From positions 62,001 through 126,000 of the forward strand of contig JANWWS010000046.1 of NCBI GenBank assembly GCA_025055765.1: a DNA stretch of 64,000 nt, in the 5' to 3' direction. This DNA comes from Leptospiraceae bacterium. Its GTDB lineage: Bacteria > Spirochaetota > Leptospiria > Turneriellales > Turneriellaceae. Below the pieces are notes generated by a model that saw only the letters and a program-made list of their open reading frames with translations, was not told the origin of the DNA and searched no databases. Positions 1 through 64,000 of this stretch are shown one piece after another. The position numbers were made by a program, and so were the translations under genes. Each line of letters opens with the position of its first letter. Position 1 is the stretch's first letter.

Positions 1-1680
1 ATCCCCATGGATTCCCTGCTCTTTAAAGCCCTCCACGGATGGTACAATGAGAGCCGTGAGATATTTCTTATCCTGACCTACCACCATGACATTATCAATA
101 AGAGGGCTTTCGAGAAGACGAGCCTCAATGGGCACTGGTTCTACATTTTCGCCACTAATTAGAACCACCGTGTCCTTCGTGCGCCCTACAATTTTGAGAC
201 AGTTGTTGAAGGTCATGATACCTAAATCACCTGTATTTAGCCAACCATCGTGTAAGACTTTCTTTGTAGCTTCTGGGTTCTTGTAATAGCCCTTCATTAC
301 TTGGGGACCCTTGACGTGGATCTCCCCTCTGCGACCCCTTCCCTGCCCTTTGTACTTGGGGTTAGGAAAGATAATTTCTCCGGTATTGGGATCTACTAGG
401 CGGATTTCCGTATCTTTTATTACCTTACCTACCGTGCCAATCACGAGATCGTCAAAGGTACGGCACGAGATCACGGGTGAGGTCTCGGTCATACCATAGC
501 CTTCGAGCACCGGGATACCAATGTAATTAAAGAATTCGTCTATATGAGGTGGCAGGGCCCCGCCGCCCGAGAGGGATGCCTTAAGATCGCCTCCAGCCGC
601 CTGCCTTAACCTTTCGAGCACGGAGGCATTAAAAAGCCCATATAAGGGTATTACTAAAAACCACCTAATAGCATGGAAAATGCCAAGGAAAAACGAGACA
701 AGTGGGTTTCTTCCCTCTAGATCGATTCTCTTGCCTTTTAAAAAGAACAAAGAGCTTTTGTACATCCGGCTAAAAAAATAAGCCGCATGAAAGAGGAAGC
801 GCCGAACCGGGTGTGCCTTTTCTACATTGGCCATGATTTTCGCATGGATGGACTCCCAAAGCCTTGGAGCTGATCCCATAAAGGTGGGACGCACAGCCTT
901 TAGATCATCCCCTAAATTGCGCACATTCGTGTAATAGGTGCAGCAGCCATTGAATATGGAATACATTTCAATAACCCGCTCAAAAATGTGCCAAATTGGT
1001 AGAATCGACAAAACACGATCTAGGGGAGTAATTTTAATAGGTATGCGGTATAGCTGCGAAATAATATTCGCATGGGTGAGCATAACCCCCTTGGGGGTAC
1101 CTGTGGTACCAGAAGTGTAGATAAGAGTAAATAAGTCATCGTCTTTAATACCTGCCATGTGCTCCTCGGCTTTTCGGTTACCTTTTTCTCGTAGCTTTCG
1201 ACCTTTTTCTAACAATTCTTGTAAAGTATGGACTCCCGCTGGGGCTTTTTCATCGGGGTCCATTAGTATGATATGCTTGAGCTGCTTAAGTTGCTTTTGT
1301 ACCTTTTTTAATTTTTCATACACTAGCAGATTTTCTACAAAAGTAACTTTGGCTCCACAATGATCGAGTATATAGAGGATTTCATCGGGCGTGACATCAG
1401 CACCTCTAGGGACATCCGCTGCTCCGCAGAGTTGGACCCCGTAATCGGCTATAATCCATTCCATGCGGTTGTCGGCTAAGAGTCCCACATGATCACGGGG
1501 TTTCACACCAAGATCAATGAGAGCTGTGGCAAGTTCAAGGCCACGTTCATAAAGCTCTTTATATGTAATAGGCCGCCAATGCTTCCCCCTTTTTTCTCGA
1601 GTGGCGAAGGCAGCGCGATCACCATAAACACGAGCAGCTTCACTGTAAAGATCTGCAATATTTTTTACCTGTAACGGCAT
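1..1680 (-). CDS. Long-chain acyl-CoA synthetase (AMP-forming), 3' end cut by the window
   Basis: The reading frame starts at an ATG at 1680 and stays open for 560 codons to the window edge. It belongs to the ANL superfamily, which activates fatty acids with ATP to acyl-adenylates and then acyl-CoA. The P-loop-like signature YTSGTTGTPKG lies near residue 187, GYGMTETSP near 393, the DGWLNTGDLG core motif near 477 and GRTKD near 498. Family members of this long type run to roughly 600-650 residues, so the C-terminal subdomain with its catalytic lysine is mostly outside. No signal peptide is visible; such enzymes act in the cytoplasm or at the inner membrane. It is divergent from the HEAT-like gene at 1838, with 157 bases between them. 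Substrate chain length cannot be read from sequence. Confidence 0.93.
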   Translation of the reverse strand, partial: MPLQVKNIADLYSEAARVYGDRAAFATREKRGKHWRPITYKELYERGLELATALIDLGVKPRDHVGLLADNRMEWIIADYGVQLCGAADVPRGADVTPDEILYILDHCGAKVTFVENLLVYEKLKKVQKQLKQLKHIILMDPDEKAPAGVHTLQELLEKGRKLREKGNRKAEEHMAGIKDDDLFTLIYTSGTTGTPKGVMLTHANIISQLYRIPIKITPLDRVLSILPIWHIFERVIEMYSIFNGCCTYYTNVRNLGDDLKAVRPTFMGSAPRLWESIHAKIMANVEKAHPVRRFLFHAAYFFSRMYKSSLFFLKGKRIDLEGRNPLVSFFLGIFHAIRWFLVIPLYGLFNASVLERLRQAAGGDLKASLSGGGALPPHIDEFFNYIGIPVLEGYGMTETSPVISCRTFDDLVIGTVGKVIKDTEIRLVDPNTGEIIFPNPKYKGQGRGRRGEIHVKGPQVMKGYYKNPEATKKVLHDGWLNTGDLGIMTFNNCLKIVGRTKDTVVLISGENVEPVPIEARLLESPLIDNVMVVGQDKKYLTALIVPSVEGFKEQGIHGD

Positions 1681-1837
1681 TTTTCCCCCTTGAGTTATTT
1701 TACAAAGGCAAGTTTAAAAGAAAAGCTCAAAGACAAAAGCATTTTTTCTACATTTCGGGAGAAAAAATTTATGCACCGCACCAGGTTACTTAAGGAAAAT
1801 ATCTTGCCATACTGGCGGAGCTTGGAAAAGGTAGGCT

Positions 1838-2500
1838 ATGCACTGGCTTGTAATGACTTTCTTTTTATTTACCCAGCTTCTGATAGCCCTCGACACCATA
1901 GAATCAGCTATACGCATGGCAGGGGTACATGATTTAGAAGAGCTCTTGAAAATTCTCAAGGCAAACCATATGGCAACCATGGTGAAAGTAAAAGCAGTGC
2001 GGCGAGTAGCCGAGATCTACAAAGAAAATTCAAATAGTGTGAGTCCGGATATAATTTTGTCACATTATCGAGAAGCCCTCACAAGCCACAATGACGATAA
2101 TCCACCTCATAGTCATTACCTGATACGAGGAGAAATCTGCTCATCCCTAGCTCAATATGCCTCTTCCCCAAATGCAAGTGAGGCCTTAAGACTAGCGCAA
2201 AAGCAGGTACAACTCGATACCCATATTGAGGTAAAAGCTAGCTGTGCACAAGCCTTGGGTTCTTTTCACCAAAACCCAAACGAAGCAGGCAAAAGTCTTT
2301 TGGAAATACTCGAGCAGGAACTAAGAACGGAAGCCCCTCATGAGGCTAATATAAAATTGGTCATGAACCTCGTGCACTCCCTCGGCAGACTCAAATATCG
2401 ACCCGCCTTTGTGGGCCTCATTAAGGTTTTGCAATCAGGCTATCCTGCCTCTGTAAAAAAAGAAGCAGAATTTGCTATTCGGAATTTACGAAGTAGTTAA
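1838..2500 (+). CDS. Secreted or membrane-anchored helical-repeat (HEAT-like) protein
   Basis: This 220-residue protein has a hydrophobic N-terminus (about residues 3-20, ending LLIALD) that looks like a weak signal peptide or anchor. The rest is almost entirely amphipathic helix pairs of the HEAT/Armadillo kind (for example VKAVRRVAEIYKEN, VKASCAQALGSFHQ, VKKEAEFAIRNLRS), with the Ala/Leu spacing typical of such solenoids. These usually act as protein-binding scaffolds. The ATG at 1838 follows an AAAAGG/GTAGG purine stretch at a workable ribosome-binding distance. The downstream gene converges 15 bases away. No catalytic motif is seen, and the partner is unknown. Confidence 0.7.
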   Translation: MHWLVMTFFLFTQLLIALDTIESAIRMAGVHDLEELLKILKANHMATMVKVKAVRRVAEIYKENSNSVSPDIILSHYREALTSHNDDNPPHSHYLIRGEICSSLAQYASSPNASEALRLAQKQVQLDTHIEVKASCAQALGSFHQNPNEAGKSLLEILEQELRTEAPHEANIKLVMNLVHSLGRLKYRPAFVGLIKVLQSGYPASVKKEAEFAIRNLRSS

Positions 2501-2515
2501 CTTTCTACTGAGGCT

Positions 2516-3502
2516 CTAAGCAGAAAACCAACGTTTTTCTGCTTCCTCAGAGAGTTTTATGCCCGAAAGCCGTGCCCTTTGCACAACCTCCCAATAGTAG
2601 CGGTAGGTTGCTCTGTCATGGAGTTCGCCTTTGTATTGGATGGGCCCCCAACTCGCATCCTGAGCAGCCATGAGTATGGCTTCTCCATCCTGCACCTCAG
2701 AAAAATCTGGTTTCATGGCATCTACAATGGGTTGTATTTGTGCAGGATAGATAGACCACATTCGTAAAAAACCAAAATCATGGCGGGCACGATAGGCATC
2801 GCTATAGGTCTGGTATTGATTTTTCAAATCTAAAGTAACATTGTGCGCGGGAACAAGACCGTACGCAAGAGCTGTCGCTACGACGGTAGCCTTAGCCCTA
2901 CGTAAAAGCTCATGCTCAAATTGCCCCGGACTTCTCATGCACGAGGACGGTATAGCACCATGGTGACCCGAGACAAAATCCATAAGTCCAAAATCAAGTA
3001 CCTGAACCCACGGTAGAGAGGCAATTTTTTCCACCTCTCGCAGAGCTCCATGGGTTTCAATAAGCACATGGATGGGAATCTCCCTCTTTAAACCCTCCTT
3101 CATGCAACGCTCTTGAATATATTGAATCATTTCTGCCACCTGGGCATAAGAGGTAGGCTTCGGGATAGTGAGGTAGCTCACTATGTTGCCAATGCCGCCT
3201 ACCACAATATCGACATCTTGCTTCCAGTAACGGCTGTGGTAGTCATGTACGCGTACTCCTGCCATCCGATATTTATTCGCATCTGAGCTCAACACAGCTA
3301 CAATCATCTCGGCATGTTCTTTTTCACGTCCCGTGGGAGCACCGTCCTCACAATCGCAGGTTATGTCAAAAATGGGACCTAGTTTTTCTTGAAGTTCTAA
3401 TGCTTTGCGAATAAGTTTCTCGCTCCCAGCAAAATGCTCACAACTAGGTATGATAGGAAATGGCTTTTCACCTTTAAAAAGGGCTTCGTTTGGGTGTACC
3501 AT
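2516..3502 (-). CDS. HpcH/HpaI aldolase / CitE-like acyl-CoA lyase family protein
   Basis: This 328-residue protein resembles the CitE/malyl-CoA lyase branch of the HpcH/HpaI TIM-barrel family, which cleaves C-C bonds in 3-hydroxyacyl-CoA esters with Mg2+. Supporting motifs are CDCEDGAPTGRE near residue 50 (acidic metal-binding site), VRVHDYHSRYW (Arg contact), IHVLIETHGALRE near 145 (the conserved Glu) and LDFGLMDF near 169. The C-terminal part (FGFLRMWSIYPAQIQPIVDAM) matches the helical tail of malyl/citramalyl-CoA lyases. Start is ATG at 3502. Which thioester it cleaves is not decidable; malyl-CoA, citramalyl-CoA and beta-methylmalyl-CoA are all possible. Confidence 0.8.
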   Translation of the reverse strand: MVHPNEALFKGEKPFPIIPSCEHFAGSEKLIRKALELQEKLGPIFDITCDCEDGAPTGREKEHAEMIVAVLSSDANKYRMAGVRVHDYHSRYWKQDVDIVVGGIGNIVSYLTIPKPTSYAQVAEMIQYIQERCMKEGLKREIPIHVLIETHGALREVEKIASLPWVQVLDFGLMDFVSGHHGAIPSSCMRSPGQFEHELLRRAKATVVATALAYGLVPAHNVTLDLKNQYQTYSDAYRARHDFGFLRMWSIYPAQIQPIVDAMKPDFSEVQDGEAILMAAQDASWGPIQYKGELHDRATYRYYWEVVQRARLSGIKLSEEAEKRWFSA

Positions 3503-3577
3503 AAGGCAAAAAAATTTTTACAACTCAACCGTCAATCCTTTACTATGCGGAAGTCTTGACAGGCTAGGCTCACGTCA

Positions 3578-3603
3578 CTTTTTTGTGCATGGCACAAAAA
3601 AAG
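3578..3603. promoter_or_regulatory. Perfect palindrome enclosing the amidase start codon
   Basis: TTTTTTGTGC (3579-3588) and GCACAAAAAA (3592-3601) are exact reverse complements separated by three bases, and those three bases are the ATG (3589-3591) that is the only ATG near the front of the amidase frame. The T-run precedes and the A-run follows the GC part on either strand, so this is not a normal intrinsic terminator. It could be a repressor operator or an mRNA hairpin hiding the start codon. A TTGACA at 3556-3561 may be a -35 element, but no good -10 is visible. The half-site GCACAAAA recurs in the repeat at 6456. Confidence 0.5.
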
Positions 3604-5061
3604 AGACCCTTGGCAAGCCCACTCGCTGGGTCGCCCAGGAAGAAAGCCCAAAGAATCCATGCTTTTAGCCGCGACATTCTTGGCAAATTAGATGCGACAG
3701 CTATCGCGGAAAAAATAAGACGAAAACAACTTTCCCCTGAAGAGGTGGTAAAGGCTGCTATTAAAAGGGCGGAAAAAGTCGCACTTTATATTGAGGCTAT
3801 TGAAATTTATGCCTTTGCCGATGCACATGAGAAAGCCAAAAAAAAAGATTTTGCTGATGGCATTTTTGCTGGAGTTCCTACTTTTATAAAAGACAATTCT
3901 GATTTAGAAGGCTTTCCCACAAGAAACGGAAGCAGAGCTTACTCCCCTAAGATTGCCAGGGAGCACGGTAAATATGTTGAGCAATTTTTGAAACAAGGTT
4001 TTATTGTACTTGGCAAGACGCGAATGCCTGAATTTGGCTTTAACGCCTCCACCGAATTTGAAGGGGAAAATCCCGTGCGCAATCCTTGGAATCTCGCTTA
4101 CTCCGCAGGGGGTTCATCGGGAGGCTCCGCTGCCCTTGTGGCAAGCGGTGTCGTACCCATAGCCCATGCCAACGATGGTGGGGGATCCATCCGTATACCC
4201 GCCGCCTGCTGTGGGTTGGTTGGCCTAAAACCCACCCGCGACAGACACATCAACAGTAAGGTAGCAGAAAGCATGCCACTTAATATTGTAAGCGAAGGGG
4301 TATTAACCCGCACGGTGAGAGATACGGCCAACTTTCATTTTGGTATGGAACAAGTTTACCGCAACCCCCGACTCAAACCAATTGGTAAATGGGAAGGTCC
4401 ATCCAAAAGAAAATACCGCATTGGTTTAGTGCTGGATAGCCCAACAGGAGTAAAAACCGAAGAAGATATCCGCCAGCTTCTCCTGGTAACGGCTGGTAAA
4501 CTAGAAAGATTAGGTCATGTGGTACTAGAAGTCGATATGCGCAATACAGGTCTCGAACATTTTGTATCTGATTTTACTCTCTACTGGTCTCTTTTAGGCT
4601 TTTTTATGGGTAGTTTTGGGAAATGGATCTTGGGAACCGATTTTGATCCACGGCGACTAGACCCTTTCACCAAAGGTTTAGTTGACTACTACAAGAAAAA
4701 TTTTTGGCAAACACCGGCAGCTATGTACCGGCTATGGCGATCACGGGAGCTTTATGAACGACTAATCGCTCCTTATCACGCGATTATGACCCCTGTTTTG
4801 GCTCATACTGTCCCTCCACTTGGGCATCTTTCACCCGAACAGGGATATGATTCCCTAATGGAAAAACTGCAAAGATATGTACTTTTTACACCGCTTAACA
4901 ACGCGGCAGGAACACCTGCCATTTCTCTACCACTGGGACTTGACCGCAACGGTAACCCAATTGGCGTTCAGCTTATGGCTGCCCAGGGAGAAGAAGGAAT
5001 CTTGATCGATCTTGCCTTTCAACTAGAAGCCGATATGGGTTTTGTAAAGATTTACGAATAA
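3589..5061 (+). CDS. Amidase signature family enzyme
   Basis: This is a Ser-Ser-Lys amidohydrolase of the amidase-signature family, about 490 residues and full length. The catalytic Lys lies in GVPTFIKDN (about residue 103), the Gly/Ser-rich signature in SAGGSSGGSAALVASG (about 173-188), and the cis-Ser in NDGGGSIRIPA. The family hydrolyses amides, ureas or nitrile-derived amides. It is not an obvious GatA, since gatB lies far away at 51763 without it. The first 30 residues are a basic, low-complexity extension before the usual ILGKLDATAIAEKIR start of the family; no other in-frame ATG or GTG is available there, so I use ATG 3589 (TTG 3583 is possible). Substrate unknown. Confidence 0.9.
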   Translation: MAQKKRPLASPLAGSPRKKAQRIHAFSRDILGKLDATAIAEKIRRKQLSPEEVVKAAIKRAEKVALYIEAIEIYAFADAHEKAKKKDFADGIFAGVPTFIKDNSDLEGFPTRNGSRAYSPKIAREHGKYVEQFLKQGFIVLGKTRMPEFGFNASTEFEGENPVRNPWNLAYSAGGSSGGSAALVASGVVPIAHANDGGGSIRIPAACCGLVGLKPTRDRHINSKVAESMPLNIVSEGVLTRTVRDTANFHFGMEQVYRNPRLKPIGKWEGPSKRKYRIGLVLDSPTGVKTEEDIRQLLLVTAGKLERLGHVVLEVDMRNTGLEHFVSDFTLYWSLLGFFMGSFGKWILGTDFDPRRLDPFTKGLVDYYKKNFWQTPAAMYRLWRSRELYERLIAPYHAIMTPVLAHTVPPLGHLSPEQGYDSLMEKLQRYVLFTPLNNAAGTPAISLPLGLDRNGNPIGVQLMAAQGEEGILIDLAFQLEADMGFVKIYE

Positions 5062-5132
5062 AGACAGAGATCTTCTCGAAGGTCACTCCTAACAATAACC
5101 GCTTCCTGCTTCTGGACTTCTGGGAGATATAT

Positions 5133-5149
5133 TACACTTTTTGAGTGTA
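5133..5149. repeat. Small inverted repeat downstream of the amidase
   Basis: TACACT and AGTGTA flank a five-base loop (TTTTG), about 70 bases after the amidase stop. The stem is AT-rich and is followed only by TTT, so it would be a poor terminator. It may equally be a protein-binding site. Confidence 0.35.
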
Positions 5150-5341
5150 TTTACGACGAGTGGCTGAACTCTGGCTTTGGAAAAAAACTAAAAGAAACCT
5201 TAAGAAAAGACTACTCAGAAACAACCCCCTCTAGCAAAATTTACCTAAAACCCGCCACAGCAATATTCGCCTCAGGGATGAATAATACTTGATTAGCTGC
5301 CCGCCCAAAATTTCAAAAAGATCCATCGGCTACGCCGTCAA

Positions 5342-5360
5342 TCGACACCCCGACTGTCGA
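5342..5360. repeat. Small inverted repeat in gene-poor interval
   Basis: TCGACA (5342-5347) and TGTCGA (5355-5360) are exact reverse complements around a seven-base loop. There is no T-tract on either side. Function unknown. Confidence 0.3.
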
Positions 5361-5419
5361 AATTAACAATGCGCATGGCACCCCCCCTTTGCGGCGTCGT
5401 GAACAACCATTCCAAAATC

Positions 5420-5476
5420 CGGAAAATTTACACAAAAGACAGGGAAAGGGGTATGGAATGAAAACTTTATGGCAAA
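5420..5476. repeat. Diverged direct repeat, copy A
   Basis: CGGAAAATTTACACAAAA at 5420-5437 matches 17 of 18 bases at 6456-6473. It is followed after a variable spacer by a second shared block ending ACTTTATGGCAAA here and ACTTTATGCATGGCAAA in copy B. The same orientation and the same order of blocks indicate common origin. The DUF1564-like gene lies between the copies. Confidence 0.5.
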
Positions 5477-5843
5477 TTCTCCACAACCTCCTTAGGTGGC
5501 AACTGTATTCCCAGGTGTTACAATCTTGGGTCTTGGGTTGATTTTCAAACGAGATCGTTAGGGATTTCCATAAAAATTGATCAAGAGATTTGCTTTTCTT
5601 ACCCCAGTCCAAAATTAAATCCACGCCAAAATTTCTATACACAGCTAAAAAGAGATGAACTCATGATGGCTGCCTCAACAAGGTCAGATGATTAATAGAA
5701 AACGCACACTCTCCCCAAAAAAGAGGGATATAAACTTACCTTTATCGAAGCGGCAAAGTTACGGCAACGAGAAATCCTCTATGCCTCCTGGCATGAGATA
5801 AGCTGATTTTCAAGCTTTTCTGTAGCTTTCCTAAGAGGCAATC

Positions 5844-6422
5844 TCAACTTATGGAACGTCGCTGCCAATAATAGCGCAAATACATCGGTAGTGGCCCACC
5901 AGGTCTACCATGGTAATCCTCTGGTGAAAATAACTCCTTAGTATGGAAATCCACAATAGGTATCCCCACCACGGTCGAATAGTAACACTTGTGCCTGGCC
6001 ACAAATTTGGTACCATACCAGAATACCCTCCAGTAGGGTATCACCCCTGAAAGAAAACTATCCAAATAACGGACTAACGCAATACGTAAAACCATACTCG
6101 TTGTAAGCCCAAAGCGATACTTAAGCTCACAAAAAAGCCGCTCATCCTCTCCATGAAGTACCACATTGATCCTGCATAGCTCATGCGAGGGAACGGGGTT
6201 TTTCTGATTTTTCTCCCTGAGCCTGTGGGCCAGTTCCCGCATTTTGTCCATGTGAACCACTTTCTTGCGGGCGAGTTTAAAGGCACAGAAGCGAACAATG
6301 GCCGACATGCTTGTGTTAGATTTCGCTGCCGCTTCGCGCAACTTTGCCATAAGGGCCGGATTTAGGCGCAGATCCCAAAGACCTTTCGGGTTGTCATGAC
6401 AATTTCTTCTTTTCAAGATCAT
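5844..6422 (-). CDS. DUF1564-like protein with two ribbon-helix-helix-like segments
   Basis: This is a 192-residue basic protein. Two segments share one pattern, a short beta strand followed by two helices: LWDLRLNPALMAKLREAAAK then NTSMSAIVRFCAFKLAR (about residues 15-52), and INVVLHGEDERLFCELKYRF then GLTTSMVLRIALVRYLDSF (about 85-124). This is the look of a tandem ribbon-helix-helix DNA-binding fold and of the DUF1564 family known from Leptospira. The C-terminal third is aromatic and basic (IPYWRVFWYGTKFVARH), with no known motif. The ATG at 6422 is preceded by AGAGGG six bases upstream and a TATATA -10-like box. It stands alone between gene-poor stretches, as accessory genes do. Family assignment is from memory and moderate; DNA binding is inferred. 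Confidence 0.6.
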   Translation of the reverse strand: MILKRRNCHDNPKGLWDLRLNPALMAKLREAAAKSNTSMSAIVRFCAFKLARKKVVHMDKMRELAHRLREKNQKNPVPSHELCRINVVLHGEDERLFCELKYRFGLTTSMVLRIALVRYLDSFLSGVIPYWRVFWYGTKFVARHKCYYSTVVGIPIVDFHTKELFSPEDYHGRPGGPLPMYLRYYWQRRSIS

Positions 6423-6845
6423 ATATCCCTCTGCCTATATAAAACCCCAATTTTTCGGAAAATTTGCACAAAAAGGAAGAAAATTTGCTCTGAAATGAAA
6501 AAATTTTAACTTTATGCATGGCAAAGTGGCTAATTTTTGAGCATTATGGAAATCCTGTAAGAGACGAAGGACAATTTTGGACACAGAATAACCGCTCTTT
6601 TAGCAGCTCATCCTTGCAAAAACAGGGCTTCACCACATTTGGGGATTTGCTGGTAGGGTAAGACCCCACCATGCGTTCATGGTAAAATCCTAAAATCTTT
6701 AAAAGCCAAATTCCTCCGATTTTTTCAAAATTCAGGGAGCACGGGCCATTCCTGGAAATCCACAATACGAAATTGAGGACGCTGAAGAAAAGCGTATCCT
6801 ATGTGTTTCAGCTGGACACCACATCTTCATGATTAAAATATAAAC
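6423..6845. other. Intergenic region between divergent DUF1564-like and sigma-54 activator genes
   Basis: This 423-base region is AT-rich and holds the promoter area of the minus-strand gene, including TATATA around 6437-6442 and copy B of the direct repeat. A minus-strand open frame at 6544-6765 is unlikely to be real. No -24/-12 sigma-54 promoter (GG-N10-GC type) could be recognised upstream of the activator. The last 15 bases before its ATG (TTAAAATATAAAC) are AT-rich and lack a Shine-Dalgarno sequence. Confidence 0.5.
6456..6525. repeat. Diverged direct repeat, copy B (upstream of DUF1564-like gene)
   Basis: CGGAAAATTTGCACAAAA at 6456-6473 and the following ACTTTATGCATGGCAAA block repeat the sequence at 5420-5476. 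The core TTTGCACAAA contains the inverted half-sites TTTG and CAAA. Its place just upstream of a predicted DNA-binding protein makes an autoregulatory operator plausible, but that is inference. Confidence 0.5.
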
Positions 6846-8957
6846 ATGTTGTCTAATTATCATAACCCACTTGTGGCACTCCATGACCTTACTCTTAGCT
6901 TACTTTCTGAGCAAAATGCTGATAAATTATTAAATGCCATACTGGATCAGGCCATTGAATTTACAAAAGCAGATTCAGGTTCTATTTGTCTTCTCAATGA
7001 AACACGCAAATATCTGGAAATTAAGGCTCAACGGGGTTTGGGGTTTGATGCCAGCGAACGCTACAAATTACGTGTAGGAGAGGGGGTCACGGGACGCTGT
7101 CTCTTGACGGGCAGACGACGTAACGTGGGAGACACCCGCCAAGATCCCTACTATGTGGAGATCAGACCAGATATTCGAAGTGAGCTTGCTGTCCCGCTTA
7201 AGGTGGGATCGAAAACTTTCGGAGTTATCTCCGTTGACTCAGCGAAGCTCTATGCTTTTACTTCTGAACATGAGGAATACTTGGAACTCTTGGCCAGTTA
7301 CGCCGCCCAAATCTTAACTCATCATCAAGCCCTCACTAATTTACGGCATCGCACAGAAATCCTGCAAGCTCTGTTGGAAATCACACCTCTCGTCACGAAA
7401 AACACGGATTTTTCGACCAACTTTCAACTAATTATGTCTCATCTTAGTGAGAAAATCGGGATAGAGCGAGCCGCTGTTTTCTTGTTAGAGGAAGTGAAAG
7501 ATGAACTTCGGTTAATCGCATCCATAGGTTACACAGAAGACGAAAAAACTCGGGCACGCTTTCAACCAGGGGAAGGTATAACAGGCACGGTTTATCAAGA
7601 AAAGAAGTTTATTGCTATTGCAGATATCAGCCAGGATCATAGTTTTCTCAATAAAACAGGGCGCAAAAGGGCGGAGGGAGAGGTCACCAGTTTTTTTGCA
7701 GCACCAGTTTACCTCAATAACGAGGTAAAAGGGGTTTTTAGTATGGAAATCCCTTATACTTCTCCCTCATTCTTTGAGGATTACCAATACTTGGTACAGA
7801 TTATCACTTCTCTCTTTAGTCAGGCTCTGCACATACGCCAGCTATTAGAAGATCAAAGCCGCAACATTCGCCAGGAAAATATAACTCTCAAAAAACAGCT
7901 ATCGGAAAAATATCGCTTTGCGAACATCATTGGCAAATCCCCCCAAATGCAGGCTTTGTTTGAGAAAATGCGTATGGTAGCCGATACCTCAAGCTCCATC
8001 CTCCTTGTGGGGGAGTCTGGTACAGGAAAGGAAATGATTGCCACAGCCTTACACCAAAATAGCCTTAGAAAGGATGAAAATTTAGTTAAGATAAACTGTG
8101 CGGCTATTCCGGTAGATTTATTGGAAAGTGAGCTCTTTGGATATGTGCGGGGGGCATTTACAGGTGCTCACGAGGATCACCCTGGCAAGATTTTGCTCGC
8201 CCACAAAGGAACTCTTTTTCTTGATGAAATTGGCGAAATGGATTTTAGGCTGCAGTCGAAGTTGCTGCGGGTATTACAAGAAAAGGAGTTCTCCCCCCTC
8301 GGTAGCAATAAGGTGTACAAGGTTGACGTGCGTATAATTGCAGCGACTAACGCCAACTTAGAGGAGCTTATTTCTCAGAAAAAATTCCGTGAGGATTTAT
8401 ACTACAGGCTTAATGTCATAAGGCTGGAAATTCCTCCTTTACGAGAGCGTCGTGAAGATATCCCCCTACTTGTAAGGCATCTTATTCAAAAAATTTCCCA
8501 TGAGACCGGCAAGGCTACTTATGATATCTCCCGCAAAGCTCTTGAAAAGCTCATGGCTTATGATTTTCCCGGTAATGTGCGTGAACTCGAAAATATATTG
8601 GAGAGGGCCATTGTCCTCACTGGCAAGCCCATCCTTGATGCCGAGGATATAATCCTAACGGAGCCAAGAAAGGAGATTTTATCACCCAAAGGGACTGTCA
8701 TAGGACAAAGCGCAGCTACCTCTTTTTCCCTGCGGGAATGGATTATCAAGGAAATCCATAACTCCCGTGCTGGTCATTACTATAAAGATATTATTGGAAA
8801 ATTTGAGAAGGAGCTTATTCTAATTGTCTTGCAGAATAATCTCTTTAATAAGACAAAAACAGCAACACAATTAGGTCTAAATCGGCTTACCCTTGACAGA
8901 AAAATCAAAGCGTATCAAATTGCAGAGGAGATCCGCCAGCAAAGTGCTCCTCATTAG
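6846..8957 (+). CDS. GAF-GAF sigma-54-dependent transcriptional activator (NtrC-type)
   Basis: This is a 703-residue bacterial enhancer-binding protein. Two GAF sensor domains come first (about residues 20-165 and 190-335), then an AAA+ sigma-54 interaction domain with Walker A GESGTGKE (about 388), the intact GAFTGA loop that touches sigma-54 (about 436), Walker B GTLFLDEIGEMD, sensor motifs and the arginine-finger region. A linker of about 50 residues precedes a Fis-type helix-turn-helix (NKTKTATQLGLNRLTLDRKI). It lacks a receiver domain, so a small ligand or redox signal bound by the GAF domains probably controls it. No target operon or sigma-54 promoter is recognised nearby, so it may act at distant genes. 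Start ATG 6846 lacks a clear ribosome site. Confidence 0.93.
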   Translation: MLSNYHNPLVALHDLTLSLLSEQNADKLLNAILDQAIEFTKADSGSICLLNETRKYLEIKAQRGLGFDASERYKLRVGEGVTGRCLLTGRRRNVGDTRQDPYYVEIRPDIRSELAVPLKVGSKTFGVISVDSAKLYAFTSEHEEYLELLASYAAQILTHHQALTNLRHRTEILQALLEITPLVTKNTDFSTNFQLIMSHLSEKIGIERAAVFLLEEVKDELRLIASIGYTEDEKTRARFQPGEGITGTVYQEKKFIAIADISQDHSFLNKTGRKRAEGEVTSFFAAPVYLNNEVKGVFSMEIPYTSPSFFEDYQYLVQIITSLFSQALHIRQLLEDQSRNIRQENITLKKQLSEKYRFANIIGKSPQMQALFEKMRMVADTSSSILLVGESGTGKEMIATALHQNSLRKDENLVKINCAAIPVDLLESELFGYVRGAFTGAHEDHPGKILLAHKGTLFLDEIGEMDFRLQSKLLRVLQEKEFSPLGSNKVYKVDVRIIAATNANLEELISQKKFREDLYYRLNVIRLEIPPLRERREDIPLLVRHLIQKISHETGKATYDISRKALEKLMAYDFPGNVRELENILERAIVLTGKPILDAEDIILTEPRKEILSPKGTVIGQSAATSFSLREWIIKEIHNSRAGHYYKDIIGKFEKELILIVLQNNLFNKTKTATQLGLNRLTLDRKIKAYQIAEEIRQQSAPH

Positions 8958-9187
8958 CGCTCTTTAAGTTTGTCTAAGCGTAGTTTTAGCCTACGATATC
9001 CTGAGGCCATCAGCATAAACAATAGAGACAGTAGGACGCCTAACGCTGCAGAAAAAGTAATTACATACATTAGGGGGATTCGAAATGTAATTAAGAAAAA
9101 GCGAAATTCCACTTCGTGAAAGTTCGATAAAAGCAAGATACAAAAGGCTACCAATAGAACAATGGTAAGGCTCATTCTTGTCTGCAT
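8954..9187 (-). CDS. LapA-like (DUF1049) small inner-membrane protein
   Basis: A protein of about 77 residues with two membrane segments (TIVLLVAFCILLLSN and YVITFSAALGVLLSLLFMLM) separated by NFHEVEFRFFLITFRIPL, ending in a basic cytoplasmic tail. This is the layout of the LapA/DUF1049 domain, whose E. coli member helps regulate lipopolysaccharide assembly. I choose the ATG at 9187 over the TTG at 9193. It lies 11 bases after the zinc-ribbon gene, so the two are probably cotranscribed, and its stop overlaps that of the sigma-54 activator by four bases in convergent orientation. Confidence 0.75.
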   Translation of the reverse strand: MQTRMSLTIVLLVAFCILLLSNFHEVEFRFFLITFRIPLMYVITFSAALGVLLSLLFMLMASGYRRLKLRLDKLKER

Positions 9188-9198
9188 GATCAAAGGTG

Positions 9199-9444
9199 CT
9201 AGATCTGAGTGACATTAGAGCTACCGCACATAGGGCAGTATGGGATTTCTTCTATATCTTCGCTCTCCTCATCGAATACAATTTCCCACCGGTAGTCACA
9301 ATCTTCGCAGGCAAAGCTCAGGTAGTATTCTTCCTCTTCGTCCTCCCCCTCTTCATCCGTCTCCTCGTCCTCATATTCCTCATCTTCGAACTCGTCATCC
9401 CCCATAGCCCAAAACTGTTGTTTTTCGCGCTCTACTTCATCCAT
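9199..9444 (-). CDS. Small acidic zinc-ribbon protein
   Basis: This 81-residue protein has an extremely acidic front half (residues about 16-39, nearly all Asp/Glu with Tyr) followed by a treble-clef/zinc-ribbon pattern: CEDC (about 46-49) and CPMC (about 71-74), four Cys ligands for one zinc. The acidic stretch may mimic nucleic acid or bind a basic partner. Beyond zinc binding the function is unknown. It leads a likely two-gene operon with the LapA-like gene. An ATG start at 9444 is used. Confidence 0.65.
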   Translation of the reverse strand: MDEVEREKQQFWAMGDDEFEDEEYEDEETDEEGEDEEEEYYLSFACEDCDYRWEIVFDEESEDIEEIPYCPMCGSSNVTQI

Positions 9445-9906
9445 ACAAAACTCCTATAAGCTAGCCTTTGGCCTGCCAGAGAAATCACCTCATTGTGTCA
9501 AGAACTTTAGGAAGCATTCTTTTTAAATTTATCTCGGCAACATCTTTTTTGAAGTGTTTTTGAGAGATGCATGGAAGCAGCTTTGCTAGAAACAAAAAAA
9601 ATGAGCCCCTAATAAAAGACGACCAAAATACGTGACCTCTCCCTACCAAAAACTTGCGCTACATTTGCCACACAAATATTCGAGGCTCGGGCAAGGTGGA
9701 GCTAAGGCTAGAAGCGCTGCAAATTTTAAGTCATAGGCTGCGGCGTTCGTTGCAAGGCGCTTTAAGCGTAGCTACGGATTTTAACGTAAGAGTGCTAAAG
9801 GTAGAAGCCTCCGGTTCCCAAATTCTCCCGAAAACAAAGGGCTTCATTGCTGGAGCACTAATAAAAGCTGCCAAATCGAGACAGCGGCACTCAAAATTAA
9901 AAATCC

Positions 9907-9937
9907 GCCTGGAAACCCCTTTTCTGGGTCGCCAGGC
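9907..9937. repeat. Extended stem-loop
   Basis: GCCTGG (9907-9912) pairs with CCAGGC (9932-9937), and inside it ACCC (9915-9918) pairs with GGGT (9926-9929) around a seven-base loop, separated by a 2x2 internal loop. No T-tract follows, so it is not a standard terminator. A related sequence sits at 3609-3640 in the amidase N-terminal extension, sharing CTGGGTCGCC and a similar layout. Confidence 0.45.
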
Positions 9938-10315
9938 TCGACCACCACTCCCAACTTCGAAGAATTCACATAACAGATAGAGAAGCTGCTTTAGAGTTAT
10001 TAGCTTGCTTTGAAAAATATGGCAAAAAAATACCATACCCAGAGTAAATGCAATGCCAGCATCAAAGAATTTACCAAGAAATACTGCTTTGAATTTAATC
10101 ACAAAGGGCTCCCAAGGCCACGCCGCGGTGCTTTTGCAATGAAGCTTAAGCAAAAAGCGGCATTAACTCTTACCACGGGGCAGGCGAGAGCAAAGAGGAA
10201 AACTCTCTGTTCTATTCAAAATCTCAAAAGTAAGCTGAGGTGGCCCCCGCAAAATGCCATGACTCTAGAAAAAATCCTTACGATACTTGCATCATGCGAA
10301 AACTATTACAACCGA

Positions 10316-10340
10316 AGGCCACAAATGGAACGAGTGGCCT
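10316..10340. repeat. Perfect seven-base stem-loop
   Basis: AGGCCAC (10316-10322) and GTGGCCT (10334-10340) are exact reverse complements around an 11-base loop. It is GC-rich with no T-tract. It could be part of a structured RNA or an operator; nothing more can be said. Confidence 0.4.
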
Positions 10341-10436
10341 ACCCTCAGGTGCAAAATTTTCCAGCAAATCCCCCATAGCTTGCTTGAGTGTCAGCTATCT
10401 CGCCGCGTTGTTCATGAATCGGCCAATCTCTTTTTC

Positions 10437-11411
10437 TTAACGAGAGAAAAGAAATTTTGGCAGCGACTTTACAATCTCTAGTTTTTCGGAAATCTTTTGT
10501 TGGGCTTTTCTCTCAAATTCTTGCCTTAGCTTTGCCATAAATAGAGCAAAACCTTCTTTATACTCGTGGCGCAGCCTTATACTTAGCACGACTTCTCCCT
10601 CATCATTGGTAAGGAGTGACAATAATAGGTCTCGAGCAAATTCATTCTTATTCTCGGGTGAAAATCTGATATCTCCTTCTAGCCCGAAATACTCACCTTT
10701 TATGTACCATACGAGTTGTAGCTGTAATTGACCCTCAAGCTCACCTAAAGCTTTCCTGAGTTCTTTGGGCATCCATGTGAGAGTAGTGTATTTGCTTTGA
10801 CTTGTAACTTTCGCAAGGAAATCTTTTTTCGGGCCAGCAAAAGTAAACTCACCCTGGCCAGAAACCTCATGAGATCCTTGCCAGGGATCCCTAGCCCGAG
10901 CATTCTCTATGGCTATCCTATAAAGTCCCTGTTGGCGTCTCAGTAAGAGACTTGCTTGCTCAAGCAAGATAGGGCTTTCTACGTGGGGCAGGTATACGTA
11001 TATTCCCCGCAGAAAAACAGGAAGGCCATGCCATGGTACCAGCTTGTCGGCATGTGGAATACCTTCGCCAAGATCTGGTATGCCACAACGGTTAAGAATT
11101 TCACCATAAATGTCCCCACCTCTTAGCTGTATATTTTCCATTTGAACCTTGTCCGGGATCACTTGAATGATAACATCCTGAATTCTTGCCACAGCTTCTT
11201 GGGGGCAGCGCTTGGGATTTTTCACAAATAAATCCCTTAACCAAATTTGGCTGTCTAGTGCCTTTAGTTCTATATGGCGGACTTCAAGGTAGGGCGGTAG
11301 CTGTCTTTTGAAGAAAAGGGCTATTCCCCAGTAGAGAGAAATATAGATACTTGCTAGAAGTACAAATATTAAGGTTGAAATGAGGAAAAAAAGCTTTAGT
11401 CTGCGGGACAT
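10437..11411 (-). CDS. AsmA/DUF748-like single-pass membrane protein
   Basis: A 324-residue protein with an N-terminal membrane anchor (LKLFFLISTLIFVLLASIY, residues about 4-24) followed by a large, mostly beta-rich periplasmic part. The opening of that part (YLEVRHIELKALDSQIWLRDLFVKNP) and repeated strand patterns such as IQLRGGDIYGEIL resemble AsmA-type lipid-transfer/chorein-like proteins of the inner membrane. The ATG at 11411 overlaps the stop of the HIT gene in a TGATG arrangement, pointing to translational coupling. The longer open frame upstream is only the other reading of the HIT gene. Function inferred at fold level only. Confidence 0.6.
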   Translation of the reverse strand: MSRRLKLFFLISTLIFVLLASIYISLYWGIALFFKRQLPPYLEVRHIELKALDSQIWLRDLFVKNPKRCPQEAVARIQDVIIQVIPDKVQMENIQLRGGDIYGEILNRCGIPDLGEGIPHADKLVPWHGLPVFLRGIYVYLPHVESPILLEQASLLLRRQQGLYRIAIENARARDPWQGSHEVSGQGEFTFAGPKKDFLAKVTSQSKYTTLTWMPKELRKALGELEGQLQLQLVWYIKGEYFGLEGDIRFSPENKNEFARDLLLSLLTNDEGEVVLSIRLRHEYKEGFALFMAKLRQEFERKAQQKISEKLEIVKSLPKFLFSR

Positions 11412-11749
11412 CAACCAGGTGGCCAGCCCATATGTCTGCCACCTAAAATGTGGAAATGAAGATGATAGACTGTCTGCCCACCGTGATTTTTTGTATTCAC
11501 TACCAAACGAAAACCATGGGTAAAAAGCCCTAATTTTTGAGCCGCAGCAACACACCCCATGAGAAGTCGGCCCGCAAGTTTCTCGTCTTGGAGCTCCGTG
11601 ATGTCTTGCATGTGCTTTTTCGGAATCAACAAATAGTGCACGGGTGCTTGCGGATTTATGTCTTTAAAAACCACAAAATCATCATCTTCCAACTCAATTT
11701 GTGCAGGAATTTTCTTTTCTGCAATCTTGCAGAAGATGCATTCAGCCAT
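11411..11749 (-). CDS. HIT family (Hint-type) nucleotide-binding hydrolase
   Basis: A compact 112-residue protein that starts with the typical MAECIFCKIAEKKIPA (Cys pair of Hint proteins) and ends with the histidine triad YHLHFHILGGRHMGWPPG. The triad HxHxH with the final WPPG is diagnostic of Hint-type purine nucleoside phosphoramidases, which hydrolyse AMP-linked substrates. The ATG at 11749 is chosen by homology; an upstream extension in frame is possible but unlike the family. It is translationally coupled to the AsmA-like gene and divergent from lexA, with about 120 bases between the start codons. Confidence 0.93.
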   Translation of the reverse strand: MAECIFCKIAEKKIPAQIELEDDDFVVFKDINPQAPVHYLLIPKKHMQDITELQDEKLAGRLLMGCVAAAQKLGLFTHGFRLVVNTKNHGGQTVYHLHFHILGGRHMGWPPG

Positions 11750-11823
11750 AGATGAAACTTCTCTAGCATTTTTCACGGTCAAGCACTTCTGCAACGCGCA
11801 AGAAAAGCTCATCTTAAAAATAC

Positions 11824-11865
11824 TTGACAAAACACAATAAAATTTAATCTAACCGGGTCGAGGGG
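11824..11865 (+). promoter_or_regulatory. Probable lexA promoter and ribosome-binding site
   Basis: TTGACA at 11824-11829 could be the -35, with TAATCT at 11845-11850 as -10 at a slightly short 15-base spacing. GAGGGG at 11860-11865 is the ribosome-binding site just before ATG 11869. I could not recognise a clear LexA operator; AT-rich direct and inverted pieces around 11829-11848 are candidates. Confidence 0.45.
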
Positions 11866-11868
11866 AAC

Positions 11869-12678
11869 ATGGTTCAAGATCAGCCACCAATAGAGCAAGA
11901 ATCCGATAGCTTAAAGAAAAAGCGAGGACGGCCTCGAGGAAGTACAAAAAAGCCCATGGGGGAAAATAACGGCTTGCCTGTTTACCCATTTCCGGCAGGA
12001 TCGGGTACCTTAGGGCTATTCCGAGCTAAAAGTAAGAGAATTAACGAAGAAAAAGGAAAGTTCTCCCTAACGGAAAAACAAGCCAAGATCTTAAATTTCA
12101 TTAAGGCCCACATTGGTCAACTTGGTTTCCCACCAACTATCCGACAGATCGCAAATTATTATTCCATTTCAGCCAAAGCAGCTCATGATCACTTGAGAGC
12201 CATTGCCAACAAAGGTTATCTAAGGCTATTTCCTGGTTCGGCTCGAGGGATAGAATTAATAGATAGAGATCAGGACGACGTTGTTTATGTACCCCTGATC
12301 GGAGCCATTGCAGCGGGTCGTCCTACACTGGCCGAAGAATCTGTAGAGAAACGTATACCCTTGCCTCGCAGTTTTCTTGCCCACGCAGCAGGTGAGCTCT
12401 TTGCTTTAAGAGTGCGGGGAGATTCCATGGAAAAAGCAGGAATCTTAGACGGCGACATTGCCGTTATAAAACAGGTAAGCGATTATAAAAGCGAAGTGCA
12501 AAACGGGGACATTGTTGCTGCCTTAATTGACCAAGAAGCTACCCTTAAGACTTTCTACCGGAAAAAGGACACTATTGAATTACACCCGGCCAATGATCGC
12601 TACCCCGTGATTCGCCTTGAAGAGAAAGACGACCCCCAAATTTTAGGCAAACTCGTAGGGATATACCGCCGCTATTGA
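11869..12678 (+). CDS. lexA: LexA repressor with an AT-hook N-terminal extension
   Basis: SOS repressor and self-cleaving S24 peptidase. The winged helix-turn-helix covers about residues 65-130 (FSLTEKQAKILNFIKAHIG, then PPTIRQIANYYSISAKAAHDHL). The Ala-Gly cleavage site is A149-G150 (GAIAAGRP), the catalytic Ser is S186 in RGDSMEKAG and the Lys is K227 in ATLKTF, so autoproteolysis should work. Unusually, some 64 residues precede the DNA-binding domain and include KRGRPRG (18-24), a textbook AT-hook that binds the minor groove of AT-rich DNA. Total length is 269, against about 200 for ordinary LexA. It heads an operon with the macrodomain gene, which begins one base after its stop. Confidence 0.95.
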   Translation: MVQDQPPIEQESDSLKKKRGRPRGSTKKPMGENNGLPVYPFPAGSGTLGLFRAKSKRINEEKGKFSLTEKQAKILNFIKAHIGQLGFPPTIRQIANYYSISAKAAHDHLRAIANKGYLRLFPGSARGIELIDRDQDDVVYVPLIGAIAAGRPTLAEESVEKRIPLPRSFLAHAAGELFALRVRGDSMEKAGILDGDIAVIKQVSDYKSEVQNGDIVAALIDQEATLKTFYRKKDTIELHPANDRYPVIRLEEKDDPQILGKLVGIYRRY

Positions 12679-12679
12679 C

Positions 12680-13189
12680 ATGGCCTATCAATTAGAACTA
12701 GTAGAAGGTGACATCACGACACGCCCCGTCGAGGCTATTGTGAATGCAGCAAATACGAACCTAATCCTAGGGGCAGGAGTGGCAGGGGCCATTAAGCGCA
12801 AGGGGGGGGAGGAAATCCAGGCAGAGTGCCAACGCCTCGCCCCTATTGCTTTAGGCGAGGTAGCAGTAACAGGGGCAGGTAAAATGCCATACCGCTACAT
12901 TCTTCATGCAGCTACTATGCACCCAGGGGGAACAACCACCAAGGAAATCGTTATGCGTTGCACCCAGAAGGTTATCGAAATAGCAGAAAATTTATCCCTC
13001 AAAAGCCTAGCCTTACCAGCTCTAGGGTGTGGCGTAGCAGGTCTTTCTTTAGCCGAGGGAGCAAAAGTTATTTGGTCTTCCTTGAAACAGCTACAGACAA
13101 AAAGTCAAAGCCTTCAAAAAGTGGAATTTGTCATTTACGGTAAGAGTGACTACGAGCTTGTTCAAGATATTGTAAAAAAAATTGATTAA
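12680..13189 (+). CDS. Macrodomain protein (YmdB-like ADP-ribose / O-acetyl-ADP-ribose hydrolase)
   Basis: A 169-residue stand-alone macrodomain. It shows VEAIVNAANTNLILGAGVAGAI (substrate-loop Asn and the glycine-rich loop) at about residues 17-38 and LPALGCGVAGLSL at about 112-124, the second ADP-ribose-binding loop. Such proteins remove ADP-ribose from proteins or nucleic acids or deacetylate O-acetyl-ADP-ribose. It follows lexA by one base and shares its promoter, so it is probably induced by DNA damage, which suits a role in reversing ADP-ribosylation. Its end overlaps the next gene by eight bases. Confidence 0.92.
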   Translation: MAYQLELVEGDITTRPVEAIVNAANTNLILGAGVAGAIKRKGGEEIQAECQRLAPIALGEVAVTGAGKMPYRYILHAATMHPGGTTTKEIVMRCTQKVIEIAENLSLKSLALPALGCGVAGLSLAEGAKVIWSSLKQLQTKSQSLQKVEFVIYGKSDYELVQDIVKKID

Positions 13190-13586
13190 ATACTTAGCAC
13201 AAAAGATATTTTCATTTCTAGGCAAGCTTCTTTTTGCTTTAATTTTCTTTTTCTTTTTCATGGCTTTCATGGGTCGGTGGGGAATGCGCGATGATTTCAC
13301 TCTTGATGGGAAGGTCAGCTATGAAGAATATAGCCTTGTGGTTGTAGTCTTTGCTCTCTCCTATCTTTTAGCTCATGCTCTTATCGCAGGCTTTCGCCGC
13401 GATGAGCTTAAGGACTGGCGTATCCGAATCGAAAAGGCAGAGCCAGAAATCCCCCGTTTAAAAGATATGGTAACCCCACGACATATCGAAATAGTAGAAA
13501 AAACCTTCCTGCAAAAAAAGTCTTCCCGAAGAAAGGGCCGCTTGCAAGCTGATTCTAACGATATTTCCAGAGGAGAGAGTACATGA
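13182..13586 (+). CDS. Small two-helix membrane protein in the lexA operon
   Basis: A 134-residue protein with two membrane segments (about residues 12-30, very Phe-rich, and about 48-67) and a basic cytoplasmic tail ending KKSSRRKGR. The start appears to be TTG 13182, overlapping the macrodomain gene; an internal ATG would remove the first membrane helix. Its stop overlaps the GH57 start (ATGA). I recognise no family. Position suggests coexpression with lexA, but its role is unknown. Confidence 0.6.
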   Translation: MIKYLAQKIFSFLGKLLFALIFFFFFMAFMGRWGMRDDFTLDGKVSYEEYSLVVVVFALSYLLAHALIAGFRRDELKDWRIRIEKAEPEIPRLKDMVTPRHIEIVEKTFLQKKSSRRKGRLQADSNDISRGEST

Positions 13587-15688
13587 AAAAAATCTATCTC
13601 TGTTTTCTCTGGCACCAACATCAACCTTTCTATAAAGATACCCTAAACCACACTTACCGCATGCCTTGGGTACTCATGCACTCTTGGAAAGACTACTACG
13701 ACATGCTCTACCTTGTATTGAAAAATGAAATTAAGGCAACATTTAATTTTGTGCCAAGCCTTGCTTATCAAATTCAAGATTATACCCAAAATCCTCTTAT
13801 GGATGAACTTTTTGCTATTTTGCAGATGTCTCCGAGAGATCTTGATGATGAAAAATTGCGACGGCTTTTTCTTTATGCTTTTGACACAACAGATCATCGT
13901 AAGATCAAAAAACACAGCCGCTATCATAGCTTACTTATGCGTCGGCAAGCGGGGAATCCTTTCTCGGAGATGGATATTCTCGATTTGCAAATGTTACTCA
14001 TGCTCCAGTGGTTTGGAGAGGCAAGCTTTCTTGAAGACAAGAGACTTGAACTTTTGCGTCAAAAAATGGGCGGATTTACACCTGAAGATAAAGAATATGT
14101 ACTAAATGCTGGCAAGAAAATTCTCGCGAGGATTATACCCGCACACCAAGAAGCGTTTGTACAAAACAAAATTGAGATGACTACCTCACCTTTTTTTCAT
14201 CCCATCTTACCGCTGCTCGACTCTTTCTTAAATGCCCGTATGTCAGTTCCTAACCTGCCCTTGCCTTCCGTTGAGGCAAATATGCAAGACGATGTAGAAA
14301 AGCAAATCGCTTTCGGAAAGCAATACATGGAAAGTCTTTTGGGTAAAGAAATCCGCGGCTTTTGGCCCTCAGAGGGTGCGGTATCCGCAAGCATTATGCC
14401 AGCCTTTGCTAAATATAACATTCGTTACATTGCGACCGACAGTGGGATACTCATCAACTCCTTAAGACTTTCCAATAAATCTTATGATAAAAAAGACCTG
14501 TACCACCCGTACTTCTACTCCACGCCCCATGGCGAGGTTGCTTTGTTTTTTCGAGATACGGAGCTGTCTGATCTAATTGGCTTTACCTATGCCCATTGGG
14601 ATTATGAAAAAGCTGTAGAAGACTTTATAGAAAGGCTACGACAAATAAGTGCTCTTTTTTTACATAATGAAGAAACCCCTGTCGTGAGTGTCATTTTGGA
14701 TGGAGAAAACGCCTGGGAACACTACCCCCAAAACGGCTATCCCTTTCTAAATCACCTGTACAAATCAATAAAGGAAAATCCATGGATTGAGACGCTGACC
14801 TTTTCTGAAGTTCTCGAAAAGCACAAAACCAAACGTGTATTAGATAAGCTCCATTCGGGAAGTTGGATATACGCAAACCTCAATACTTGGATTGGTCATC
14901 GGGAAAAAAACCAGGCCTGGGAATATCTTGTTGCCGCCAAAAAATGCTTCATGGAGAAAAGCCAAAATGCCAAAAGTCAAACTCTAGAGCTAGACAAAGC
15001 AAGCTTTGAACTTTATGCCGCAGAGGGCAGCGATTGGTTTTGGTGGTACGGAGATGACTTTTTCAGTCATTTTGCGGAAGACTTTGATGCTCTCTTTCGA
15101 CTTCATCTGCGCAATGTCTATACTCTTTTAGGTGAAGAGGTACCACCTTATTTGCACCGTAGTATCCGCGCTCGTCATCGTGGGGGTCTTTTAAGACATC
15201 CTGCCAATTTCTTAAGGCCACGTCTTACAGGAGAGCTGTCGGGTTTTTTTGATTGGCTAGGAGCTGGTAAATTCAACCTTACCTTTGATGCAAGTACCAT
15301 GCAGCTTTCCCATCGCCAACTGCGCTATCTTCTCTATGGTCCGGGGTTTCACGAAAATATCTATGGGGTATACTTTTGTCTTATGGGAAAATTTCCCCAA
15401 GATCAGGGTGAAATCCTTCAAATGGAACTTATGGATGGCATCTACGCCAAAATTGTTTGGGACCTAAAGCACCGCATACTTGTGTCGACAGAAAATATAT
15501 CCCCGGCAGAACTTAAAATTGTGCAAAAAGATAATCTTCAATGGTTCCTGCCTGTGAAGCCAGAGGAGAACCACCTTGAAATCCAGTTCAAGATACTTGA
15601 CAAGGGAAAACTCGTAGAGGTGGCTCCCCTATATTCGGCTGCCAAACTTCCCATTAAACTAACCCCTACCCAGGATTGGGTGGTGTAG
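13583..15688 (+). CDS. Glycoside hydrolase family 57 (alpha-amylase/amylopullulanase type)
   Basis: A 701-residue GH57 enzyme. The family landmarks are HQHQP (residues 11-15), the nucleophile region GFWPSEGAVS (about 258-267) and the acid/base region VILDGENAWEHY (about 369-380). The WPSEG form is typical of the amylopullulanase/malto-amylase branch acting on alpha-1,4 and alpha-1,6 glucans. No signal peptide is seen, so it probably acts on cytoplasmic glycogen-like polymer or maltodextrin. It begins with ATG overlapping the previous stop and has a good AGGAGAG ribosome site. Its 3' end overlaps aspS by 23 bases in convergent orientation. Confidence 0.93.
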   Translation: MKKIYLCFLWHQHQPFYKDTLNHTYRMPWVLMHSWKDYYDMLYLVLKNEIKATFNFVPSLAYQIQDYTQNPLMDELFAILQMSPRDLDDEKLRRLFLYAFDTTDHRKIKKHSRYHSLLMRRQAGNPFSEMDILDLQMLLMLQWFGEASFLEDKRLELLRQKMGGFTPEDKEYVLNAGKKILARIIPAHQEAFVQNKIEMTTSPFFHPILPLLDSFLNARMSVPNLPLPSVEANMQDDVEKQIAFGKQYMESLLGKEIRGFWPSEGAVSASIMPAFAKYNIRYIATDSGILINSLRLSNKSYDKKDLYHPYFYSTPHGEVALFFRDTELSDLIGFTYAHWDYEKAVEDFIERLRQISALFLHNEETPVVSVILDGENAWEHYPQNGYPFLNHLYKSIKENPWIETLTFSEVLEKHKTKRVLDKLHSGSWIYANLNTWIGHREKNQAWEYLVAAKKCFMEKSQNAKSQTLELDKASFELYAAEGSDWFWWYGDDFFSHFAEDFDALFRLHLRNVYTLLGEEVPPYLHRSIRARHRGGLLRHPANFLRPRLTGELSGFFDWLGAGKFNLTFDASTMQLSHRQLRYLLYGPGFHENIYGVYFCLMGKFPQDQGEILQMELMDGIYAKIVWDLKHRILVSTENISPAELKIVQKDNLQWFLPVKPEENHLEIQFKILDKGKLVEVAPLYSAAKLPIKLTPTQDWVV

Positions 15689-17519
15689 GCACAAGAGTCT
15701 TAATATGGATTTCCCGCAACTGTAATTCATCAACTCGAGAAGGGGCCTGGCTCATCAGGCATGTACCTTTTTGCGTCTTAGGAAAGGGGATAACCTCCCG
15801 AATGGAATTTCGGCCCAGAGCCAACATCAGGATACGATCTAGCCCAAAAGCAATCCCCCCATGCGGTGGGGCCCCATACTGCAAGGCCGTCAAAAGAAAA
15901 CCAAAGCGATCTTGGGCCTCTTTTTCTGAAATACGCAAAAGATGAAAAACAGCTCGCTGCAGCTCATTATCATAGATACGAAGACTTCCTCCACCAATTT
16001 CAACCCCATTTAACACCAAATCATAAGCTTGGGAGCGAATAGAAAGTAAGTCTTCTAGGTCCTCCTGAGATAGTCTTTCTATGGGTTTGTCTTTTAACCT
16101 TAGCAATTTTGGCCGATCTTCTTCTTGCGGTGCTGTAAAGGGGTGGTGCATACTCGCCGGCAAATGGGTTTGGCTATCAAGTTCAAAAAGAGGAAAATCC
16201 ACTACCCAAAGGGCTGCATATTGCTTGGGGTTAATAAGTCCAAAGCGTTCGGCCATCTTAAGGCGCAAGGCGGAAAGTGTGGGAAAAACAATGTCGGCAC
16301 TGCCAGCTCCAAAGAAAATTATATCACCTTTTTGGGCACCACTTCTTTGCAAAAGCTCCCTTTGGGCTTCTTCACTGAGGTACTTGGTAATTAGAGACTC
16401 AAAGCCCTCTTCACCAATCTTTATCCAAGCAAGTCCCTTGGCTTTGAAGTCCTGCATAACCCAGTGGGTAAGCTCATCGATTTCCTTTCGGCTTAACTCG
16501 GCACCCCCGGGTACAACGAGGGCCTTTAGGCGGCCTTTTTTCTCTACAGCTTGCCGGAAGACCTGGAATTCTGTTTGATAAGCCCAATCACCTAGCTCAA
16601 CAAGCTTCATCCCAAAGCGTATATCCGGCTTGTCAGTGCCATAGTTTTCAAGAGCTTCTTTATAACTAAGACGCGGCAGGGGTGAGGGAATTTCAATAGC
16701 GAAGACTTCTTTTAACGCCGATAGAATCATTTTCTCACTTAGTTCCATAAGCATATTTTGATTTACAAAACTCATCTCAAGATCTATTTGGGTAAACTCA
16801 GGCTGTCGGTCTTTGCGCAGATCTTCGTCGCGAAAACATCGGGCAATTTGATAATATCGCTCTATTTGGCCTACCATGAGAATTTGCTTAAATATTTGGG
16901 GTGACTGAGGCAGAGCATAGAAACTCCCAGGGTGAAGTCGGGAAGGCACGAGAAAATCCCGAGCTCCCTCAGGGGTGGATTTATTAAGTATGGGGGTTTC
17001 GACTTCCCAAAAGCCATTTTGCACCAGAAAATTTCGTATGTAATGGGTAAATTCATGGCGCTTAGCGATAGCCTCCTGCATGGGCAAGCGGCGCAGATCC
17101 AGGTAGCGGTATTCTAAGCGCAGCTCTTCAGAAGCCGTTTCCTCATAAGTATCTAGCGAAAAGGGGGAAGGTTTGCTTTTGTTTAAGACATGTAGCTCGC
17201 GAACCAAAACCTCAAGTTCTCCCGTGCGTATCTTAGGATTTATCGAATCCACATCTCGCTTGCGTAGAACTCCCCTCACTAGAATGACATCCTCGCTGCG
17301 CAGCTCTTCTGCCTGCCTAAAAAGTTCTTTATTTGTTGAGAGATCAAAGACAAGCTGCATTACGCCAGAGCGATCGCGAAGATCTATAAAAATAACCCCA
17401 CCCTGATCACGGTGATGAAAGACCCAACCAGCAAGGGTCACTTCTTGGTTTAAATACTGGGGTAAGAGCAGCTCGGCACAGCTAAGGCGCTGACTAAAGA
17501 GGGAAAAGGTAGCCGACAT
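15666..17519 (-). CDS. aspS: Aspartyl-tRNA synthetase (bacterial type)
   Basis: A 617-residue class IIb synthetase. It has the OB-fold anticodon-binding domain (VTLAGWVFHHRDQGGVIFIDLRDRSG), motif 1 region (about residues 145-185), motif 2 FRDEDLRKDRQPEFTQIDLEMSF (about 217-239), the bacterial GAD insertion (about 290-430) and motif 3 GIAFGLDRILMLALG near the end. It charges tRNA-Asp with Asp. Since gatB is present at 51763, the organism has GatCAB, so this enzyme could be non-discriminating and also make Asp-tRNA-Asn; that cannot be read by eye. It is last of proA-nadD-mnmG-aspS, 43 bases after mnmG. Confidence 0.97.
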   Translation of the reverse strand: MSATFSLFSQRLSCAELLLPQYLNQEVTLAGWVFHHRDQGGVIFIDLRDRSGVMQLVFDLSTNKELFRQAEELRSEDVILVRGVLRKRDVDSINPKIRTGELEVLVRELHVLNKSKPSPFSLDTYEETASEELRLEYRYLDLRRLPMQEAIAKRHEFTHYIRNFLVQNGFWEVETPILNKSTPEGARDFLVPSRLHPGSFYALPQSPQIFKQILMVGQIERYYQIARCFRDEDLRKDRQPEFTQIDLEMSFVNQNMLMELSEKMILSALKEVFAIEIPSPLPRLSYKEALENYGTDKPDIRFGMKLVELGDWAYQTEFQVFRQAVEKKGRLKALVVPGGAELSRKEIDELTHWVMQDFKAKGLAWIKIGEEGFESLITKYLSEEAQRELLQRSGAQKGDIIFFGAGSADIVFPTLSALRLKMAERFGLINPKQYAALWVVDFPLFELDSQTHLPASMHHPFTAPQEEDRPKLLRLKDKPIERLSQEDLEDLLSIRSQAYDLVLNGVEIGGGSLRIYDNELQRAVFHLLRISEKEAQDRFGFLLTALQYGAPPHGGIAFGLDRILMLALGRNSIREVIPFPKTQKGTCLMSQAPSRVDELQLREIHIKTLVPTPPNPG

Positions 17520-17562
17520 GAGGTTTGCTTTTTCTTAGGAAATAAGCTGTCAATTGCGAGCT

Positions 17563-19491
17563 TTATCCTGCCTTCTTTTGGCGATAGTAGTTCTCAATAT
17601 ACAAAAGAAGGATGTCAATATCTGAGGGATCTACCCCACTAATTCTTCCTGCCTGACCTATGTCAACTGGCCGAATCTTTTTTAGCTTTTGGCGCGCCTC
17701 AAACTTAAGTCCTATAATTTCGTCATAATTTATATCGGGTGGGATGGGACGGTTCATTGCCTCAAGCCTACGTTTTGTTTTTTGCTCTTCCCGGCGAATA
17801 TAGCCATCATAGCGGATTTCCATAGCTAGCCGCCACATGTCATCTTCACTTAAAGTGTTAAGACCTTTGTCTTCTAGTATAAGAGAAATAACCTTCCGGG
17901 CTACCTCATCTTGTACCTGGGGACGGCGCAGCAAGGCCTCCCCTGAGCTCCCCTTTGGAACCACAAGTTCCCATTCTTTAAGTTTCTCTTGTAGCTTTTC
18001 ATCAATTCGGTAACCGCAAATTATTTTTTTTGTTTTTTCTAGTGCCTGGTATTTCTCCCGCATTTGCTCATAGAGGCCACGGTCAAGGCCGTGAAAATGG
18101 GCATAGCTCATGAGGCGAAAATCAGCATTGTCTTGCCTTAAATAAAGGCGATATTCTGCCCTAGAAGTAAACATACGGTAGGGCTCGTCTACTCCCTTGG
18201 TCACAAGGTCATCAATTAATACCCCAATATAGGCTTCTCGGCGACTTAAGCGAAAAGGCGGAAGTCCCTTCAAGCGATGGATTACATTATACCCTGCTAT
18301 AATACCTTGGGCTGCCGCTTCTTCATAGCCTGTCGTACCATTGATCTGGCCAGCAAAGAAAAGTCCCTTTATTTTTTTTGTTTCAAGCCAAGGAGTTAGT
18401 TCTGTGGGGGGGATAAAATCATACTCCACAGCGTAGCCAGGACGCATAATAACTGCTTCCTCAAGGCCTGGAATGCTCCGCACCAGAGCCCACTGCACAT
18501 CTTCTGGTAGGCTTGTGGAAATGCCGTTTACATATACCTCCTTGGTCTTAAGTCCCTCTGGCTCAAGAAAAATCTGATGCCTCTCTTTATCCGCAAAGCG
18601 CACAACTTTGTCTTCAATGGAGGGGCAATAGCGAGGGCCAATAGATTTTATTTTTCCCGAATAGAGAGGGGAGCGATCTAGGCTGTTTCTTATAATTTCA
18701 TGGGTCTTGGGTGTGGTATAGGTAATATGACATACAACCTGCGGCTGTAGGGGAAGCATGCGGGCATAGCTAAAGCTATAGCTAAAGGGTTGTGGGGGGT
18801 CATCCCCCGGCTGGATCAATAGCCGGGAGTAGTCAATACTGTCCTGGTGCAAGCGGGGAGGAGTGCCTGTTTTTAGACGGCCGACAGGAAATCCATAACG
18901 GGCAAGCCAGGGTGAGAGTTCCTCGGCACTTTTATCACCAAATCGTCCTGCCGAAGTATGGAAATCCCCTACATGGATAAGGCCTTTTAGGAAGGTACCT
19001 GTTGTCAAGACCACAGTGTCCGCCAGATACTCAAAACCCCTTTGGGTCAAAACCCCCTTCACTTCTGAGTTTTCTACGAGTAGCTCACTGACAGAATCCT
19101 GCAATATGTGTAGCCGCTTTTCATTCTCTAATATCCATTTTACTTCATTTTGGTAAAGTTTTTTGTCTGCCTGGGCCCGCGGCCCCCACACAGCAGGCCC
19201 CTTTGAGCGGTTAAGCATTTTATAATGGATCCCCGTGCGGTCAATGGCAAGTCCCATGAGTCCCCCAAGGGCATCAATTTCCCGTACAAGATGACCTTTG
19301 GCAACACCACCTATGGAGGGATTACAGCTCATCTGTCCAATGGTGTCAAGGCTCATAGTCAAAAGCAAGGTATCAAAACCTGCCCGGGCCACAATATGGG
19401 CGGCCTCAGCCCCTGCATGGCCTCCTCCTACAACAATACACTGATAGCGCTTTTGCAAGCGAAACCGATTTGGACCAATATGCTCCACCAT
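17563..19491 (-). CDS. mnmG: tRNA uridine 5-carboxymethylaminomethyl modification enzyme MnmG
   Basis: A 642-residue FAD-dependent enzyme that, with MnmE, modifies U34 of certain tRNAs. The Rossmann dinucleotide motif [12 protein letters not shown] lies at about 20-31, followed by [32 protein letters not shown], an exact family hallmark. Further conserved motifs are [27 protein letters not shown] and the C-terminal [16 protein letters not shown], which contacts MnmE. mnmE is not in the window. It lies six bases after nadD in the proA operon. Confidence 0.97.
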
Positions 19492-19497
19492 AGTTCT

Positions 19498-20148
19498 CTA
19501 AGGTCTTAATCTTAGCTCTTGAGGGTAATAGTATTTATTTCTGACAATTTCTGCAAAAACTTTTTCCGAAAGCTTTTCTTTTAAAAGAGAGGCAATCCAT
19601 CCCTGTAGGTAATGATCCCGGTGCTCTTCGGCTAGGTAATAATCGTGAAGCCAGTTACGTAAAAGACTCGCTGAAATTTCCCAAAGGGGATTTTGGGCTA
19701 TCGTGTAAGAGACATCACCAAAGTCAGAAGGAATGTCAGTTATTTTCTCCCCTCTTTGCAAGACATAAAAATGCACAAGCTTGCTTAGTTCTTGCCACCT
19801 ATGCCATTGGGGTAAGGTTAAAAAAGAATCCATACCTAAGATAAAATAAATTTGAGCATGAGGAAAGCAGCTTCTTAGCTTGCAGATGGTATTGATTGTA
19901 TAACTTGGCTGACTCAAGTGATTTTCAAGTCTTGTGAGCCTTATTTTAGACGAAAGCGCACCCTCAAAAAGAAGTCGCAGTAAAGAAAATCTTTTCTTAA
20001 AAGGTAAGAGTTCCTCCTTAAGAGGGTTTTGGGCGGCGGGGATAATGATTAGGAGCTCGGGGTTTTCTTTTTGAACGACATATTCTACTAAACGGCGATG
20101 GCCCAGGTGGGGCGGATTAAAGCTTCCCCCATAGAGAAATAATTTCAT
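19498..20148 (-). CDS. nadD: Nicotinate-nucleotide adenylyltransferase
   Basis: A 216-residue nucleotidyltransferase that converts nicotinate mononucleotide and ATP to deamido-NAD. It opens with GGSFNPPHLGHRRLVEYV (the (H/T)xGH adenylylation motif), has LGMDSFLTLPQWHRW in the middle and ISASLLRNWL near the end, corresponding to the ISSTxIR motif. Its ATG overlaps the proA stop (ATGA), so translation is coupled. The proA-nadD order is common, but here mnmG follows instead of rsfS. Confidence 0.95.
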   Translation of the reverse strand: MKLFLYGGSFNPPHLGHRRLVEYVVQKENPELLIIIPAAQNPLKEELLPFKKRFSLLRLLFEGALSSKIRLTRLENHLSQPSYTINTICKLRSCFPHAQIYFILGMDSFLTLPQWHRWQELSKLVHFYVLQRGEKITDIPSDFGDVSYTIAQNPLWEISASLLRNWLHDYYLAEEHRDHYLQGWIASLLKEKLSEKVFAEIVRNKYYYPQELRLRP

Positions 20149-21428
20149 TTACGGATATGGCCATCACCCCAAACAATATATTGAAAAGTAGTGAGATCTC
20201 TTAACCCCATGGGCCCCCGCACATGCAGCTTACCTGTGGCAATGCCCACCTCAGCACCTAACCCAAATTCCCCCCCATCGTGAAATCGGGTGGAGCAATT
20301 GATAAAAATAGCCGCTGAATCTAGGGCTTCACAAAAATGGCGGATAGCCTCGATTTCACGGGCAATAATTGCTTCTGAGTGCTGGGAGCCATATTGTAAA
20401 ATGTGGGAGATTGCTTCTTCAAGACGATCTACTACCTTTACCGACATCTCAAGAGCCAGATATTCTCGGCTATACCCCTCCTCCGTTAATTCATAGCAAA
20501 GGAGAGTGGGACTTAACGACGAAACCCATTGCCGGGTTGCCTCATCGCCACGCAAAAGCACCCCACTTTGATGCAAGGCACCTAGAAGTTGGGCCGCATA
20601 TGGCCAATCTCGGTGCAAAATGAGACATTCGGCAGCGTTGCACACACCGGGTCTTTGGGTTTTTGCATTCAGTACTATGGTTTCCGCCTGGTGGTAGTTT
20701 GCCGAGGGATGGACATATACATGGCAGACACCCTTATCATGTTTTACTACAGGTACAAGACTATTTTCCGTTACATAGCGGATTAAGGCCTCACCCCCCC
20801 GCGGCACTACAAGATCAATATATTGGCGCAGCTGTACTAGTTCCCCAATAAATTCTCTTTCGACCGTTTCTACAAACTGAACGGCATGCTCTGATAATTG
20901 CTCTTGCCACAAGGCTTTTTGAAAAAGTTCCGCTAATATTTTATTGGAGTGATATGCCTCTTTACCTCCTCGTAGGATAACCGCATTGCCAGATTTCAGG
21001 CATAGGGCAGCTACATCCACAGTTACATTGGGCCTTGATTCATAGATAACAGCAATAACACCAAGGGGAATACGCACTTTGCGCAACTCAAGCCCATTAG
21101 GAAGTCTTTTTCCCTCAATGACTTCTCCAACTGGATCAGGCAAAGCAATGATGTCTTCTACGGCACGGATGAGCAAGTCAATGGCTTTATCATTTAAGAT
21201 AAGGCGTTCTATGAGGGATTCTTTTAACTGGTTTTCCCTTGCCTGGTGAAGATCCTGAGCATTAGCTTCTTTTATTTCCAAACGGTGGCTTTTCAGCAAA
21301 GCGGCTAAGGTGTGTAATACCCGGTTTTTCTTTTCTGTTGGAAGATATCGCAACTGAAACGATGCCTTACGGGCCTCTTTGGCCAAAAGCTCGGCATAGC
21401 TGCGCAAGTCCTGCGTCACTGATACCAT
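20145..21428 (-). CDS. proA: Gamma-glutamyl phosphate reductase
   Basis: An aldehyde-dehydrogenase-fold enzyme of about 427 residues that reduces gamma-glutamyl phosphate with NADPH in proline synthesis. Supporting motifs are VIYESRPNVTVDVAALCLKSGN, GGKEAYHSN and KTQRPGVCNAAE with the catalytic Cys; LGAEVGIATGKLHVRGPMGL is the conserved C-terminal part. I use ATG 21428; a TTG six codons upstream is the alternative. proB is not adjacent. First gene of the proA-nadD-mnmG-aspS group. Confidence 0.96.
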   Translation of the reverse strand: MVSVTQDLRSYAELLAKEARKASFQLRYLPTEKKNRVLHTLAALLKSHRLEIKEANAQDLHQARENQLKESLIERLILNDKAIDLLIRAVEDIIALPDPVGEVIEGKRLPNGLELRKVRIPLGVIAVIYESRPNVTVDVAALCLKSGNAVILRGGKEAYHSNKILAELFQKALWQEQLSEHAVQFVETVEREFIGELVQLRQYIDLVVPRGGEALIRYVTENSLVPVVKHDKGVCHVYVHPSANYHQAETIVLNAKTQRPGVCNAAECLILHRDWPYAAQLLGALHQSGVLLRGDEATRQWVSSLSPTLLCYELTEEGYSREYLALEMSVKVVDRLEEAISHILQYGSQHSEAIIAREIEAIRHFCEALDSAAIFINCSTRFHDGGEFGLGAEVGIATGKLHVRGPMGLRDLTTFQYIVWGDGHIRK

Positions 21429-21507
21429 GGGGTAAAAATTTGCCAACTGCTCAATTTAGCAAACGAAAAACAGTTGTCGCTACAAGTTTTTTTCCATGTG
21501 TTGAAGC

Positions 21508-21693
21508 ATGTCGCGTAAAACAAAGATGGCTATTATTTTCCTTGTCTTGCTCGTTGTGGTTTTTCTTGTCGCCTATTATTTTTTAGTAAGACAGGGGGAA
21601 GTAGCAAGAGAAAAAGCCCTGCAAGAAGATTTTTTAGAAGAGGAATTTCAAAAGGGTTTTGAAGAGCTCAAAAAAGAAGCCCAAAAGCGCTAG
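21508..21693 (+). CDS. Small single-pass membrane protein with charged helical tail
   Basis: A 61-residue protein with KMAIIFLVLLVVVFLVAYYFLV as a membrane helix (about residues 6-27), then a strongly charged helix (EVAREKALQEDFLEEEFQKGF...). It lies alone, divergent from proA, with its stop overlapping that of the DUF6279-like gene by four bases. A membrane helix plus coiled-coil tail is a believable small protein, but no family is recognised and the ribosome-binding site is weak. Confidence 0.5.
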   Translation: MSRKTKMAIIFLVLLVVVFLVAYYFLVRQGEVAREKALQEDFLEEEFQKGFEELKKEAQKR

Positions 21694-22556
21694 GGGTTAA
21701 ACGCCAAATCTCGGAGACGATTACGCCATTTTTCTAAGTTTTCTAAAAGATTTGCCCTTTGCTCGTAGGTTGCCAACTGGTCGGCTTCTACAAGGAACTT
21801 CTTGAAAGAGGTTACAAAAGCAAGCATATGCTCTCTTCTTTCGGGGGGATAATTTTCAATTGGTTTAATAAAGTAGCGCCTCAAAAGAGCCGCCGTAGCA
21901 TTGACATCCTCTCTTTTTTGGCGAAGATGTGCCAAAAACTCATTCATCCGCTGACGGCGAAAGGCTGCTAGACCTTTGCGTAAAGGGGGAACTTTTTTTG
22001 CTAAAAAAATTAGGTTATCTCTTTGCTCTTTACTTAGTGAGCCATACCATTCCTCGTAATTCGTCAGGTAGCGATCCATACGTCGTTGTTCTTGTTTTTC
22101 TAAGGGGAGATTTTCTTCCTCTTCTAACTCCTTGGTTTCTTTTTCGACTTTTTCTTCAAAGTGTCTGATTTGTTCTTCTGTGAGAGTCTTTAAAAAATAA
22201 GCAGCATCGGGAATTAGCTGTGCAGCTAAAATATCCCTTCTCTCCTCTACTTTTCTCCAGATTATCTCAATTTCCTCTAAGATAAAGCCATCCTTGGCAT
22301 AGCCAATCACCTCATCCAAAATAGCAATATAGTGAACCAGTTCCTGGGAGCGATGCCAGGTAAGAAAATCTTTTAGCTTAGCCTTCACCCACGCTTTTTG
22401 TTCGGCGTTTAAATCAAAATAGTTATCAATACGGCGATATAGGAAAATATCTAAATTCTGGTAACCTATACGTAGTAAAAACCCTGTACAATGAGAAAAG
22501 AAGAGAAGTATTAATAAGACCAGGCAGCCTCTGCGGCTATATTTTCTAAAAACCAC
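21690..22556 (-). CDS. DUF6279-like lipoprotein
   Basis: A 288-residue predicted lipoprotein: a basic start (RKYSRRG), a hydrophobic stretch and then FFSHC as lipobox (Cys about 23; His at -1 is unusual outside spirochaetes). The mature part is all-helical and charged, opening with YQNLDIFLYRRIDNYFDLNAEQKAWVKAKLKDFLTWHR, which fits the DUF6279 lipoprotein family as I remember it. The start codon seems to be GTG 22556. Role unknown; probably faces the periplasm. Transcribed alone, convergent with the small membrane protein. Confidence 0.65.
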   Translation of the reverse strand: MVFRKYSRRGCLVLLILLFFSHCTGFLLRIGYQNLDIFLYRRIDNYFDLNAEQKAWVKAKLKDFLTWHRSQELVHYIAILDEVIGYAKDGFILEEIEIIWRKVEERRDILAAQLIPDAAYFLKTLTEEQIRHFEEKVEKETKELEEEENLPLEKQEQRRMDRYLTNYEEWYGSLSKEQRDNLIFLAKKVPPLRKGLAAFRRQRMNEFLAHLRQKREDVNATAALLRRYFIKPIENYPPERREHMLAFVTSFKKFLVEADQLATYEQRANLLENLEKWRNRLRDLAFNP

Positions 22557-22642
22557 AAGACAGCGTTGGGAGAGTTTTTTCTTATGTCAAAAATAATTCT
22601 CCTATCCGTTGACACCTTGTGAGGAAGGTCAAGCCAGGTCTT

Positions 22643-23800
22643 ATGGAAAAACCTCAGAAAATAAGGGTTGTTCCGAGGGGTTTCTATTCCTATGTTACCT
22701 CAGCGGGAATTAAAGATACCTCACTTGACCTTGGGGTTATCTATTCCGAGGTGGAGGCACAGGCAGCTGCTGTGTTTACCCAAAATAAAGTTTGTGGTAA
22801 TCCTGTAAAAGTAGCGCAAAGACATATTCGCCAAGGTAAAATCCAGGCTTTAATTGTGAATTCCAAGAATTCCAATGTAGCCACTGGCCGCGAGGGTTAT
22901 GAAGCAGCCCTGCAGCTTTGCCAAAAAGTAGGTGAAGAACTCAGCATCAATCCTCAAAGGGTTTTTCCGGCTTCGACGGGAGTAATTGGCAGACGTTTTC
23001 CCATAGAAAAGATTGTGACGGCTATAAGTGGGCTTAAAGAAAAATTAGTAACTCCTCCCGATTTTGTTTCCTTTGCCAAGGCTATAATGACCACGGATAC
23101 TTACCCTAAGTTTGGCGAACGCTCGCTGGGCAAAGCTCATTTGGTAGGTGTAGCAAAAGGCTCCGGCATGATAGCGCCTAATATGGCGACCATGCTTGCT
23201 TTCTTCTTTACCGATGCCCAACTTAGCTCTAACCAACTTAGGAAAATATTAAAAGAGACAGTAAAGAAAACCTTCAATTGCCTAAGTATTGACTCTGATA
23301 CCTCGACCTCCGACACTGTCTTGGTTTTGGCCAATGGTTTAGGTGGGCCTGTTTCGGAAGATGAGTTTCGTAAAAATTTCCTTTCCTTAGCTGAGGAGCT
23401 CACTATGCATCTCGCGCGCGATGGCGAGGGCGCCACAAAGCTCTTTCTCGTTGACGTTCTCGAGGCTAAAAACGACCAAGAGGCACATAAGATTGGGCTT
23501 AGCATCATTAATTCCCCCCTTGTAAAAACTGCCATTTACAAAGGGGATCCCAATTGGGGACGTATCTTCATGGCTATAGGAAAAACCCCGGGAGTTAGGG
23601 TGGTAGAAGAAAAAATCCAGCTTTTTTGGGGTCCAGAAAAGATAGCTAGTGAAAATCTAACTGCCTTGCATAAATACCTTGTAGAAAATGAGGTGGTGCA
23701 CCTTGAGGTAAGGCTCGGACTTGGCCAAGGCAAAGCCAGAGTTTACGGTTGCGATCTCACAGAAGAGTATGTGCGCATTAATGCCTATTATACCACCTAA
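22643..23800 (+). CDS. argJ: Bifunctional glutamate N-acetyltransferase / amino-acid acetyltransferase
   Basis: ArgJ moves the acetyl group from N-acetylornithine to glutamate in the cyclic arginine pathway. The protein cleaves itself before the nucleophilic Thr in GSGMIAPNMATML (about residues 177-189), giving alpha and beta chains. Other family motifs are NSKNSNVATG near 80, SDTSTSDTVLVLANG near 222 and DPNWGRIFMAIGKTPG near 304. I prefer ATG 22643 (AGG just upstream, N-terminus like the family) over GTG 22619. Whether it also does the acetyl-CoA-dependent first step cannot be read from sequence. Monocistronic, as far as seen. Confidence 0.95.
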   Translation: MEKPQKIRVVPRGFYSYVTSAGIKDTSLDLGVIYSEVEAQAAAVFTQNKVCGNPVKVAQRHIRQGKIQALIVNSKNSNVATGREGYEAALQLCQKVGEELSINPQRVFPASTGVIGRRFPIEKIVTAISGLKEKLVTPPDFVSFAKAIMTTDTYPKFGERSLGKAHLVGVAKGSGMIAPNMATMLAFFFTDAQLSSNQLRKILKETVKKTFNCLSIDSDTSTSDTVLVLANGLGGPVSEDEFRKNFLSLAEELTMHLARDGEGATKLFLVDVLEAKNDQEAHKIGLSIINSPLVKTAIYKGDPNWGRIFMAIGKTPGVRVVEEKIQLFWGPEKIASENLTALHKYLVENEVVHLEVRLGLGQGKARVYGCDLTEEYVRINAYYTT

Positions 23801-25101
23801 CCAAAGAGAAGGTGGATGGCAAGATAAAAATCTGTCGTATAGTAAGATTGGCTATCTTGCGTTTTTAGAACCTGATTTAAAGCAAAACGTAGCTGCTCTT
23901 CGTCTTTGCGAAAATAGCGGGTGAAGATCCCCCCCACAAGTGACATTGATTCGCGAAAACGATACGAAGCACCTAAAGAGACACTCCAGCTTTTCTCTTG
24001 GCCTATGGTAATGATCCGATAATTGGCATCGCTTGCACGGTAATTACGGTCGTAGCTATTCCAGGAATAAGAGACCCCCCCCATAATCGACCACAAAAGG
24101 GAAATGGGGTACATAGCACCCAAAGCCAGTTTTTGCCTCATTCCACTAGGATCCTGCGTTTCATAGATAAGAAAAGTGGTGTTGTCGAGATCATAGAACT
24201 TATCTCTTTCTTTGAGATTAAGAGAGGCTTCATACTCTCCGTAGGCTCGCAGGGAATCCCAAAGGACGTAGCTAATTCCAAGAGTGCAGCGTGGCGAATT
24301 TCTTGTCGTATAGATGTCAAACCTTTGAGCAGAAAATCCCAAGACCTGATTTTGCAAAGGAATTTCGTTTCGCCAATAAACAGAAAATCTCCTTTGGTTT
24401 TCTTGGACAGAAAGCACGCGACAGCTTATACCCAAATCACTTTCCCCGGTGGTGGTGAGGTAGGCTAGTTGCGCACTTCCACCCAGCAGTTGCACATGAT
24501 CCTCGCTTCCGTAGGTAAACGAAGGGGCAGTGATAGGGGGCATTGGAGGTATCGTCGTCAAGAGGTTGCTATGTCTTTGTTCGCCAAAGCGAGTGGCGAG
24601 GGAAAAAGCGAGAGCCTGTTTTTTTTCAAAGGCAAAGCCTAAAGCCCAAGCTAAGCGCTGCAAAGAAATCTTTTGTGCCTGCTTTGCCCTTAGGGACTGA
24701 TAATTTCCCTGATACACCATATCCTGCCAGGCATTTTTAGGATCACGGCCCCAATAAAAACCACTCGCCCACTTCCCGGCCCCCGTAGCCATACCAAGCT
24801 CGTGATAGGCTAGGATGGCTTTCTCCCATCTTTCCTCTTCCCAAGAACCTAGCTTGAGAGCCGAGGAATTGCCTATACCACCATTTAGAGAAACGAGCCA
24901 CTTTTTTTGACTTGTTTGAAAGCGTAGCGGCAGATATGCTGGATTTTCCACGGCCTCAAGGCCACCATCTTCCCCCACGGCGACGAGTTCACCCAGGAGT
25001 CGACCATTTTCTTGAGTATAGGCCCCGATGGGCCATAGCCCCAAAAAATAAAGAGCCAGGCAAAAGACATTCAATTGCCAGTAGAAAAGCCATTTTCGCA
25101 T
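23797..25101 (-). CDS. Predicted outer-membrane beta-barrel protein
   Basis: A protein of about 434 residues with a signal peptide (MRKWLFYWQLNVFCLALYFLGLW, cut near AYTQ). The body is rich in alternating polar/hydrophobic strands with aromatic girdles, for example LGISYVLWDSLRAYGEYEASL and WSVSLGASYRFRESMSLVGGIF. The features resemble OmpP1/FadL-like or general porin-type barrels. The short strand YTTDFYLAIHLLFG ends it. ATG 25101 gives the best signal peptide; an upstream ATG at 25125 would overlap the divergent gene further. Family not recognised. Confidence 0.72.
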   Translation of the reverse strand: MRKWLFYWQLNVFCLALYFLGLWPIGAYTQENGRLLGELVAVGEDGGLEAVENPAYLPLRFQTSQKKWLVSLNGGIGNSSALKLGSWEEERWEKAILAYHELGMATGAGKWASGFYWGRDPKNAWQDMVYQGNYQSLRAKQAQKISLQRLAWALGFAFEKKQALAFSLATRFGEQRHSNLLTTIPPMPPITAPSFTYGSEDHVQLLGGSAQLAYLTTTGESDLGISCRVLSVQENQRRFSVYWRNEIPLQNQVLGFSAQRFDIYTTRNSPRCTLGISYVLWDSLRAYGEYEASLNLKERDKFYDLDNTTFLIYETQDPSGMRQKLALGAMYPISLLWSIMGGVSYSWNSYDRNYRASDANYRIITIGQEKSWSVSLGASYRFRESMSLVGGIFTRYFRKDEEQLRFALNQVLKTQDSQSYYTTDFYLAIHLLFG

Positions 25102-25113
25102 TGGCTTCACGCT

Positions 25114-25854
25114 GTGTACCTGCATATCTTTGACTCTCCTGCAAAAGATGCAGGGCTAAATCTTGCCTTTGAAGAATATCTCTTGCGTTTTTTCCCAAAA
25201 GAGCCACAGCATGGCTATCTTTTTTTCTATGAATCGAATAAGGCTATTATCTTAGGTCAAAGCTTAAAGCTCGAGCAAGAGGTCTTCCTTCATAAGCACA
25301 TCCCCCCTATTTACCGTCGACTCTCGGGAGGGGGGTCCGTCTGCCATTTTCCAGGAAACCTCAATTTTGCCTTCTTTGTAAATTACGAATGTTACCCTTA
25401 TTTTTATCCTATCAAAAAATCCTATGACAAGATTTTGGGAGCCATTAGCCAGAACATTCCAGGTGTTGTGCCTATGGGAATTAGTGATCTCTGCCTTTTC
25501 ACCTCGCAAGGATACGGAAAGCTTTCTGGCAACAGCCAGGCCCGAAAAAAAGGATGGCTTATGCATCATGGTACCTTCATCTACCGTAAGGACTTTTTAA
25601 ATACAATTCGTTTTTATTTGCGCTTACCCCCAAAACAACCCGCCTATCGCCAAAATCGCAGCCATGAACTCTTTTTAAGCCTAGTTTTGCCTATAAAAAG
25701 TAGAGCTTTACTCAAAAATTCCCTTATAAAGGCTCTAAGTGAGCTTTTACAGTTGAAGCCCCGCTTGCATGACTGGAGCTCGAAAAAAATGGTGGAAAAG
25801 CTCAGGCAATTTCAATTACCTATCCCTAGGGTCTATGACCTTAGCACAAGATAA
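25114..25854 (+). CDS. Lipoate-protein ligase A-like (BPL/LplA/LipB fold) enzyme
   Basis: About 246 residues. The hallmark YRRLSGGGSVCHFPGNLNFAFFV matches RRxSGGGxVxHDxGNxN of lipoate ligases, and GYGKLSGNSQARKKGWLMHHGTF contains the catalytic Lys (GKLSGN). LplA activates lipoate with ATP and attaches it to E2 or GcvH domains; some relatives act as octanoyl transferases. The protein lacks the large C-terminal accessory domain of E. coli LplA. The GTG at 25114 is chosen because the divergent outer-membrane gene begins at 25101, leaving 12 bases between starts. It heads an operon overlapping the receiver/kinase gene. Confidence 0.82.
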   Translation: MYLHIFDSPAKDAGLNLAFEEYLLRFFPKEPQHGYLFFYESNKAIILGQSLKLEQEVFLHKHIPPIYRRLSGGGSVCHFPGNLNFAFFVNYECYPYFYPIKKSYDKILGAISQNIPGVVPMGISDLCLFTSQGYGKLSGNSQARKKGWLMHHGTFIYRKDFLNTIRFYLRLPPKQPAYRQNRSHELFLSLVLPIKSRALLKNSLIKALSELLQLKPRLHDWSSKKMVEKLRQFQLPIPRVYDLSTR

Positions 25855-27121
25855 GCAGATTCTTGTTGTCGAAGATGAGGCAGTTGTTCTAGAGATCCTC
25901 GCTACTTTACTAAAAAAGGCAGGCTACTCGGTTAAGACGGCAAGGCACGGGCAAGAAGCCCTCTCTGTATTGGAAAATGAAAACATACCCCTTGTCATTA
26001 CGGATCTACGCATGCCTGTCATGGACGGCTATGAGCTTATAAAAGCGCTGCGATCTTTCGAGAAGCCTCCACTTGTACTTGTAGCAAGCGGGGTGAGTGA
26101 ACTAGAGCAGGTCATAAAGATAATGCGGGAAGGAGCCTATGACTACTTCGTGAAACCAATTCATGAAGAAGAGTTCATCCATCGAGTGGCACGTGCTTAT
26201 GAAGTAGCTGAGCTGCGACGAGCCCATCAACTTCTCGAGAAAGAGAGGCAAATACGTATAGAAAGACAACTTGCTTTTCGAAGAGACATGGAAAAAATTT
26301 TAAACCTAAGTCAAAATCGCCTTCGGGACGAAATTTTCCACCATCTAAGAACAAGCCTCACTCAAGGTGGAGGATTTGGTTCATTGTTACCCTTACTTTC
26401 TCTCTTAAAGGTGCAGGCAAGAAAAGAAGGTAGTTATTACTGCATTGATGAAAAGCTGATGCAACTTGTGAGCCACAACGCGGAAATGGCGCAAAAGGCC
26501 ATGGAAGTCTTTGCCAAAATTGAGGAGATAACTCAAAAGAAACTTGATCTAAAGCCCATGAGTTTTGACCATTTTGTAGAACTCATCAAAGAAACCTTAA
26601 AAGAGCTGCAACCATATGAGCAGATTAAGAGAACACCCCTAAAGCTTGGTCTTCCCGACCAGGCAACGAGAGAAAAAGTTTTGCATATTCACAAAGAGAA
26701 GTTTCAGGAAGCCTTTCAGGAACTCTGCCTCAATGCGATGAAGTTTAGCGAGGAAGGAAACGCTATTTATATTATTATTCAACTTTTAGCAGAGCTAGTC
26801 GATATTGCCATCTTAAATGTACCCAAAGCTCAGAAAAACCAGTACCCTGGGATTAAGCCGGAATACCAAAGACTTATTTTTGAGCCCTTTTTCCGCCTGG
26901 ACAACGAGGTGGACGAACGCTACCACACTCTTGATTTTGGCCTAGGACTTACCCTTGTCGAAAAAATCATCCAGCGCCACGGCGGAACCATATATGTACA
27001 CAATGTGGAAGATCACTCGGATTTAGGGAAAGGGGGTAAAATACGGGTCTCCACAAGTATCGAGTTACCCTTGTATGCAAAAAAACCTATTTACAAAGCA
27101 GTGCTAAGTAGCAAGAAGTAG
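25835..27121 (+). CDS. Response-regulator receiver fused to a degenerate histidine-kinase-like module
   Basis: A 428-residue cytosolic protein. A CheY-like receiver comes first (ILVVEDEAVVLEILATLL, phosphoacceptor Asp in VITDLRMPVMDG, Lys in YDYFVKPI). A coiled coil (about 125-165) leads to FHHLRTSLT, an H-box look-alike in which the acidic residue after the His is replaced by His and the Pro by Ser. The N-box ELCLNAMKFSEEGN and G2-like FGLGLTLVEKIIQRHGG are good, but the G1 Asp motif (DxGxG) is replaced by NVPKAQKNQYPGI. It may bind poorly or not at all to ATP and work as a phosphorylation-controlled scaffold. ATG 25835 overlaps lplA's end. Confidence 0.85.
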   Translation: MTLAQDKQILVVEDEAVVLEILATLLKKAGYSVKTARHGQEALSVLENENIPLVITDLRMPVMDGYELIKALRSFEKPPLVLVASGVSELEQVIKIMREGAYDYFVKPIHEEEFIHRVARAYEVAELRRAHQLLEKERQIRIERQLAFRRDMEKILNLSQNRLRDEIFHHLRTSLTQGGGFGSLLPLLSLLKVQARKEGSYYCIDEKLMQLVSHNAEMAQKAMEVFAKIEEITQKKLDLKPMSFDHFVELIKETLKELQPYEQIKRTPLKLGLPDQATREKVLHIHKEKFQEAFQELCLNAMKFSEEGNAIYIIIQLLAELVDIAILNVPKAQKNQYPGIKPEYQRLIFEPFFRLDNEVDERYHTLDFGLGLTLVEKIIQRHGGTIYVHNVEDHSDLGKGGKIRVSTSIELPLYAKKPIYKAVLSSKK

Positions 27122-27124
27122 GCC

Positions 27125-27853
27125 ATGCTTGAGCTATACGGGATCTTCTATTCCCCTTGGAGTGAGAAAGCAAGGTGGGCTCTAGATTACCATCGGCAAA
27201 TCTATCATTGGCATGAGTATACCCCTCTTGTGGATAGTCTACAACTCATGTGGAAAGCGAAGAAATGGCGTGTAAGTGTGCCTATCTTAATTACCCCCTG
27301 GGAAGTTATCGAAGGTTCTCTAAACATAGTACGTTACGGCGAAAAACACGGCAGAAAGGAAAAACTTCTGCCCTTCTCCCATGAAGAAGAAATTCTCGAT
27401 ATTGATGCGCTATGTGATGTCGCCTACCGCGCCAGTAGAGCTATTATTACCGCGCGTGTTGAAGATAACAGTGAAGCGCAGAAAGCACTTATGCCTCAAT
27501 TTATACCCCCAAGTTACCATGAATTTGCCTTACCCCTTGCTAAAGTGGCAACTCTCTATTTAGAGAGAAAGTACTCATTTGGTGGAGTGCCCTTAGCTCA
27601 ACACAAGGAAGTTTTGCGCTCTGTTTTGCAGGAGCTAAGGCAAAAGGTGAGAAAAAACAAAACCATATTTGAAAGCTTTACCCTGGCCGATATTTCCGTA
27701 GCCTTAACTTTGCAGTTTGTCTCACCTGTCTCTGACCACTTTATTCCCCTCAGTCCCCCTTTAAGAGAAGCGTTTACCCAAGAGGATCTTGCCGAAGAGT
27801 TTTCTGATCTCATCAGTTGGCGCAATTTTATTTACGAAAATTACCGCCGATGA
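27125..27853 (+). CDS. Glutathione S-transferase family protein
   Basis: A 242-residue protein with the N-terminal thioredoxin fold (MLELYGIFYSPWSEKARWALDYH, active-site Ser/Pro region) and cis-Pro region SVPILITP then VIEGSLNIVRY. The all-helical C-terminal domain includes FTLADISVALTLQFVSPV, the conserved N-capping motif. Substrate unknown, and spirochaetes may use other thiols. It follows the receiver gene by three bases and its stop overlaps the TolB-like start (ATGA). Confidence 0.85.
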   Translation: MLELYGIFYSPWSEKARWALDYHRQIYHWHEYTPLVDSLQLMWKAKKWRVSVPILITPWEVIEGSLNIVRYGEKHGRKEKLLPFSHEEEILDIDALCDVAYRASRAIITARVEDNSEAQKALMPQFIPPSYHEFALPLAKVATLYLERKYSFGGVPLAQHKEVLRSVLQELRQKVRKNKTIFESFTLADISVALTLQFVSPVSDHFIPLSPPLREAFTQEDLAEEFSDLISWRNFIYENYRR

Positions 27854-28707
27854 TACAGCGTGCTTTGTTATGGCTCATCCCACATGCGCTAGTAATAGCT
27901 CTTGAAATTGGTACGGAAGAGCGTATTTTCGGCGAATATGGAAAAATACAAAGTTTAGCTGTTTCTTGGGACGGCCAGACGTTGGCATTTAGCAGTGATT
28001 ACCGAGATGGTAAGGGGGATATTCTTCTTCTAGATGTCCTAAGCAAAAGCAAAAAATTTTTAACGAAAAGCCCTGCCCTGGAATCCCAACCTGTTTTTTC
28101 TCCGGATGGGAAAACTATTTATTATTTTTCCAACGAAAATGGTCGTGGAGGTATCTACCGGATCCTTGTGGAAGGGGGTACTCCTGAAAGGCTGACACCA
28201 GAAAATGAATGGTGTGAATTCCCAACGATATCACCGGACGGCCGGCTTCTTGTCTATTATTCACGCCGGGATGGGGCATACAACTTATTTCGCCTAGAAC
28301 TTGGCACACGAGAAGAAAAAAAACTCACAAGCGGCAGTGCCTTTGATTTTGGGCCTGTTTTTTCTGAAAATGGACGAGAGATTTATTTTTATTCTAACCG
28401 CACTCAGAACTTTACGATTCATAGATTAGAGCTAAGCACAGGTAAGATATCAAACCTTCCCTCACCCGGCGGCTTTACTTTTCAACCAACAGGGGATTTC
28501 ATGCAAAAGTATATTTTTTTTACCTCTAATGCAAAAGGAAATAACGACATCTATGCTCTCGAGCTCCAAACAGGACAGATAATCCAGGTAACGCAAGCCA
28601 CAGCACATGATGCCTTCCCCACATTAGATCGCAAACATGGCTATCTCTATTTCATAAGCCATCGTGAGGGGGATAGCGCCATCTATCGCATTAAGCTTAG
28701 ACCATGA
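27850..28707 (+). CDS. TolB-like beta-propeller (PD40 repeat) protein, probably periplasmic
   Basis: A 285-residue protein with a short hydrophobic leader (MIQRALLWLIPHALVIALEI) and at least five WD40/PD40-type repeats, for example VFSPDGKTIYYFSNENGR, ISPDGRLLVYYSRRDGAY and VFSENGREIYFYSNRTQ. It resembles the propeller domain of TolB without its N-terminal domain. Such proteins mediate envelope protein contacts. ATG 27850 overlaps the GST stop (ATGA), preferred over an upstream frame inside the GST gene. Its stop overlaps the next start. Confidence 0.8.
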   Translation: MIQRALLWLIPHALVIALEIGTEERIFGEYGKIQSLAVSWDGQTLAFSSDYRDGKGDILLLDVLSKSKKFLTKSPALESQPVFSPDGKTIYYFSNENGRGGIYRILVEGGTPERLTPENEWCEFPTISPDGRLLVYYSRRDGAYNLFRLELGTREEKKLTSGSAFDFGPVFSENGREIYFYSNRTQNFTIHRLELSTGKISNLPSPGGFTFQPTGDFMQKYIFFTSNAKGNNDIYALELQTGQIIQVTQATAHDAFPTLDRKHGYLYFISHREGDSAIYRIKLRP

Positions 28708-29270
28708 GACTACCAAAACCCTTTATCCACCCCCAGGCATGTGTGATAGGCCTTGTGGAGCTCTCCCCTGGCTGCTCCATTTGGCCAGGTGCTGTATTAA
28801 GAGCTGACATGAACTCTATCCGTCTAGGGAGGGCTGTGAACATCCAAGATGGCACTGTAATCCACACCGATAGCGAACGAGGTGTAACGATTGGTGATTT
28901 CACTTTAGTTGGGCATAAGGCGATGCTCCATGGCTGCCGCATTGGCCGCGCTGTACTCATTGGCACAGGATCCACGGTGCACGATGATGCCGAAATTGAA
29001 GACGGTGCCATGATTATGGCCAACTGCGTTATCCGAGGTAAAAAGAAAATACCTGCTCGAGCTCTCGTCCTACCAGCTGGAGATGATGTACGGATCATAC
29101 CCGGGAAAGCAAAAACCCTGATGACCATTGCAGGAAGTCTCGAATACGTAGCCCTTGCCAAACGCTACCAAAAAGGAGTCTTTGGCCCTTTTCGGTCTCA
29201 TGAACTTCGTAGATTCGAAATGGAAGCAAAAAAAATTTTTCAGGAAATCTTCCCTGCGCTTTCTCCCTAA
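28704..29270 (+). CDS. Gamma-class carbonic-anhydrase-like hexapeptide-repeat protein
   Basis: A 188-residue left-handed beta-helix protein. Hexapeptide turns run from residue about 10 to 120 (VIGLVE, SIWPGA, TIGDFT, RIGRAVLIG, EIEDGAMI). The three metal-ligand His are present: H54 (VIHTD), H71 (GHKAML) and H76 (LHGC). A C-terminal helix (LRRFEMEAKKIFQEIF) completes it. The family includes gamma carbonic anhydrases and the YrdA/CaiE type, so CO2 hydration is likely but not proven. Last gene of the 25114-29270 operon, with a four-base overlap at each end. Confidence 0.85.
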   Translation: MRLPKPFIHPQACVIGLVELSPGCSIWPGAVLRADMNSIRLGRAVNIQDGTVIHTDSERGVTIGDFTLVGHKAMLHGCRIGRAVLIGTGSTVHDDAEIEDGAMIMANCVIRGKKKIPARALVLPAGDDVRIIPGKAKTLMTIAGSLEYVALAKRYQKGVFGPFRSHELRRFEMEAKKIFQEIFPALSP

Positions 29271-29791
29271 GCTTTGTTTCCCCCCTGGTATTGAAGAAGC
29301 CAGTTTTCTAGCCGCTTTAAATGGGCCTGGACATCCTGAATCCATATGGTACCTTCTAGTATTTTCTTTAGAGCCTCAAATTGCCTCGCTAGAGGTATAA
29401 GCCTCTTTGCTAAATTTTCATAAGCCCTTTCTTTTACGTACGGATTATCAGGATTTTTGAGGCACTGCCTATAATATTCTTCTAAAAGTTTGTTTACCTT
29501 TCGCACCAGGCTCACATAGAGTTTAAACACAGGGACAGCTGGTTTAGACTTCGCTTGACCAAAAAAGGCTAAAACAGAGGCAGGATTTTCTTTGTAACGT
29601 TGGCACAGCCATAGATATTTTTCCCGCAATAACAAGAAGGGCTCCGAACTCGCCGAAGTTTTATCTGGATGGACATGCTGTGCCATGATATAGTAGCGTC
29701 GGCGCAAGAGTGCTAAGAAATTCTGGGGTTTTTGCTGCAGTTCCTCGGTAGTAAAGAAAAACAAAAGATGTTCTTGCAATTGTGGATCCAT
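29267..29791 (-). CDS. Small J-domain (DnaJ-like) protein
   Basis: A 174-residue protein with a J-domain at about residues 10-65: helix II (LLRRRYYIMAQHV), the invariant HPD at 41-43 (HVHPDKTSAS) and helix III (FLLLREKYLWLCQRY). It lacks the Gly/Phe region and the zinc and C-terminal domains of DnaJ. The rest is helical, with a coiled-coil tendency. It should stimulate an Hsp70 (DnaK) ATPase at a specific client. It lies one base after the LEA-type lipoprotein gene, at the end of a long minus-strand operon. Confidence 0.78.
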   Translation of the reverse strand: MDPQLQEHLLFFFTTEELQQKPQNFLALLRRRYYIMAQHVHPDKTSASSEPFLLLREKYLWLCQRYKENPASVLAFFGQAKSKPAVPVFKLYVSLVRKVNKLLEEYYRQCLKNPDNPYVKERAYENLAKRLIPLARQFEALKKILEGTIWIQDVQAHLKRLENWLLQYQGGNKA

Positions 29792-29792
29792 C

Positions 29793-30620
29793 TTATGGTA
29801 CCTGGTATGGTATCTTTACTACCTGCCCTACCACATCTAAATTCATGTCACCGGCAAAACTATAGCTTAATTTTTCAAAGTCACGTAACTTGGGCACAAG
29901 CGAAATAACTTCCCCCCCTTTGAGATTTAAAGGCACAGAGAGATTTACCTCCTTACCTGCAGGCAGGTTTATGTTTTGCAATGCCCCCGAGAGCAAGGGG
30001 TTGTTTTCAGCTCGGAAAGCATAGTTCAGTGAGGCAAGTTTTGCATCAAAGCTATTTGGATTCTTGACTATAAAGTGCAGCATAAAACTAGCTTTCGGAT
30101 TTAAGATATTGAAATCTGCTGATTTAAATTCGAGACTGCGAAAACTTAAAGAGGGAAGTTTTGGCACAGGGACATTTTTTTGAGCCTCAAAAGGAACCTC
30201 AACGGAGCCAAGAGCTTGGTTTAGGAAAACCTCTGTTTTTCCCTTTAATTCCACAATGACCTCATCTTTTTTTGCTAGATCCAAAAAGTTATTTACGACA
30301 TCCAAAAACTTAAGTCTATGCATCACCTCAAATTCCGTACTACCCTTGGCAGCGACAGAAAGCCCCTTGGGCAGCTGGGAGCTTACAAGCTGCTTTTTCT
30401 CTGCGGCAATGGTAAAATCGATTCGGTTTAGTGTTATGGGAAACTGCGCTTTGTTAGTTAGTTTATAGAGAAAAAGAAGATCAACACCCTCAAAATTAAG
30501 CTTAGAGAGCCTAATGTCCAAAAGCTCCACACTAGGGGCAAGCCGCTTAGCTTCCCTTTGTAAAAGAGTACATGACAGTACCAGGTGAGTGAGTCCCCAA
30601 ACGTACCACAGCCGACGCAT
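29793..30620 (-). CDS. LEA type 2 / WHy domain lipoprotein
   Basis: A 275-residue protein with a lipoprotein signal (MRRLWYVWGLTHLVLSC, Cys about 17). Two tandem LEA_2-type beta-sandwich modules follow: one around residues 30-140 (LLDIRLSKLNFEGVDLLFLYKLTNKAQFPITLNRIDF) and one around 155-270 (FNILNPKASFMLHFIVKNPNSFDAKL then LNYAFRAENNPLLSG). The NP(N)SF-type motif is typical. Such proteins occur in the envelope of many bacteria and are thought to stabilise proteins or membranes. I use ATG 30620 to get the lipobox. Sits between ackA and the J-domain gene. Confidence 0.78.
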   Translation of the reverse strand: MRRLWYVWGLTHLVLSCTLLQREAKRLAPSVELLDIRLSKLNFEGVDLLFLYKLTNKAQFPITLNRIDFTIAAEKKQLVSSQLPKGLSVAAKGSTEFEVMHRLKFLDVVNNFLDLAKKDEVIVELKGKTEVFLNQALGSVEVPFEAQKNVPVPKLPSLSFRSLEFKSADFNILNPKASFMLHFIVKNPNSFDAKLASLNYAFRAENNPLLSGALQNINLPAGKEVNLSVPLNLKGGEVISLVPKLRDFEKLSYSFAGDMNLDVVGQVVKIPYQVP

Positions 30621-30658
30621 GATTCTTGCCCTCTTTTTCTCATAAACTGTCAAACCAT

Positions 30659-31864
30659 TTATGCGCTTTCGGGAGAAAAACCCCCACAGAGCCTTTGCAC
30701 CTCAAGAGCGATTCTTTTTTCCTCATCGGTAGGGATAACATAGACCTTTATGGGGGAATTCTCTTCACTGATGAGCGCCTCCTTGCCAAGGGCAGTCTTA
30801 TTTAGTTCGTTATTTAGAAAAATTCCAAATCTCTCAAGTCCTACCAATACCTTTTGACGTATGAGGGGGGCATTTTCCCCAATACCTCCCGTAAAGACAA
30901 GGGCATCTACCTGTGGTAAAATAAAAAAATAAGCTCCAAGATATTTGCGGATGCGATATACAAAAACATCTAGGGCAAGAATTGCCTCCTGATTTTGGGC
31001 TTCCGCTTCCTTGAGCAAAAGACGCATATCTTTTTGGCCACAAAGTCCCAAAAGCCCCGACTTCTTGTTCAGGATTTCCATAACAGCCTGGGCGCTCAGT
31101 CCTTCCTTTTCTTGCAAGAAAGCTACAAGAGCAGGGTCTATATCCCCACTGCGGGTAGCCATGACTAGGCCTTCTAGGGGAGTTAAACCCATGGTGGTAT
31201 CGACACTTTTGCCTTCCTTAATAGCACACATGCTTGCGCCACTGCCCAGATGGAGGGTGATACCAGAAAATTGCGCCAATGTCTTTTTGAGTTTAAGGGC
31301 TGCCTGCTCAGCCACATAGGCATGCGAAATGCCATGAAACCCATAGCGCCGAAGCCGGTATTTTTCGATGAGTTGGCGAGGAAGCCCATAGGTATAGACA
31401 TAATTAGGCATACTGTGGTGGAAAGCTGTGTCAAACACAGCCACTTGGGGTACGGGAAAAAGCCTCTGGCAGAGTTTGATACCCTCTAAATTTGCTGGGT
31501 TATGCAGGGGAGCAAAAAGACTAGCTTTGTCTATGGCTTCCAAGACTTCTTTATTAATCAACACCGCCCGATCAAAAAAACCACCACCATGCACTACCCG
31601 GTGGCCTACGCCTACAATATCATCTTTTTGAAGCAATTCTAGCTCTTCTAATTTCTGCTTGAGATAAAAAATGCCTTCTTGAATGCTATTAATAGCGATA
31701 TTTTCCCTGTAAAAAAGTTCCCCACATCGGCGCAAGGTGAAGCCCTTTTCTTCTCTAGCTAATTCTATTGTCGCTTGAGCCAAAGCTAGTAGAGAACTAT
31801 CGCTTGCGAAAACGCCTGCCTTAATAGTCGAGGATCCACAATTGATCACTAAAATCTTCTTCAT
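30659..31864 (-). CDS. ackA: Acetate kinase
   Basis: A 401-residue ASKHA-fold kinase interconverting acetate/ATP and acetyl phosphate/ADP. Motifs in order: LVINCGSSTIKAG (start), VGHRVVHGGGFFD (substrate Arg), FDTAFHHSMP (catalytic Asp), YGFHGISHAYV, LHLGSGASMCAI, TRSGDIDPAL (transition-state Arg), FTGGIGENAPLIR and PTDEEKRIA. All key residues are there. pta is not in the window. It directly follows the outer-membrane gene, whose stop abuts its ATG. Confidence 0.97.
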   Translation of the reverse strand: MKKILVINCGSSTIKAGVFASDSSLLALAQATIELAREEKGFTLRRCGELFYRENIAINSIQEGIFYLKQKLEELELLQKDDIVGVGHRVVHGGGFFDRAVLINKEVLEAIDKASLFAPLHNPANLEGIKLCQRLFPVPQVAVFDTAFHHSMPNYVYTYGLPRQLIEKYRLRRYGFHGISHAYVAEQAALKLKKTLAQFSGITLHLGSGASMCAIKEGKSVDTTMGLTPLEGLVMATRSGDIDPALVAFLQEKEGLSAQAVMEILNKKSGLLGLCGQKDMRLLLKEAEAQNQEAILALDVFVYRIRKYLGAYFFILPQVDALVFTGGIGENAPLIRQKVLVGLERFGIFLNNELNKTALGKEALISEENSPIKVYVIPTDEEKRIALEVQRLCGGFSPESA

Positions 31865-32584
31865 TTAATAAAAAAAATAGACGCGTACATAAGGGCGAAA
31901 CACCATTTCTTCGTAATTTCTCTGAGCTTGATTTAGAGAAATATACTCGCCCTCAAGGCCAAGGCTTAAAAAGTAATTTTCTTCTTGAAGTCGCTCAAGG
32001 CGTCCTTTGAGGCTTAAGATAAGCTCTACCGAGGACTCCAAGAGAAATTTGGTGTCATGCCCTCTTTGATACACAGGAAGGGGTAGAGCTAGCACTTGCT
32101 TGAACATAAGAAAACGATTTATAAAATATAGTAACATGTTTTGCAACCCAAGTTGCACTTGGTGAGCGGCATATGGAAAATCTCGGTGGAGAAAACCCTT
32201 ATGCCCCACAAGGTAGCCAAGCTGCCACTGGAGAAAACCAAAACGAGCCATGCGATAATCTAAACAAAGCCTGCCTAAGCTATACGGGTAGACATTTTTT
32301 TGAAAGGGTTTGGCTTTATAGAGGTTTCCTTGATAAAAGATATTAAAAAAAACCTTAAGTTCTGCCTCAATATCATACTCTTGAGCAAGTCCCCAGAGAG
32401 AAAGTTCCATGGAAGGCAGGGACTCAGAGGTGAGAATTTCTAAGCGAGGGGTAAGCGCTATACCCAAAGAACCGGGATCTTCCTCTAGGTTTTCTTGAGC
32501 GTAACCTACGGAAAGCGGCAAGGTGAAAAAAATACAAAATTCTAAAAAAAATCTAAGGCTGGTAGTCCTGGCCAGGTTTTCCAT
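31865..32584 (-). CDS. Predicted outer-membrane protein
   Basis: A 239-residue protein with a signal peptide (about residues 1-28, ending VGYAQ). The rest has barrel-like amphipathic strands (FGFLQWQLGYLVGHKGF, YFLSLGLEGEYISLNQ) and ends in YVRVYFFY, a C-terminal aromatic as expected for BAM insertion. ATG 32584 lies inside the previous gene (32-base overlap). Stop abuts ackA. No family recognised. Confidence 0.65.
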   Translation of the reverse strand: MENLARTTSLRFFLEFCIFFTLPLSVGYAQENLEEDPGSLGIALTPRLEILTSESLPSMELSLWGLAQEYDIEAELKVFFNIFYQGNLYKAKPFQKNVYPYSLGRLCLDYRMARFGFLQWQLGYLVGHKGFLHRDFPYAAHQVQLGLQNMLLYFINRFLMFKQVLALPLPVYQRGHDTKFLLESSVELILSLKGRLERLQEENYFLSLGLEGEYISLNQAQRNYEEMVFRPYVRVYFFY

Positions 32585-32819
32585 CTTCTAGTAAAATCTT
32601 CTCCACCACGGGAACAAAGGGATCTTCTTCGCTTTCTTGCAAGCCTCCTAACTCAGAAAGTTTCTGTCTTAGTTCTTGGATAACTTTTCGATAGCTTTCT
32701 TCTTTCTCGGCAAACTGTGTCAACAAAGTTGTTTTTTCTTTTTCTTCTTTTGTTTGCGCTGCCATTTTTACATAGAGTTCTTCAAGGGGGATATCATGAA
32801 CAAAACTACGACGTTCCAT
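32553..32819 (-). CDS. Small coiled-coil protein
   Basis: An 88-residue protein whose middle (about residues 15-60, EEKEKTTLLTQFAEKEESYRKVIQELRQKL) is a charged coiled coil. It has no signal peptide. It overlaps its neighbours by 14 and 32 bases in the same direction, so it is probably translated with them. Function unknown. Confidence 0.55.
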   Translation of the reverse strand: MERRSFVHDIPLEELYVKMAAQTKEEKEKTTLLTQFAEKEESYRKVIQELRQKLSELGGLQESEEDPFVPVVEKILLEDGKPGQDYQP

Positions 32820-33129
32820 TTTTGCGACCTCTTCTATATAGACGAACTTTAACTGGCTTATCTATGGCAAGCCCCTCCTTAATATGAAAGGTGCCCTGTG
32901 AGACAATCCGTAGCTTCCCTAAATTTGCCAAATTCCCCTCTTTTTCTAAGTAAACTCGCCGATGGGGAACTCCTGGATAAAAAATGCAGGAGGGGGAACG
33001 GCGACGTTCCACAAGAGGTAAAAAGAGATGGGCGAGTTTTTCTTCACCTATGTCTAAAAAGAGATCCAGATGGGCTCTCTCACCCGGTTTCTTATGCAAG
33101 CTTAGCGTGTAGCGTCCCCTTTTTTTCAT
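32806..33129 (-). CDS. Conserved-looking small basic protein of unknown function
   Basis: A 107-residue protein starting MKKRGRYTLSLHKK, rich in beta-type strands (AHLDLFLDIGEEKLAHLFLP, HRRVYLEKEGNL) and ending with a basic tail (KVRLYRRGRKNGTS). I recognise no family. ATG 33129 gives a 38-base overlap with the end of ddl; the frame extends further upstream but without a better start. Its place between ddl and the coiled-coil gene suggests cotranscription. Confidence 0.5.
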   Translation of the reverse strand: MKKRGRYTLSLHKKPGERAHLDLFLDIGEEKLAHLFLPLVERRRSPSCIFYPGVPHRRVYLEKEGNLANLGKLRIVSQGTFHIKEGLAIDKPVKVRLYRRGRKNGTS

Positions 33130-34168
33130 AATAAAGCGATCTTTTTTCCTTTTGTGCAAAGTGCTTAAGTCCCAGATCGAGAATCTTGCCAACGAGTTCT
33201 ACCCCGGCTAGCCCTTTGGCTTCAAAGAGCAACGGGAACATGGAAATAGGAGTAAAGCCAGGCAAGGTATTGATTTCGTTGAGATAAAGATCCTCCCCCT
33301 CGAGAAAGAAATCCACCCGTGCAAAGCCATATCCCCTAACGGCACGAAAAGCCTTTACCGCCATATCCCTGAGTCTTTCCTCAAGAGCCTCTTCTATAGG
33401 TGCCGGGATTTTAAGTTCAGCCCCATTAGGATCAAGGTATTTGGCCTCATATGAATAGTAGGCATGGCGCGGGCAGATTTCCCCAACCAGGGAAAGTTCG
33501 TAAAAGGGGTAATTGCCCAATATACCAATTTCGAGTTCCCTTACCCGGCCTCCTTGCTCCACCAAGATATGGTCGTCATACAAAAAAGAATCTTCAATTG
33601 CCAATCGTAGTTCTTCCTCTGTGTTGGCCAAATTGACCCCCACCGAACTACCAGAATTACATGGTTTGGTAAATATCGGAAAATGAAGTTTTTCTAATAT
33701 TCTGTCTATGGTTTCTTCCATTTTCTCGAGGTGATGAAAATCAAGCCTTAGGTAAGCTCGTTGGGGAAGCCCTTGGCGCGCAAAAATTTCGCGCATAAAG
33801 TATTTATCCATGCAAAGAGCTGAAGACAAAACCCCACAGCCGGCATATGGCAAGGCGTAGCTCTCACACCATCCCTGCAGAGAGCCATCCTCACCGGTCG
33901 TACCATGAATCATCGGAAAGACAAAGTCGACCTTGATACCTTCTAGGAAAAGACCGCCCTCACGTTGGGATATATTTACAGGGTGATATTCTTGGCTTTT
34001 TACATCCGTTGCTACCTTCTTTTGCAAATGCCACAACCCACGGCGATCCACGTAAATGGGAAGTACGGTATGGCCTAGTTCCAAGAGGTTTTTTTCAATG
34101 TAGCCAGCTGAGACACAGGATACCTCATGTTCTCCTGACCTACCTCCATATAACAACAAGATATTCAT
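33092..34168 (-). CDS. ddl: D-alanine--D-alanine ligase
   Basis: A 358-residue ATP-grasp ligase that makes the D-Ala-D-Ala dipeptide for peptidoglycan. It shows LLYGGRSGEHEVSCVSAG at the start, MIHGTTGEDGSLQGWCE (about 86-102), KPCNSGSSVGV for the ATP loop and RVDFFLEGEDLYLNEINTLPGFTPISMFP for the Mg2+/substrate site. The last 20 residues (KRSLYYEKKGTLHAKLA) go beyond the usual end and overlap the next gene. Its ATG overlaps the STAS stop (ATGA). Other murein genes are not adjacent. Confidence 0.96.
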   Translation of the reverse strand: MNILLLYGGRSGEHEVSCVSAGYIEKNLLELGHTVLPIYVDRRGLWHLQKKVATDVKSQEYHPVNISQREGGLFLEGIKVDFVFPMIHGTTGEDGSLQGWCESYALPYAGCGVLSSALCMDKYFMREIFARQGLPQRAYLRLDFHHLEKMEETIDRILEKLHFPIFTKPCNSGSSVGVNLANTEEELRLAIEDSFLYDDHILVEQGGRVRELEIGILGNYPFYELSLVGEICPRHAYYSYEAKYLDPNGAELKIPAPIEEALEERLRDMAVKAFRAVRGYGFARVDFFLEGEDLYLNEINTLPGFTPISMFPLLFEAKGLAGVELVGKILDLGLKHFAQKEKRSLYYEKKGTLHAKLA

Positions 34169-34500
34169 GCAACCCCCTGAAGCTGGGTTTCACTCTCATA
34201 AATCGTAAAAAATCGGTCTAATGTGGCCAGCTTAAGCATGGTGAAGACATCATCCTGTAGATGCATAAGAGCAAACTTCCCCCCTCTTAGTTTCATTTTT
34301 TTTTGTCCGGCCACCAAAGCCCCAATACCAGAGCTGTCCATGTAGGGCACTGCCTTCAGGTCTATGACTAGTGATTTCACCTCCTCCTTCTCAATGAGGT
34401 CAAAAATGGCTTTTTTTAACTCCCCGACATTGTAGAGATCCACATCGCCATAAATTTCCAGTATCTTGTGCTGTCCCAAATCCCTTAGGCGGATGTCCAT
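34165..34500 (-). CDS. STAS-domain anti-sigma factor antagonist
   Basis: A 111-residue stand-alone STAS protein of the SpoIIAA/RsbV type. The phosphorylatable Ser lies in VPYMDSSGIGALV (about residues 52-64), the key signature. An anti-sigma kinase would switch it by phosphorylation, releasing or holding a sigma factor or other partner. No kinase or phosphatase is nearby. First gene of the 29267-34500 operon, divergent from metH with 106 bases between. Confidence 0.9.
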   Translation of the reverse strand: MDIRLRDLGQHKILEIYGDVDLYNVGELKKAIFDLIEKEEVKSLVIDLKAVPYMDSSGIGALVAGQKKMKLRGGKFALMHLQDDVFTMLKLATLDRFFTIYESETQLQGVA

Positions 34501-34567
34501 AAGCTATGCCTCTTTTCCTATGAAGTATGTCAAGCTCTTAGCCAAAGAGAAAACTCTGCTTTTCTGT

Positions 34568-34597
34568 TTGTCGAGTCGAAAAAAAAAGTGTTAAACT
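34568..34597 (+). promoter_or_regulatory. Probable metH promoter, nearly leaderless
   Basis: TTGTCG (34568-34573) and TTAAAC (34591-34596; TAAACT one base later) are separated by 17 bases. The metH ATG is at 34607, about ten bases after the -10, leaving a leader of only a few bases and no ribosome-binding site. No SAM or cobalamin riboswitch fits in the 106-base gap. Confidence 0.4.
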
Positions 34598-34606
34598 AAA
34601 TACCAA

Positions 34607-37600
34607 ATGCATGAACTTGAAGAAGAGTTAGAAGAAAAAATTGTGATTTTAGATGGTGCGATGGGCACCATGATACAAAAAGAGAATTTAAGTGAAGATG
34701 ATTACCGCCAATATAGCAAGCTGAAAGATCACCCTCATAGCCTTAAAGGCAACAATGACTTATTATGTCTAAGCCGGCCTGAACTTATTACCAAGATACA
34801 TTACGACTACTTAGAAGCAGGCGCTGAAATTATAGAGACCAACACCTTTAATGCTAATCGTTTTTCCCAATCTGATTATGGTCTATCCCACCTCGTACGA
34901 GAAATAAACCTGGCTGCGGTAGCTTGTGCCCAAAAGGCCATCTCGCTTTTTCAGCAAGAGCATCCTGAAAAAAAAGCCTATATTGCAGGTGCTCTTGGCC
35001 CCTTAAACAAAACCCTTTCTCTTTCTCCCGATGTAACTAATCCAGGCTATCGCGCTGTGTCCTTCGATGAAGTAGAAGAGGCTTATTTTGAGCAAATCGT
35101 AGCTTTAGTGGAAGCGGGGGTAGATCTCTTACTTATTGAAACAATTTTCGATACCTTAAACGCCAAAGCTGCCATCCATGCGGCTCTTCGCTACTTTGAC
35201 GAGGCTGGTAAAAGAATACCCATTATGCTCTCTGTTACCATAACAGATGCTTCTGGTAGAACCCTCTCGGGCCAAACAATTGAGGCTTTTTGGAATTCCG
35301 TAAGCCATGCCTCACCTATAAGTGTAGGGATTAACTGTGCTCTAGGGGCACGCCAGATGCGTCCCTATGTTGAAGAACTATCCCGCCTTGCCCCCGTCTA
35401 TCTCAGTTGCTATCCAAATGCTGGTTTGCCTAATGCTTTTGGGCAATATGAGGAGACCCCTCAGAGTTTTGCCGCGGAAATGGAAAAATTTGCCCAAGAT
35501 GGGTTGCTCAACATCGCTGGCGGTTGCTGTGGTACTACCCCTCAGCATATCGCGCAATTGAAACAAGCTCTTGTAGGGAAAAAACCTAGGCAAAGGCCTT
35601 TTGTGAAAAAAGCCTTAAGGCTGTCGGGGCTGGAAGCGCTTAACATTGATGAAAACTCGGGTTTCATAATGATTGGGGAGCGGACCAATGTGGCGGGCTC
35701 GCCCAAATTTAAAAAACTTGTCTTAGAAGGGAATTTAAGTGAGGCCCTAGAAATTGCGCGCCAACAGATTGCTAATGGGGCTAACATGCTAGATGTAAAC
35801 TTTGATGAAGCCCTACTCGATGCAGAAAAAACAATGACTCGCTTTTTAAATCTACTGGCCTCAGAACCTGACATAGCTCGTGTGCCCATCATGGTAGACA
35901 GCTCCCATTTTTCCGTTTTGGAAGCAGGTTTAAAATGCCTACAAGGTAAAGGAGTGGTAAACTCTATTAGTCTAAAAGAGGGTGAGCAAAAATTTTTAGA
36001 GCAGGCCAAGAAAATACGCCGACTTGGCTTTGCATTAATTGTCATGGCCTTTGATGAGAAGGGACAAGCTGTTACAAAAGAACACAAGATTGAAATTGCA
36101 ACAAGAGCTTACCGCCTCCTAACCCAAAATCTGCAATTTCCCCCTGAAGATATTATCTTTGATTTAAATATACTTACCCTGGCCACAGGCATGGAGGAGC
36201 ACAACAACTATGCTGTTGCCTTTTTAGAAGCAACTCGGGAAATAAAAAAGCTTTGCCCCCACGCGCGAGTCTCTGGGGGCATTAGCAATATTTCCTTTTC
36301 TTTTCGAGGCAACCAAAAGGTACGCGAGGCTATGCATGCTGTTTTCTTATACCATGCCATCCAAGCAGGATTAGATATGGGCATTGTGAATGCTGGCATG
36401 CTTGCGGTATACACGGATATAGAAGATGAGCTACGAGAGGCAGTCGAAGATGTTATTTTAAACCGCAGGCCCGATGCAACAGAAAAACTCTTAGTCTTAG
36501 CACAAAAATATCGCACCGAAAAGGTTTCTGCTAAGGATGATAAGGAGAAAAGTTGGCGTTTCCTGCCACTTGAGGAGCGCATCACTCATGCCTTAGTTCA
36601 TGGTCTTGACGAATTCATTGAAGAGGACATGGCCGAAGCTTTGCAAAAATTTGGCGGGGGACTTGCCATCATCGAAGGCCCTCTTATGAAAGGAATGCGC
36701 GTTGTTGGGGATTTATTTGGAGCAGGAAAGATGTTCCTGCCCCAGGTAGTAAAAAGTGCGCGAGTAATGAAAAAAGCAGTAGCTTATCTTCTCCCATACA
36801 TGGAGAGGGAGGCAAAATCCGAGAACCAAGCCCATAAAGTGAAAATCCTCTTAGCCACTGTTAAAGGGGATGTACACGATATTGGGAAGAATATTGTTGG
36901 GGTAGTGCTAGGCTGCAACAACTATGAAGTTATTGATTTAGGTGTCATGGTACCTGCCGAGAAGATCTTAGCTGAGGCAAGAAAGCATGGGGTTGCTGTT
37001 ATTGGCTTAAGTGGCCTCATCACACCATCCCTTGACGAGATGGTCCATGTAGCTAAGGAAATGGAAAGGGAAAAATTCGACGTTCCCCTGCTCATTGGTG
37101 GAGCTACTACGAGCGCAGCACACACCGCAGTTAAGATTGCCCCACATTATAGCCACCCCGTGATTCACGTAAGCGATGCTTCTCTGGTCACTGGGGTTTT
37201 AAATTCTCTCTTAAGTGAAAACCTGAGAAAGGAATTTCTAAGCCAGCTCCAGAAGGAGCAAGAGAAACTAAGAGAAGAGTTTTACGAGCGCAAATCAGAA
37301 CAAGAGATTTTACCCTATGAAAAAGTCCAAGAACTTAACTTTAAAACCAATTGGCATGAGGTGGATATACCAAAACCAGAAATTTTGGGCGTGAAAAAGT
37401 ACCTAAATATGGATTTGCAGATCTTGCGCGAATACATAGATTGGTCCCCCTTCTTTTTAACATGGGAAATGAGGGGACGCTTTCCCCGTATTCTTGAAGA
37501 TCCTCTGCTTGGACCTCAGGCTAAATCTTTATATCAAGATGCACAAAAACTACTGAGTGAAATTGTCTCTCAGAAAATCTATACCGCCCACGGTCTTTTG

Positions 37601-38290
37601 GCATTTTGGCCTGCTCAAAGTGAGGGAAATGATATTATCGTTTTTGCTGATGAGTCCTGCCTAAAGCCAATGGAGACTTTTTGTTTTCTGCGCCAACAGC
37701 GCAAAAAAGAAAAAGAGCAAGTCTATTACTCTCTTTCTGATTTTGTTGCACCCAAAACCTCTGGACGCACCGATTATTTAGGGTTTTTTGTCGTAACAGC
37801 AGGCCATGGTGTAGACGAGTATGTGAAATACTTTGAAAAAAGACATGACGACTACCATGCTATCATGGCAAAGGCTTTAGCAGATCGCCTGGCAGAGGCC
37901 TTCGCCGAATACCTTCATCAAGAAGCACGTAAGCTTTGCGGTTATGGCAGAGAAGAAAATTTTACTCTCGAAGACCTAATACAAGAAAAATACCGAGGTA
38001 TACGTCCAGCTCCGGGATACCCAGCCTGCCCTGATCATACCGAAAAGGGCAAACTGTTTAATCTTATAAAAGCACCTCAAGAAATTCAGGTTCACTTAAC
38101 CGAGAATTTTGCCATGGATCCACCAGCAAGTGTCAGTGGTTTTTACTTTAACCACCCCCAAGCTAGATACTTTGCTGTAGGTAAAATTGGCCGTGATCAA
38201 ATGGAAAGCTATGCATATCGTAAAAAAATCCCCCTTTCTGAGGCGGAAAAATGGCTCATGCCATACCTAGCTTATGAACCATCCTACTAA
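34607..38290 (+). CDS. metH: Cobalamin-dependent methionine synthase
   Basis: A full-length 1227-residue modular enzyme that transfers methyl from methyltetrahydrofolate to homocysteine through B12. Order: homocysteine domain with zinc Cys in GINCALGARQM (about 243) and GGCCGTTPQH (about 302-312); pterin-binding domain opening with GERTNVAGSPKF; B12 cap and B12-binding domain with GDVHDIGKNIVGVVLGCNNY (about 752, cobalt-ligand His); C-terminal reactivation domain with RGIRPAPGYPACPDHTEK binding S-adenosylmethionine. All parts are intact. The ATG has no ribosome site (see promoter). Three small genes follow, the first overlapping by 17 bases. Confidence 0.97.
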   Translation: MHELEEELEEKIVILDGAMGTMIQKENLSEDDYRQYSKLKDHPHSLKGNNDLLCLSRPELITKIHYDYLEAGAEIIETNTFNANRFSQSDYGLSHLVREINLAAVACAQKAISLFQQEHPEKKAYIAGALGPLNKTLSLSPDVTNPGYRAVSFDEVEEAYFEQIVALVEAGVDLLLIETIFDTLNAKAAIHAALRYFDEAGKRIPIMLSVTITDASGRTLSGQTIEAFWNSVSHASPISVGINCALGARQMRPYVEELSRLAPVYLSCYPNAGLPNAFGQYEETPQSFAAEMEKFAQDGLLNIAGGCCGTTPQHIAQLKQALVGKKPRQRPFVKKALRLSGLEALNIDENSGFIMIGERTNVAGSPKFKKLVLEGNLSEALEIARQQIANGANMLDVNFDEALLDAEKTMTRFLNLLASEPDIARVPIMVDSSHFSVLEAGLKCLQGKGVVNSISLKEGEQKFLEQAKKIRRLGFALIVMAFDEKGQAVTKEHKIEIATRAYRLLTQNLQFPPEDIIFDLNILTLATGMEEHNNYAVAFLEATREIKKLCPHARVSGGISNISFSFRGNQKVREAMHAVFLYHAIQAGLDMGIVNAGMLAVYTDIEDELREAVEDVILNRRPDATEKLLVLAQKYRTEKVSAKDDKEKSWRFLPLEERITHALVHGLDEFIEEDMAEALQKFGGGLAIIEGPLMKGMRVVGDLFGAGKMFLPQVVKSARVMKKAVAYLLPYMEREAKSENQAHKVKILLATVKGDVHDIGKNIVGVVLGCNNYEVIDLGVMVPAEKILAEARKHGVAVIGLSGLITPSLDEMVHVAKEMEREKFDVPLLIGGATTSAAHTAVKIAPHYSHPVIHVSDASLVTGVLNSLLSENLRKEFLSQLQKEQEKLREEFYERKSEQEILPYEKVQELNFKTNWHEVDIPKPEILGVKKYLNMDLQILREYIDWSPFFLTWEMRGRFPRILEDPLLGPQAKSLYQDAQKLLSEIVSQKIYTAHGLLAFWPAQSEGNDIIVFADESCLKPMETFCFLRQQRKKEKEQVYYSLSDFVAPKTSGRTDYLGFFVVTAGHGVDEYVKYFEKRHDDYHAIMAKALADRLAEAFAEYLHQEARKLCGYGREENFTLEDLIQEKYRGIRPAPGYPACPDHTEKGKLFNLIKAPQEIQVHLTENFAMDPPASVSGFYFNHPQARYFAVGKIGRDQMESYAYRKKIPLSEAEKWLMPYLAYEPSY

Positions 38291-38552
38291 GCAAAAGACC
38301 TTAACCTGGCAAGAACTTAAAGAGATCCACCCCCTTCTGGAATCGTGGCTTCAAAAGGAATTTGGATCGTTAAAAATCCATAATGTGCGAGTCTGGGAAG
38401 TTAGCTGTGAGGAACCAGGCTGCACCCACACAGAAACCTATCTTGAACTTGAAGGCAAAAGCAAACTCAAGTTGCGCTTTCCCAAAAAGTTATCCGAGAT
38501 TACAAAACTAGATTTTTACCTTTGCGTGCAAAAGCAAAGACCTTTAGCTTGA
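38274..38552 (+). CDS. Small protein of unknown function after metH
   Basis: A 92-residue protein; the middle reads VWEVSCEEPGCTHTETYLELEGKSKLKLRFPKKLSEIT, a beta-rich unit with a Cys-x5-Cys pair (CEEPGC). No signal peptide or membrane segment. Its ATG overlaps the metH end by 17 bases, suggesting coupling. I do not recognise it. A small metal- or cofactor-binding partner for MetH is possible but speculative. Confidence 0.55.
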   Translation: MNHPTKQKTLTWQELKEIHPLLESWLQKEFGSLKIHNVRVWEVSCEEPGCTHTETYLELEGKSKLKLRFPKKLSEITKLDFYLCVQKQRPLA

Positions 38553-38582
38553 CGCCAGGCTATATTACTAATTCTTTTCCTT

Positions 38583-39536
38583 GTGGAATCACAAATATTT
38601 CAGTTAGTTGCCATAAAGGGGCGTTTTTATGCTCCCAGAGATCGCTATTATGCTCTCTTTCTCATAGTGCTCAATGAAGTTATGAATTGCGTGGAAAGCG
38701 CAGCCATTGTGGTATCGGTTTATTCAGAGCTTTTTCAAACAGAGCTAAGCCACAGCTGGCGAACCTTCGAATCTAAAATTAATGAACTAAAATACCGCAA
38801 TCAATATGCTCCCATTGTAACCCATGACTTACAAGATCGTCTCAAGGAGCTCATGCTAGGGCCAGGCTTTTACGAGGAACTCATGAAAGCAGCCCGAGCC
38901 AATGCAACGAAACAGCTCGCAAAAATTTTTCATATGATCTTTATGCGCTCTCTCAAAGACAGTGATCTTGAAATTGAAACAGCGGTTGAATGGATTAAAG
39001 AAAAAGATTTCGAAGCCCCACAAGAACAAGAACCGAGCTCTCCACAGAGTAAAGTAGAGAATGTAGCCGAAAGCTCACCTGCAGGAATTACCTTACCTGT
39101 TTCTTTGGTCCTGGACCCTATTGGGGGTAAAGCTGTTACGGAATTAAAACCAAAAGATCGCATTATGGTACGGATTATCCCCCAAGGGGAGCGGGCCAAC
39201 TATTTTATAGATTTAATGCGCTTACGAGGTGAAAAAAACATACTGCCTTGTCCCATGACGATAGAAAGTATCAAAGCCGATGCTTTGGGACTTGTCATTC
39301 GTGGAAAAATAGATGAAAATCTATACGGTGAGGCTACGGAAACAGAAAAGGTCTTGGTCCAAATAGCCGCAGAAAAAACAGTAGAAGAACCCCAAAAAGT
39401 AGCTAAAGCGATACCAAAAGATCCAACAAAAATGGTAAAAGAAGAAAGCGAAAAAAATAAGAACCCCATGCTGGTTATTTTAGCTGTGTCTGTTTTACTT
39501 CTTGGTTTATTGGTATATTTACTGATTACCTTATGA
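38583..39536 (+). CDS. Tail-anchored membrane protein of unknown function
   Basis: A 317-residue protein with a helical N-terminal domain (about 1-145), an acidic Glu/Pro-rich linker, a beta-rich domain (about 165-265), a Lys/Glu linker and a single C-terminal membrane helix (NPMLVILAVSVLLLGLLVYLLITL). This is a C-tail anchor, so most of the protein should face the cytoplasm. GTG 38583 is the likely start. The stop overlaps the next gene start (ATGA). Family not recognised. Confidence 0.65.
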   Translation: MESQIFQLVAIKGRFYAPRDRYYALFLIVLNEVMNCVESAAIVVSVYSELFQTELSHSWRTFESKINELKYRNQYAPIVTHDLQDRLKELMLGPGFYEELMKAARANATKQLAKIFHMIFMRSLKDSDLEIETAVEWIKEKDFEAPQEQEPSSPQSKVENVAESSPAGITLPVSLVLDPIGGKAVTELKPKDRIMVRIIPQGERANYFIDLMRLRGEKNILPCPMTIESIKADALGLVIRGKIDENLYGEATETEKVLVQIAAEKTVEEPQKVAKAIPKDPTKMVKEESEKNKNPMLVILAVSVLLLGLLVYLLITL

Positions 39537-39892
39537 AAAAATACTTTATTGTCCTCATAGCTCTTTCTAGTATAACCATAGCGAGTCTTTTGCTTGCCGA
39601 CATCACCCTTTTGCCGCTTATTCTATTCCAACTTAAGCATGGTGAGTTTTTTAGCTTTGTGCTAGCCTCACTTGTCATGCTCTGGTTTGCGCTACGGCTA
39701 TACCTTAACGCCAAGAGAAAGCCGTTACTTACGCAAAAACATTTTTTTCTGCGTTTTGCCCATGCTGCTCTTGAAACCCTTAAGGAAAGTTTTTGGGGCT
39801 TTGTAAAGCTAATTAAAATATTTTTGATTTTTCTCCTTTATGGTGGATTTCTAACCGCTATTTTCTTACTACACGAACACCTCTTAAATTAA
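39533..39892 (+). CDS. Small polytopic membrane protein
   Basis: A 119-residue protein with three or four hydrophobic helices (about 4-30, 40-58, 87-112). No motif is recognised. Its ATG overlaps the previous stop, so it is likely made together with the tail-anchored protein. It converges with gspN, overlapping by four bases. Confidence 0.6.
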   Translation: MKKYFIVLIALSSITIASLLLADITLLPLILFQLKHGEFFSFVLASLVMLWFALRLYLNAKRKPLLTQKHFFLRFAHAALETLKESFWGFVKLIKIFLIFLLYGGFLTAIFLLHEHLLN

Positions 39893-40722
39893 CTCCCCGA
39901 AAGAGCAGGAGCCCTAAACTGGGGGCGCAGTAAACTACCCCCAATGTGCACCAAAAGTTTTCCGTCTTCTCGCAAAAGTCTAAAGCTTTTTAAAATTTCC
40001 CGTAAACCTTTGTCTTGATATTTCAGGTAGAGTTCTTCACGTGGCTCAGCTAACACTTCAAGCTCCATGGGGCCCGCAAGATCAAAGCTTACATAACCCG
40101 TTATGTCCGCGCGCACAAGCCTACTGTCTAGAGTCGCCTGCTTTATACGCCATACCCCCTGCTCTAACTCTAGCTTTAGGTCTGCAAAGGAAACAGGTAT
40201 CTCCAGAGTTTCACCCAACATCGGCACTTCTTTTTGATAGTTAATAATTATGGATGCAAGTTTTAAATGGAGGGGACCCTTAAATAAATTTTTGTTTTTT
40301 TGGATATGAGAAAGCTCAAGATCGAGAAAAAGTTCACCAATTTTTACTTGCATATTCTGGCTCTCAAGATGGGCTGAATTTGTCTTTAAAGAAAAAACCA
40401 ATTTATTTGCGAAAAGGAGACGTAGGGGAGAGATACTACCTGCGGTATAAGGGAGTATCAACTCGGTTTTGTCTTGGCCCATCTGATGCTCAAAGCGCAA
40501 GTCATGAATTTCAAATCGGCCCCAAAGATTTAAAGAAAGATCTCCAAAGTCAAGCAGCACAGTCTCTGGAGTGTAGCGCAGCAATAATTCTCTTGCTATT
40601 TGCTCTAGCGGGAAAAAAAAGAGAAGTCCAGCAAAAAACGAAAGAAATCCCAAACCAATGGGGATGGCCTTCTCCAGAATGGGTCTTTTTATTTTTTCTT
40701 GGACTTCTTCTTGCTCTTCCAT
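39889..40722 (-). CDS. Type II secretion GspN-like protein
   Basis: A 277-residue protein with a charged cytoplasmic start, one membrane helix (AIPIGLGFLSFFAGLLFFFP, about 20-39) and a beta-rich periplasmic part. Position after gspM and the pattern of the strands (VLLDFGDLSLNLWGRFEIHDLRF) fit GspN, related to AsmA-like proteins. Start ATG 40722 overlaps the gspM stop by one base. Identification leans on context. Confidence 0.65.
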   Translation of the reverse strand: MEEQEEVQEKIKRPILEKAIPIGLGFLSFFAGLLFFFPLEQIARELLLRYTPETVLLDFGDLSLNLWGRFEIHDLRFEHQMGQDKTELILPYTAGSISPLRLLFANKLVFSLKTNSAHLESQNMQVKIGELFLDLELSHIQKNKNLFKGPLHLKLASIIINYQKEVPMLGETLEIPVSFADLKLELEQGVWRIKQATLDSRLVRADITGYVSFDLAGPMELEVLAEPREELYLKYQDKGLREILKSFRLLREDGKLLVHIGGSLLRPQFRAPALSGS

Positions 40723-41237
40723 TAGCCCTCACTTTTTTTTCGAAAACCAGCTACGGTGATGCTCACGTTGTATAAGCCCGTTTTCTTTAAGACAGGCCGA
40801 GAAGAAAAGTTTTCAATTTTATAAAGCGCCGTACTACTTTGCTCTACTTGTTTAATAAAGTCAAGGAACTCCAGAGCGGATACATCCCGCAAAGTTATAC
40901 TTACAAGCCGCTTAACATAGTTATTTTCAATGGGCACATCCCGAGGTGTTATAGAAGTAATTTTGTCGCGTAAGTTTAAAGAATTGAGTATACTTTCTAT
41001 TTGGGGAACCATATTTTCAAGAGAAGTCTCCTCCCCCCCAAAGCGGTATGACTGCAACATCACATATTCTCGGCCTAATTTTTCTAAGGTTTGTAGACTT
41101 GATTCCATCTCAGCTAAACGTTCCTCAAGAGAGCGAAAGTGCTTTCCTAGTTTCTTTGTTAAAAGAAAACCTAACATGATCATAATGAGAATGCTACCTA
41201 TGACAAGAAAAACTCTTTCTCTTAATGTCAGGGTCAT
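40722..41237 (-). CDS. Type II secretion GspM-like protein
   Basis: A 171-residue bitopic protein: membrane helix at about 9-27 (RVFLVIGSILIMIMLGFLL), coiled coil at about 32-60, then a small alpha/beta ferredoxin-like domain ending VSITVAGFRKKSEG. This is the GspM plan; GspM links GspL to the pseudopilus platform. The start overlaps the gspL stop (ATGA). Confidence 0.72.
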   Translation of the reverse strand: MTLTLRERVFLVIGSILIMIMLGFLLTKKLGKHFRSLEERLAEMESSLQTLEKLGREYVMLQSYRFGGEETSLENMVPQIESILNSLNLRDKITSITPRDVPIENNYVKRLVSITLRDVSALEFLDFIKQVEQSSTALYKIENFSSRPVLKKTGLYNVSITVAGFRKKSEG

Positions 41238-42796
41238 AAAGCCCCTTCCTTTTTCTCCTTGGGTTTAATAATGAGACTAAACTTAATGCGGTTGCCTTGG
41301 GGCGAAGGCATTGATTTTTCGCGACTACTTTCCACCCCGTCAAATCTGCCAGAGTTACGAAGAGCTGTCTTTAGTTCATTTAAAGCGGCAAAAGAGGGAA
41401 GTGAACCTGAAAGCTCGAGGGTCTTTGTGTCATAACCAATACTTTCAATTTCCAGACCTATACCGACAGGTAAGTTCTGATGCAAAGCCACTAGGGTTTG
41501 CGAAAATTTTTCGCCAGTAAAAAATTTGCGAAATATTTCTGTCTTTCGCCGCTCTTTTTCCACAAGGAGCATGGCTTCCTCTACAATGTTATCGCTAGTT
41601 GGCGCCATGCCAAAATAACTTTCAAAGATACGACTAGCCTCGATTTGCTTTTGCTGCAAAAAACGACTTCGATAACGAAAGTCAAAATAAAAGGAAAGCA
41701 CAAAAAAAAGAAAAGATAGAGCCAATAGAATGAAAAAGTATTTCCCTCTTAAAGTGGTCTTAACCCTTGCTTCCTTTCTTAGTTTTCCTTGCAAGAGGTT
41801 TAACCCTTTTCTTTGTTGCGTAGCATAACCCGCTGCCATAGCCATGAGCATTTCTTTGGGAAACATAGCCAAGGGGGTCTCTTCATAAGGAAAAACAACT
41901 AGGTTTGATTTACCCAGTAGACTTTGCAATAAGAGGCAGTGGTCTAAATCACAGAAAAAATACTCTGGTACATCCTCTTTAGAGACTTGCAAAGTCTGCC
42001 TAAAGAACTGTACCTCACGAAGAAATTGCTCTCGAAATTCCTCAACAACTCGACGGACAGCAGGGATTTCTTTTCTGTTCATCTTTACATGTTTTAAAAA
42101 ATCACCTTCCAAAATCTCCGCATAATTAAAGCTTGAGAGCCGCTGAAAAATCTCCCAGGCTAGCTGTGAGTCCACACTAAGTTCTCGCTGCAAACTACTT
42201 ATTAGTCTTTCATAGCCAAGGGGCATAATGCGCATGTGAGGTAATTCCCCTTTTTCCCAATAGAGAAATATTGAGGTATGGCGCTCAATAAAATATACCA
42301 TAGCTTCCTCTAAATTGTGCTCCATAGCAAATTGATATAGGGCGTACGGGGGGACATATATGCTGCCAATCGAAATACCAACGTTTTGAAGCTCTTTTAA
42401 GGTAGGCAGCAGTAAATCTACAGCACAACCAGCCACGATTACTTTTGTCTCATTTCCCCGAATTACACTTAGTGTATCATAGGTTATTTCCTCAAGCTGG
42501 TACGGCACGGTCGCCTCAATTTCAAAAGGTAAAACATCCTTAACTTTGTCTTTATCTGTAAAGGGAAGTGTAAATTCTCTCAAAAAGATCGCTTCATAGG
42601 GAGCGTTGAGATTCACTACGCGAGCCTCTGCAAAGCGCTCCTCTAAAAAACGCACAAGTTGCTCTGCAAGAGCTTGATCTTTTTTTAAGGGCCAGCGACT
42701 TGCCTGAGCAAAGGATTTGCCAGCAAAGCCGCTTTTCATGTAAAGCCCACGGATTTCATTACGCGTGATTTCCAAGTTTACCGTAAAATTAGGCAT
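41234..42796 (-). CDS. gspL: Type II secretion GspL-like protein
   Basis: A 520-residue protein: N-terminal actin-like cytoplasmic domain (about 1-340, with LPFEIEATVPYQLEEITYD typical of the PilM/GspL fold), a membrane helix (YFFILLALSFLFFVLSFYF, about 352-370) and a periplasmic ferredoxin-like domain. GspL recruits the GspE ATPase to the inner-membrane platform. gspE is not in the window. Between gspK (two bases) and gspM (overlap). Confidence 0.82.
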   Translation of the reverse strand: MPNFTVNLEITRNEIRGLYMKSGFAGKSFAQASRWPLKKDQALAEQLVRFLEERFAEARVVNLNAPYEAIFLREFTLPFTDKDKVKDVLPFEIEATVPYQLEEITYDTLSVIRGNETKVIVAGCAVDLLLPTLKELQNVGISIGSIYVPPYALYQFAMEHNLEEAMVYFIERHTSIFLYWEKGELPHMRIMPLGYERLISSLQRELSVDSQLAWEIFQRLSSFNYAEILEGDFLKHVKMNRKEIPAVRRVVEEFREQFLREVQFFRQTLQVSKEDVPEYFFCDLDHCLLLQSLLGKSNLVVFPYEETPLAMFPKEMLMAMAAGYATQQRKGLNLLQGKLRKEARVKTTLRGKYFFILLALSFLFFVLSFYFDFRYRSRFLQQKQIEASRIFESYFGMAPTSDNIVEEAMLLVEKERRKTEIFRKFFTGEKFSQTLVALHQNLPVGIGLEIESIGYDTKTLELSGSLPSFAALNELKTALRNSGRFDGVESSREKSMPSPQGNRIKFSLIIKPKEKKEGAL

Positions 42797-42798
42797 GT

Positions 42799-43842
42799 CT
42801 ATTCAAGGTAAGAGGTGATTTTGCGCGCCACTACATCAAAGTAGGCCATAACGTGGGCTGTATGCCCCTCTAGGGATGCTTCTGAAACAATCTTGTATAG
42901 TCTGTCTTGGAAAACAATGCGCTGCTCAATTTCCTGAGCAAGTGTTATATCTCCTGTGGTGCGTTGGGAAAGCTCAGGAACACTCTGCAGCATTTCTGCC
43001 ATACTGCGAAAACGCCCCCCACGACGAAAACGGGAAGCAATGATCTTTCGGGCTATGGTGGGAGTCATAAATTCGGAAAGGGAAAGTACTACGTGATATG
43101 GAGCTGTATTTATATTTATTCGCTCACCGGTAGCTTCAAGAGGATCATAGGGAAGGGCTGTTGTGAGATTATTGGCCAAAATAAAGTCATCTTTCGTTAC
43201 CGCAAGTCTTTCCTCCTCTGTAAGAAAGTCCATGCTTCTTTCTTGCTGAAGAGCCTCACTGCGAATATCTTCATACACAAGTCTTCTGTCAAAGCCCGGG
43301 ATAAGCAATAGCTCTTCAAGGGAATGCAAGCGGCTATTCTTGATACGGCGCGGTGGATTTAGTTGAAGATACTGCTCTTTTTCAAAGCCTTTTGGCATGG
43401 GGGTGCTGTTTTCATCAATATAATCAACCACAGCATCCCATATTTCATAGGAGAGACTAAAACTGGTGGCTAAACGATCGAGCATCTCACGCGTCCTTAG
43501 ATCCATCTCATCATCAAAAAAGTGAACTAACCGGTTAATGTTGATCTTACCTGTTTCCTCTTGCAAAGTCAAAGAGACAATTCCATTACCTAAGGGAAAG
43601 CTAATGGGAGAGGCAAAAAGACCAAATTGGTAAAGCTGCTCGGGAGGGATTCGGGTCACCACAAGAATAGCTGTTTCAAGACCACTTTGTGCTAGCATCT
43701 TGGCTCTCACACGACCTGCCTGATATGCGGCAGATCGGTATTCGCCTAGAGATCTAGAAAACAAAACCAAAACCGAAGACAAAGTAAGACTCAAAATTAA
43801 GAAAACAAGCATTAGTACCACGAAACCTCGGCGTCTTTTCAC
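42799..43842 (-). CDS. gspK: Type II secretion minor pseudopilin GspK
   Basis: A 347-residue pseudopilin. The class III signal is MKRRRG|FVVLMLVFLILSLTLS, cut by the prepilin peptidase after Gly; the usual Glu5 is missing, as is normal for GspK. The large C-terminal domain contains the helix-hairpin-helix-like INRLVHFFDDE...WDAVVDYIDEN and ERININTAPYHVVLSL, the family hallmark. It caps the pseudopilus tip together with GspI/J, which are not encoded nearby. The start codon appears to be GTG 43842. First gene of gspK-L-M-N, divergent from icmF. Confidence 0.9.
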   Translation of the reverse strand: MKRRRGFVVLMLVFLILSLTLSSVLVLFSRSLGEYRSAAYQAGRVRAKMLAQSGLETAILVVTRIPPEQLYQFGLFASPISFPLGNGIVSLTLQEETGKININRLVHFFDDEMDLRTREMLDRLATSFSLSYEIWDAVVDYIDENSTPMPKGFEKEQYLQLNPPRRIKNSRLHSLEELLLIPGFDRRLVYEDIRSEALQQERSMDFLTEEERLAVTKDDFILANNLTTALPYDPLEATGERININTAPYHVVLSLSEFMTPTIARKIIASRFRRGGRFRSMAEMLQSVPELSQRTTGDITLAQEIEQRIVFQDRLYKIVSEASLEGHTAHVMAYFDVVARKITSYLE

Positions 43843-43923
43843 TTAGATAAGGTTTGCTTAGGCACATAAGGGGTCAATAGTTTCAAAGTATTGACAAAAG
43901 AAATCTTGGCTTTTTCGTAGGGC
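43843..43923. promoter_or_regulatory. Divergent promoter region between gspK and icmF
   Basis: Only 81 bases separate the two start codons. TTGACA at 43891-43896 points towards icmF, but the expected -10 position 17 bases on (TTCGTA) is poor. GTAGGG just ahead of icmF's ATG could serve as a weak ribosome site. An in-frame stop (TAG, 43918-43920) fixes the icmF start. Confidence 0.4.
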
Positions 43924-46900
43924 ATGCCCCCACTGCGCTTCATCACAGCAGCCTCCCTCTTTGATGGTCATGATGCCGCCATAAACCTCATGAGACGGAT
44001 TTTGCAAGACTACGGCAATGAGGTAATACATCTTGGGCACAACCGCAGTGTAGCCGAAATAGTCAAGGCTGCCATTGAAGAAGACGCCCATGCCATTGCC
44101 GTAACGAGTTACCAAGGGGGCCACATCGAGTTTTTCCGCTATCTTTACGACAGTCTAAATAAAGCTGGGGCAAGCGAAATTGGTATTTTCGGTGGTGGCG
44201 GAGGGACGATTTTACCATCTGAAATTAAAGAACTTATGAACTATGGCATTAAGCGTATCTACTCACCCGATGACGGACGACAGATGGGCCTAAAAGGCAT
44301 GATTGAAGATGTCTTGAGCCAATGCCAGGCAAAAAAGGAAAACATCTTCGCTGAAATGATTTGGCAAGAAATCCTGCAAGGCAACAGGCGTGCGCTGGCA
44401 CGAGCCATTACTCTCGTTGAGACTGGTGAGAATTTACCAGATGGGCCATACAGAGAGCGGCCAACCCCTGTTTTAGGAATAACAGGTACCGGCGGTGCTG
44501 GTAAGTCATCCTTATGTGATGAGCTTTTGTTGCGCTTCATTGAAGACCACCCGCAAATCAAAATTGCAGTGCTAGCTGTAGATCCCACACGGCGGCGCAC
44601 TGGGGGAGCCCTCTTAGGCGATCGGCTGCGTATGAACCAAAGCTTTAAGAGCCAGGTCTTTATGCGCTCCCTTGGAACCCGCGGTGAAAATACATCTTTA
44701 AACCAGCACATAGACAAAATCTTGCGTATTTGTAAAATGGCTCCCTTTGATCTTATTATTTTGGAGTCGGCTGGTATTGGCCAGGCAGATGCTGCTATTA
44801 CGCACTTTAGTGACATAAGTCTATATGTCATGACACCAGATTACGGTGCTCCAACCCAACTAGAAAAAATAGAAATGCTCGACAGGGCTGACGTAGTCGC
44901 AATTAACAAGTTTGATCGTTTAGGGGGAGAAGATGCTCTAAAGGCCGTACAAAAGCAATTGCAGCGCAACCGCCAGGCCTATGCGCAAAAACCTCATGAG
45001 ATGCCAGTTTTTGGCACGGTGGCTTCTCATTTTCGAGACACGGGAGTAAACCGACTTTATGAGTATCTTTTGGTTTTGCTCAAGCAAAAAGGTTTTTCCC
45101 CGACAAGGAGTTTTTTTTCTTCTCAAATAGAAAATCCCACCTTGCCAATCTTCATCCCTCCCCACCGACAAAATTACCTCACGGAAATCGCAGAGCTATG
45201 CCGCCAACTCAAGAAAGAAGCCTTACAGCAGGCAAGACAAGCGCAGCGATGGGAAGCTCTGCAACTTGCTTTAGAGGAGCTACCCGATGAAGATCCTCTC
45301 AGACAAAAAATGCAAGAACTTGCCATGGCAGCAAAAAAAGAGCTTAAAGCTGATGTAGTCGATTTCATCTTGCAATTTGATGAAAAAAAGAAACGCTACG
45401 TAACCGAGGAAGCAAGCTACCAGGTGAGAGATCGTACGATTACGGTAAAAAACTTCCACATTACTCTTGCTCACCAAAAAATCCCCAAAATAGCCCTTCC
45501 TACTTACCACAGTGCCTATGAAAAAGTACTTTTTTATTACCAAGAGAACTTTCCTGGTGAATTTCCCTACACCTCAGGGATATACCCCTACCGTCGACAT
45601 GAGGAGCAAGTGGCACGCCTTTTTGCTGGAGAAGGATCTCCCGAGCGTACCAACCACCGCTTTCATCTCTTAAGTGAAGGGATTGGCACTCCTCGACTGT
45701 CTACCGCATTTGATTCCCCCACACTTTATGGCGAGGACCCAAGCGAGCGACCTGATATTTATGGCAAAATTGGAAACTCCGGAGTAAGCATTGCCACCCT
45801 AGATGATATGAAAAAACTCTACTCAGGATTTCGCCTAGCTGATCCCCACACATCTGTTTCCATGACTATTAACGGTCCTGCTCCCATGATCTTGGCCTTC
45901 TTCTTTCATACGGCTGTCGACCAGGAATGTGAGATTTTTATAGAGCAAAGCGATGAAAAAAACTTTTATATAGAAAAAATAGAAAACATTCGCCAAAAGA
46001 AAAACTTTTACCCAAGTTATACAGGAAAATTACCGCCGAGGCATAATGGACTAGGTCTTTTGCTACTGGGAGTAAGCGGAAAAGACATATTACCATACGA
46101 TATTTATGAAAATATTTTTAAAACTACCCTGAGAAAGCTAAGAGGAACAGTACAAGCTGATATACTGAAAGAAGATCAGGCTCAAAACACCTGTATTTTC
46201 TCCACAGAATTTGCCTTAAAACTTATGGGCGACATTCAAGAATACTTCACGTACAACCAAATCCGCAATTTTTACTCCGTGAGCATCTCAGGCTACCATA
46301 TGGCCGAAGCTGGAGCAAACCCTATAACTCAACTAGCCTTTACCTTAGCAAATGCTTTTACTTATGTAGAATATTTCCTTGCTCGAGGACTTAAAATTGA
46401 TGACTTTGCCCCTAATCTCTCCTTTTTCTTCAGCAATGGCCTTGATGGAGAATACGCTGTCATTGGGCGTGTGGCTCGCCGGATTTGGGCAAGAGCCTTA
46501 AGATATCTTTATAAAGCCAATGAGCGCTCTCAAAAACTAAAATACCATATCCAAACCTCTGGCCGCTCCCTTCATGCGCAGGAGATGGCCTTTAATGATA
46601 TCCGTACCACACTGCAGGCGCTTTATGCCATTAACGACAATTGTAATTCCCTCCACACAAACGCTTATGACGAGGCTCTGACTACACCTACGGAGGAAAG
46701 CGTACGACGGGCCCTTGCTATTCAGCTAATTATTAGTCAAGAACTTGGCCTAGCGAAAAATGAAAATCCTCTGCAAGGTTCTTTTATTATCGAATACCTT
46801 ACTGATCTTGTGGAAGAAGCGGTACTTGCCGAATTCGACCAACTCTCCCGCCGCGGTGGTGTCCTTGGAGCCATGGAGCTAGGATACCAGCGCATGAAGA

Positions 46901-47241
46901 TCCAAGAGGAGTCAATGTATTACGAGCAGTTAAAGCATTCTGGAAAATTACCCCTAATTGGGGTAAATACTTTTTTATCAAGGGATGGCAGCCCCACAGA
47001 GGTTCCAAACAATATTGTGCGCGCAAGCGAAGAAGAAAAGAAAAGACAAATAGAAAATTTGCTTTCCTTCCAAAGGGCCCATAGTGACAAGGCACCACAC
47101 TATCTGGAAAAAATCAAGCAAGCAGCACGCAAGAACCAAAATATCTTCGAGGCCCTTCTTGAGGCTGCCCCCTATTGTTCATTAGGTCAAATGACGAACG
47201 CTCTTTATGAAGTAGGTGGCTGCTACCGCAGATCTCTTTAA
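43924..47241 (+). CDS. icmF: Fused isobutyryl-CoA mutase (IcmF type: B12 domain, G-protein chaperone, mutase)
   Basis: A 1105-residue single-chain B12 mutase. The N-terminal cobalamin domain opens RFITAASLFDGHDAAINLMR (about 4-23). The MeaB-like GTPase chaperone follows with P-loop GITGTGGAGKSS (about 182), VDPTRRRTGGALLGDRLRM and NKFDRLGG. The C-terminal TIM barrel (about 530-1105) carries the acyl-CoA site (SVSMTINGPAPMILAFFFHTAVDQE). It rearranges isobutyryl-CoA to butyryl-CoA or a related branched acyl-CoA (isovaleryl/pivalyl) and repairs itself by GTP hydrolysis. The precise substrate needs the active-site pair. ATG 43924 is fixed by an upstream stop. Confidence 0.95.
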   Translation: MPPLRFITAASLFDGHDAAINLMRRILQDYGNEVIHLGHNRSVAEIVKAAIEEDAHAIAVTSYQGGHIEFFRYLYDSLNKAGASEIGIFGGGGGTILPSEIKELMNYGIKRIYSPDDGRQMGLKGMIEDVLSQCQAKKENIFAEMIWQEILQGNRRALARAITLVETGENLPDGPYRERPTPVLGITGTGGAGKSSLCDELLLRFIEDHPQIKIAVLAVDPTRRRTGGALLGDRLRMNQSFKSQVFMRSLGTRGENTSLNQHIDKILRICKMAPFDLIILESAGIGQADAAITHFSDISLYVMTPDYGAPTQLEKIEMLDRADVVAINKFDRLGGEDALKAVQKQLQRNRQAYAQKPHEMPVFGTVASHFRDTGVNRLYEYLLVLLKQKGFSPTRSFFSSQIENPTLPIFIPPHRQNYLTEIAELCRQLKKEALQQARQAQRWEALQLALEELPDEDPLRQKMQELAMAAKKELKADVVDFILQFDEKKKRYVTEEASYQVRDRTITVKNFHITLAHQKIPKIALPTYHSAYEKVLFYYQENFPGEFPYTSGIYPYRRHEEQVARLFAGEGSPERTNHRFHLLSEGIGTPRLSTAFDSPTLYGEDPSERPDIYGKIGNSGVSIATLDDMKKLYSGFRLADPHTSVSMTINGPAPMILAFFFHTAVDQECEIFIEQSDEKNFYIEKIENIRQKKNFYPSYTGKLPPRHNGLGLLLLGVSGKDILPYDIYENIFKTTLRKLRGTVQADILKEDQAQNTCIFSTEFALKLMGDIQEYFTYNQIRNFYSVSISGYHMAEAGANPITQLAFTLANAFTYVEYFLARGLKIDDFAPNLSFFFSNGLDGEYAVIGRVARRIWARALRYLYKANERSQKLKYHIQTSGRSLHAQEMAFNDIRTTLQALYAINDNCNSLHTNAYDEALTTPTEESVRRALAIQLIISQELGLAKNENPLQGSFIIEYLTDLVEEAVLAEFDQLSRRGGVLGAMELGYQRMKIQEESMYYEQLKHSGKLPLIGVNTFLSRDGSPTEVPNNIVRASEEEKKRQIENLLSFQRAHSDKAPHYLEKIKQAARKNQNIFEALLEAAPYCSLGQMTNALYEVGGCYRRSL

Positions 47242-47663
47242 TGCTCGCTTTTAATATAAGGCACATAGGCAAAATCTTTCACTAAAATATGACCTTTAAG
47301 CCAGTTTTCCAAGAAGTGGCTTAGATCTTGTAAAAACTCGTTAATTTTTGCATCTTCACCAGCTAATGTGCCCTCAAGCGATGACATAAGACTATTGATT
47401 TTTTCCGTAAATTTTTCGTGCTCCCGAATATGCTCTTCGAGCTGAGGATAGTTATTGTCTTGCATAAGACGCTCTTCTAAGGTAAAATGTGCCGCAACAT
47501 AATTTTCAAGATCAGCCATAATATCTCGAATTTCCTCACGCTCCTTTTCTGAGTACTCTTTTTTTTGAGCAAAAGTGTGCACCCTTTCTATTCGATCAAA
47601 AAGTCGGCGATGTTGCAAATCCACACTGGTAATTCCCGTCTCATAGCTTTCTTGCCAGGGCAT
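47238..47663 (-). CDS. Bacteriohemerythrin (O2-binding di-iron protein)
   Basis: A 141-residue four-helix hemerythrin. It starts MPWQESYETGITSVDLQHRRLF; the ligands are in VDLQHRR, AAHFTLEERLM (H...E), IREHEKFTE and GHILVKDFAYVPYI (H...D), the full set for a di-iron site. It binds O2 reversibly and may deliver or sense oxygen. ATG 47663 is chosen over an upstream in-frame start because it matches the family. Last gene of the gatB operon, four bases overlapping icmF's end in convergent orientation. Confidence 0.93.
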   Translation of the reverse strand: MPWQESYETGITSVDLQHRRLFDRIERVHTFAQKKEYSEKEREEIRDIMADLENYVAAHFTLEERLMQDNNYPQLEEHIREHEKFTEKINSLMSSLEGTLAGEDAKINEFLQDLSHFLENWLKGHILVKDFAYVPYIKSEH

Positions 47664-47709
47664 AGCTAAGTGTATTCTCTTACGTATGTAGTCAAGTATT
47701 AAGCCATAG

Positions 47710-48177
47710 CTAAGGATAAATGCGAAAGGATGTGACTTCCTTTTGCATTTCATCTAGGAGATAGGCAAAGACCACATCTTGTTTTTCCAGAGAAATAGTG
47801 GTTTCATAATTTCCCACAATATTTGGTTCCAGCATAAAAAGAGTTTGCCTGCTCTCCTCTTGGCTATAATGTCTAAGGGCCAAATACCTTGGGTGTATGC
47901 CCACATCGCTGCCTTCCGGGTTTTTTTCAATTTTAACTAGACATTTTCTTTCATAACAGAGACCCCTAAGAGTGTAGATACTCCAGCGCAGCTCATAATT
48001 TTTTTTTTGAGACTCTTCCATACGAAGCCGATACTGCAAAATGCCCAAGACAAAAACAACAAGTAAAATGTTTAAGACAAAAAAAAGGCGCACAGAGCGG
48101 TTTTTGGCCTTTTCTCTTTGACATTGCTCTTCAAAACGCTGTCTTAACTCTTCCGGTGATCTACTGTAATACTTCAT
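47710..48177 (-). CDS. Small bitopic membrane protein
   Basis: A 155-residue protein: a charged helical N-terminus (SPEELRQRFEEQCQREKAKNR), one membrane helix (LFFVLNILLVVFVLGILQY, about 31-49) and a soluble domain of about 100 residues. It resembles no family I know. ATG 48177 overlaps the end of nnr by 17 bases. 46 bases separate it from the hemerythrin gene. Confidence 0.6.
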   Translation of the reverse strand: MKYYSRSPEELRQRFEEQCQREKAKNRSVRLFFVLNILLVVFVLGILQYRLRMEESQKKNYELRWSIYTLRGLCYERKCLVKIEKNPEGSDVGIHPRYLALRHYSQEESRQTLFMLEPNIVGNYETTISLEKQDVVFAYLLDEMQKEVTSFRIYP

Positions 48178-49654
48178 TTTTTCTTCGAAAAACCTCCACG
48201 AGACATGAGGCTGCAAAAAAATCAGCCCTATCTTGAAATTCTAAGGCCGCATCTAAATAAAAGAGAATGGCCTGCTCAATAGCCTCCAAGGGTGCTAGGG
48301 GTCGCAAGAGAAAGCTACAGATAAGACCACTTAAGATGTCTCCCGTACCCCCCGTGGCAAGATTGTAGGCGCGAGAATGAAAATATATCTCCTCTCCCTC
48401 CGGGCTTACCAAGATACCACCTGGCCCTTTTAAATATACAAAAGCCTGATAGCGCTGTGCCAATTCAAGAGCTGTTTCTCGATAGTTGTGTATTTTTTTT
48501 CCTAAAAGAGCCTCCGCTTCTCCTTGGTGGGGGGTCATGACAAATACGCTTTTTCTCTGTTTTAGTTGAAAAAATTGTTCATAAGAGGACAAATAGTGCA
48601 GAAAGCTTGCATCCATAAGCCAAATGAGATCTTCCATAGCTAAAAGCTCCTGCACAAATTCTGGACTAGGCTTTTCCCTCAGTCCCATGCCCATGGCAAG
48701 TAGAGCCTTTTTTGCCCTCTTAAGCGAGCTTAAGAGTTCTACTTCGAGCTCGTCTTGTTTATCATAAAAGCGTACCATAAGCTCCGGTGAGCTTTGCAGG
48801 TATTTAAAGGCATGCTCACTTGAGCTAAACCAGCGCACAAGACCCCCGCCACTTGCGAGAAAAGCCGACCCAGCCAACACCGCTGCTCCCTCCATGCCCG
48901 CACTTCCACCCCAGAGATGCAAAACTCCAGAGCTGTATTTGTGCCCATCAACTCTGCGCAAGGGGGGGATTGCTTGTTTTCGCGCCATTCGTCCTTTTGA
49001 TTTCGGTATGGGCACAAAAGCCGTCACAGCGCGCACCACCTTTCCCGAGTAGTAAATACCGGGAGGAAGGAGGAGCCCTGGCTTCATTGCCCCCATAGTT
49101 ATCGTGAGATTTGCCGAAAAAGGAACATGCTCAAAAAAATCACCATCGGCAAAAACGCCACTAGGTAGATCCATGGCAATCCTTCTTACTTGTTTTTGGT
49201 TTAGCTCTGCAAAAAAATGGCTAAGTTCGCTAGGTAATTCTTTGTTAAAACCGGTACCGAAAATAGCATCCACCACAACATCCTGAGCTGACAAATCTTT
49301 TATAGCAAACTCAGCAAAGTCTACAATTTCAATACGTTCATGCAAACGGCATAAATTATGGTAAAAAATAGCATCATCTCGATATGGTTTTTGGTAAACA
49401 TACACTTTAACAGGGTTCTCCATAACACCAGCTAAGAGCCATGCTAAGACATAGCCATCTCCCCCATTGTTGCCACCGCCTACTAAGATATGGAAGCGCA
49501 AGTTAGGTGAAAACCACTCCTCTTGGCAGATGATATCAAAAGCACTCTGAGCCGCCATCGCCATCAAGGTTTTCGAGGGAAGCCCCCTTTTTATGGTTTG
49601 CTCATCCCAACTTTGACAGGCCTTTCTGGTAAGTACCCAAGTATTTATTTCCAT
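48161..49654 (-). CDS. nnr: Bifunctional NAD(P)H-hydrate epimerase / ADP-dependent dehydratase
   Basis: A 497-residue NAD(P)HX repair enzyme. The N-terminal YjeF_N epimerase half shows VGGGNNGGDGYVLAWLL (about 58-74) and VVDAIFGTGFNKEL; the C-terminal ribokinase-like dehydratase half shows MTPHQGEAEALLG, YLKGPGGILV and the signature NLATGGTGDILSGLICSFLL. It restores damaged (hydrated) NADH/NADPH. Start and stop overlap the neighbours (10 and 17 bases). Confidence 0.95.
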   Translation of the reverse strand: MEINTWVLTRKACQSWDEQTIKRGLPSKTLMAMAAQSAFDIICQEEWFSPNLRFHILVGGGNNGGDGYVLAWLLAGVMENPVKVYVYQKPYRDDAIFYHNLCRLHERIEIVDFAEFAIKDLSAQDVVVDAIFGTGFNKELPSELSHFFAELNQKQVRRIAMDLPSGVFADGDFFEHVPFSANLTITMGAMKPGLLLPPGIYYSGKVVRAVTAFVPIPKSKGRMARKQAIPPLRRVDGHKYSSGVLHLWGGSAGMEGAAVLAGSAFLASGGGLVRWFSSSEHAFKYLQSSPELMVRFYDKQDELEVELLSSLKRAKKALLAMGMGLREKPSPEFVQELLAMEDLIWLMDASFLHYLSSYEQFFQLKQRKSVFVMTPHQGEAEALLGKKIHNYRETALELAQRYQAFVYLKGPGGILVSPEGEEIYFHSRAYNLATGGTGDILSGLICSFLLRPLAPLEAIEQAILFYLDAALEFQDRADFFAASCLVEVFRRKNEVLQ

Positions 49655-50772
49655 CTCACTAAGTTGAAACTTTGATCTCGGATTTTGAGACTATAGATTT
49701 CCCCACTTAAGGTCATGTACGTGGACCTCCAATCACTGTGGCGACCATCGTATTCAATTTGCAAGTTATTTAAAAGCTCTCCACTAAGATTGTAAACCGC
49801 AAGGCGTACTTTCTGGTAATCGATGGTTTGCCACAGCAACAACTGACTTGCACCAAAAGGTAAGTAGGGATAGTCATCTGGATCATTTAGACGTGAAAAG
49901 ATAATTTCCTTGTTTCCTTTAAAATCTACCGCCGCTAGAGTACGGTAGAAAAACTGGTAGTTTGTGCGTTCCGCATCTCGAATTAGACGATCTACCCTTC
50001 CAATATATAAGACTCTTTTCCCCTCATAAAATGGATAAATAAATTCACAGCGATAAAGAAGCCCTTTTTCCTTGGCTAAGTCTACAAAAAGGGCATCTTC
50101 GCAGTCTTTTTGGGTAAATTCACGCACAACTTTCCCCTTATGATATTGGTCTAGATATAGCTGCTCCAGATGACTATAGAGCACCCATAGATTTCCCTCA
50201 GAGTCTGTGTCCATCCACAAGATATTTTCAAAGGGAAGCTCCAACTGTCCCTTGCGCCCAATTGTGTGCAGGACTTTTCCCGTCAGATCATAATGCAAAA
50301 TGCGATAGACCCCCCCCATGACTATCTCGCCAGCGCTCGTCGTTGTGGGCGGAGTGAAGTTTTCTACAAAGAAATCTTCATCTTTGCCTGCAACAAGTCG
50401 CCCAGGGATACGCAGGATATCACTTACTAAGACCTTCACCCTATCAGCTTCTTTACTCCCCTCTTCTTTCCGCTGCGATTTTTTTTCTGCCCACCCCTTA
50501 CTCACTAATTTCAAGTTTAGTTTTCTACCATTGAAAATTTTAATTACTTCCTGTGAAGGCTCAGCTATAACAAACCAGTTTTCAATGACCGCCACGGAGC
50601 GCGGCAAGCTGTATATCGCTCCATTTTGCACAGGGTATTCTGCCCCATCAGGGCCAAGGGGAAGAGACAAAAGCGTCTCAGGAGAAAGATGCGATATCCG
50701 AAAGCGAGCACAAGTCAAGGCGTTTGCCACAAGAAAAATAGTAATCCACAATACAAAAAATCTAAAATTCAT
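49645..50772 (-). CDS. Predicted lipoprotein with beta-propeller-like domain
   Basis: A 375-residue protein with a lipoprotein signal (FRFFVLWITIFLVANALTC, Cys about 21; Thr at -1). The mature part has repeated blade-like strands (VYRILHYDLTGKVLHTIG, ILWMDTDSEGNLWVLYSH, YSLKIRDQSFNLVRWK), suggesting an NHL/six-blade propeller on the periplasmic or cell surface. Ligand unknown. I chose ATG 50772 for its lipobox; it overlaps the hydrolase end by 11 bases. Confidence 0.7.
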   Translation of the reverse strand: MNFRFFVLWITIFLVANALTCARFRISHLSPETLLSLPLGPDGAEYPVQNGAIYSLPRSVAVIENWFVIAEPSQEVIKIFNGRKLNLKLVSKGWAEKKSQRKEEGSKEADRVKVLVSDILRIPGRLVAGKDEDFFVENFTPPTTTSAGEIVMGGVYRILHYDLTGKVLHTIGRKGQLELPFENILWMDTDSEGNLWVLYSHLEQLYLDQYHKGKVVREFTQKDCEDALFVDLAKEKGLLYRCEFIYPFYEGKRVLYIGRVDRLIRDAERTNYQFFYRTLAAVDFKGNKEIIFSRLNDPDDYPYLPFGASQLLLWQTIDYQKVRLAVYNLSGELLNNLQIEYDGRHSDWRSTYMTLSGEIYSLKIRDQSFNLVRWK

Positions 50773-51766
50773 GGGTTTTTCCTCGAGAAAAAAGTTTTTG
50801 CCAATACGACTTTCTTTGCACAAGACTTTCAAGGGCCAACTCGTCACGTAATACATCTTCTATAAAGCGTAGGATGTAGAAAAAAACCCTTGTGCGAGTT
50901 TCCTGGTGGGTGACCAGAACATGACGGGTAGAAATATTCTCACGAATTTCAAAAAGAAAGGCCCGTTTTTCTCTAGATGAAACTTTTCTTAAAATGTAAT
51001 GGAGATTTTCCGGTGAGACAGTTTTATCATTACTAGCCTGAATGAGACAAATAGGAGAGTGGATGTATTTTAGATAAGGTTTTATGCGTGGTAAATTTAA
51101 TTTTAAGGAATGTAAGGGGGCAATCGTATACGCCTCGGAATAGCCAATCCACGGCGAAATAAATTCTGAAGCTAGATTTGTCTTTTTCTTCGGTAGATAG
51201 TCAATAAGCTCCTTTACAATACCGGTAAAAAAAAGCCTCCAGTCTCGCAAAATAAAACGACCATTTAAAAAACCATTAAGCACTATGGGTGCAGAAATTA
51301 AAATGAGCCCGGTAACCGCCATCCGGTGAGCATAGTGTATGGCCAAGCGCAGACCTAAATTTCCCCCCATGGAAAAGCCAACTATAAAAAATTTCTTGTA
51401 TTTTGGCCGGTACTCCTCATAGAGAAGCTGCACGCAATCATACCAATGTTCGTAGCGCGTGTGTTTGAAATCCGCTATGGAGGTGCCATGCCCAGGTAAG
51501 AGAGGGGCAATTACGGTGTGGCCCTCAGCATGCAGCAATTGGCCGAGATCTCTAAGTGTGAAAGGAGAGTCTTCAAAGCCATGTATTAATAGAAAAGCAC
51601 TGTCAGTTTGACCCTGCCAAAAAAAAGGCTCTGCCCCTTTCATAATCTTATGAGGAGGAATCGGCCCACGGAAAGCAGTTCGATCTACTTTTTCAGGAAG
51701 GCCATAATGACCTACAAGGAAAACAAGAACAAGCAGGGCAAAAATAATGAAGATGTAAAGACTCAC
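50762..51766 (-). CDS. Membrane-anchored alpha/beta hydrolase (carboxylesterase/lipase-like)
   Basis: A 334-residue protein with an N-terminal anchor (LYIFIIFALLVLVFLVGHYG), then an alpha/beta-hydrolase fold: oxyanion region LLIHGFEDSPFTLRDLG, LLPGHGTS, nucleophile elbow GFSMGGN (Ser), acid in QASNDKTV and a His (TRHVL) near the end. It resembles carboxylesterases/monoacylglycerol lipases of the Est30 type. GTG 51766 overlaps the gatB stop (GTGA), implying coupling. Confidence 0.85.
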   Translation of the reverse strand: MSLYIFIIFALLVLVFLVGHYGLPEKVDRTAFRGPIPPHKIMKGAEPFFWQGQTDSAFLLIHGFEDSPFTLRDLGQLLHAEGHTVIAPLLPGHGTSIADFKHTRYEHWYDCVQLLYEEYRPKYKKFFIVGFSMGGNLGLRLAIHYAHRMAVTGLILISAPIVLNGFLNGRFILRDWRLFFTGIVKELIDYLPKKKTNLASEFISPWIGYSEAYTIAPLHSLKLNLPRIKPYLKYIHSPICLIQASNDKTVSPENLHYILRKVSSREKRAFLFEIRENISTRHVLVTHQETRTRVFFYILRFIEDVLRDELALESLVQRKSYWQKLFSRGKTHEF

Positions 51767-53196
51767 CCTTGTAGTTTTTTTAATAAAATTTCATTAGTTA
51801 AAACAGGATTTACCCTGCCTTTGCTTTTCTTCATGATCTCACCTTGCAGATGTTTTAAAGCCCTTTCTTTTCCAGATTTAAAATCTGCTACAGCTGACGG
51901 GTTTTCTAACAAAACTTCATCTATGATTTTGCCAATATATTCGGTATCTGAAATCTGGGCTAAATTTCTTTCTTGAATAATTTCTCGGGGATTTTTTTTC
52001 TCAGTCACCATGAGCTCGAAAACTGTTTTGCCAATTTTACCAGAAATATTGCCTTTTTCAATTTCTTGAATTAACTGCGCCAAATACTCAGGTGGAAATA
52101 AATCCCATACCGATAGATGTCCCTTTTGGGTAAGTGCTAACATTTCCACCATAACCCAGTTAGAAGCCTTTTTGGCAGGTGCCCCTGCTTTAACTACGGC
52201 TTCAAAATAATCCGCCACAGCTTTTTGCGCTGTGAGGACCTGCGCATCATATTCCGGTAAACTAAATTCTTTAATAAAACGCTCTTTTTTTTGTTCGGCT
52301 AATTCGGGAAGCTCTTGGCGCCAACTCTCAATTTCCTCTTCACTTAAAATGAGAGGCACAAGATCTGGGTCGGGAAAATAACGGTAATCATGAGCTTCTT
52401 CTTTTGTGCGCATGCCAATGGTTTTTCCTAATGTAGGATTAAAAAGCCTTGTCTCCTGAACTACACTCCCCCCACTTTCCAATATTTCTCTTTGCCTTTC
52501 TATTTCATACTCAATGGCTGCTTTAAGCGCTTTAAAAGAATTGAGATTTTTGATTTCTACCCGAGTTCCCAGCCGCACCTCCCCTTCCCGCCGCAGTGAG
52601 ACATTGGCATCCACTCTTAAAGAGCCCTTTTCCATATCACAGTCAGAAACCTCAATATATTCCATAATGCTCTTTAATTTTGTTAGATAGGCAACCGCCT
52701 CGTCAGGGCTGTCCATTTCTGGTTTTGAAACAATCTCAATTAACGGGGTCCCTGCCCGGTTAAAATCCACATAGCTTTCGGCAATAGCCGGATTTTCTGA
52801 ATGCAAAAGTTTTCCCGCATCCTCCTCTAGATGGATACGACTAATACCAATAACTTTGCGACCATTAGGAGTGTCGATTTCTATTTTTGCCCCCGTACAA
52901 AAGGGTTCAAAATACTGTGAGATCTGATATCCCTTTGGTAAGTCAGGGTAGAAATAATTTTTTCGGTCAAATCGGCTCTTAGGATTGATGGTTCCCGAAA
53001 GAGCAAGAGCCGCCTTTACCGCCTTGCGGACCGCCTCTTTATTGAGAACCGGAAGTGCGCCAGGCAATCCTAAACACACTGCCGTTGTTTGGCTATTTGG
53101 CTCCCCCCCAAAGCCACAAGAGGCGGTACTAAAGAGCTTGCTTTTTGTGTTTAGCTGTACATGGACCTCTAACCCAATGGTTGGCACATAGCCCAT
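51763..53196 (-). CDS. gatB: Asp-tRNA(Asn)/Glu-tRNA(Gln) amidotransferase subunit B
   Basis: A 477-residue GatB, which phosphorylates and amidates mis-charged tRNA within GatCAB. Its landmarks are TIGLEVHVQLNTKSKLFS at the start, FDRKNYFYPDLPKGYQISQY (about 79-98), HLEEDAGKLLH, FNRAGTPLIEIVSKPE and MEKGSLRVDANVSLR, plus the C-terminal YqeY-like helical domain. gatA and gatC are not nearby. ATG 53196 fits the family; the frame extends 22 codons upstream. First gene of a six-gene operon down to the hemerythrin. Confidence 0.96.
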   Translation of the reverse strand: MGYVPTIGLEVHVQLNTKSKLFSTASCGFGGEPNSQTTAVCLGLPGALPVLNKEAVRKAVKAALALSGTINPKSRFDRKNYFYPDLPKGYQISQYFEPFCTGAKIEIDTPNGRKVIGISRIHLEEDAGKLLHSENPAIAESYVDFNRAGTPLIEIVSKPEMDSPDEAVAYLTKLKSIMEYIEVSDCDMEKGSLRVDANVSLRREGEVRLGTRVEIKNLNSFKALKAAIEYEIERQREILESGGSVVQETRLFNPTLGKTIGMRTKEEAHDYRYFPDPDLVPLILSEEEIESWRQELPELAEQKKERFIKEFSLPEYDAQVLTAQKAVADYFEAVVKAGAPAKKASNWVMVEMLALTQKGHLSVWDLFPPEYLAQLIQEIEKGNISGKIGKTVFELMVTEKKNPREIIQERNLAQISDTEYIGKIIDEVLLENPSAVADFKSGKERALKHLQGEIMKKSKGRVNPVLTNEILLKKLQG

Positions 53197-53410
53197 ACGC
53201 CTGCCTAGTCCTAAGAAACCCCTTGTCAAGTGGTTCGCAACATAAGTGATCCCAAATCCCAAGCAGGAAATTAATCCAAAGCTTTATCTTTTATCATCTT
53301 CTTTATCTCTATCGCAAGCAAACTCGCATAACATTGGCTTCAAGTTATAACTCACGAAAAAACCTTGCATGGCTATTAGCCCGTGCGAACATGGTTTAGC
53401 TGAGGCAAAG

Positions 53411-54298
53411 ATGGCACAGACATTGGTAAATACAGTTGATGGTAGAATTTTTGTGTATTTTGAAAATCCTCCTAAAAAGGGGGATTGGATTTTCTTCTTA
53501 CATGGATATCCTGACTCGCATGAAACATTTAGTTACCAATATGATTACTTGAAAGGGAAGTATGGGCTTCTTGCTATTGATTTGCCGGGAGTCGGCCAAA
53601 GTGAGCCACCATCTAGTCGGGCGGGCTATCATATTGAAAATCTTCTGCCGCGTTTAAACCAAGTCATATCCGCCATAGCAGGTGAGGAAACCAAATTGCA
53701 TTTTGTGGGGCATGACTGGGGAGCTATGATTTTGTGGGTGTATATTTGCCATCCTCTTTTTAGTAAGAGGGTTAAGAGCTTTACGGCAATAAGCGGACCT
53801 CACCCAGCTATGGCTAGACAAAACCTCATTGACAAGTTGGGGTCGCTTGAGCCTACAAAAATGGCTGAGGCAATTCGACAGACTCTTATGTCGGGTTATA
53901 TCTTTTTCTTTCAAACCCCCTTTTTACCAGAATTTGTGTGGGAAGCTGCCCCGTCCTTTGTTTGGAAAAACACCCTAAGGCGAGGTGGTCTACCCTCCTA
54001 TGACCCCATGTACGAGCTACCCGAGGAGAAAATTAAAGCCCAGGCCATCCAGCCCATAAACCTCTATCGTGAGCTATTGCAAGGTATGCCGGTGGATTTA
54101 CCTCGTCGGATCGAACTTCCCGTACAGCTAATTATTCCAAACCATGATTTTGCTATTAGCCCGCAAATTTATGACAATGTCACGAACTTCGTGACCTACC
54201 TAACAGTACAAAGCCTTGAAGCCAATCATTGGGTTCACCGGGAAAGACCCGATGCCGTAAACCGCTTTTTAGAAAGCTTTATTGCAAAAAATAATTAG
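53411..54298 (+). CDS. Alpha/beta hydrolase, epoxide hydrolase-like
   Basis: A 295-residue hydrolase. The oxyanion motif is FFLHGYPDSHETF, and the nucleophile is the Asp in FVGHDWGAMI, so an Asp-nucleophile enzyme such as an epoxide hydrolase or haloacid/haloalkane-type hydrolase. The acid site NHDFAIS and the base His in ANHWVHRERPD are present. I prefer ATG 53411, which has GAGG five bases upstream, over ATG 53369. Single plus-strand gene between two minus-strand operons; its stop overlaps that of the DUF547 gene by four bases. Confidence 0.85.
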   Translation: MAQTLVNTVDGRIFVYFENPPKKGDWIFFLHGYPDSHETFSYQYDYLKGKYGLLAIDLPGVGQSEPPSSRAGYHIENLLPRLNQVISAIAGEETKLHFVGHDWGAMILWVYICHPLFSKRVKSFTAISGPHPAMARQNLIDKLGSLEPTKMAEAIRQTLMSGYIFFFQTPFLPEFVWEAAPSFVWKNTLRRGGLPSYDPMYELPEEKIKAQAIQPINLYRELLQGMPVDLPRRIELPVQLIIPNHDFAISPQIYDNVTNFVTYLTVQSLEANHWVHRERPDAVNRFLESFIAKNN

Positions 54299-55086
54299 TT
54301 TTTCTTGTGATCATTTAAAGACCAATTATACGGCAAGAATTCTATAGAAGCCGTGGGGGGGATTTTTTGCCCTGTGTGCTTTTCATAAAATTCTCTTAGG
54401 TTGCCAAAATCAGTTTCGTACCAGCGAAAGAGCTCTGAGAGATAGAGTTTATTTTGAGAACTGTTATAATGGGCATGCCGATTGTCTCGCAAATAGCGCC
54501 TTGCTGCCTTTTGAAATCGCTTTAGTAAATTCTGAGGTGTCCATGCCACCTCTTCTAGAATTGGGCATGACTGGGAGGCGCAATTTAAGGCAAAGTGCAC
54601 ATAGGGATTCTTAAATTCCTTTCGAATAATTTCATGTTCTAAGTAATTCAAACTAATTTTTTGTTTTCTAAAATAAAAAAGGTTTTCAAAAAAATTGCCT
54701 GCGGGAAAATTCTCCATGACGGAGACTATAGGATAATAAAGGACAACCTGGTATAGAACCACTGCATTATAGAGATTTATGTAAAGGCAAAGTCGCTCCT
54801 CGGCCGAAGCCAACGTAGAGATATCAATACTTTGAAAATAGTGAATCACCTCGCGAAGTCTATCTCGAAAAGTGTGCAGCTTAGCATAATCCACTTCTCC
54901 TTTTCTATTGATGGCTTTAAGAATGGCATTATAATGTTTGTAGTCAACGTGGCGCAACTTCCTTAAAATCCTCTCCTCTGCTATCCCGGGAATATCCCTG
55001 TGGGCAAAATCAGGCCATATAAAAAAGCTTAACAACATATAGGTAAAAGCATAATCCCTACCCTTCAAGGAAAAAGCAAAAATCAT
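54295..55086 (-). CDS. DUF547 domain protein, probably exported
   Basis: A protein of about 263 residues. After a hydrophobic leader (GRDYAFTYMLLSFFIWPDFAH) it shows the DUF547 signature: GEVDYAKLHTFRDRL, LCLYINLYNAVVLYQV, and the Cys/His core VHFALNCASQSCPILEEVAW (about 166-185). The family is of unknown function; the conserved Cys/Asn/His look like an active site. Last gene of the nuclease/lipoprotein operon, 27 bases after the endonuclease gene. Confidence 0.82.
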   Translation of the reverse strand: MIFAFSLKGRDYAFTYMLLSFFIWPDFAHRDIPGIAEERILRKLRHVDYKHYNAILKAINRKGEVDYAKLHTFRDRLREVIHYFQSIDISTLASAEERLCLYINLYNAVVLYQVVLYYPIVSVMENFPAGNFFENLFYFRKQKISLNYLEHEIIRKEFKNPYVHFALNCASQSCPILEEVAWTPQNLLKRFQKAARRYLRDNRHAHYNSSQNKLYLSELFRWYETDFGNLREFYEKHTGQKIPPTASIEFLPYNWSLNDHKKN

Positions 55087-55113
55087 ACCCAAAACCACGA
55101 AAGAAGTAGGTTT

Positions 55114-56229
55114 TTAAAAATCATCAATCTTATCTACCCATTCTGGGAAATCCACAAATGGATTTCTATTGCCTTGAATGCGGTAGATCCATTCATTGCG
55201 CAGTTTTTCTGCCGCCGAGACAGGATCTTGTTTATGCCATTGACGTAACACATTCTCAAGCCAAGTTTGGATGTTTGCTTTATCAAATTGATAGTTTGAT
55301 TTCCAACAACTATCTTCTTGGTAATAGCGGGTGGCCATGTAAAAATAATTACGAGCAATATCTCCTTTTACCTCGGGGGGTGGCTCCAACACCTTATTAG
55401 CAGAACAACCGGGGATAGAGTTAAAGAAGTAACCAGGCATAGCCGCGACATTGGGGCTACCAAATTTTGCCCCGCTGAATCTTGGAAAGTGAGAGTCCTC
55501 AGTTTGCACGATACCAAAAGCACAGGTTCCCCGTGTTTGGTTAATCGATTTTCGTGCAGGAATAACATGGTGTAGGTCCGTGAAGGCCCTATAGTCATAA
55601 TAATTGGTGTTCCCTGTGATCTCAGGCTTGCTTTGGCAATAACCCGAGGCACTGTTTGCCTCGAAAAAATCCTTGGGCCAACTATGCTCACGATTGTATA
55701 CCCCCTCCTGACCCCAAAGTGGTGTTGGGGCTGCTAAATTATCGGCTGTTCCTGGGTCCTGTTGGCCACCACTTGACACACTGAGAATTTGACTAGGCGT
55801 TGCATAGCAGCGGTAGTCGTACCAATCAAGCAACCGGTTAGGGGGGCAATTACTACCGCTGCTATGGGGGTTTACTCCTTTATAGGCAAAAACCACGTAG
55901 GCATCCCAGACATCAAAGCGCTCCGGTACTTGCTCTGAATAGTTCTCTAGCGAGATATACTCAACCGTAAAATGAAGGGGGTAGCTCCCTGAATTCTTTG
56001 TGTAAGGCAGCACGCGGTGGTCCTTAATTTTCTTTTGTAGCTCTGCTTTAAAAGCCTCACCAGAAAGGCAAATATTCACACCCTCATAGTAGTTACGATA
56101 AAGCCCCGTATGGAGCTGGCAGGCAGGATTCTGGATTTGGCCCATGACCTTGTAGCGCAGCTCACCCTCCTCCTGCTGGACACAGCCATAGAAGAGGAGT
56201 GCAACTATGGCCCCTATCCCCTTTCTCAT
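55114..56229 (-). CDS. EndA/NucM-family endonuclease I lipoprotein
   Basis: A 371-residue endonuclease I (beta-beta-alpha-metal) protein. Motifs: VYNREHSWPKDFF (about 178-190), TDLHHVIPARKSINQTRG (about 218-234, catalytic His and Mg2+ ligand), GDIARNYFYMATRYY and NEWIYRIQGNRNPFVDFPEWV near the end, where the family has its metal-binding Asn. The front is a lipoprotein signal with LFYGC (Cys16), so the enzyme is lipid-anchored outside the cytoplasm. Family members are Vibrio Vvn/Dns and E. coli EndA, secreted or periplasmic non-specific nucleases. A perfect AGGAGG lies just before ATG 56229. Confidence 0.93.
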   Translation of the reverse strand: MRKGIGAIVALLFYGCVQQEEGELRYKVMGQIQNPACQLHTGLYRNYYEGVNICLSGEAFKAELQKKIKDHRVLPYTKNSGSYPLHFTVEYISLENYSEQVPERFDVWDAYVVFAYKGVNPHSSGSNCPPNRLLDWYDYRCYATPSQILSVSSGGQQDPGTADNLAAPTPLWGQEGVYNREHSWPKDFFEANSASGYCQSKPEITGNTNYYDYRAFTDLHHVIPARKSINQTRGTCAFGIVQTEDSHFPRFSGAKFGSPNVAAMPGYFFNSIPGCSANKVLEPPPEVKGDIARNYFYMATRYYQEDSCWKSNYQFDKANIQTWLENVLRQWHKQDPVSAAEKLRNEWIYRIQGNRNPFVDFPEWVDKIDDF

Positions 56230-56237
56230 ACGTCCTC

Positions 56238-57233
56238 CTATGGCGGCTTTAAGGTTTCGATTTGATGCTTTTGGTCTAGAAGAAGCGTAAGTTCGCTATC
56301 AGGACCAGCGAAAGTGGGCACTATAACAGGTCCTCGCAGGCGAACATAGGCTCCTTCGGCAAGGTTGTAACTAAACATATTATCAATGTCAAAGCCAGAG
56401 AGGGTGCCAGCACCTAAATTATAACTAAGTTTAAAACGGTAGGCTATTTTACTACCCGTACAATTTTGGGCGTCCTGCCAGTTAAGAGCTCCTACACATA
56501 GGATTCCCCAATATGCCTGCTGGTGATCCGGCTGAAAGCGGTAGGGACCCGTAGTACAGGGTGTTTCTTTATAGGTTGGCGAGAGAGTCACAAATCCCGT
56601 GATCTGCCTCATGCGATAAAGATCCTGACCCCGAGAAAAAGGCCCCGCCTGCAGTTGATACCGCACCGGTTGGCGGTGTTGAAGCACCTGAGGATTAGAA
56701 AAATCCGTCGCAACAGGTACAAAATGAGTTGCATTGCCATACCTTCGCGCTTTGGTTACTGTAATTTGCAAGACATCTCCAAAAACAGCAAGGCCATGGT
56801 ATTGGGCGTTCGCAAAGTACTTCATGCTGCTGCTATTGGCCACATTGGTATCCGCTGGATGAAGCCCATAGGCCACAAGTATACCCCCGCTTTGATCTTG
56901 CAGAACAAAGGACCGAAGATAAATTTCCGGGGAGGGGGGATTACTACAAATATTATTATCTATGGTAAAGGCAAAATGGGAAGGGATAGTGACAATCCCG
57001 CTAATGGTAATGGGTGAGCTAAGCGTATGCTCGTTGTTGTCGGGCAAGGATTGGATGGCCGTAAGGAGGCTTGAGATACTTCCATCATGGCTTGTAATTC
57101 CCTCTTCATAAAGAGGATAAGATAGTTTTTGGGCTTCTTTTAGGATGTCCTCATTGCGAACATCATCATGTACGCCCGAGATACAGCGGGAGAGCCCCAA
57201 GAGGATTGAGCACAAAATCACTCTTATTTTCAT
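56238..57233 (-). CDS. Lipoprotein with OB-fold (DUF5689-like) domain
   Basis: A 331-residue lipoprotein (ILLGLSRC, Cys about 17; Arg at -1). The mature part resembles the OB-fold region often fused to extracellular nucleases: ITISGIVTIPSHFAFTID (about 77-94), YLRSFVLQDQSGGILVAYG (about 105-123), FGDVLQITVTKARRYGN, then a second strand set with TGFVTLSP and AYVRLRGPVIVP. It probably binds nucleic acid or a partner protein. Its ATG overlaps the stop of the PLD-LTD gene (ATGA), and the endonuclease begins eight bases after its stop. Confidence 0.72.
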   Translation of the reverse strand: MKIRVILCSILLGLSRCISGVHDDVRNEDILKEAQKLSYPLYEEGITSHDGSISSLLTAIQSLPDNNEHTLSSPITISGIVTIPSHFAFTIDNNICSNPPSPEIYLRSFVLQDQSGGILVAYGLHPADTNVANSSSMKYFANAQYHGLAVFGDVLQITVTKARRYGNATHFVPVATDFSNPQVLQHRQPVRYQLQAGPFSRGQDLYRMRQITGFVTLSPTYKETPCTTGPYRFQPDHQQAYWGILCVGALNWQDAQNCTGSKIAYRFKLSYNLGAGTLSGFDIDNMFSYNLAEGAYVRLRGPVIVPTFAGPDSELTLLLDQKHQIETLKPP

Positions 57234-59626
57234 GGCAGTGCTAGCCAGCGAGAATTCATCTTACCGGGTGTGGCCACCGTATATTCCTGGTACTCTGGTT
57301 TTATGTAAGCTCGCTTGTCCTCACTAAAACCATCAGCGGGGTTACGGGTCGAATGATCCCAACTTTGCGGATCACTTCCAGGACCAAAGGGGATCTTACG
57401 CTCCATAGAAACGAAGTATTGCCTATCCGATGCCACAATGTCACATACACGATTAATGGATTGGGTTTCATCGTTTGCCAAATTACTATTAGCCAGAGGA
57501 AAAATATCCCCCATGGTAGGGATATCTGGAAAAATAGCTCCCACAGCATTTCTTGTGCTATCACTTGTCATTGCTGAACCATGAAAACCTCCTTTGAAGT
57601 AACCCACATCACTGTGACTGATGGGTGCGCCCGCGCCATGGCGGTTTTTACCAGCAATATCGATTAGGTTACCCCTTGAATCTCTTAGTTCAATCCAAAG
57701 TGAGGTGCGGTGCGGGTACCCTGCCTCATTTCCCTGATGCATGTGGTAGGGGTTGAAATAACCCGAACCGGGAAAACGATCAACTTCCGGAACCCATGCT
57801 GGGCGGCATTTACCTCCTGGATTTTGAAACTCAGGCCAGTGGAAATCTGGAAAACTCCCAGCACGCCCAGTATTGCTGGTGCGGCGATCGAACAACGTAA
57901 AAAAATTCGAAAGACCGTTAAAGGGATTATAGGCAACTAGTTTTTTAGTGAGATCCCCCACCGCAGGATCAAAAAGGTCTTGCGATGGGAAGCGGTAGGC
58001 ATCAGCTTGTATGTCTTGGCGCTGATCTGTCTGCCAGGCCACAAGAAATCCTTTGGGTGGAATCACCGTCCCACCAGGAAACCCCAAAACCCCTCTCTTG
58101 CGCAAAGATTCCCAAAAGGGCCAGCCAGAATGGTACACCCCCGGATCTGTGTAATTTTCAATAACAGGAAAATAGATAGTCCAATAAGAGACATCCACAG
58201 GATAATCTTGGGGATTATAAAGTTCTATAAATTCATTAGCATCATAAGCATAGTATTTGCCATTTAAGTTACGCATAGATCCAGCATAATTTACTTCCGA
58301 TATAATAATTTGCTGGTAAGGAGAGCCTGGGCATTCTCCGCTGGCAAGGGGGCTGTCCTGACGGTTGCGGCAAAAACCCCTTCTGTCACGGTTCAAAGGT
58401 ACGGCATCTTTATAAATGTGCCGCCAAAATTCCATGTAGCGCTCCACAATAGCTGGAGAATGGATGACGATTAAATTTTCGTCATTGTTGTTGTTCGCAT
58501 TCGGGGACCAGTTAAAACTACCTAGAAGGAGCTTTGCCTGGGGCGTACCCACATCCACCGCAATGGTCTTGGCATGCAGTCGCCCACCCCCTGCCTGCCA
58601 GTCTCCAATGTAATTATTGTTTTCATTGCCATCAATGCGAAAGTCAATGGGCGCATGGCAGCGGGTATTGGTTGCGTTGGGCACATCCCAAGTTGCCGTG
58701 AAGGGGTTTTTATCAGTTCCAGGAGTCTGAAACCCATAAGGATGTCCACAAGCTCCCGCCATGCGGTAGATTTCAACATATTGATTATGGGTTAGCTGAG
58801 AGCGATCCATAATCCCACGCACATGGCGCTTGCCCCCATCAAGCTGGTTTAGCCTTGTAAATTGCTGGTGTTTTTCGATTAAGAGCCGACCAAGAGCATC
58901 ATGAGTAAAGGCAAAGATGGCAAAATAAATATTCTCTCTCGCTTCCGCTACGGCCTGTAAAAAACGGCTCATGGCATCTTCATGGGGAGAAAAATAAGCC
59001 TCTACCTTCACTCCCCCCACATCAAACACATTATTATAATCAACCCGTTCTTTGGCATGGCCAAAGCGCCCTGACATCATTAGCTGATGGTCATTAATAA
59101 AGTCTTCCGCTAGTTCTCTCGATTCAATTATGACCCAAGCATTATAATTTCGGTCAATTTCACTGTCTGTAATATTTCCCGTACCTGTCATGACATAACG
59201 GCGATCCACCACCATGAACTTATTATGCTGGATTGACTGGGAATTTCCTGAGATGAGTTTCGCATTGGGGTAGCGCCGCATGAGATCCTCAAACCGCAAA
59301 TACCCCTCGCCACCACTCATGTATGTACCAAAATCCCCCGCAAGTTGTACGTCAAGACCACGCCGTACCGCCCGCAGCACCGCATCAATAATGACCTTGC
59401 GGGAAAAACCATACATGGCCCAATAAACCTCTTTGCGAGCCTCATCTATAAGTTGCGCCGTTCTTACATCAAACTCGGGCTTACGATGCCGCTCTGGCTG
59501 CGTTCCTGGGTAATTAAAATAAATCTCAAGCAAACGCCCGTTGGGGAACTCTTTTTTTTGTTCAGGAACTTTCGAACAACTAAATACAAGCAAGAAAAAG
59601 AGAATTAAGTTTAGCTTTTTTACCAT
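57230..59626 (-). CDS. Phospholipase D-family nuclease lipoprotein with lamin-tail domain
   Basis: A 798-residue lipoprotein (FFLLVFSC, Cys17). Two intact HKD motifs form one active site: H134-N-K136...D141 in QHNKFMVVDRRYVMTGTGN and H351-A-K353...D358 in LHAKTIAVDVG, followed by LLGSFNWSPNA. This double-HKD unit hydrolyses phosphodiesters in DNA (Nuc-type) or phospholipids. From about residue 438 a lamin-tail domain follows (IIISEVNYAGS, ANEFIELYNPQDYPVDVSYWTI), interrupted by a long insert and closing with LWIELRDSRGNLIDIAGK. Lamin-tail domains in bacteria often accompany secreted nucleases. Its start overlaps the previous gene by seven bases. Confidence 0.92.
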   Translation of the reverse strand: MVKKLNLILFFLLVFSCSKVPEQKKEFPNGRLLEIYFNYPGTQPERHRKPEFDVRTAQLIDEARKEVYWAMYGFSRKVIIDAVLRAVRRGLDVQLAGDFGTYMSGGEGYLRFEDLMRRYPNAKLISGNSQSIQHNKFMVVDRRYVMTGTGNITDSEIDRNYNAWVIIESRELAEDFINDHQLMMSGRFGHAKERVDYNNVFDVGGVKVEAYFSPHEDAMSRFLQAVAEARENIYFAIFAFTHDALGRLLIEKHQQFTRLNQLDGGKRHVRGIMDRSQLTHNQYVEIYRMAGACGHPYGFQTPGTDKNPFTATWDVPNATNTRCHAPIDFRIDGNENNNYIGDWQAGGGRLHAKTIAVDVGTPQAKLLLGSFNWSPNANNNNDENLIVIHSPAIVERYMEFWRHIYKDAVPLNRDRRGFCRNRQDSPLASGECPGSPYQQIIISEVNYAGSMRNLNGKYYAYDANEFIELYNPQDYPVDVSYWTIYFPVIENYTDPGVYHSGWPFWESLRKRGVLGFPGGTVIPPKGFLVAWQTDQRQDIQADAYRFPSQDLFDPAVGDLTKKLVAYNPFNGLSNFFTLFDRRTSNTGRAGSFPDFHWPEFQNPGGKCRPAWVPEVDRFPGSGYFNPYHMHQGNEAGYPHRTSLWIELRDSRGNLIDIAGKNRHGAGAPISHSDVGYFKGGFHGSAMTSDSTRNAVGAIFPDIPTMGDIFPLANSNLANDETQSINRVCDIVASDRQYFVSMERKIPFGPGSDPQSWDHSTRNPADGFSEDKRAYIKPEYQEYTVATPGKMNSRWLALP

Positions 59627-61176
59627 ACATCACCCCCAGAACCAGCGACTTGGTAAATAAACTCGGCTAAGGTGGCAAAATCACGAAAAAAACCGCGAGG
59701 ACTTTCACTGGCTATGGGCTCCACCATCATGACAAGTGAGTCGGTTATTGGGAAAAAATCATTTCTTGTGCGGCGTGGTTCACTATCCTGGCTGTTATCA
59801 TTATCATAGTAATAGCGTTTGCGCAGATCGGAAAACATTAGGATCACGCGTGGGTGGCGAAAGTCATGGTCTATAACAAAAAGGTTAAAAGGCAAAGGTT
59901 GGGGGTATTTGCGGATGGCAATAGTCCCGGATTGTTGGTCTGTACCATTTATGCTATCACGTAATGTTTTTAAAGCGCAGTGAATGGAGCTTCGGTTGGC
60001 ATGCGACTGAGTTTGGGCATTTCCGTTGGCATCGATATAGGGATAGGTTACCGTTTGCGTGTTAATCGTGGGGCAACTCGCATTCATAAGTGCATTGTAG
60101 TTTAGGTCCATGGGAGCCCATGGACTCCCCACGTTTGTATCAGGCAACCCGACTTCATTGCCAAATACCCCTTTTAAACTAAAAGGCACACCGTAGATTT
60201 GAGGCTTACGAACATGGTACTCCAAAATGTTGAGAATATGGCTGCGATTTAAATGTGGGGCACTGATATCTTGGATCATATCTTGGGTTAAGGCTCTAGC
60301 TACAAATAAGATACGACGCTCTGCACGCATTAACTCAGTTAAGGTGGCAACGATAGGCTTTTCCTGAGGGGCATACCAAAAGTGAAACCGCAGGTGATCA
60401 ATGGTAAAATGGGTGTTTGGATCCACCTGTGCTTTGTTGTGCCGAAAAAGTCCAAAGTTTGGTACTCCCTCATCGCCAAAAACACCTCCCCAAGCTAACT
60501 GGTGTATTTCATTGGCCATATCATTACAAATATCAAACGAGGAAAAATGAAAAGCCACACTATAGCTACCCCCAACAAAGTTATCTGGATTTACCCCCCC
60601 TGTCATAGCCCAACATTCCGTGCGATCGGCTACTAAGAGATTGTACTCAACTCGCCCATCATAAGGGGCCGCATTATATTTACGAGACCGGTTTTGTCGA
60701 TTAAAATTAAGCCTGGTACGCAAAATTCTGTCCCTGGCTGACTTTCCTGCTAGTGTATTGCCATCATACTGCAGGGCTTTTTGAAAAGCACTACGCTGAT
60801 CTAAAAACATGTCCTGGCTGCGCAAAGCCTTGAGTTGGGCAAAACCAGGATTTTTGTTCTCGTTTCTTTGATCACCTGCAATAGCCACAGCAAGACCTCT
60901 TTGCGCCTTATTTATAAGGGCTTCGGTTACCTCAGCGTCATGGAGGTCGGCAAATGCCGCCAAGATCTCTCTTTGGGCAGAGGCAATTATCTTTAAAAGT
61001 TGCTCCTTAGCCCAGGGGTTCCCTCCTGAAGGTAGGCCAATAGAGTAGCGGTAGCGCTGCAGTCTCAATTCCCTATCCCGGGTCTTTGTAGAGCAAGGGC
61101 CAAAATTCGCCAGTATTGCCCAGAGTAGACCTATAGCCCCAACACGTAAGAATTTTTTGTTGCTGTGGATTTCCAT
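59620..61176 (-). CDS. Pseudo-phospholipase D-like lipoprotein lacking the HKD residues
   Basis: A 518-residue lipoprotein (WAILANFGPC, Cys about 28; Pro at -1). Its layout copies the PLD fold of the next protein: helical start with LKIIASAQREILAAFADL, first half with VEYNLLVADRTECWAMTGGVNPDN and second half with PFNLFVIDHDFRHPRVILMFSD. In both sites the catalytic His and Lys are gone (H-x-K became Y-N-L and the second has no H-x-K), while the Asp and following Gly-rich strand remain. It is therefore probably a non-catalytic binding partner. Four bases after the LTD gene and overlapping the active PLD gene. Confidence 0.72.
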   Translation of the reverse strand: MEIHSNKKFLRVGAIGLLWAILANFGPCSTKTRDRELRLQRYRYSIGLPSGGNPWAKEQLLKIIASAQREILAAFADLHDAEVTEALINKAQRGLAVAIAGDQRNENKNPGFAQLKALRSQDMFLDQRSAFQKALQYDGNTLAGKSARDRILRTRLNFNRQNRSRKYNAAPYDGRVEYNLLVADRTECWAMTGGVNPDNFVGGSYSVAFHFSSFDICNDMANEIHQLAWGGVFGDEGVPNFGLFRHNKAQVDPNTHFTIDHLRFHFWYAPQEKPIVATLTELMRAERRILFVARALTQDMIQDISAPHLNRSHILNILEYHVRKPQIYGVPFSLKGVFGNEVGLPDTNVGSPWAPMDLNYNALMNASCPTINTQTVTYPYIDANGNAQTQSHANRSSIHCALKTLRDSINGTDQQSGTIAIRKYPQPLPFNLFVIDHDFRHPRVILMFSDLRKRYYYDNDNSQDSEPRRTRNDFFPITDSLVMMVEPIASESPRGFFRDFATLAEFIYQVAGSGGDVW

Positions 61177-61180
61177 AACA

Positions 61181-61981
61181 CTATTGGTAGTCAGGGGTAT
61201 TTATCTCACCCGGGGAGGCAAAGGTACGCAGAGAATAGTCAGGATGGACATTCCGCCCCGAATAGCCGGGAAAATAAGCTAGACAGCCCTTACCCAAAAG
61301 TTTGGTCGTACTAAGGCCCGGTGAATTTTCATTACATGGACTGTAGCTAAACCAACTTGAAATAGAGCCCCCTTCTTCCTCAAAATTATTGTCCGTACGC
61401 TCCATAGATCGGGTTACCACCCCATCAAAACCACCCGCAAAGGGCCGTCCCTTTCGCTGGTTTACTTCGTTTTCTATCAGGAAATTTTCCGCTGTCTTCG
61501 TTTCTATGGTCCAATCACGGTCGGGTATAAATAATGCTGGTAGATGGATTAGCTTAAAATTGGGGTCACAGTTGGGATTTTCAGCAAGAAGGCATGGGCG
61601 AAAAGCTCCTGTGGTTTTTGCCGCCACCACTGCTAAACCGCCAATAGGTACAATATTGTCTTGGCCCGCGGGAACAACAAATTCACGGTAGTAGGCCCCC
61701 CGTAAGATAAAGCGCCATCCCGTGAGGTCAATAGGTTTATTACAGTCCCGATTAAAAATCTCTATAAAATCATCATCGGGATCGTGAATCCCTGTATTTT
61801 TTACCGAACCCGCCCAATTAATCTCATTCATGGTAGCACAGCCACGCCGCCTATCTAAATTAATAGCCGTAGGCCAGGGCTCCCCCACCTCCGTTGAGCA
61901 GCGCAGTACAAGGAGAAAACCCACCAAAGTACCGATCCTGCTTCTTAGGCTCGAGCTAGGCCACATAGCTTTGCTTAACAT
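61181..61981 (-). CDS. Lamin-tail-domain lipoprotein
   Basis: A 266-residue lipoprotein. The signal is long and basic (SSLRSRIGTLVGFLLVLRC, Cys about 28; Arg at -1). A single lamin-tail (LTD) domain follows: MNEINWAGSVKNTGIHDPDDDFIEIFNRDC (about 52-81), PIDLTGWRFILRG and IVPIGGLAVVAAK. It closes with Gly/Ser-rich and Cys-containing sequence. It matches the LTD of the PLD protein downstream and may be its anchor or adaptor. The ATG 61981 is used because it gives the lipobox. Eight bases after the porin stop. Confidence 0.82.
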   Translation of the reverse strand: MLSKAMWPSSSLRSRIGTLVGFLLVLRCSTEVGEPWPTAINLDRRRGCATMNEINWAGSVKNTGIHDPDDDFIEIFNRDCNKPIDLTGWRFILRGAYYREFVVPAGQDNIVPIGGLAVVAAKTTGAFRPCLLAENPNCDPNFKLIHLPALFIPDRDWTIETKTAENFLIENEVNQRKGRPFAGGFDGVVTRSMERTDNNFEEEGGSISSWFSYSPCNENSPGLSTTKLLGKGCLAYFPGYSGRNVHPDYSLRTFASPGEINTPDYQ

Positions 61982-61988
61982 AATACGA

Positions 61989-63815
61989 TTAAAAGGCAAT
62001 CGTGGAGCGCAAAAATATCCCGGTAAAATTTGCGTCAGCAGGTCCACCCTTGGGTACCCCGTTTCGGCTTACTACATCCTCGATAGGTTTTTTATAAAAA
62101 CTCCCGGGGACAAAGTAAGAAGCTGTAATCTGGAACATAAGTAGGGGATTTGGAAAATACTGTAAGGTGAAATTCACCTCATGTCCCAAGTCTTTACCTA
62201 ATTTTTGCTGCGCCTCGATTTCTGCCCGGGATTTCCAGGGATTTAATATTAGGTCTAGATTTTGCTCGTTAAAATTCACCTTAGTGGTAGAAGTATCTTT
62301 CAGGTACCACCAATCTAATTTGGCCACAAGCTGGCCCCAGAGCTCAGCACCTAACGCCGCATGGAGAAGCATGGCTCCTGCTTTTCGATTGGCATCAAAG
62401 GGTGTGTCATCAATACCATTATAGTTCACATAGCCAGAGGGCCTCACCCCCCAGTAGCGGCGCAATAGGGTGCCACCCACTCGGTCACCCCGCATGCCAA
62501 TAAACCCATGGGAGGTCATGTTGCCGTTTTCATCAAACTCAGCACCTTGGGCATAAAAAAAGTCAGCCTCAACAAGGGGGGAGATGATCCCAAAAGCCTT
62601 AGTTTGCAAAATAGTACCTGCTCCATAAGCCAATTTTTTATAATCAGCTCGTGGCTCTCCCTGCCTTTTAAGATCCTGCCCTTGGGAGTAGCCGAAATCA
62701 GCGTAGACAATCCATTGACGGAAAATGGGCATGATGTCATCAAAGCGGTAGGATATACGGCTACCCGCAATTAAGGACCAGTCATTGTCGGAATAGTTAC
62801 CAATGCGACCGTTTTCACTATTATCCGCACCGCCCTTGTTTCCCCTTACCCGCGCATAAATGGTGTAAAGGCGGGGATCCAGCCTACTTTTTATTTTCTT
62901 GCGGAAAAACGGCATGGCACTTAGCACTATGCCTGTGCGGTAGGTAGAGACATCACCTCGTAATCCCGCCATTTTCCCTTCCTCATGGCGAGAAAAGTAT
63001 TGAAATTCATCGTTCCAGCGGTCATTTTCCCCCGCTCCAAAGCTATTGGCTCCCGAGTAGACATCCACAGCTAAGATTTTTATATCGATTAGGTCCTTTT
63101 GGTGAACATTGACAACTAAGGCATCGAGAACATCCCGGAGCATGTAGTCGTTGGGGATCCCACCTATACTAAAGAATTGGCGACCAATAACGAGATCTGA
63201 GGAAAAGCCACCTTTGTTAAAAAATTCCCAAAAGATGTTAGCACGAGCAATTCTTGTACCAGGATTGCCATTGCCCTGCAGCTGAAAACTACCCCAGACC
63301 CCATCAAAACCAAAAGATAGCTCCATTCCCACCCGATGTTCGGGAAAGAGAAACTGGGTATCAAACTTCGCCCTTGTCAGAGCAAGACCTTGGGCATCAT
63401 CGGAAGTTCGTATTTGAAAATCGTTGGTGGAGTTGACTTTCCTTAAATCTGCATTATCGTAGCCATGGAATTCCTGGAGCATATTGAATCCCCAATAGAA
63501 CTCCATGACTGGCTTTTCTTTGCGTATGGCAAATTGCCGCTCAAATTCAAAGATCCATTCTCCCTCACGATCTATAGCCCCCACGGAAAGTTGGCTTTCC
63601 ATTGTGGCCTCTTTGGACTTAGACCTCTCCTTGGCTTTTTTGTCTTTCTCAGCTGTCTCCTCCTTCCCTGCTGGCACCCCCGCTTTCTCCTCTCGTGGAG
63701 GGATTTGAGAAAACTCATCTATTTGGCCATGGCTCATATCCCCTAGGGCAAGGTATAAGGTCAAAAAGAGGGGACTTGCTAGGTTGTTTCTATAATTGCG
63801 AAAATAACGAATCAT
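61989..63815 (-). CDS. Large outer-membrane porin-like protein with charged N-terminal region
   Basis: A 608-residue exported protein: signal peptide (about 1-32, ending SHGQ), then some 45 residues of Lys/Glu-rich, Pro-containing sequence, then a large barrel with many aromatic-ended strands (GMELSFGFDGVWGSFQL, WIVYADFGYSQGQDL, VNFTLQYFPNPLLMFQITASYFVPG) and C-terminal Phe (LRSTIAF), a BAM insertion signal. It resembles a porin of some 16-18 strands. The charged stretch could be a periplasmic contact. I use ATG 63815; ATG 63827 adds four residues. Leads into the nuclease genes eight bases on. Confidence 0.75.
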   Translation of the reverse strand: MIRYFRNYRNNLASPLFLTLYLALGDMSHGQIDEFSQIPPREEKAGVPAGKEETAEKDKKAKERSKSKEATMESQLSVGAIDREGEWIFEFERQFAIRKEKPVMEFYWGFNMLQEFHGYDNADLRKVNSTNDFQIRTSDDAQGLALTRAKFDTQFLFPEHRVGMELSFGFDGVWGSFQLQGNGNPGTRIARANIFWEFFNKGGFSSDLVIGRQFFSIGGIPNDYMLRDVLDALVVNVHQKDLIDIKILAVDVYSGANSFGAGENDRWNDEFQYFSRHEEGKMAGLRGDVSTYRTGIVLSAMPFFRKKIKSRLDPRLYTIYARVRGNKGGADNSENGRIGNYSDNDWSLIAGSRISYRFDDIMPIFRQWIVYADFGYSQGQDLKRQGEPRADYKKLAYGAGTILQTKAFGIISPLVEADFFYAQGAEFDENGNMTSHGFIGMRGDRVGGTLLRRYWGVRPSGYVNYNGIDDTPFDANRKAGAMLLHAALGAELWGQLVAKLDWWYLKDTSTTKVNFNEQNLDLILNPWKSRAEIEAQQKLGKDLGHEVNFTLQYFPNPLLMFQITASYFVPGSFYKKPIEDVVSRNGVPKGGPADANFTGIFLRSTIAF

Positions 63816-63863
63816 AACCCAACCCATACCGTATTAGCCTTCTCGTTTAGCTAGTCAATTCCT

Positions 63864-64000
63864 TTACATTCTCCCCTGGTAAAGCCGTACAGACATTCCA
63901 GCACCGAAGAACCAGCCCTCGTCAACACCATGAGTTTCCCGACCCCAAAAAGTGTAAAGCTCAAGCCCTGTCACAACATAGCCAAACCACAACCCACCCT
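63864..64000 (-). CDS. Outer-membrane barrel protein, C-terminal end only
   Basis: The last 44 codons of a minus-strand gene lie at the window edge, ending TAA at 63864-63866. The residues (LWFGYVVTGLELYTFWGRE, then WFFGAGMSVRLYQGRM) have the alternating aromatic pattern of a beta-barrel. It sits 48 bases upstream of the porin start and is probably the gene before it in the operon. The rest is outside the window. Confidence 0.55.
   Translation of the reverse strand, partial: GGLWFGYVVTGLELYTFWGRETHGVDEGWFFGAGMSVRLYQGRM

Follow-up and report, generated by a model that had tools for sequence, protein, structure and literature searches.

Extracellular nucleic acid is a large pool of phosphorus, nitrogen, and carbon, and little is known about the way in which diderm bacteria bring the products of its digestion through the outer membrane. 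Does the run of closely packed genes at the right end of the 64,000-nucleotide stretch of spirochaete DNA analyzed here (the window) encode such an uptake system? An earlier note on this DNA had read the run as a coordinated system for cutting and scavenging environmental nucleic acid, with teichoic acid or other phospho-polymers as an alternative substrate. We judge it likely that the genes form an operon with which a diderm spirochaete scavenges nucleic acid; the biochemistry, surface location, and transport direction of the system are what we infer.

Organization of the gene run

In the window, the run spans positions 54295 to 64000, all on the minus strand, with seven complete genes and one cut by the window edge (Table 1). 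Our gene calls agree with the earlier note on this tightly packed set. The extent given there was correct for the gene set but not for the run as a whole, which comprises 12 to 13 genes on the same strand and continues beyond the window to an ECF sigma factor gene, with gaps of at most 44 bp. Among the genes from DUF547 to the 250-aa barrel, intergenic gaps were −7 to +36 bp. The LTD lipoprotein was assigned an ATG start; a longer GTG open reading frame would overlap the barrel gene. Upstream of the 250-aa gene, outside the window, lie genes for a 222-aa periplasmic protein, two CBM48-type proteins, and the ECF sigma factor. This sigma factor, together with a membrane-bound anti-sigma-like partner, probably controls the operon in the source genome. 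Scans for consensus promoters and terminators returned background levels and were uninformative on cotranscription.

Table 1. Genes of the run within the window, in order of position
Feature	Position	Strand	Evidence
DUF547 protein; last gene of the run	54295-55098	−	Pfam DUF547, E=1.2e-17
EndA / endonuclease I lipoprotein	55114-56229	−	Pfam Endonuclease_1, E=3.6e-38; REHSWP catalytic motif
Tandem OB-fold lipoprotein; proposed single-strand nucleic-acid binder	56238-57233	−	AlphaFold and Foldseek
PLD-LTD lipoprotein; predicted nuclease	57230-59626	−	PLDc_2, E=2.7e-30; C-terminal LTD, E=2e-8
Pseudo-PLD lipoprotein, 518 aa; PLD fold without either HxK, Asp kept	59620-61176	−	
LTD lipoprotein, single lamin-tail domain	61181-61981	−	Pfam LTD, E=6e-5
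612-aa predicted outer-membrane beta-barrel; proposed oligonucleotide channel	61989-63827	−	
250-aa predicted small outer-membrane barrel; accessory	63864-64616 (window edge cuts at 64000)	−	

Conservation of the cassette

The core order of barrel, LTD lipoprotein, pseudo-PLD, PLD-LTD, OB lipoprotein, and EndA was kept in seven other Turneriellaceae genomes, among them Turneriella parva, a cultured type strain. Five of these carry the six-gene order in full (G004, G007, G003, G005, and G006), G009 carries it across two contigs, and G002 carries it up to a contig end. Given that PLD-LTD is 44 to 81% identical among the genomes sharing the gene order, chance is excluded as its cause. A search for this order in other spirochaete genomes was the check on which the earlier proposal had been staked, and the order proved to be conserved. 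Within the class, the OB lipoprotein was present only in the seven genomes whose assembly covers this end of the operon. The 250-aa barrel gene was kept at the same place in G004 only, among the relatives. DUF547, previously counted as part of the group, is indeed present at the end of the run in the source genome, but it adjoins the operon in none of the relatives examined. We therefore rejected it as a member, and it probably lies outside the conserved system. A search of an 84,980-species contig collection with one of the proteins returned only close relatives, in Turneriella/Leptospiraceae-type metagenome-assembled genomes.

The cassette recurs phylum-wide in the Spirochaetota, far beyond the source genome: in distant families, genes for the barrel, for a PLD-LTD with two HKD motifs, for a PLD lacking them, and for LTD lipoproteins occur together. 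Endonuclease I lies within a cluster of the same type in three genomes of one distant family (G106, G125, and G129). When scanned with Pfam, the G129 locus also contained two 5'-nucleotidases and a NupC-type nucleoside transporter, and G100 shares a 5'-nucleotidase homologue. From this independent context, with EndA, 5'-nucleotidases, and NupC in distant clusters, nucleic-acid scavenging emerges as the best reading; together with the conserved gene order, it upholds the cutting and scavenging of environmental nucleic acid first proposed from the window.

Two predicted nucleases and a pseudoenzyme

Judged by their sequences, two intact nucleases of unrelated folds are encoded in the operon, a double-HKD PLD and an endonuclease I. 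PLD-LTD contains two HxKx4D motifs characteristic of PLD-superfamily nucleases of the Nuc/NucT type (HNKFMVVD and HAKTIAVD), and both are intact in the orthologues wherever the region is present. Its closest relatives of solved structure, including Nuc (1byr), NucT (6ehi), and mitochondrial PLD, are mostly nucleases, and activity on nucleic acid is predicted from this relatedness. A plasmid search with PLD-LTD returned only short PLD-domain matches. EndA is assigned to endonuclease I (EndA/Vvn) both by its PF04231 score (132 bits against a cut-off of 25) and by its N-R-E-H motif; NREH is invariant in seven orthologues, with the residues that follow differing in two.

The 518-aa protein is, from its motifs, a pseudoenzyme that has kept PLD homology without the HxKx4D motifs. 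Its two motif positions read E177-x-N179-x4-D184 and P429-x-N431-x4-D436, and the catalytic histidine and lysine are missing from both in all orthologues (8/8). Its match to Pfam PLDc_2 falls below the cut-off (E=0.0028); it matched PLD-LTD at 98.6% in profile-profile comparison and gave a profile hit to the Nuc endonuclease 1byr (E=4e-6). In a tree, the active and dead PLDs part on one branch (support 100/100).

Lipoproteins and predicted barrels

Lipobox cysteines are conserved in the LTD, pseudo-PLD, PLD-LTD, OB, and EndA proteins, indicating five lipoprotein precursors. The earlier reading of at least five lipoproteins, a catalytically dead PLD homologue, and an OB-fold lipoprotein was thus borne out on all three points, the last by a predicted model. 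In the LTD lipoprotein, Cys28 stands at the signal end and is conserved in eight orthologues. This protein scored 23.8 bits against Pfam LTD, under the curated cut-off of 34.3, and gave an hhalign profile match of 95% to the LTD of PLD-LTD. The OB lipoprotein had no match in a Pfam scan; its AlphaFold model (pLDDT 75) contains tandem OB folds, and Foldseek matched it to RPA (E=2e-6), SSB, POT1, and RADX, with a TM score of up to 0.69 against SSB when normalized by target. The model therefore places this protein among OB folds, and we propose that it may bind single strands.

The 612-aa barrel ends in a C-terminal phenylalanine and has ∼18 predicted strands in a low-confidence AlphaFold model (pLDDT 54). 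A PDB search with its sequence found no relative; the best fold matches of the model were AlgE and OprD (AlgE, E=2.6e-11; TM ∼0.54 by target). Barrel orthologues are 45 to 76% identical, and the gene is found with PLD genes in distant families as well. Positive charge was considered as support for a polyanion pore and dropped, since the net charge is approximately neutral to negative. Given this charge and the poor model, a role as an oligonucleotide pore is only suggested.

Proposed function

We propose that the outer membrane anchors the lipoproteins, in its outer leaflet or on the periplasmic side. EndA and PLD-LTD would cut DNA or RNA to oligonucleotides, while the OB, LTD, and pseudo-PLD proteins would either hold the strands of nucleic acid or join the active PLD in a complex, with the pseudo-PLD as its noncutting partner. 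Cleavage products would be admitted to the periplasm by the barrel; there, 5'-nucleotidases would release phosphate, and NupC would import the nucleosides. A bolder version, which we hold only tentatively, is that of an ancient, phylum-wide spirochaetal machine in which the active PLD and a strand-binding pseudo-PLD (histidine lost, lysine changed to asparagine, Asp kept) would be docked, along with the LTD and OB lipoproteins, on an outer-membrane channel dedicated to oligonucleotide import. Such a nuclease-porin complex would follow a SusCD-like logic with unrelated parts.

A conserved cassette that brings nucleases together with a fixed pseudoenzyme, a protein resembling single-strand binders, and one particular barrel is a concrete, testable candidate for diderm uptake of digested nucleic acid. 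It would also offer a genomic marker for nucleic-acid-eating spirochaetes, with a cultured strain at hand, and it would give a shared function to the LTD, pseudo-PLD, and barrel proteins that stand unassigned in large numbers in spirochaete genomes. In the literature searched, we found no paper joining Leptospira with "lamin tail domain" and none describing the cluster in Turneriella.

Known systems and alternative readings

The Candidatus Izemoplasmatales have no outer membrane. Much like the run here, their "DNA-degradation loci" (Wasmund et al. 2021, PMC8289736) bring extracellular nucleases together with phosphohydrolases and transporters, and one large protein there combines nuclease and lamin-tail domains with nucleic-acid-binding ones. 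Compared by description, those loci differ in using ABC transporters, and neither an outer-membrane barrel nor a pseudo-PLD is described there. The operon here would be a new, diderm and lipoprotein-based counterpart with an ancient pseudoenzyme partner. Vibrio cholerae uses extracellular DNA through Xds/Dns, OmpK, UshA/CpdB/PhoX, and NupC (reviewed in PMC4723616), and the steps proposed here follow the same sequence: cutting outside, crossing of the outer membrane, dephosphorylation, and nucleoside import by NupC. OmpK, however, is a Tsx homologue of a family other than that of the barrel here, and no pseudo-PLD partner is described in that pathway.

PLD-LTD shares the HKD motif and fold with Nuc and NucT, the latter tied to purine salvage in Helicobacter pylori; these are small chains of 155 to 180 aa, whereas PLD-LTD carries two HKDs and an LTD in a single chain and is paired with a dead homologue. 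In H. pylori, NucT is implicated in transformation as well as in purine salvage (PMC5714352), and the source genome has a ComEC homologue, so that surface nucleases and the OB protein might instead bind and nick incoming DNA for passage to ComEC. We consider this use in natural transformation unlikely: donor DNA would be destroyed by two nucleases, no ComEA/ComEC domain occurs among the Pfam-scanned genes of the run, and the 5'-nucleotidases and nucleoside transporter in a relative's cluster suit digestion down to nucleosides better than import of whole strands.

ExeM of Shewanella and Xds of Vibrio likewise combine an LTD, an OB fold essential for activity, and a nuclease, but in one polypeptide with an EEP nuclease, whereas the parts here are spread over several lipoproteins and the nucleases are of the PLD and EndA types; a Pfam scan of the proteins of the run returned no EEP domain, which sets the run apart from that family. 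Xds, Dns, and ExeM act on biofilm DNA (PMC6746945, PMC6085458), and a protective or structural role without feeding could be imagined here as well, by clearing or remodeling of biofilm DNA, escape from DNA traps, or destruction of phage DNA at the surface. Such a role, which we think very unlikely, would need neither a channel nor the nucleotidase and transporter partners of the relatives.

Degradation of teichoic acid, a similar phosphodiester polymer, or phospholipid is highly improbable: phospholipases also use the PLD fold and AlgE, the nearest match to the barrel model, carries a non-nucleic polyanion, but EndA is by family a nuclease and has kept its active site, most of the solved relatives of PLD-LTD and the matches of the OB model point to nucleic acid, and the nucleotidases and NupC of the distant clusters also speak against this alternative, of which the earlier note had raised the phospho-polymer part.

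Unlike a SusCD-type locus, the run has no TonB-dependent receptor or SusD domain by Pfam; a TonB receptor occurs only at the separate C15 locus of the source genome, with a 5'-nucleotidase-domain gene beside a second PLD-LTD. This neighborhood was considered as strong evidence and lost weight, because none of the relatives examined showed the same linkage. The link of nucleotidases and transporter to the operon runs through the relatives, these genes lying outside the source operon; the source genome has a further 5'-nucleotidase-domain gene at C49 and NupC at C1.

Conservation of the operon in Turneriellaceae

All eight genes that the earlier note had grouped together are present in the window, which spans positions 62001-126000 of contig C26 in a 2.5-Mb genome, and they belong to a longer same-strand run that reaches beyond the window. 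Gaps within the run do not exceed 44 bp, several genes overlap, and the run is probably cotranscribed. Beyond the window it takes in the barrel-like 250-amino-acid protein (barrel-250) and a 222-amino-acid periplasmic protein, then a pair of genes of the CBM48/AMPK1_CBM type, one of which is of the anti-sigma type and has a membrane segment, and lastly genes for an ECF sigma factor and a PDZ protein. This upstream block is common only to the source genome (G000) and G004. In both, the ECF gene, followed by the membrane-anchored CBM48 gene and then the short second one, lies immediately upstream of the operon, which is probably under ECF control.

The named relatives of the window PLD-LTD protein were from Turneriella, Leptospiraceae and Spirochaetota metagenome-assembled genomes. 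The order barrel-612, LTD, pseudo-PLD, PLD-LTD, OB and EndA was identical in five relatives (G004, G007, G003, G005 and G006); in G009 the six genes are spread across two contigs, and in G002 the order is kept through PLD-LTD, where the contig ends. The G003 PLD-LTD gene is interrupted by an in-frame stop, possibly an assembly error. G005 is the Turneriella parva type strain (PMC3746428); a cultured bacterium therefore carries the operon. A search across the class found the OB protein only in the seven genomes whose assemblies include this part of the operon. The DUF547 gene, which the earlier note had included, was found beside the operon in none of the relatives examined.

Coordinates of the operon and related features (G, genome, G000 being the source; C, contig; L, extracted locus)
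Feature	Location	Positions
Minus-strand run in the window	G000:C26	54295-64000 (window)
Barrel-612	G000:C26	61989-63827 (window)
Barrel-250	G000:C26	63864-64616 (window scale)
ECF and two CBM48/AMPK1_CBM genes	L006	11226-12720 (window scale 65225-66719, past window end)
Second barrel-612 homologue	G000:C5 (L075)	49975-51885
Second PLD-LTD locus	G000:C15 (L008)	1-16392
Very large PLD/LTD-like protein	G005:C1	1975627-1976976
NupC with Ig-like domains	L113	14708-16999
ATP-grasp/FMN-dependent dehydrogenase fusion	L080	11317-13650
ATP-grasp/FMN-dependent dehydrogenase fusion	L084	9855-12260
ATP-grasp/FMN-dependent dehydrogenase fusion	L085	2447-4828

Active and inactive PLD proteins

PLD-LTD carries both HKD motifs intact within one chain, and among solved structures it is most closely related to Nuc (1byr) and NucT (6ehi), both nucleases, and to mitochondrial PLD. 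EndA, which bears the REHSWP motif, clearly belongs to endonuclease I. Profile comparison established the homology of pseudo-PLD to PLD, and H and K are missing from both of its motifs in all orthologues (8/8). The predicted OB model (pLDDT 75) matches RPA, SSB, POT1 and RADX, and the poor barrel model (pLDDT 54) is nearest to AlgE and OprD. Lipobox cysteines are kept in all five lipoproteins, which are probably located at the surface. The operon proteins may form a complex, with pseudo-PLD a candidate binding protein and the barrel a putative import channel.

When 25 active and 15 dead PLD sequences were aligned, HxKx4D was found in both motifs of every active protein. The dead proteins have lost H; in nearly all, K of motif 1 is replaced by N with D kept, and motif 2 is likewise mostly N-x4-D, with a few exceptions (that of the window family, misaligned here, truly reads PFNLFVID). 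In the maximum-likelihood tree a single branch (support 100/100) parts active from dead proteins, labeled by motif state, three of the dead rows being long branches. This is most simply read as a single old duplication, after which catalysis was lost in one copy and both copies were long retained together. In Turneriellaceae the family has a third branch, made up of very large PLD/LTD-like proteins (1,270 to 1,765 amino acids; Turneriella parva, with homologues in G007, G008 and G010).

Distribution across the phylum

The barrel family was detected in 28 of the 48 genomes available for the class, and a broader profile picked it up in 44 of a phylum-wide sample of 345. Family f6 (G034, G031, G032, G026, G039 and G041) has the order HKD-less PLD/LTD protein, LTD-type protein, barrel, two-HKD PLD-LTD (in G041 read from a short contig that cuts the first protein), and G019 (family f5) has LTD protein, barrel, PLD-LTD. 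The pairing also appears beyond the class, in G054, G100, G137, G068, G104 and family f36. Unpaired barrels are the second barrel of family f1 and those of G013 to G017. A second homologue of barrel-612, with no link to PLD genes, is present in the source genome and in Turneriella parva.

Functional context

A cluster in G129 (family f36) encodes, in this order, two LTD proteins, PLD-LTD, two 5'-nucleotidase-family proteins (metallophosphatase domain detected in one), a barrel, pseudo-PLD (its gene overlapped by an antisense open reading frame), two endonucleases I and a NupC-type nucleoside transporter. By homology, G106 and G125 have matching genes, and G100 shares one 5'-nucleotidase homologue. 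The G129 genes together make up a full route from polymer to nucleoside, following the logic described for Vibrio cholerae (PMC4723616). The source genome encodes NupC (C1) and 5'-nucleotidase domains (C49 and C15) away from the operon. Because it also encodes ComEC, a role for the operon in DNA uptake for transformation is conceivable.

The nearest described systems, from the portions of the literature covered, are the Izemoplasma DNA-degradation loci (PMC8289736), ExeM/Xds (PMC6085458 and PMC6746945) and NucT (PMC5714352). Those portions describe neither this gene set nor an HKD-less PLD partner, which at such partial coverage is weak evidence.

On contig C15 of the source genome, a second PLD-LTD gene adjoins genes for a TonB-dependent receptor, a lipoprotein with a 5'-nucleotidase C-terminal domain, two SpoIIE phosphatase proteins, an LTD protein that lacks HKD and a protein resembling TPR/ABC-substrate-binding proteins; the relatives examined did not show this linkage. 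One NupC-type transporter (L113) has the unusual architecture of N-terminal bacterial Ig-like domains. In several Turneriellaceae, fusions of ATP-grasp and FMN-dependent dehydrogenase are encoded close to the second PLD-LTD gene.
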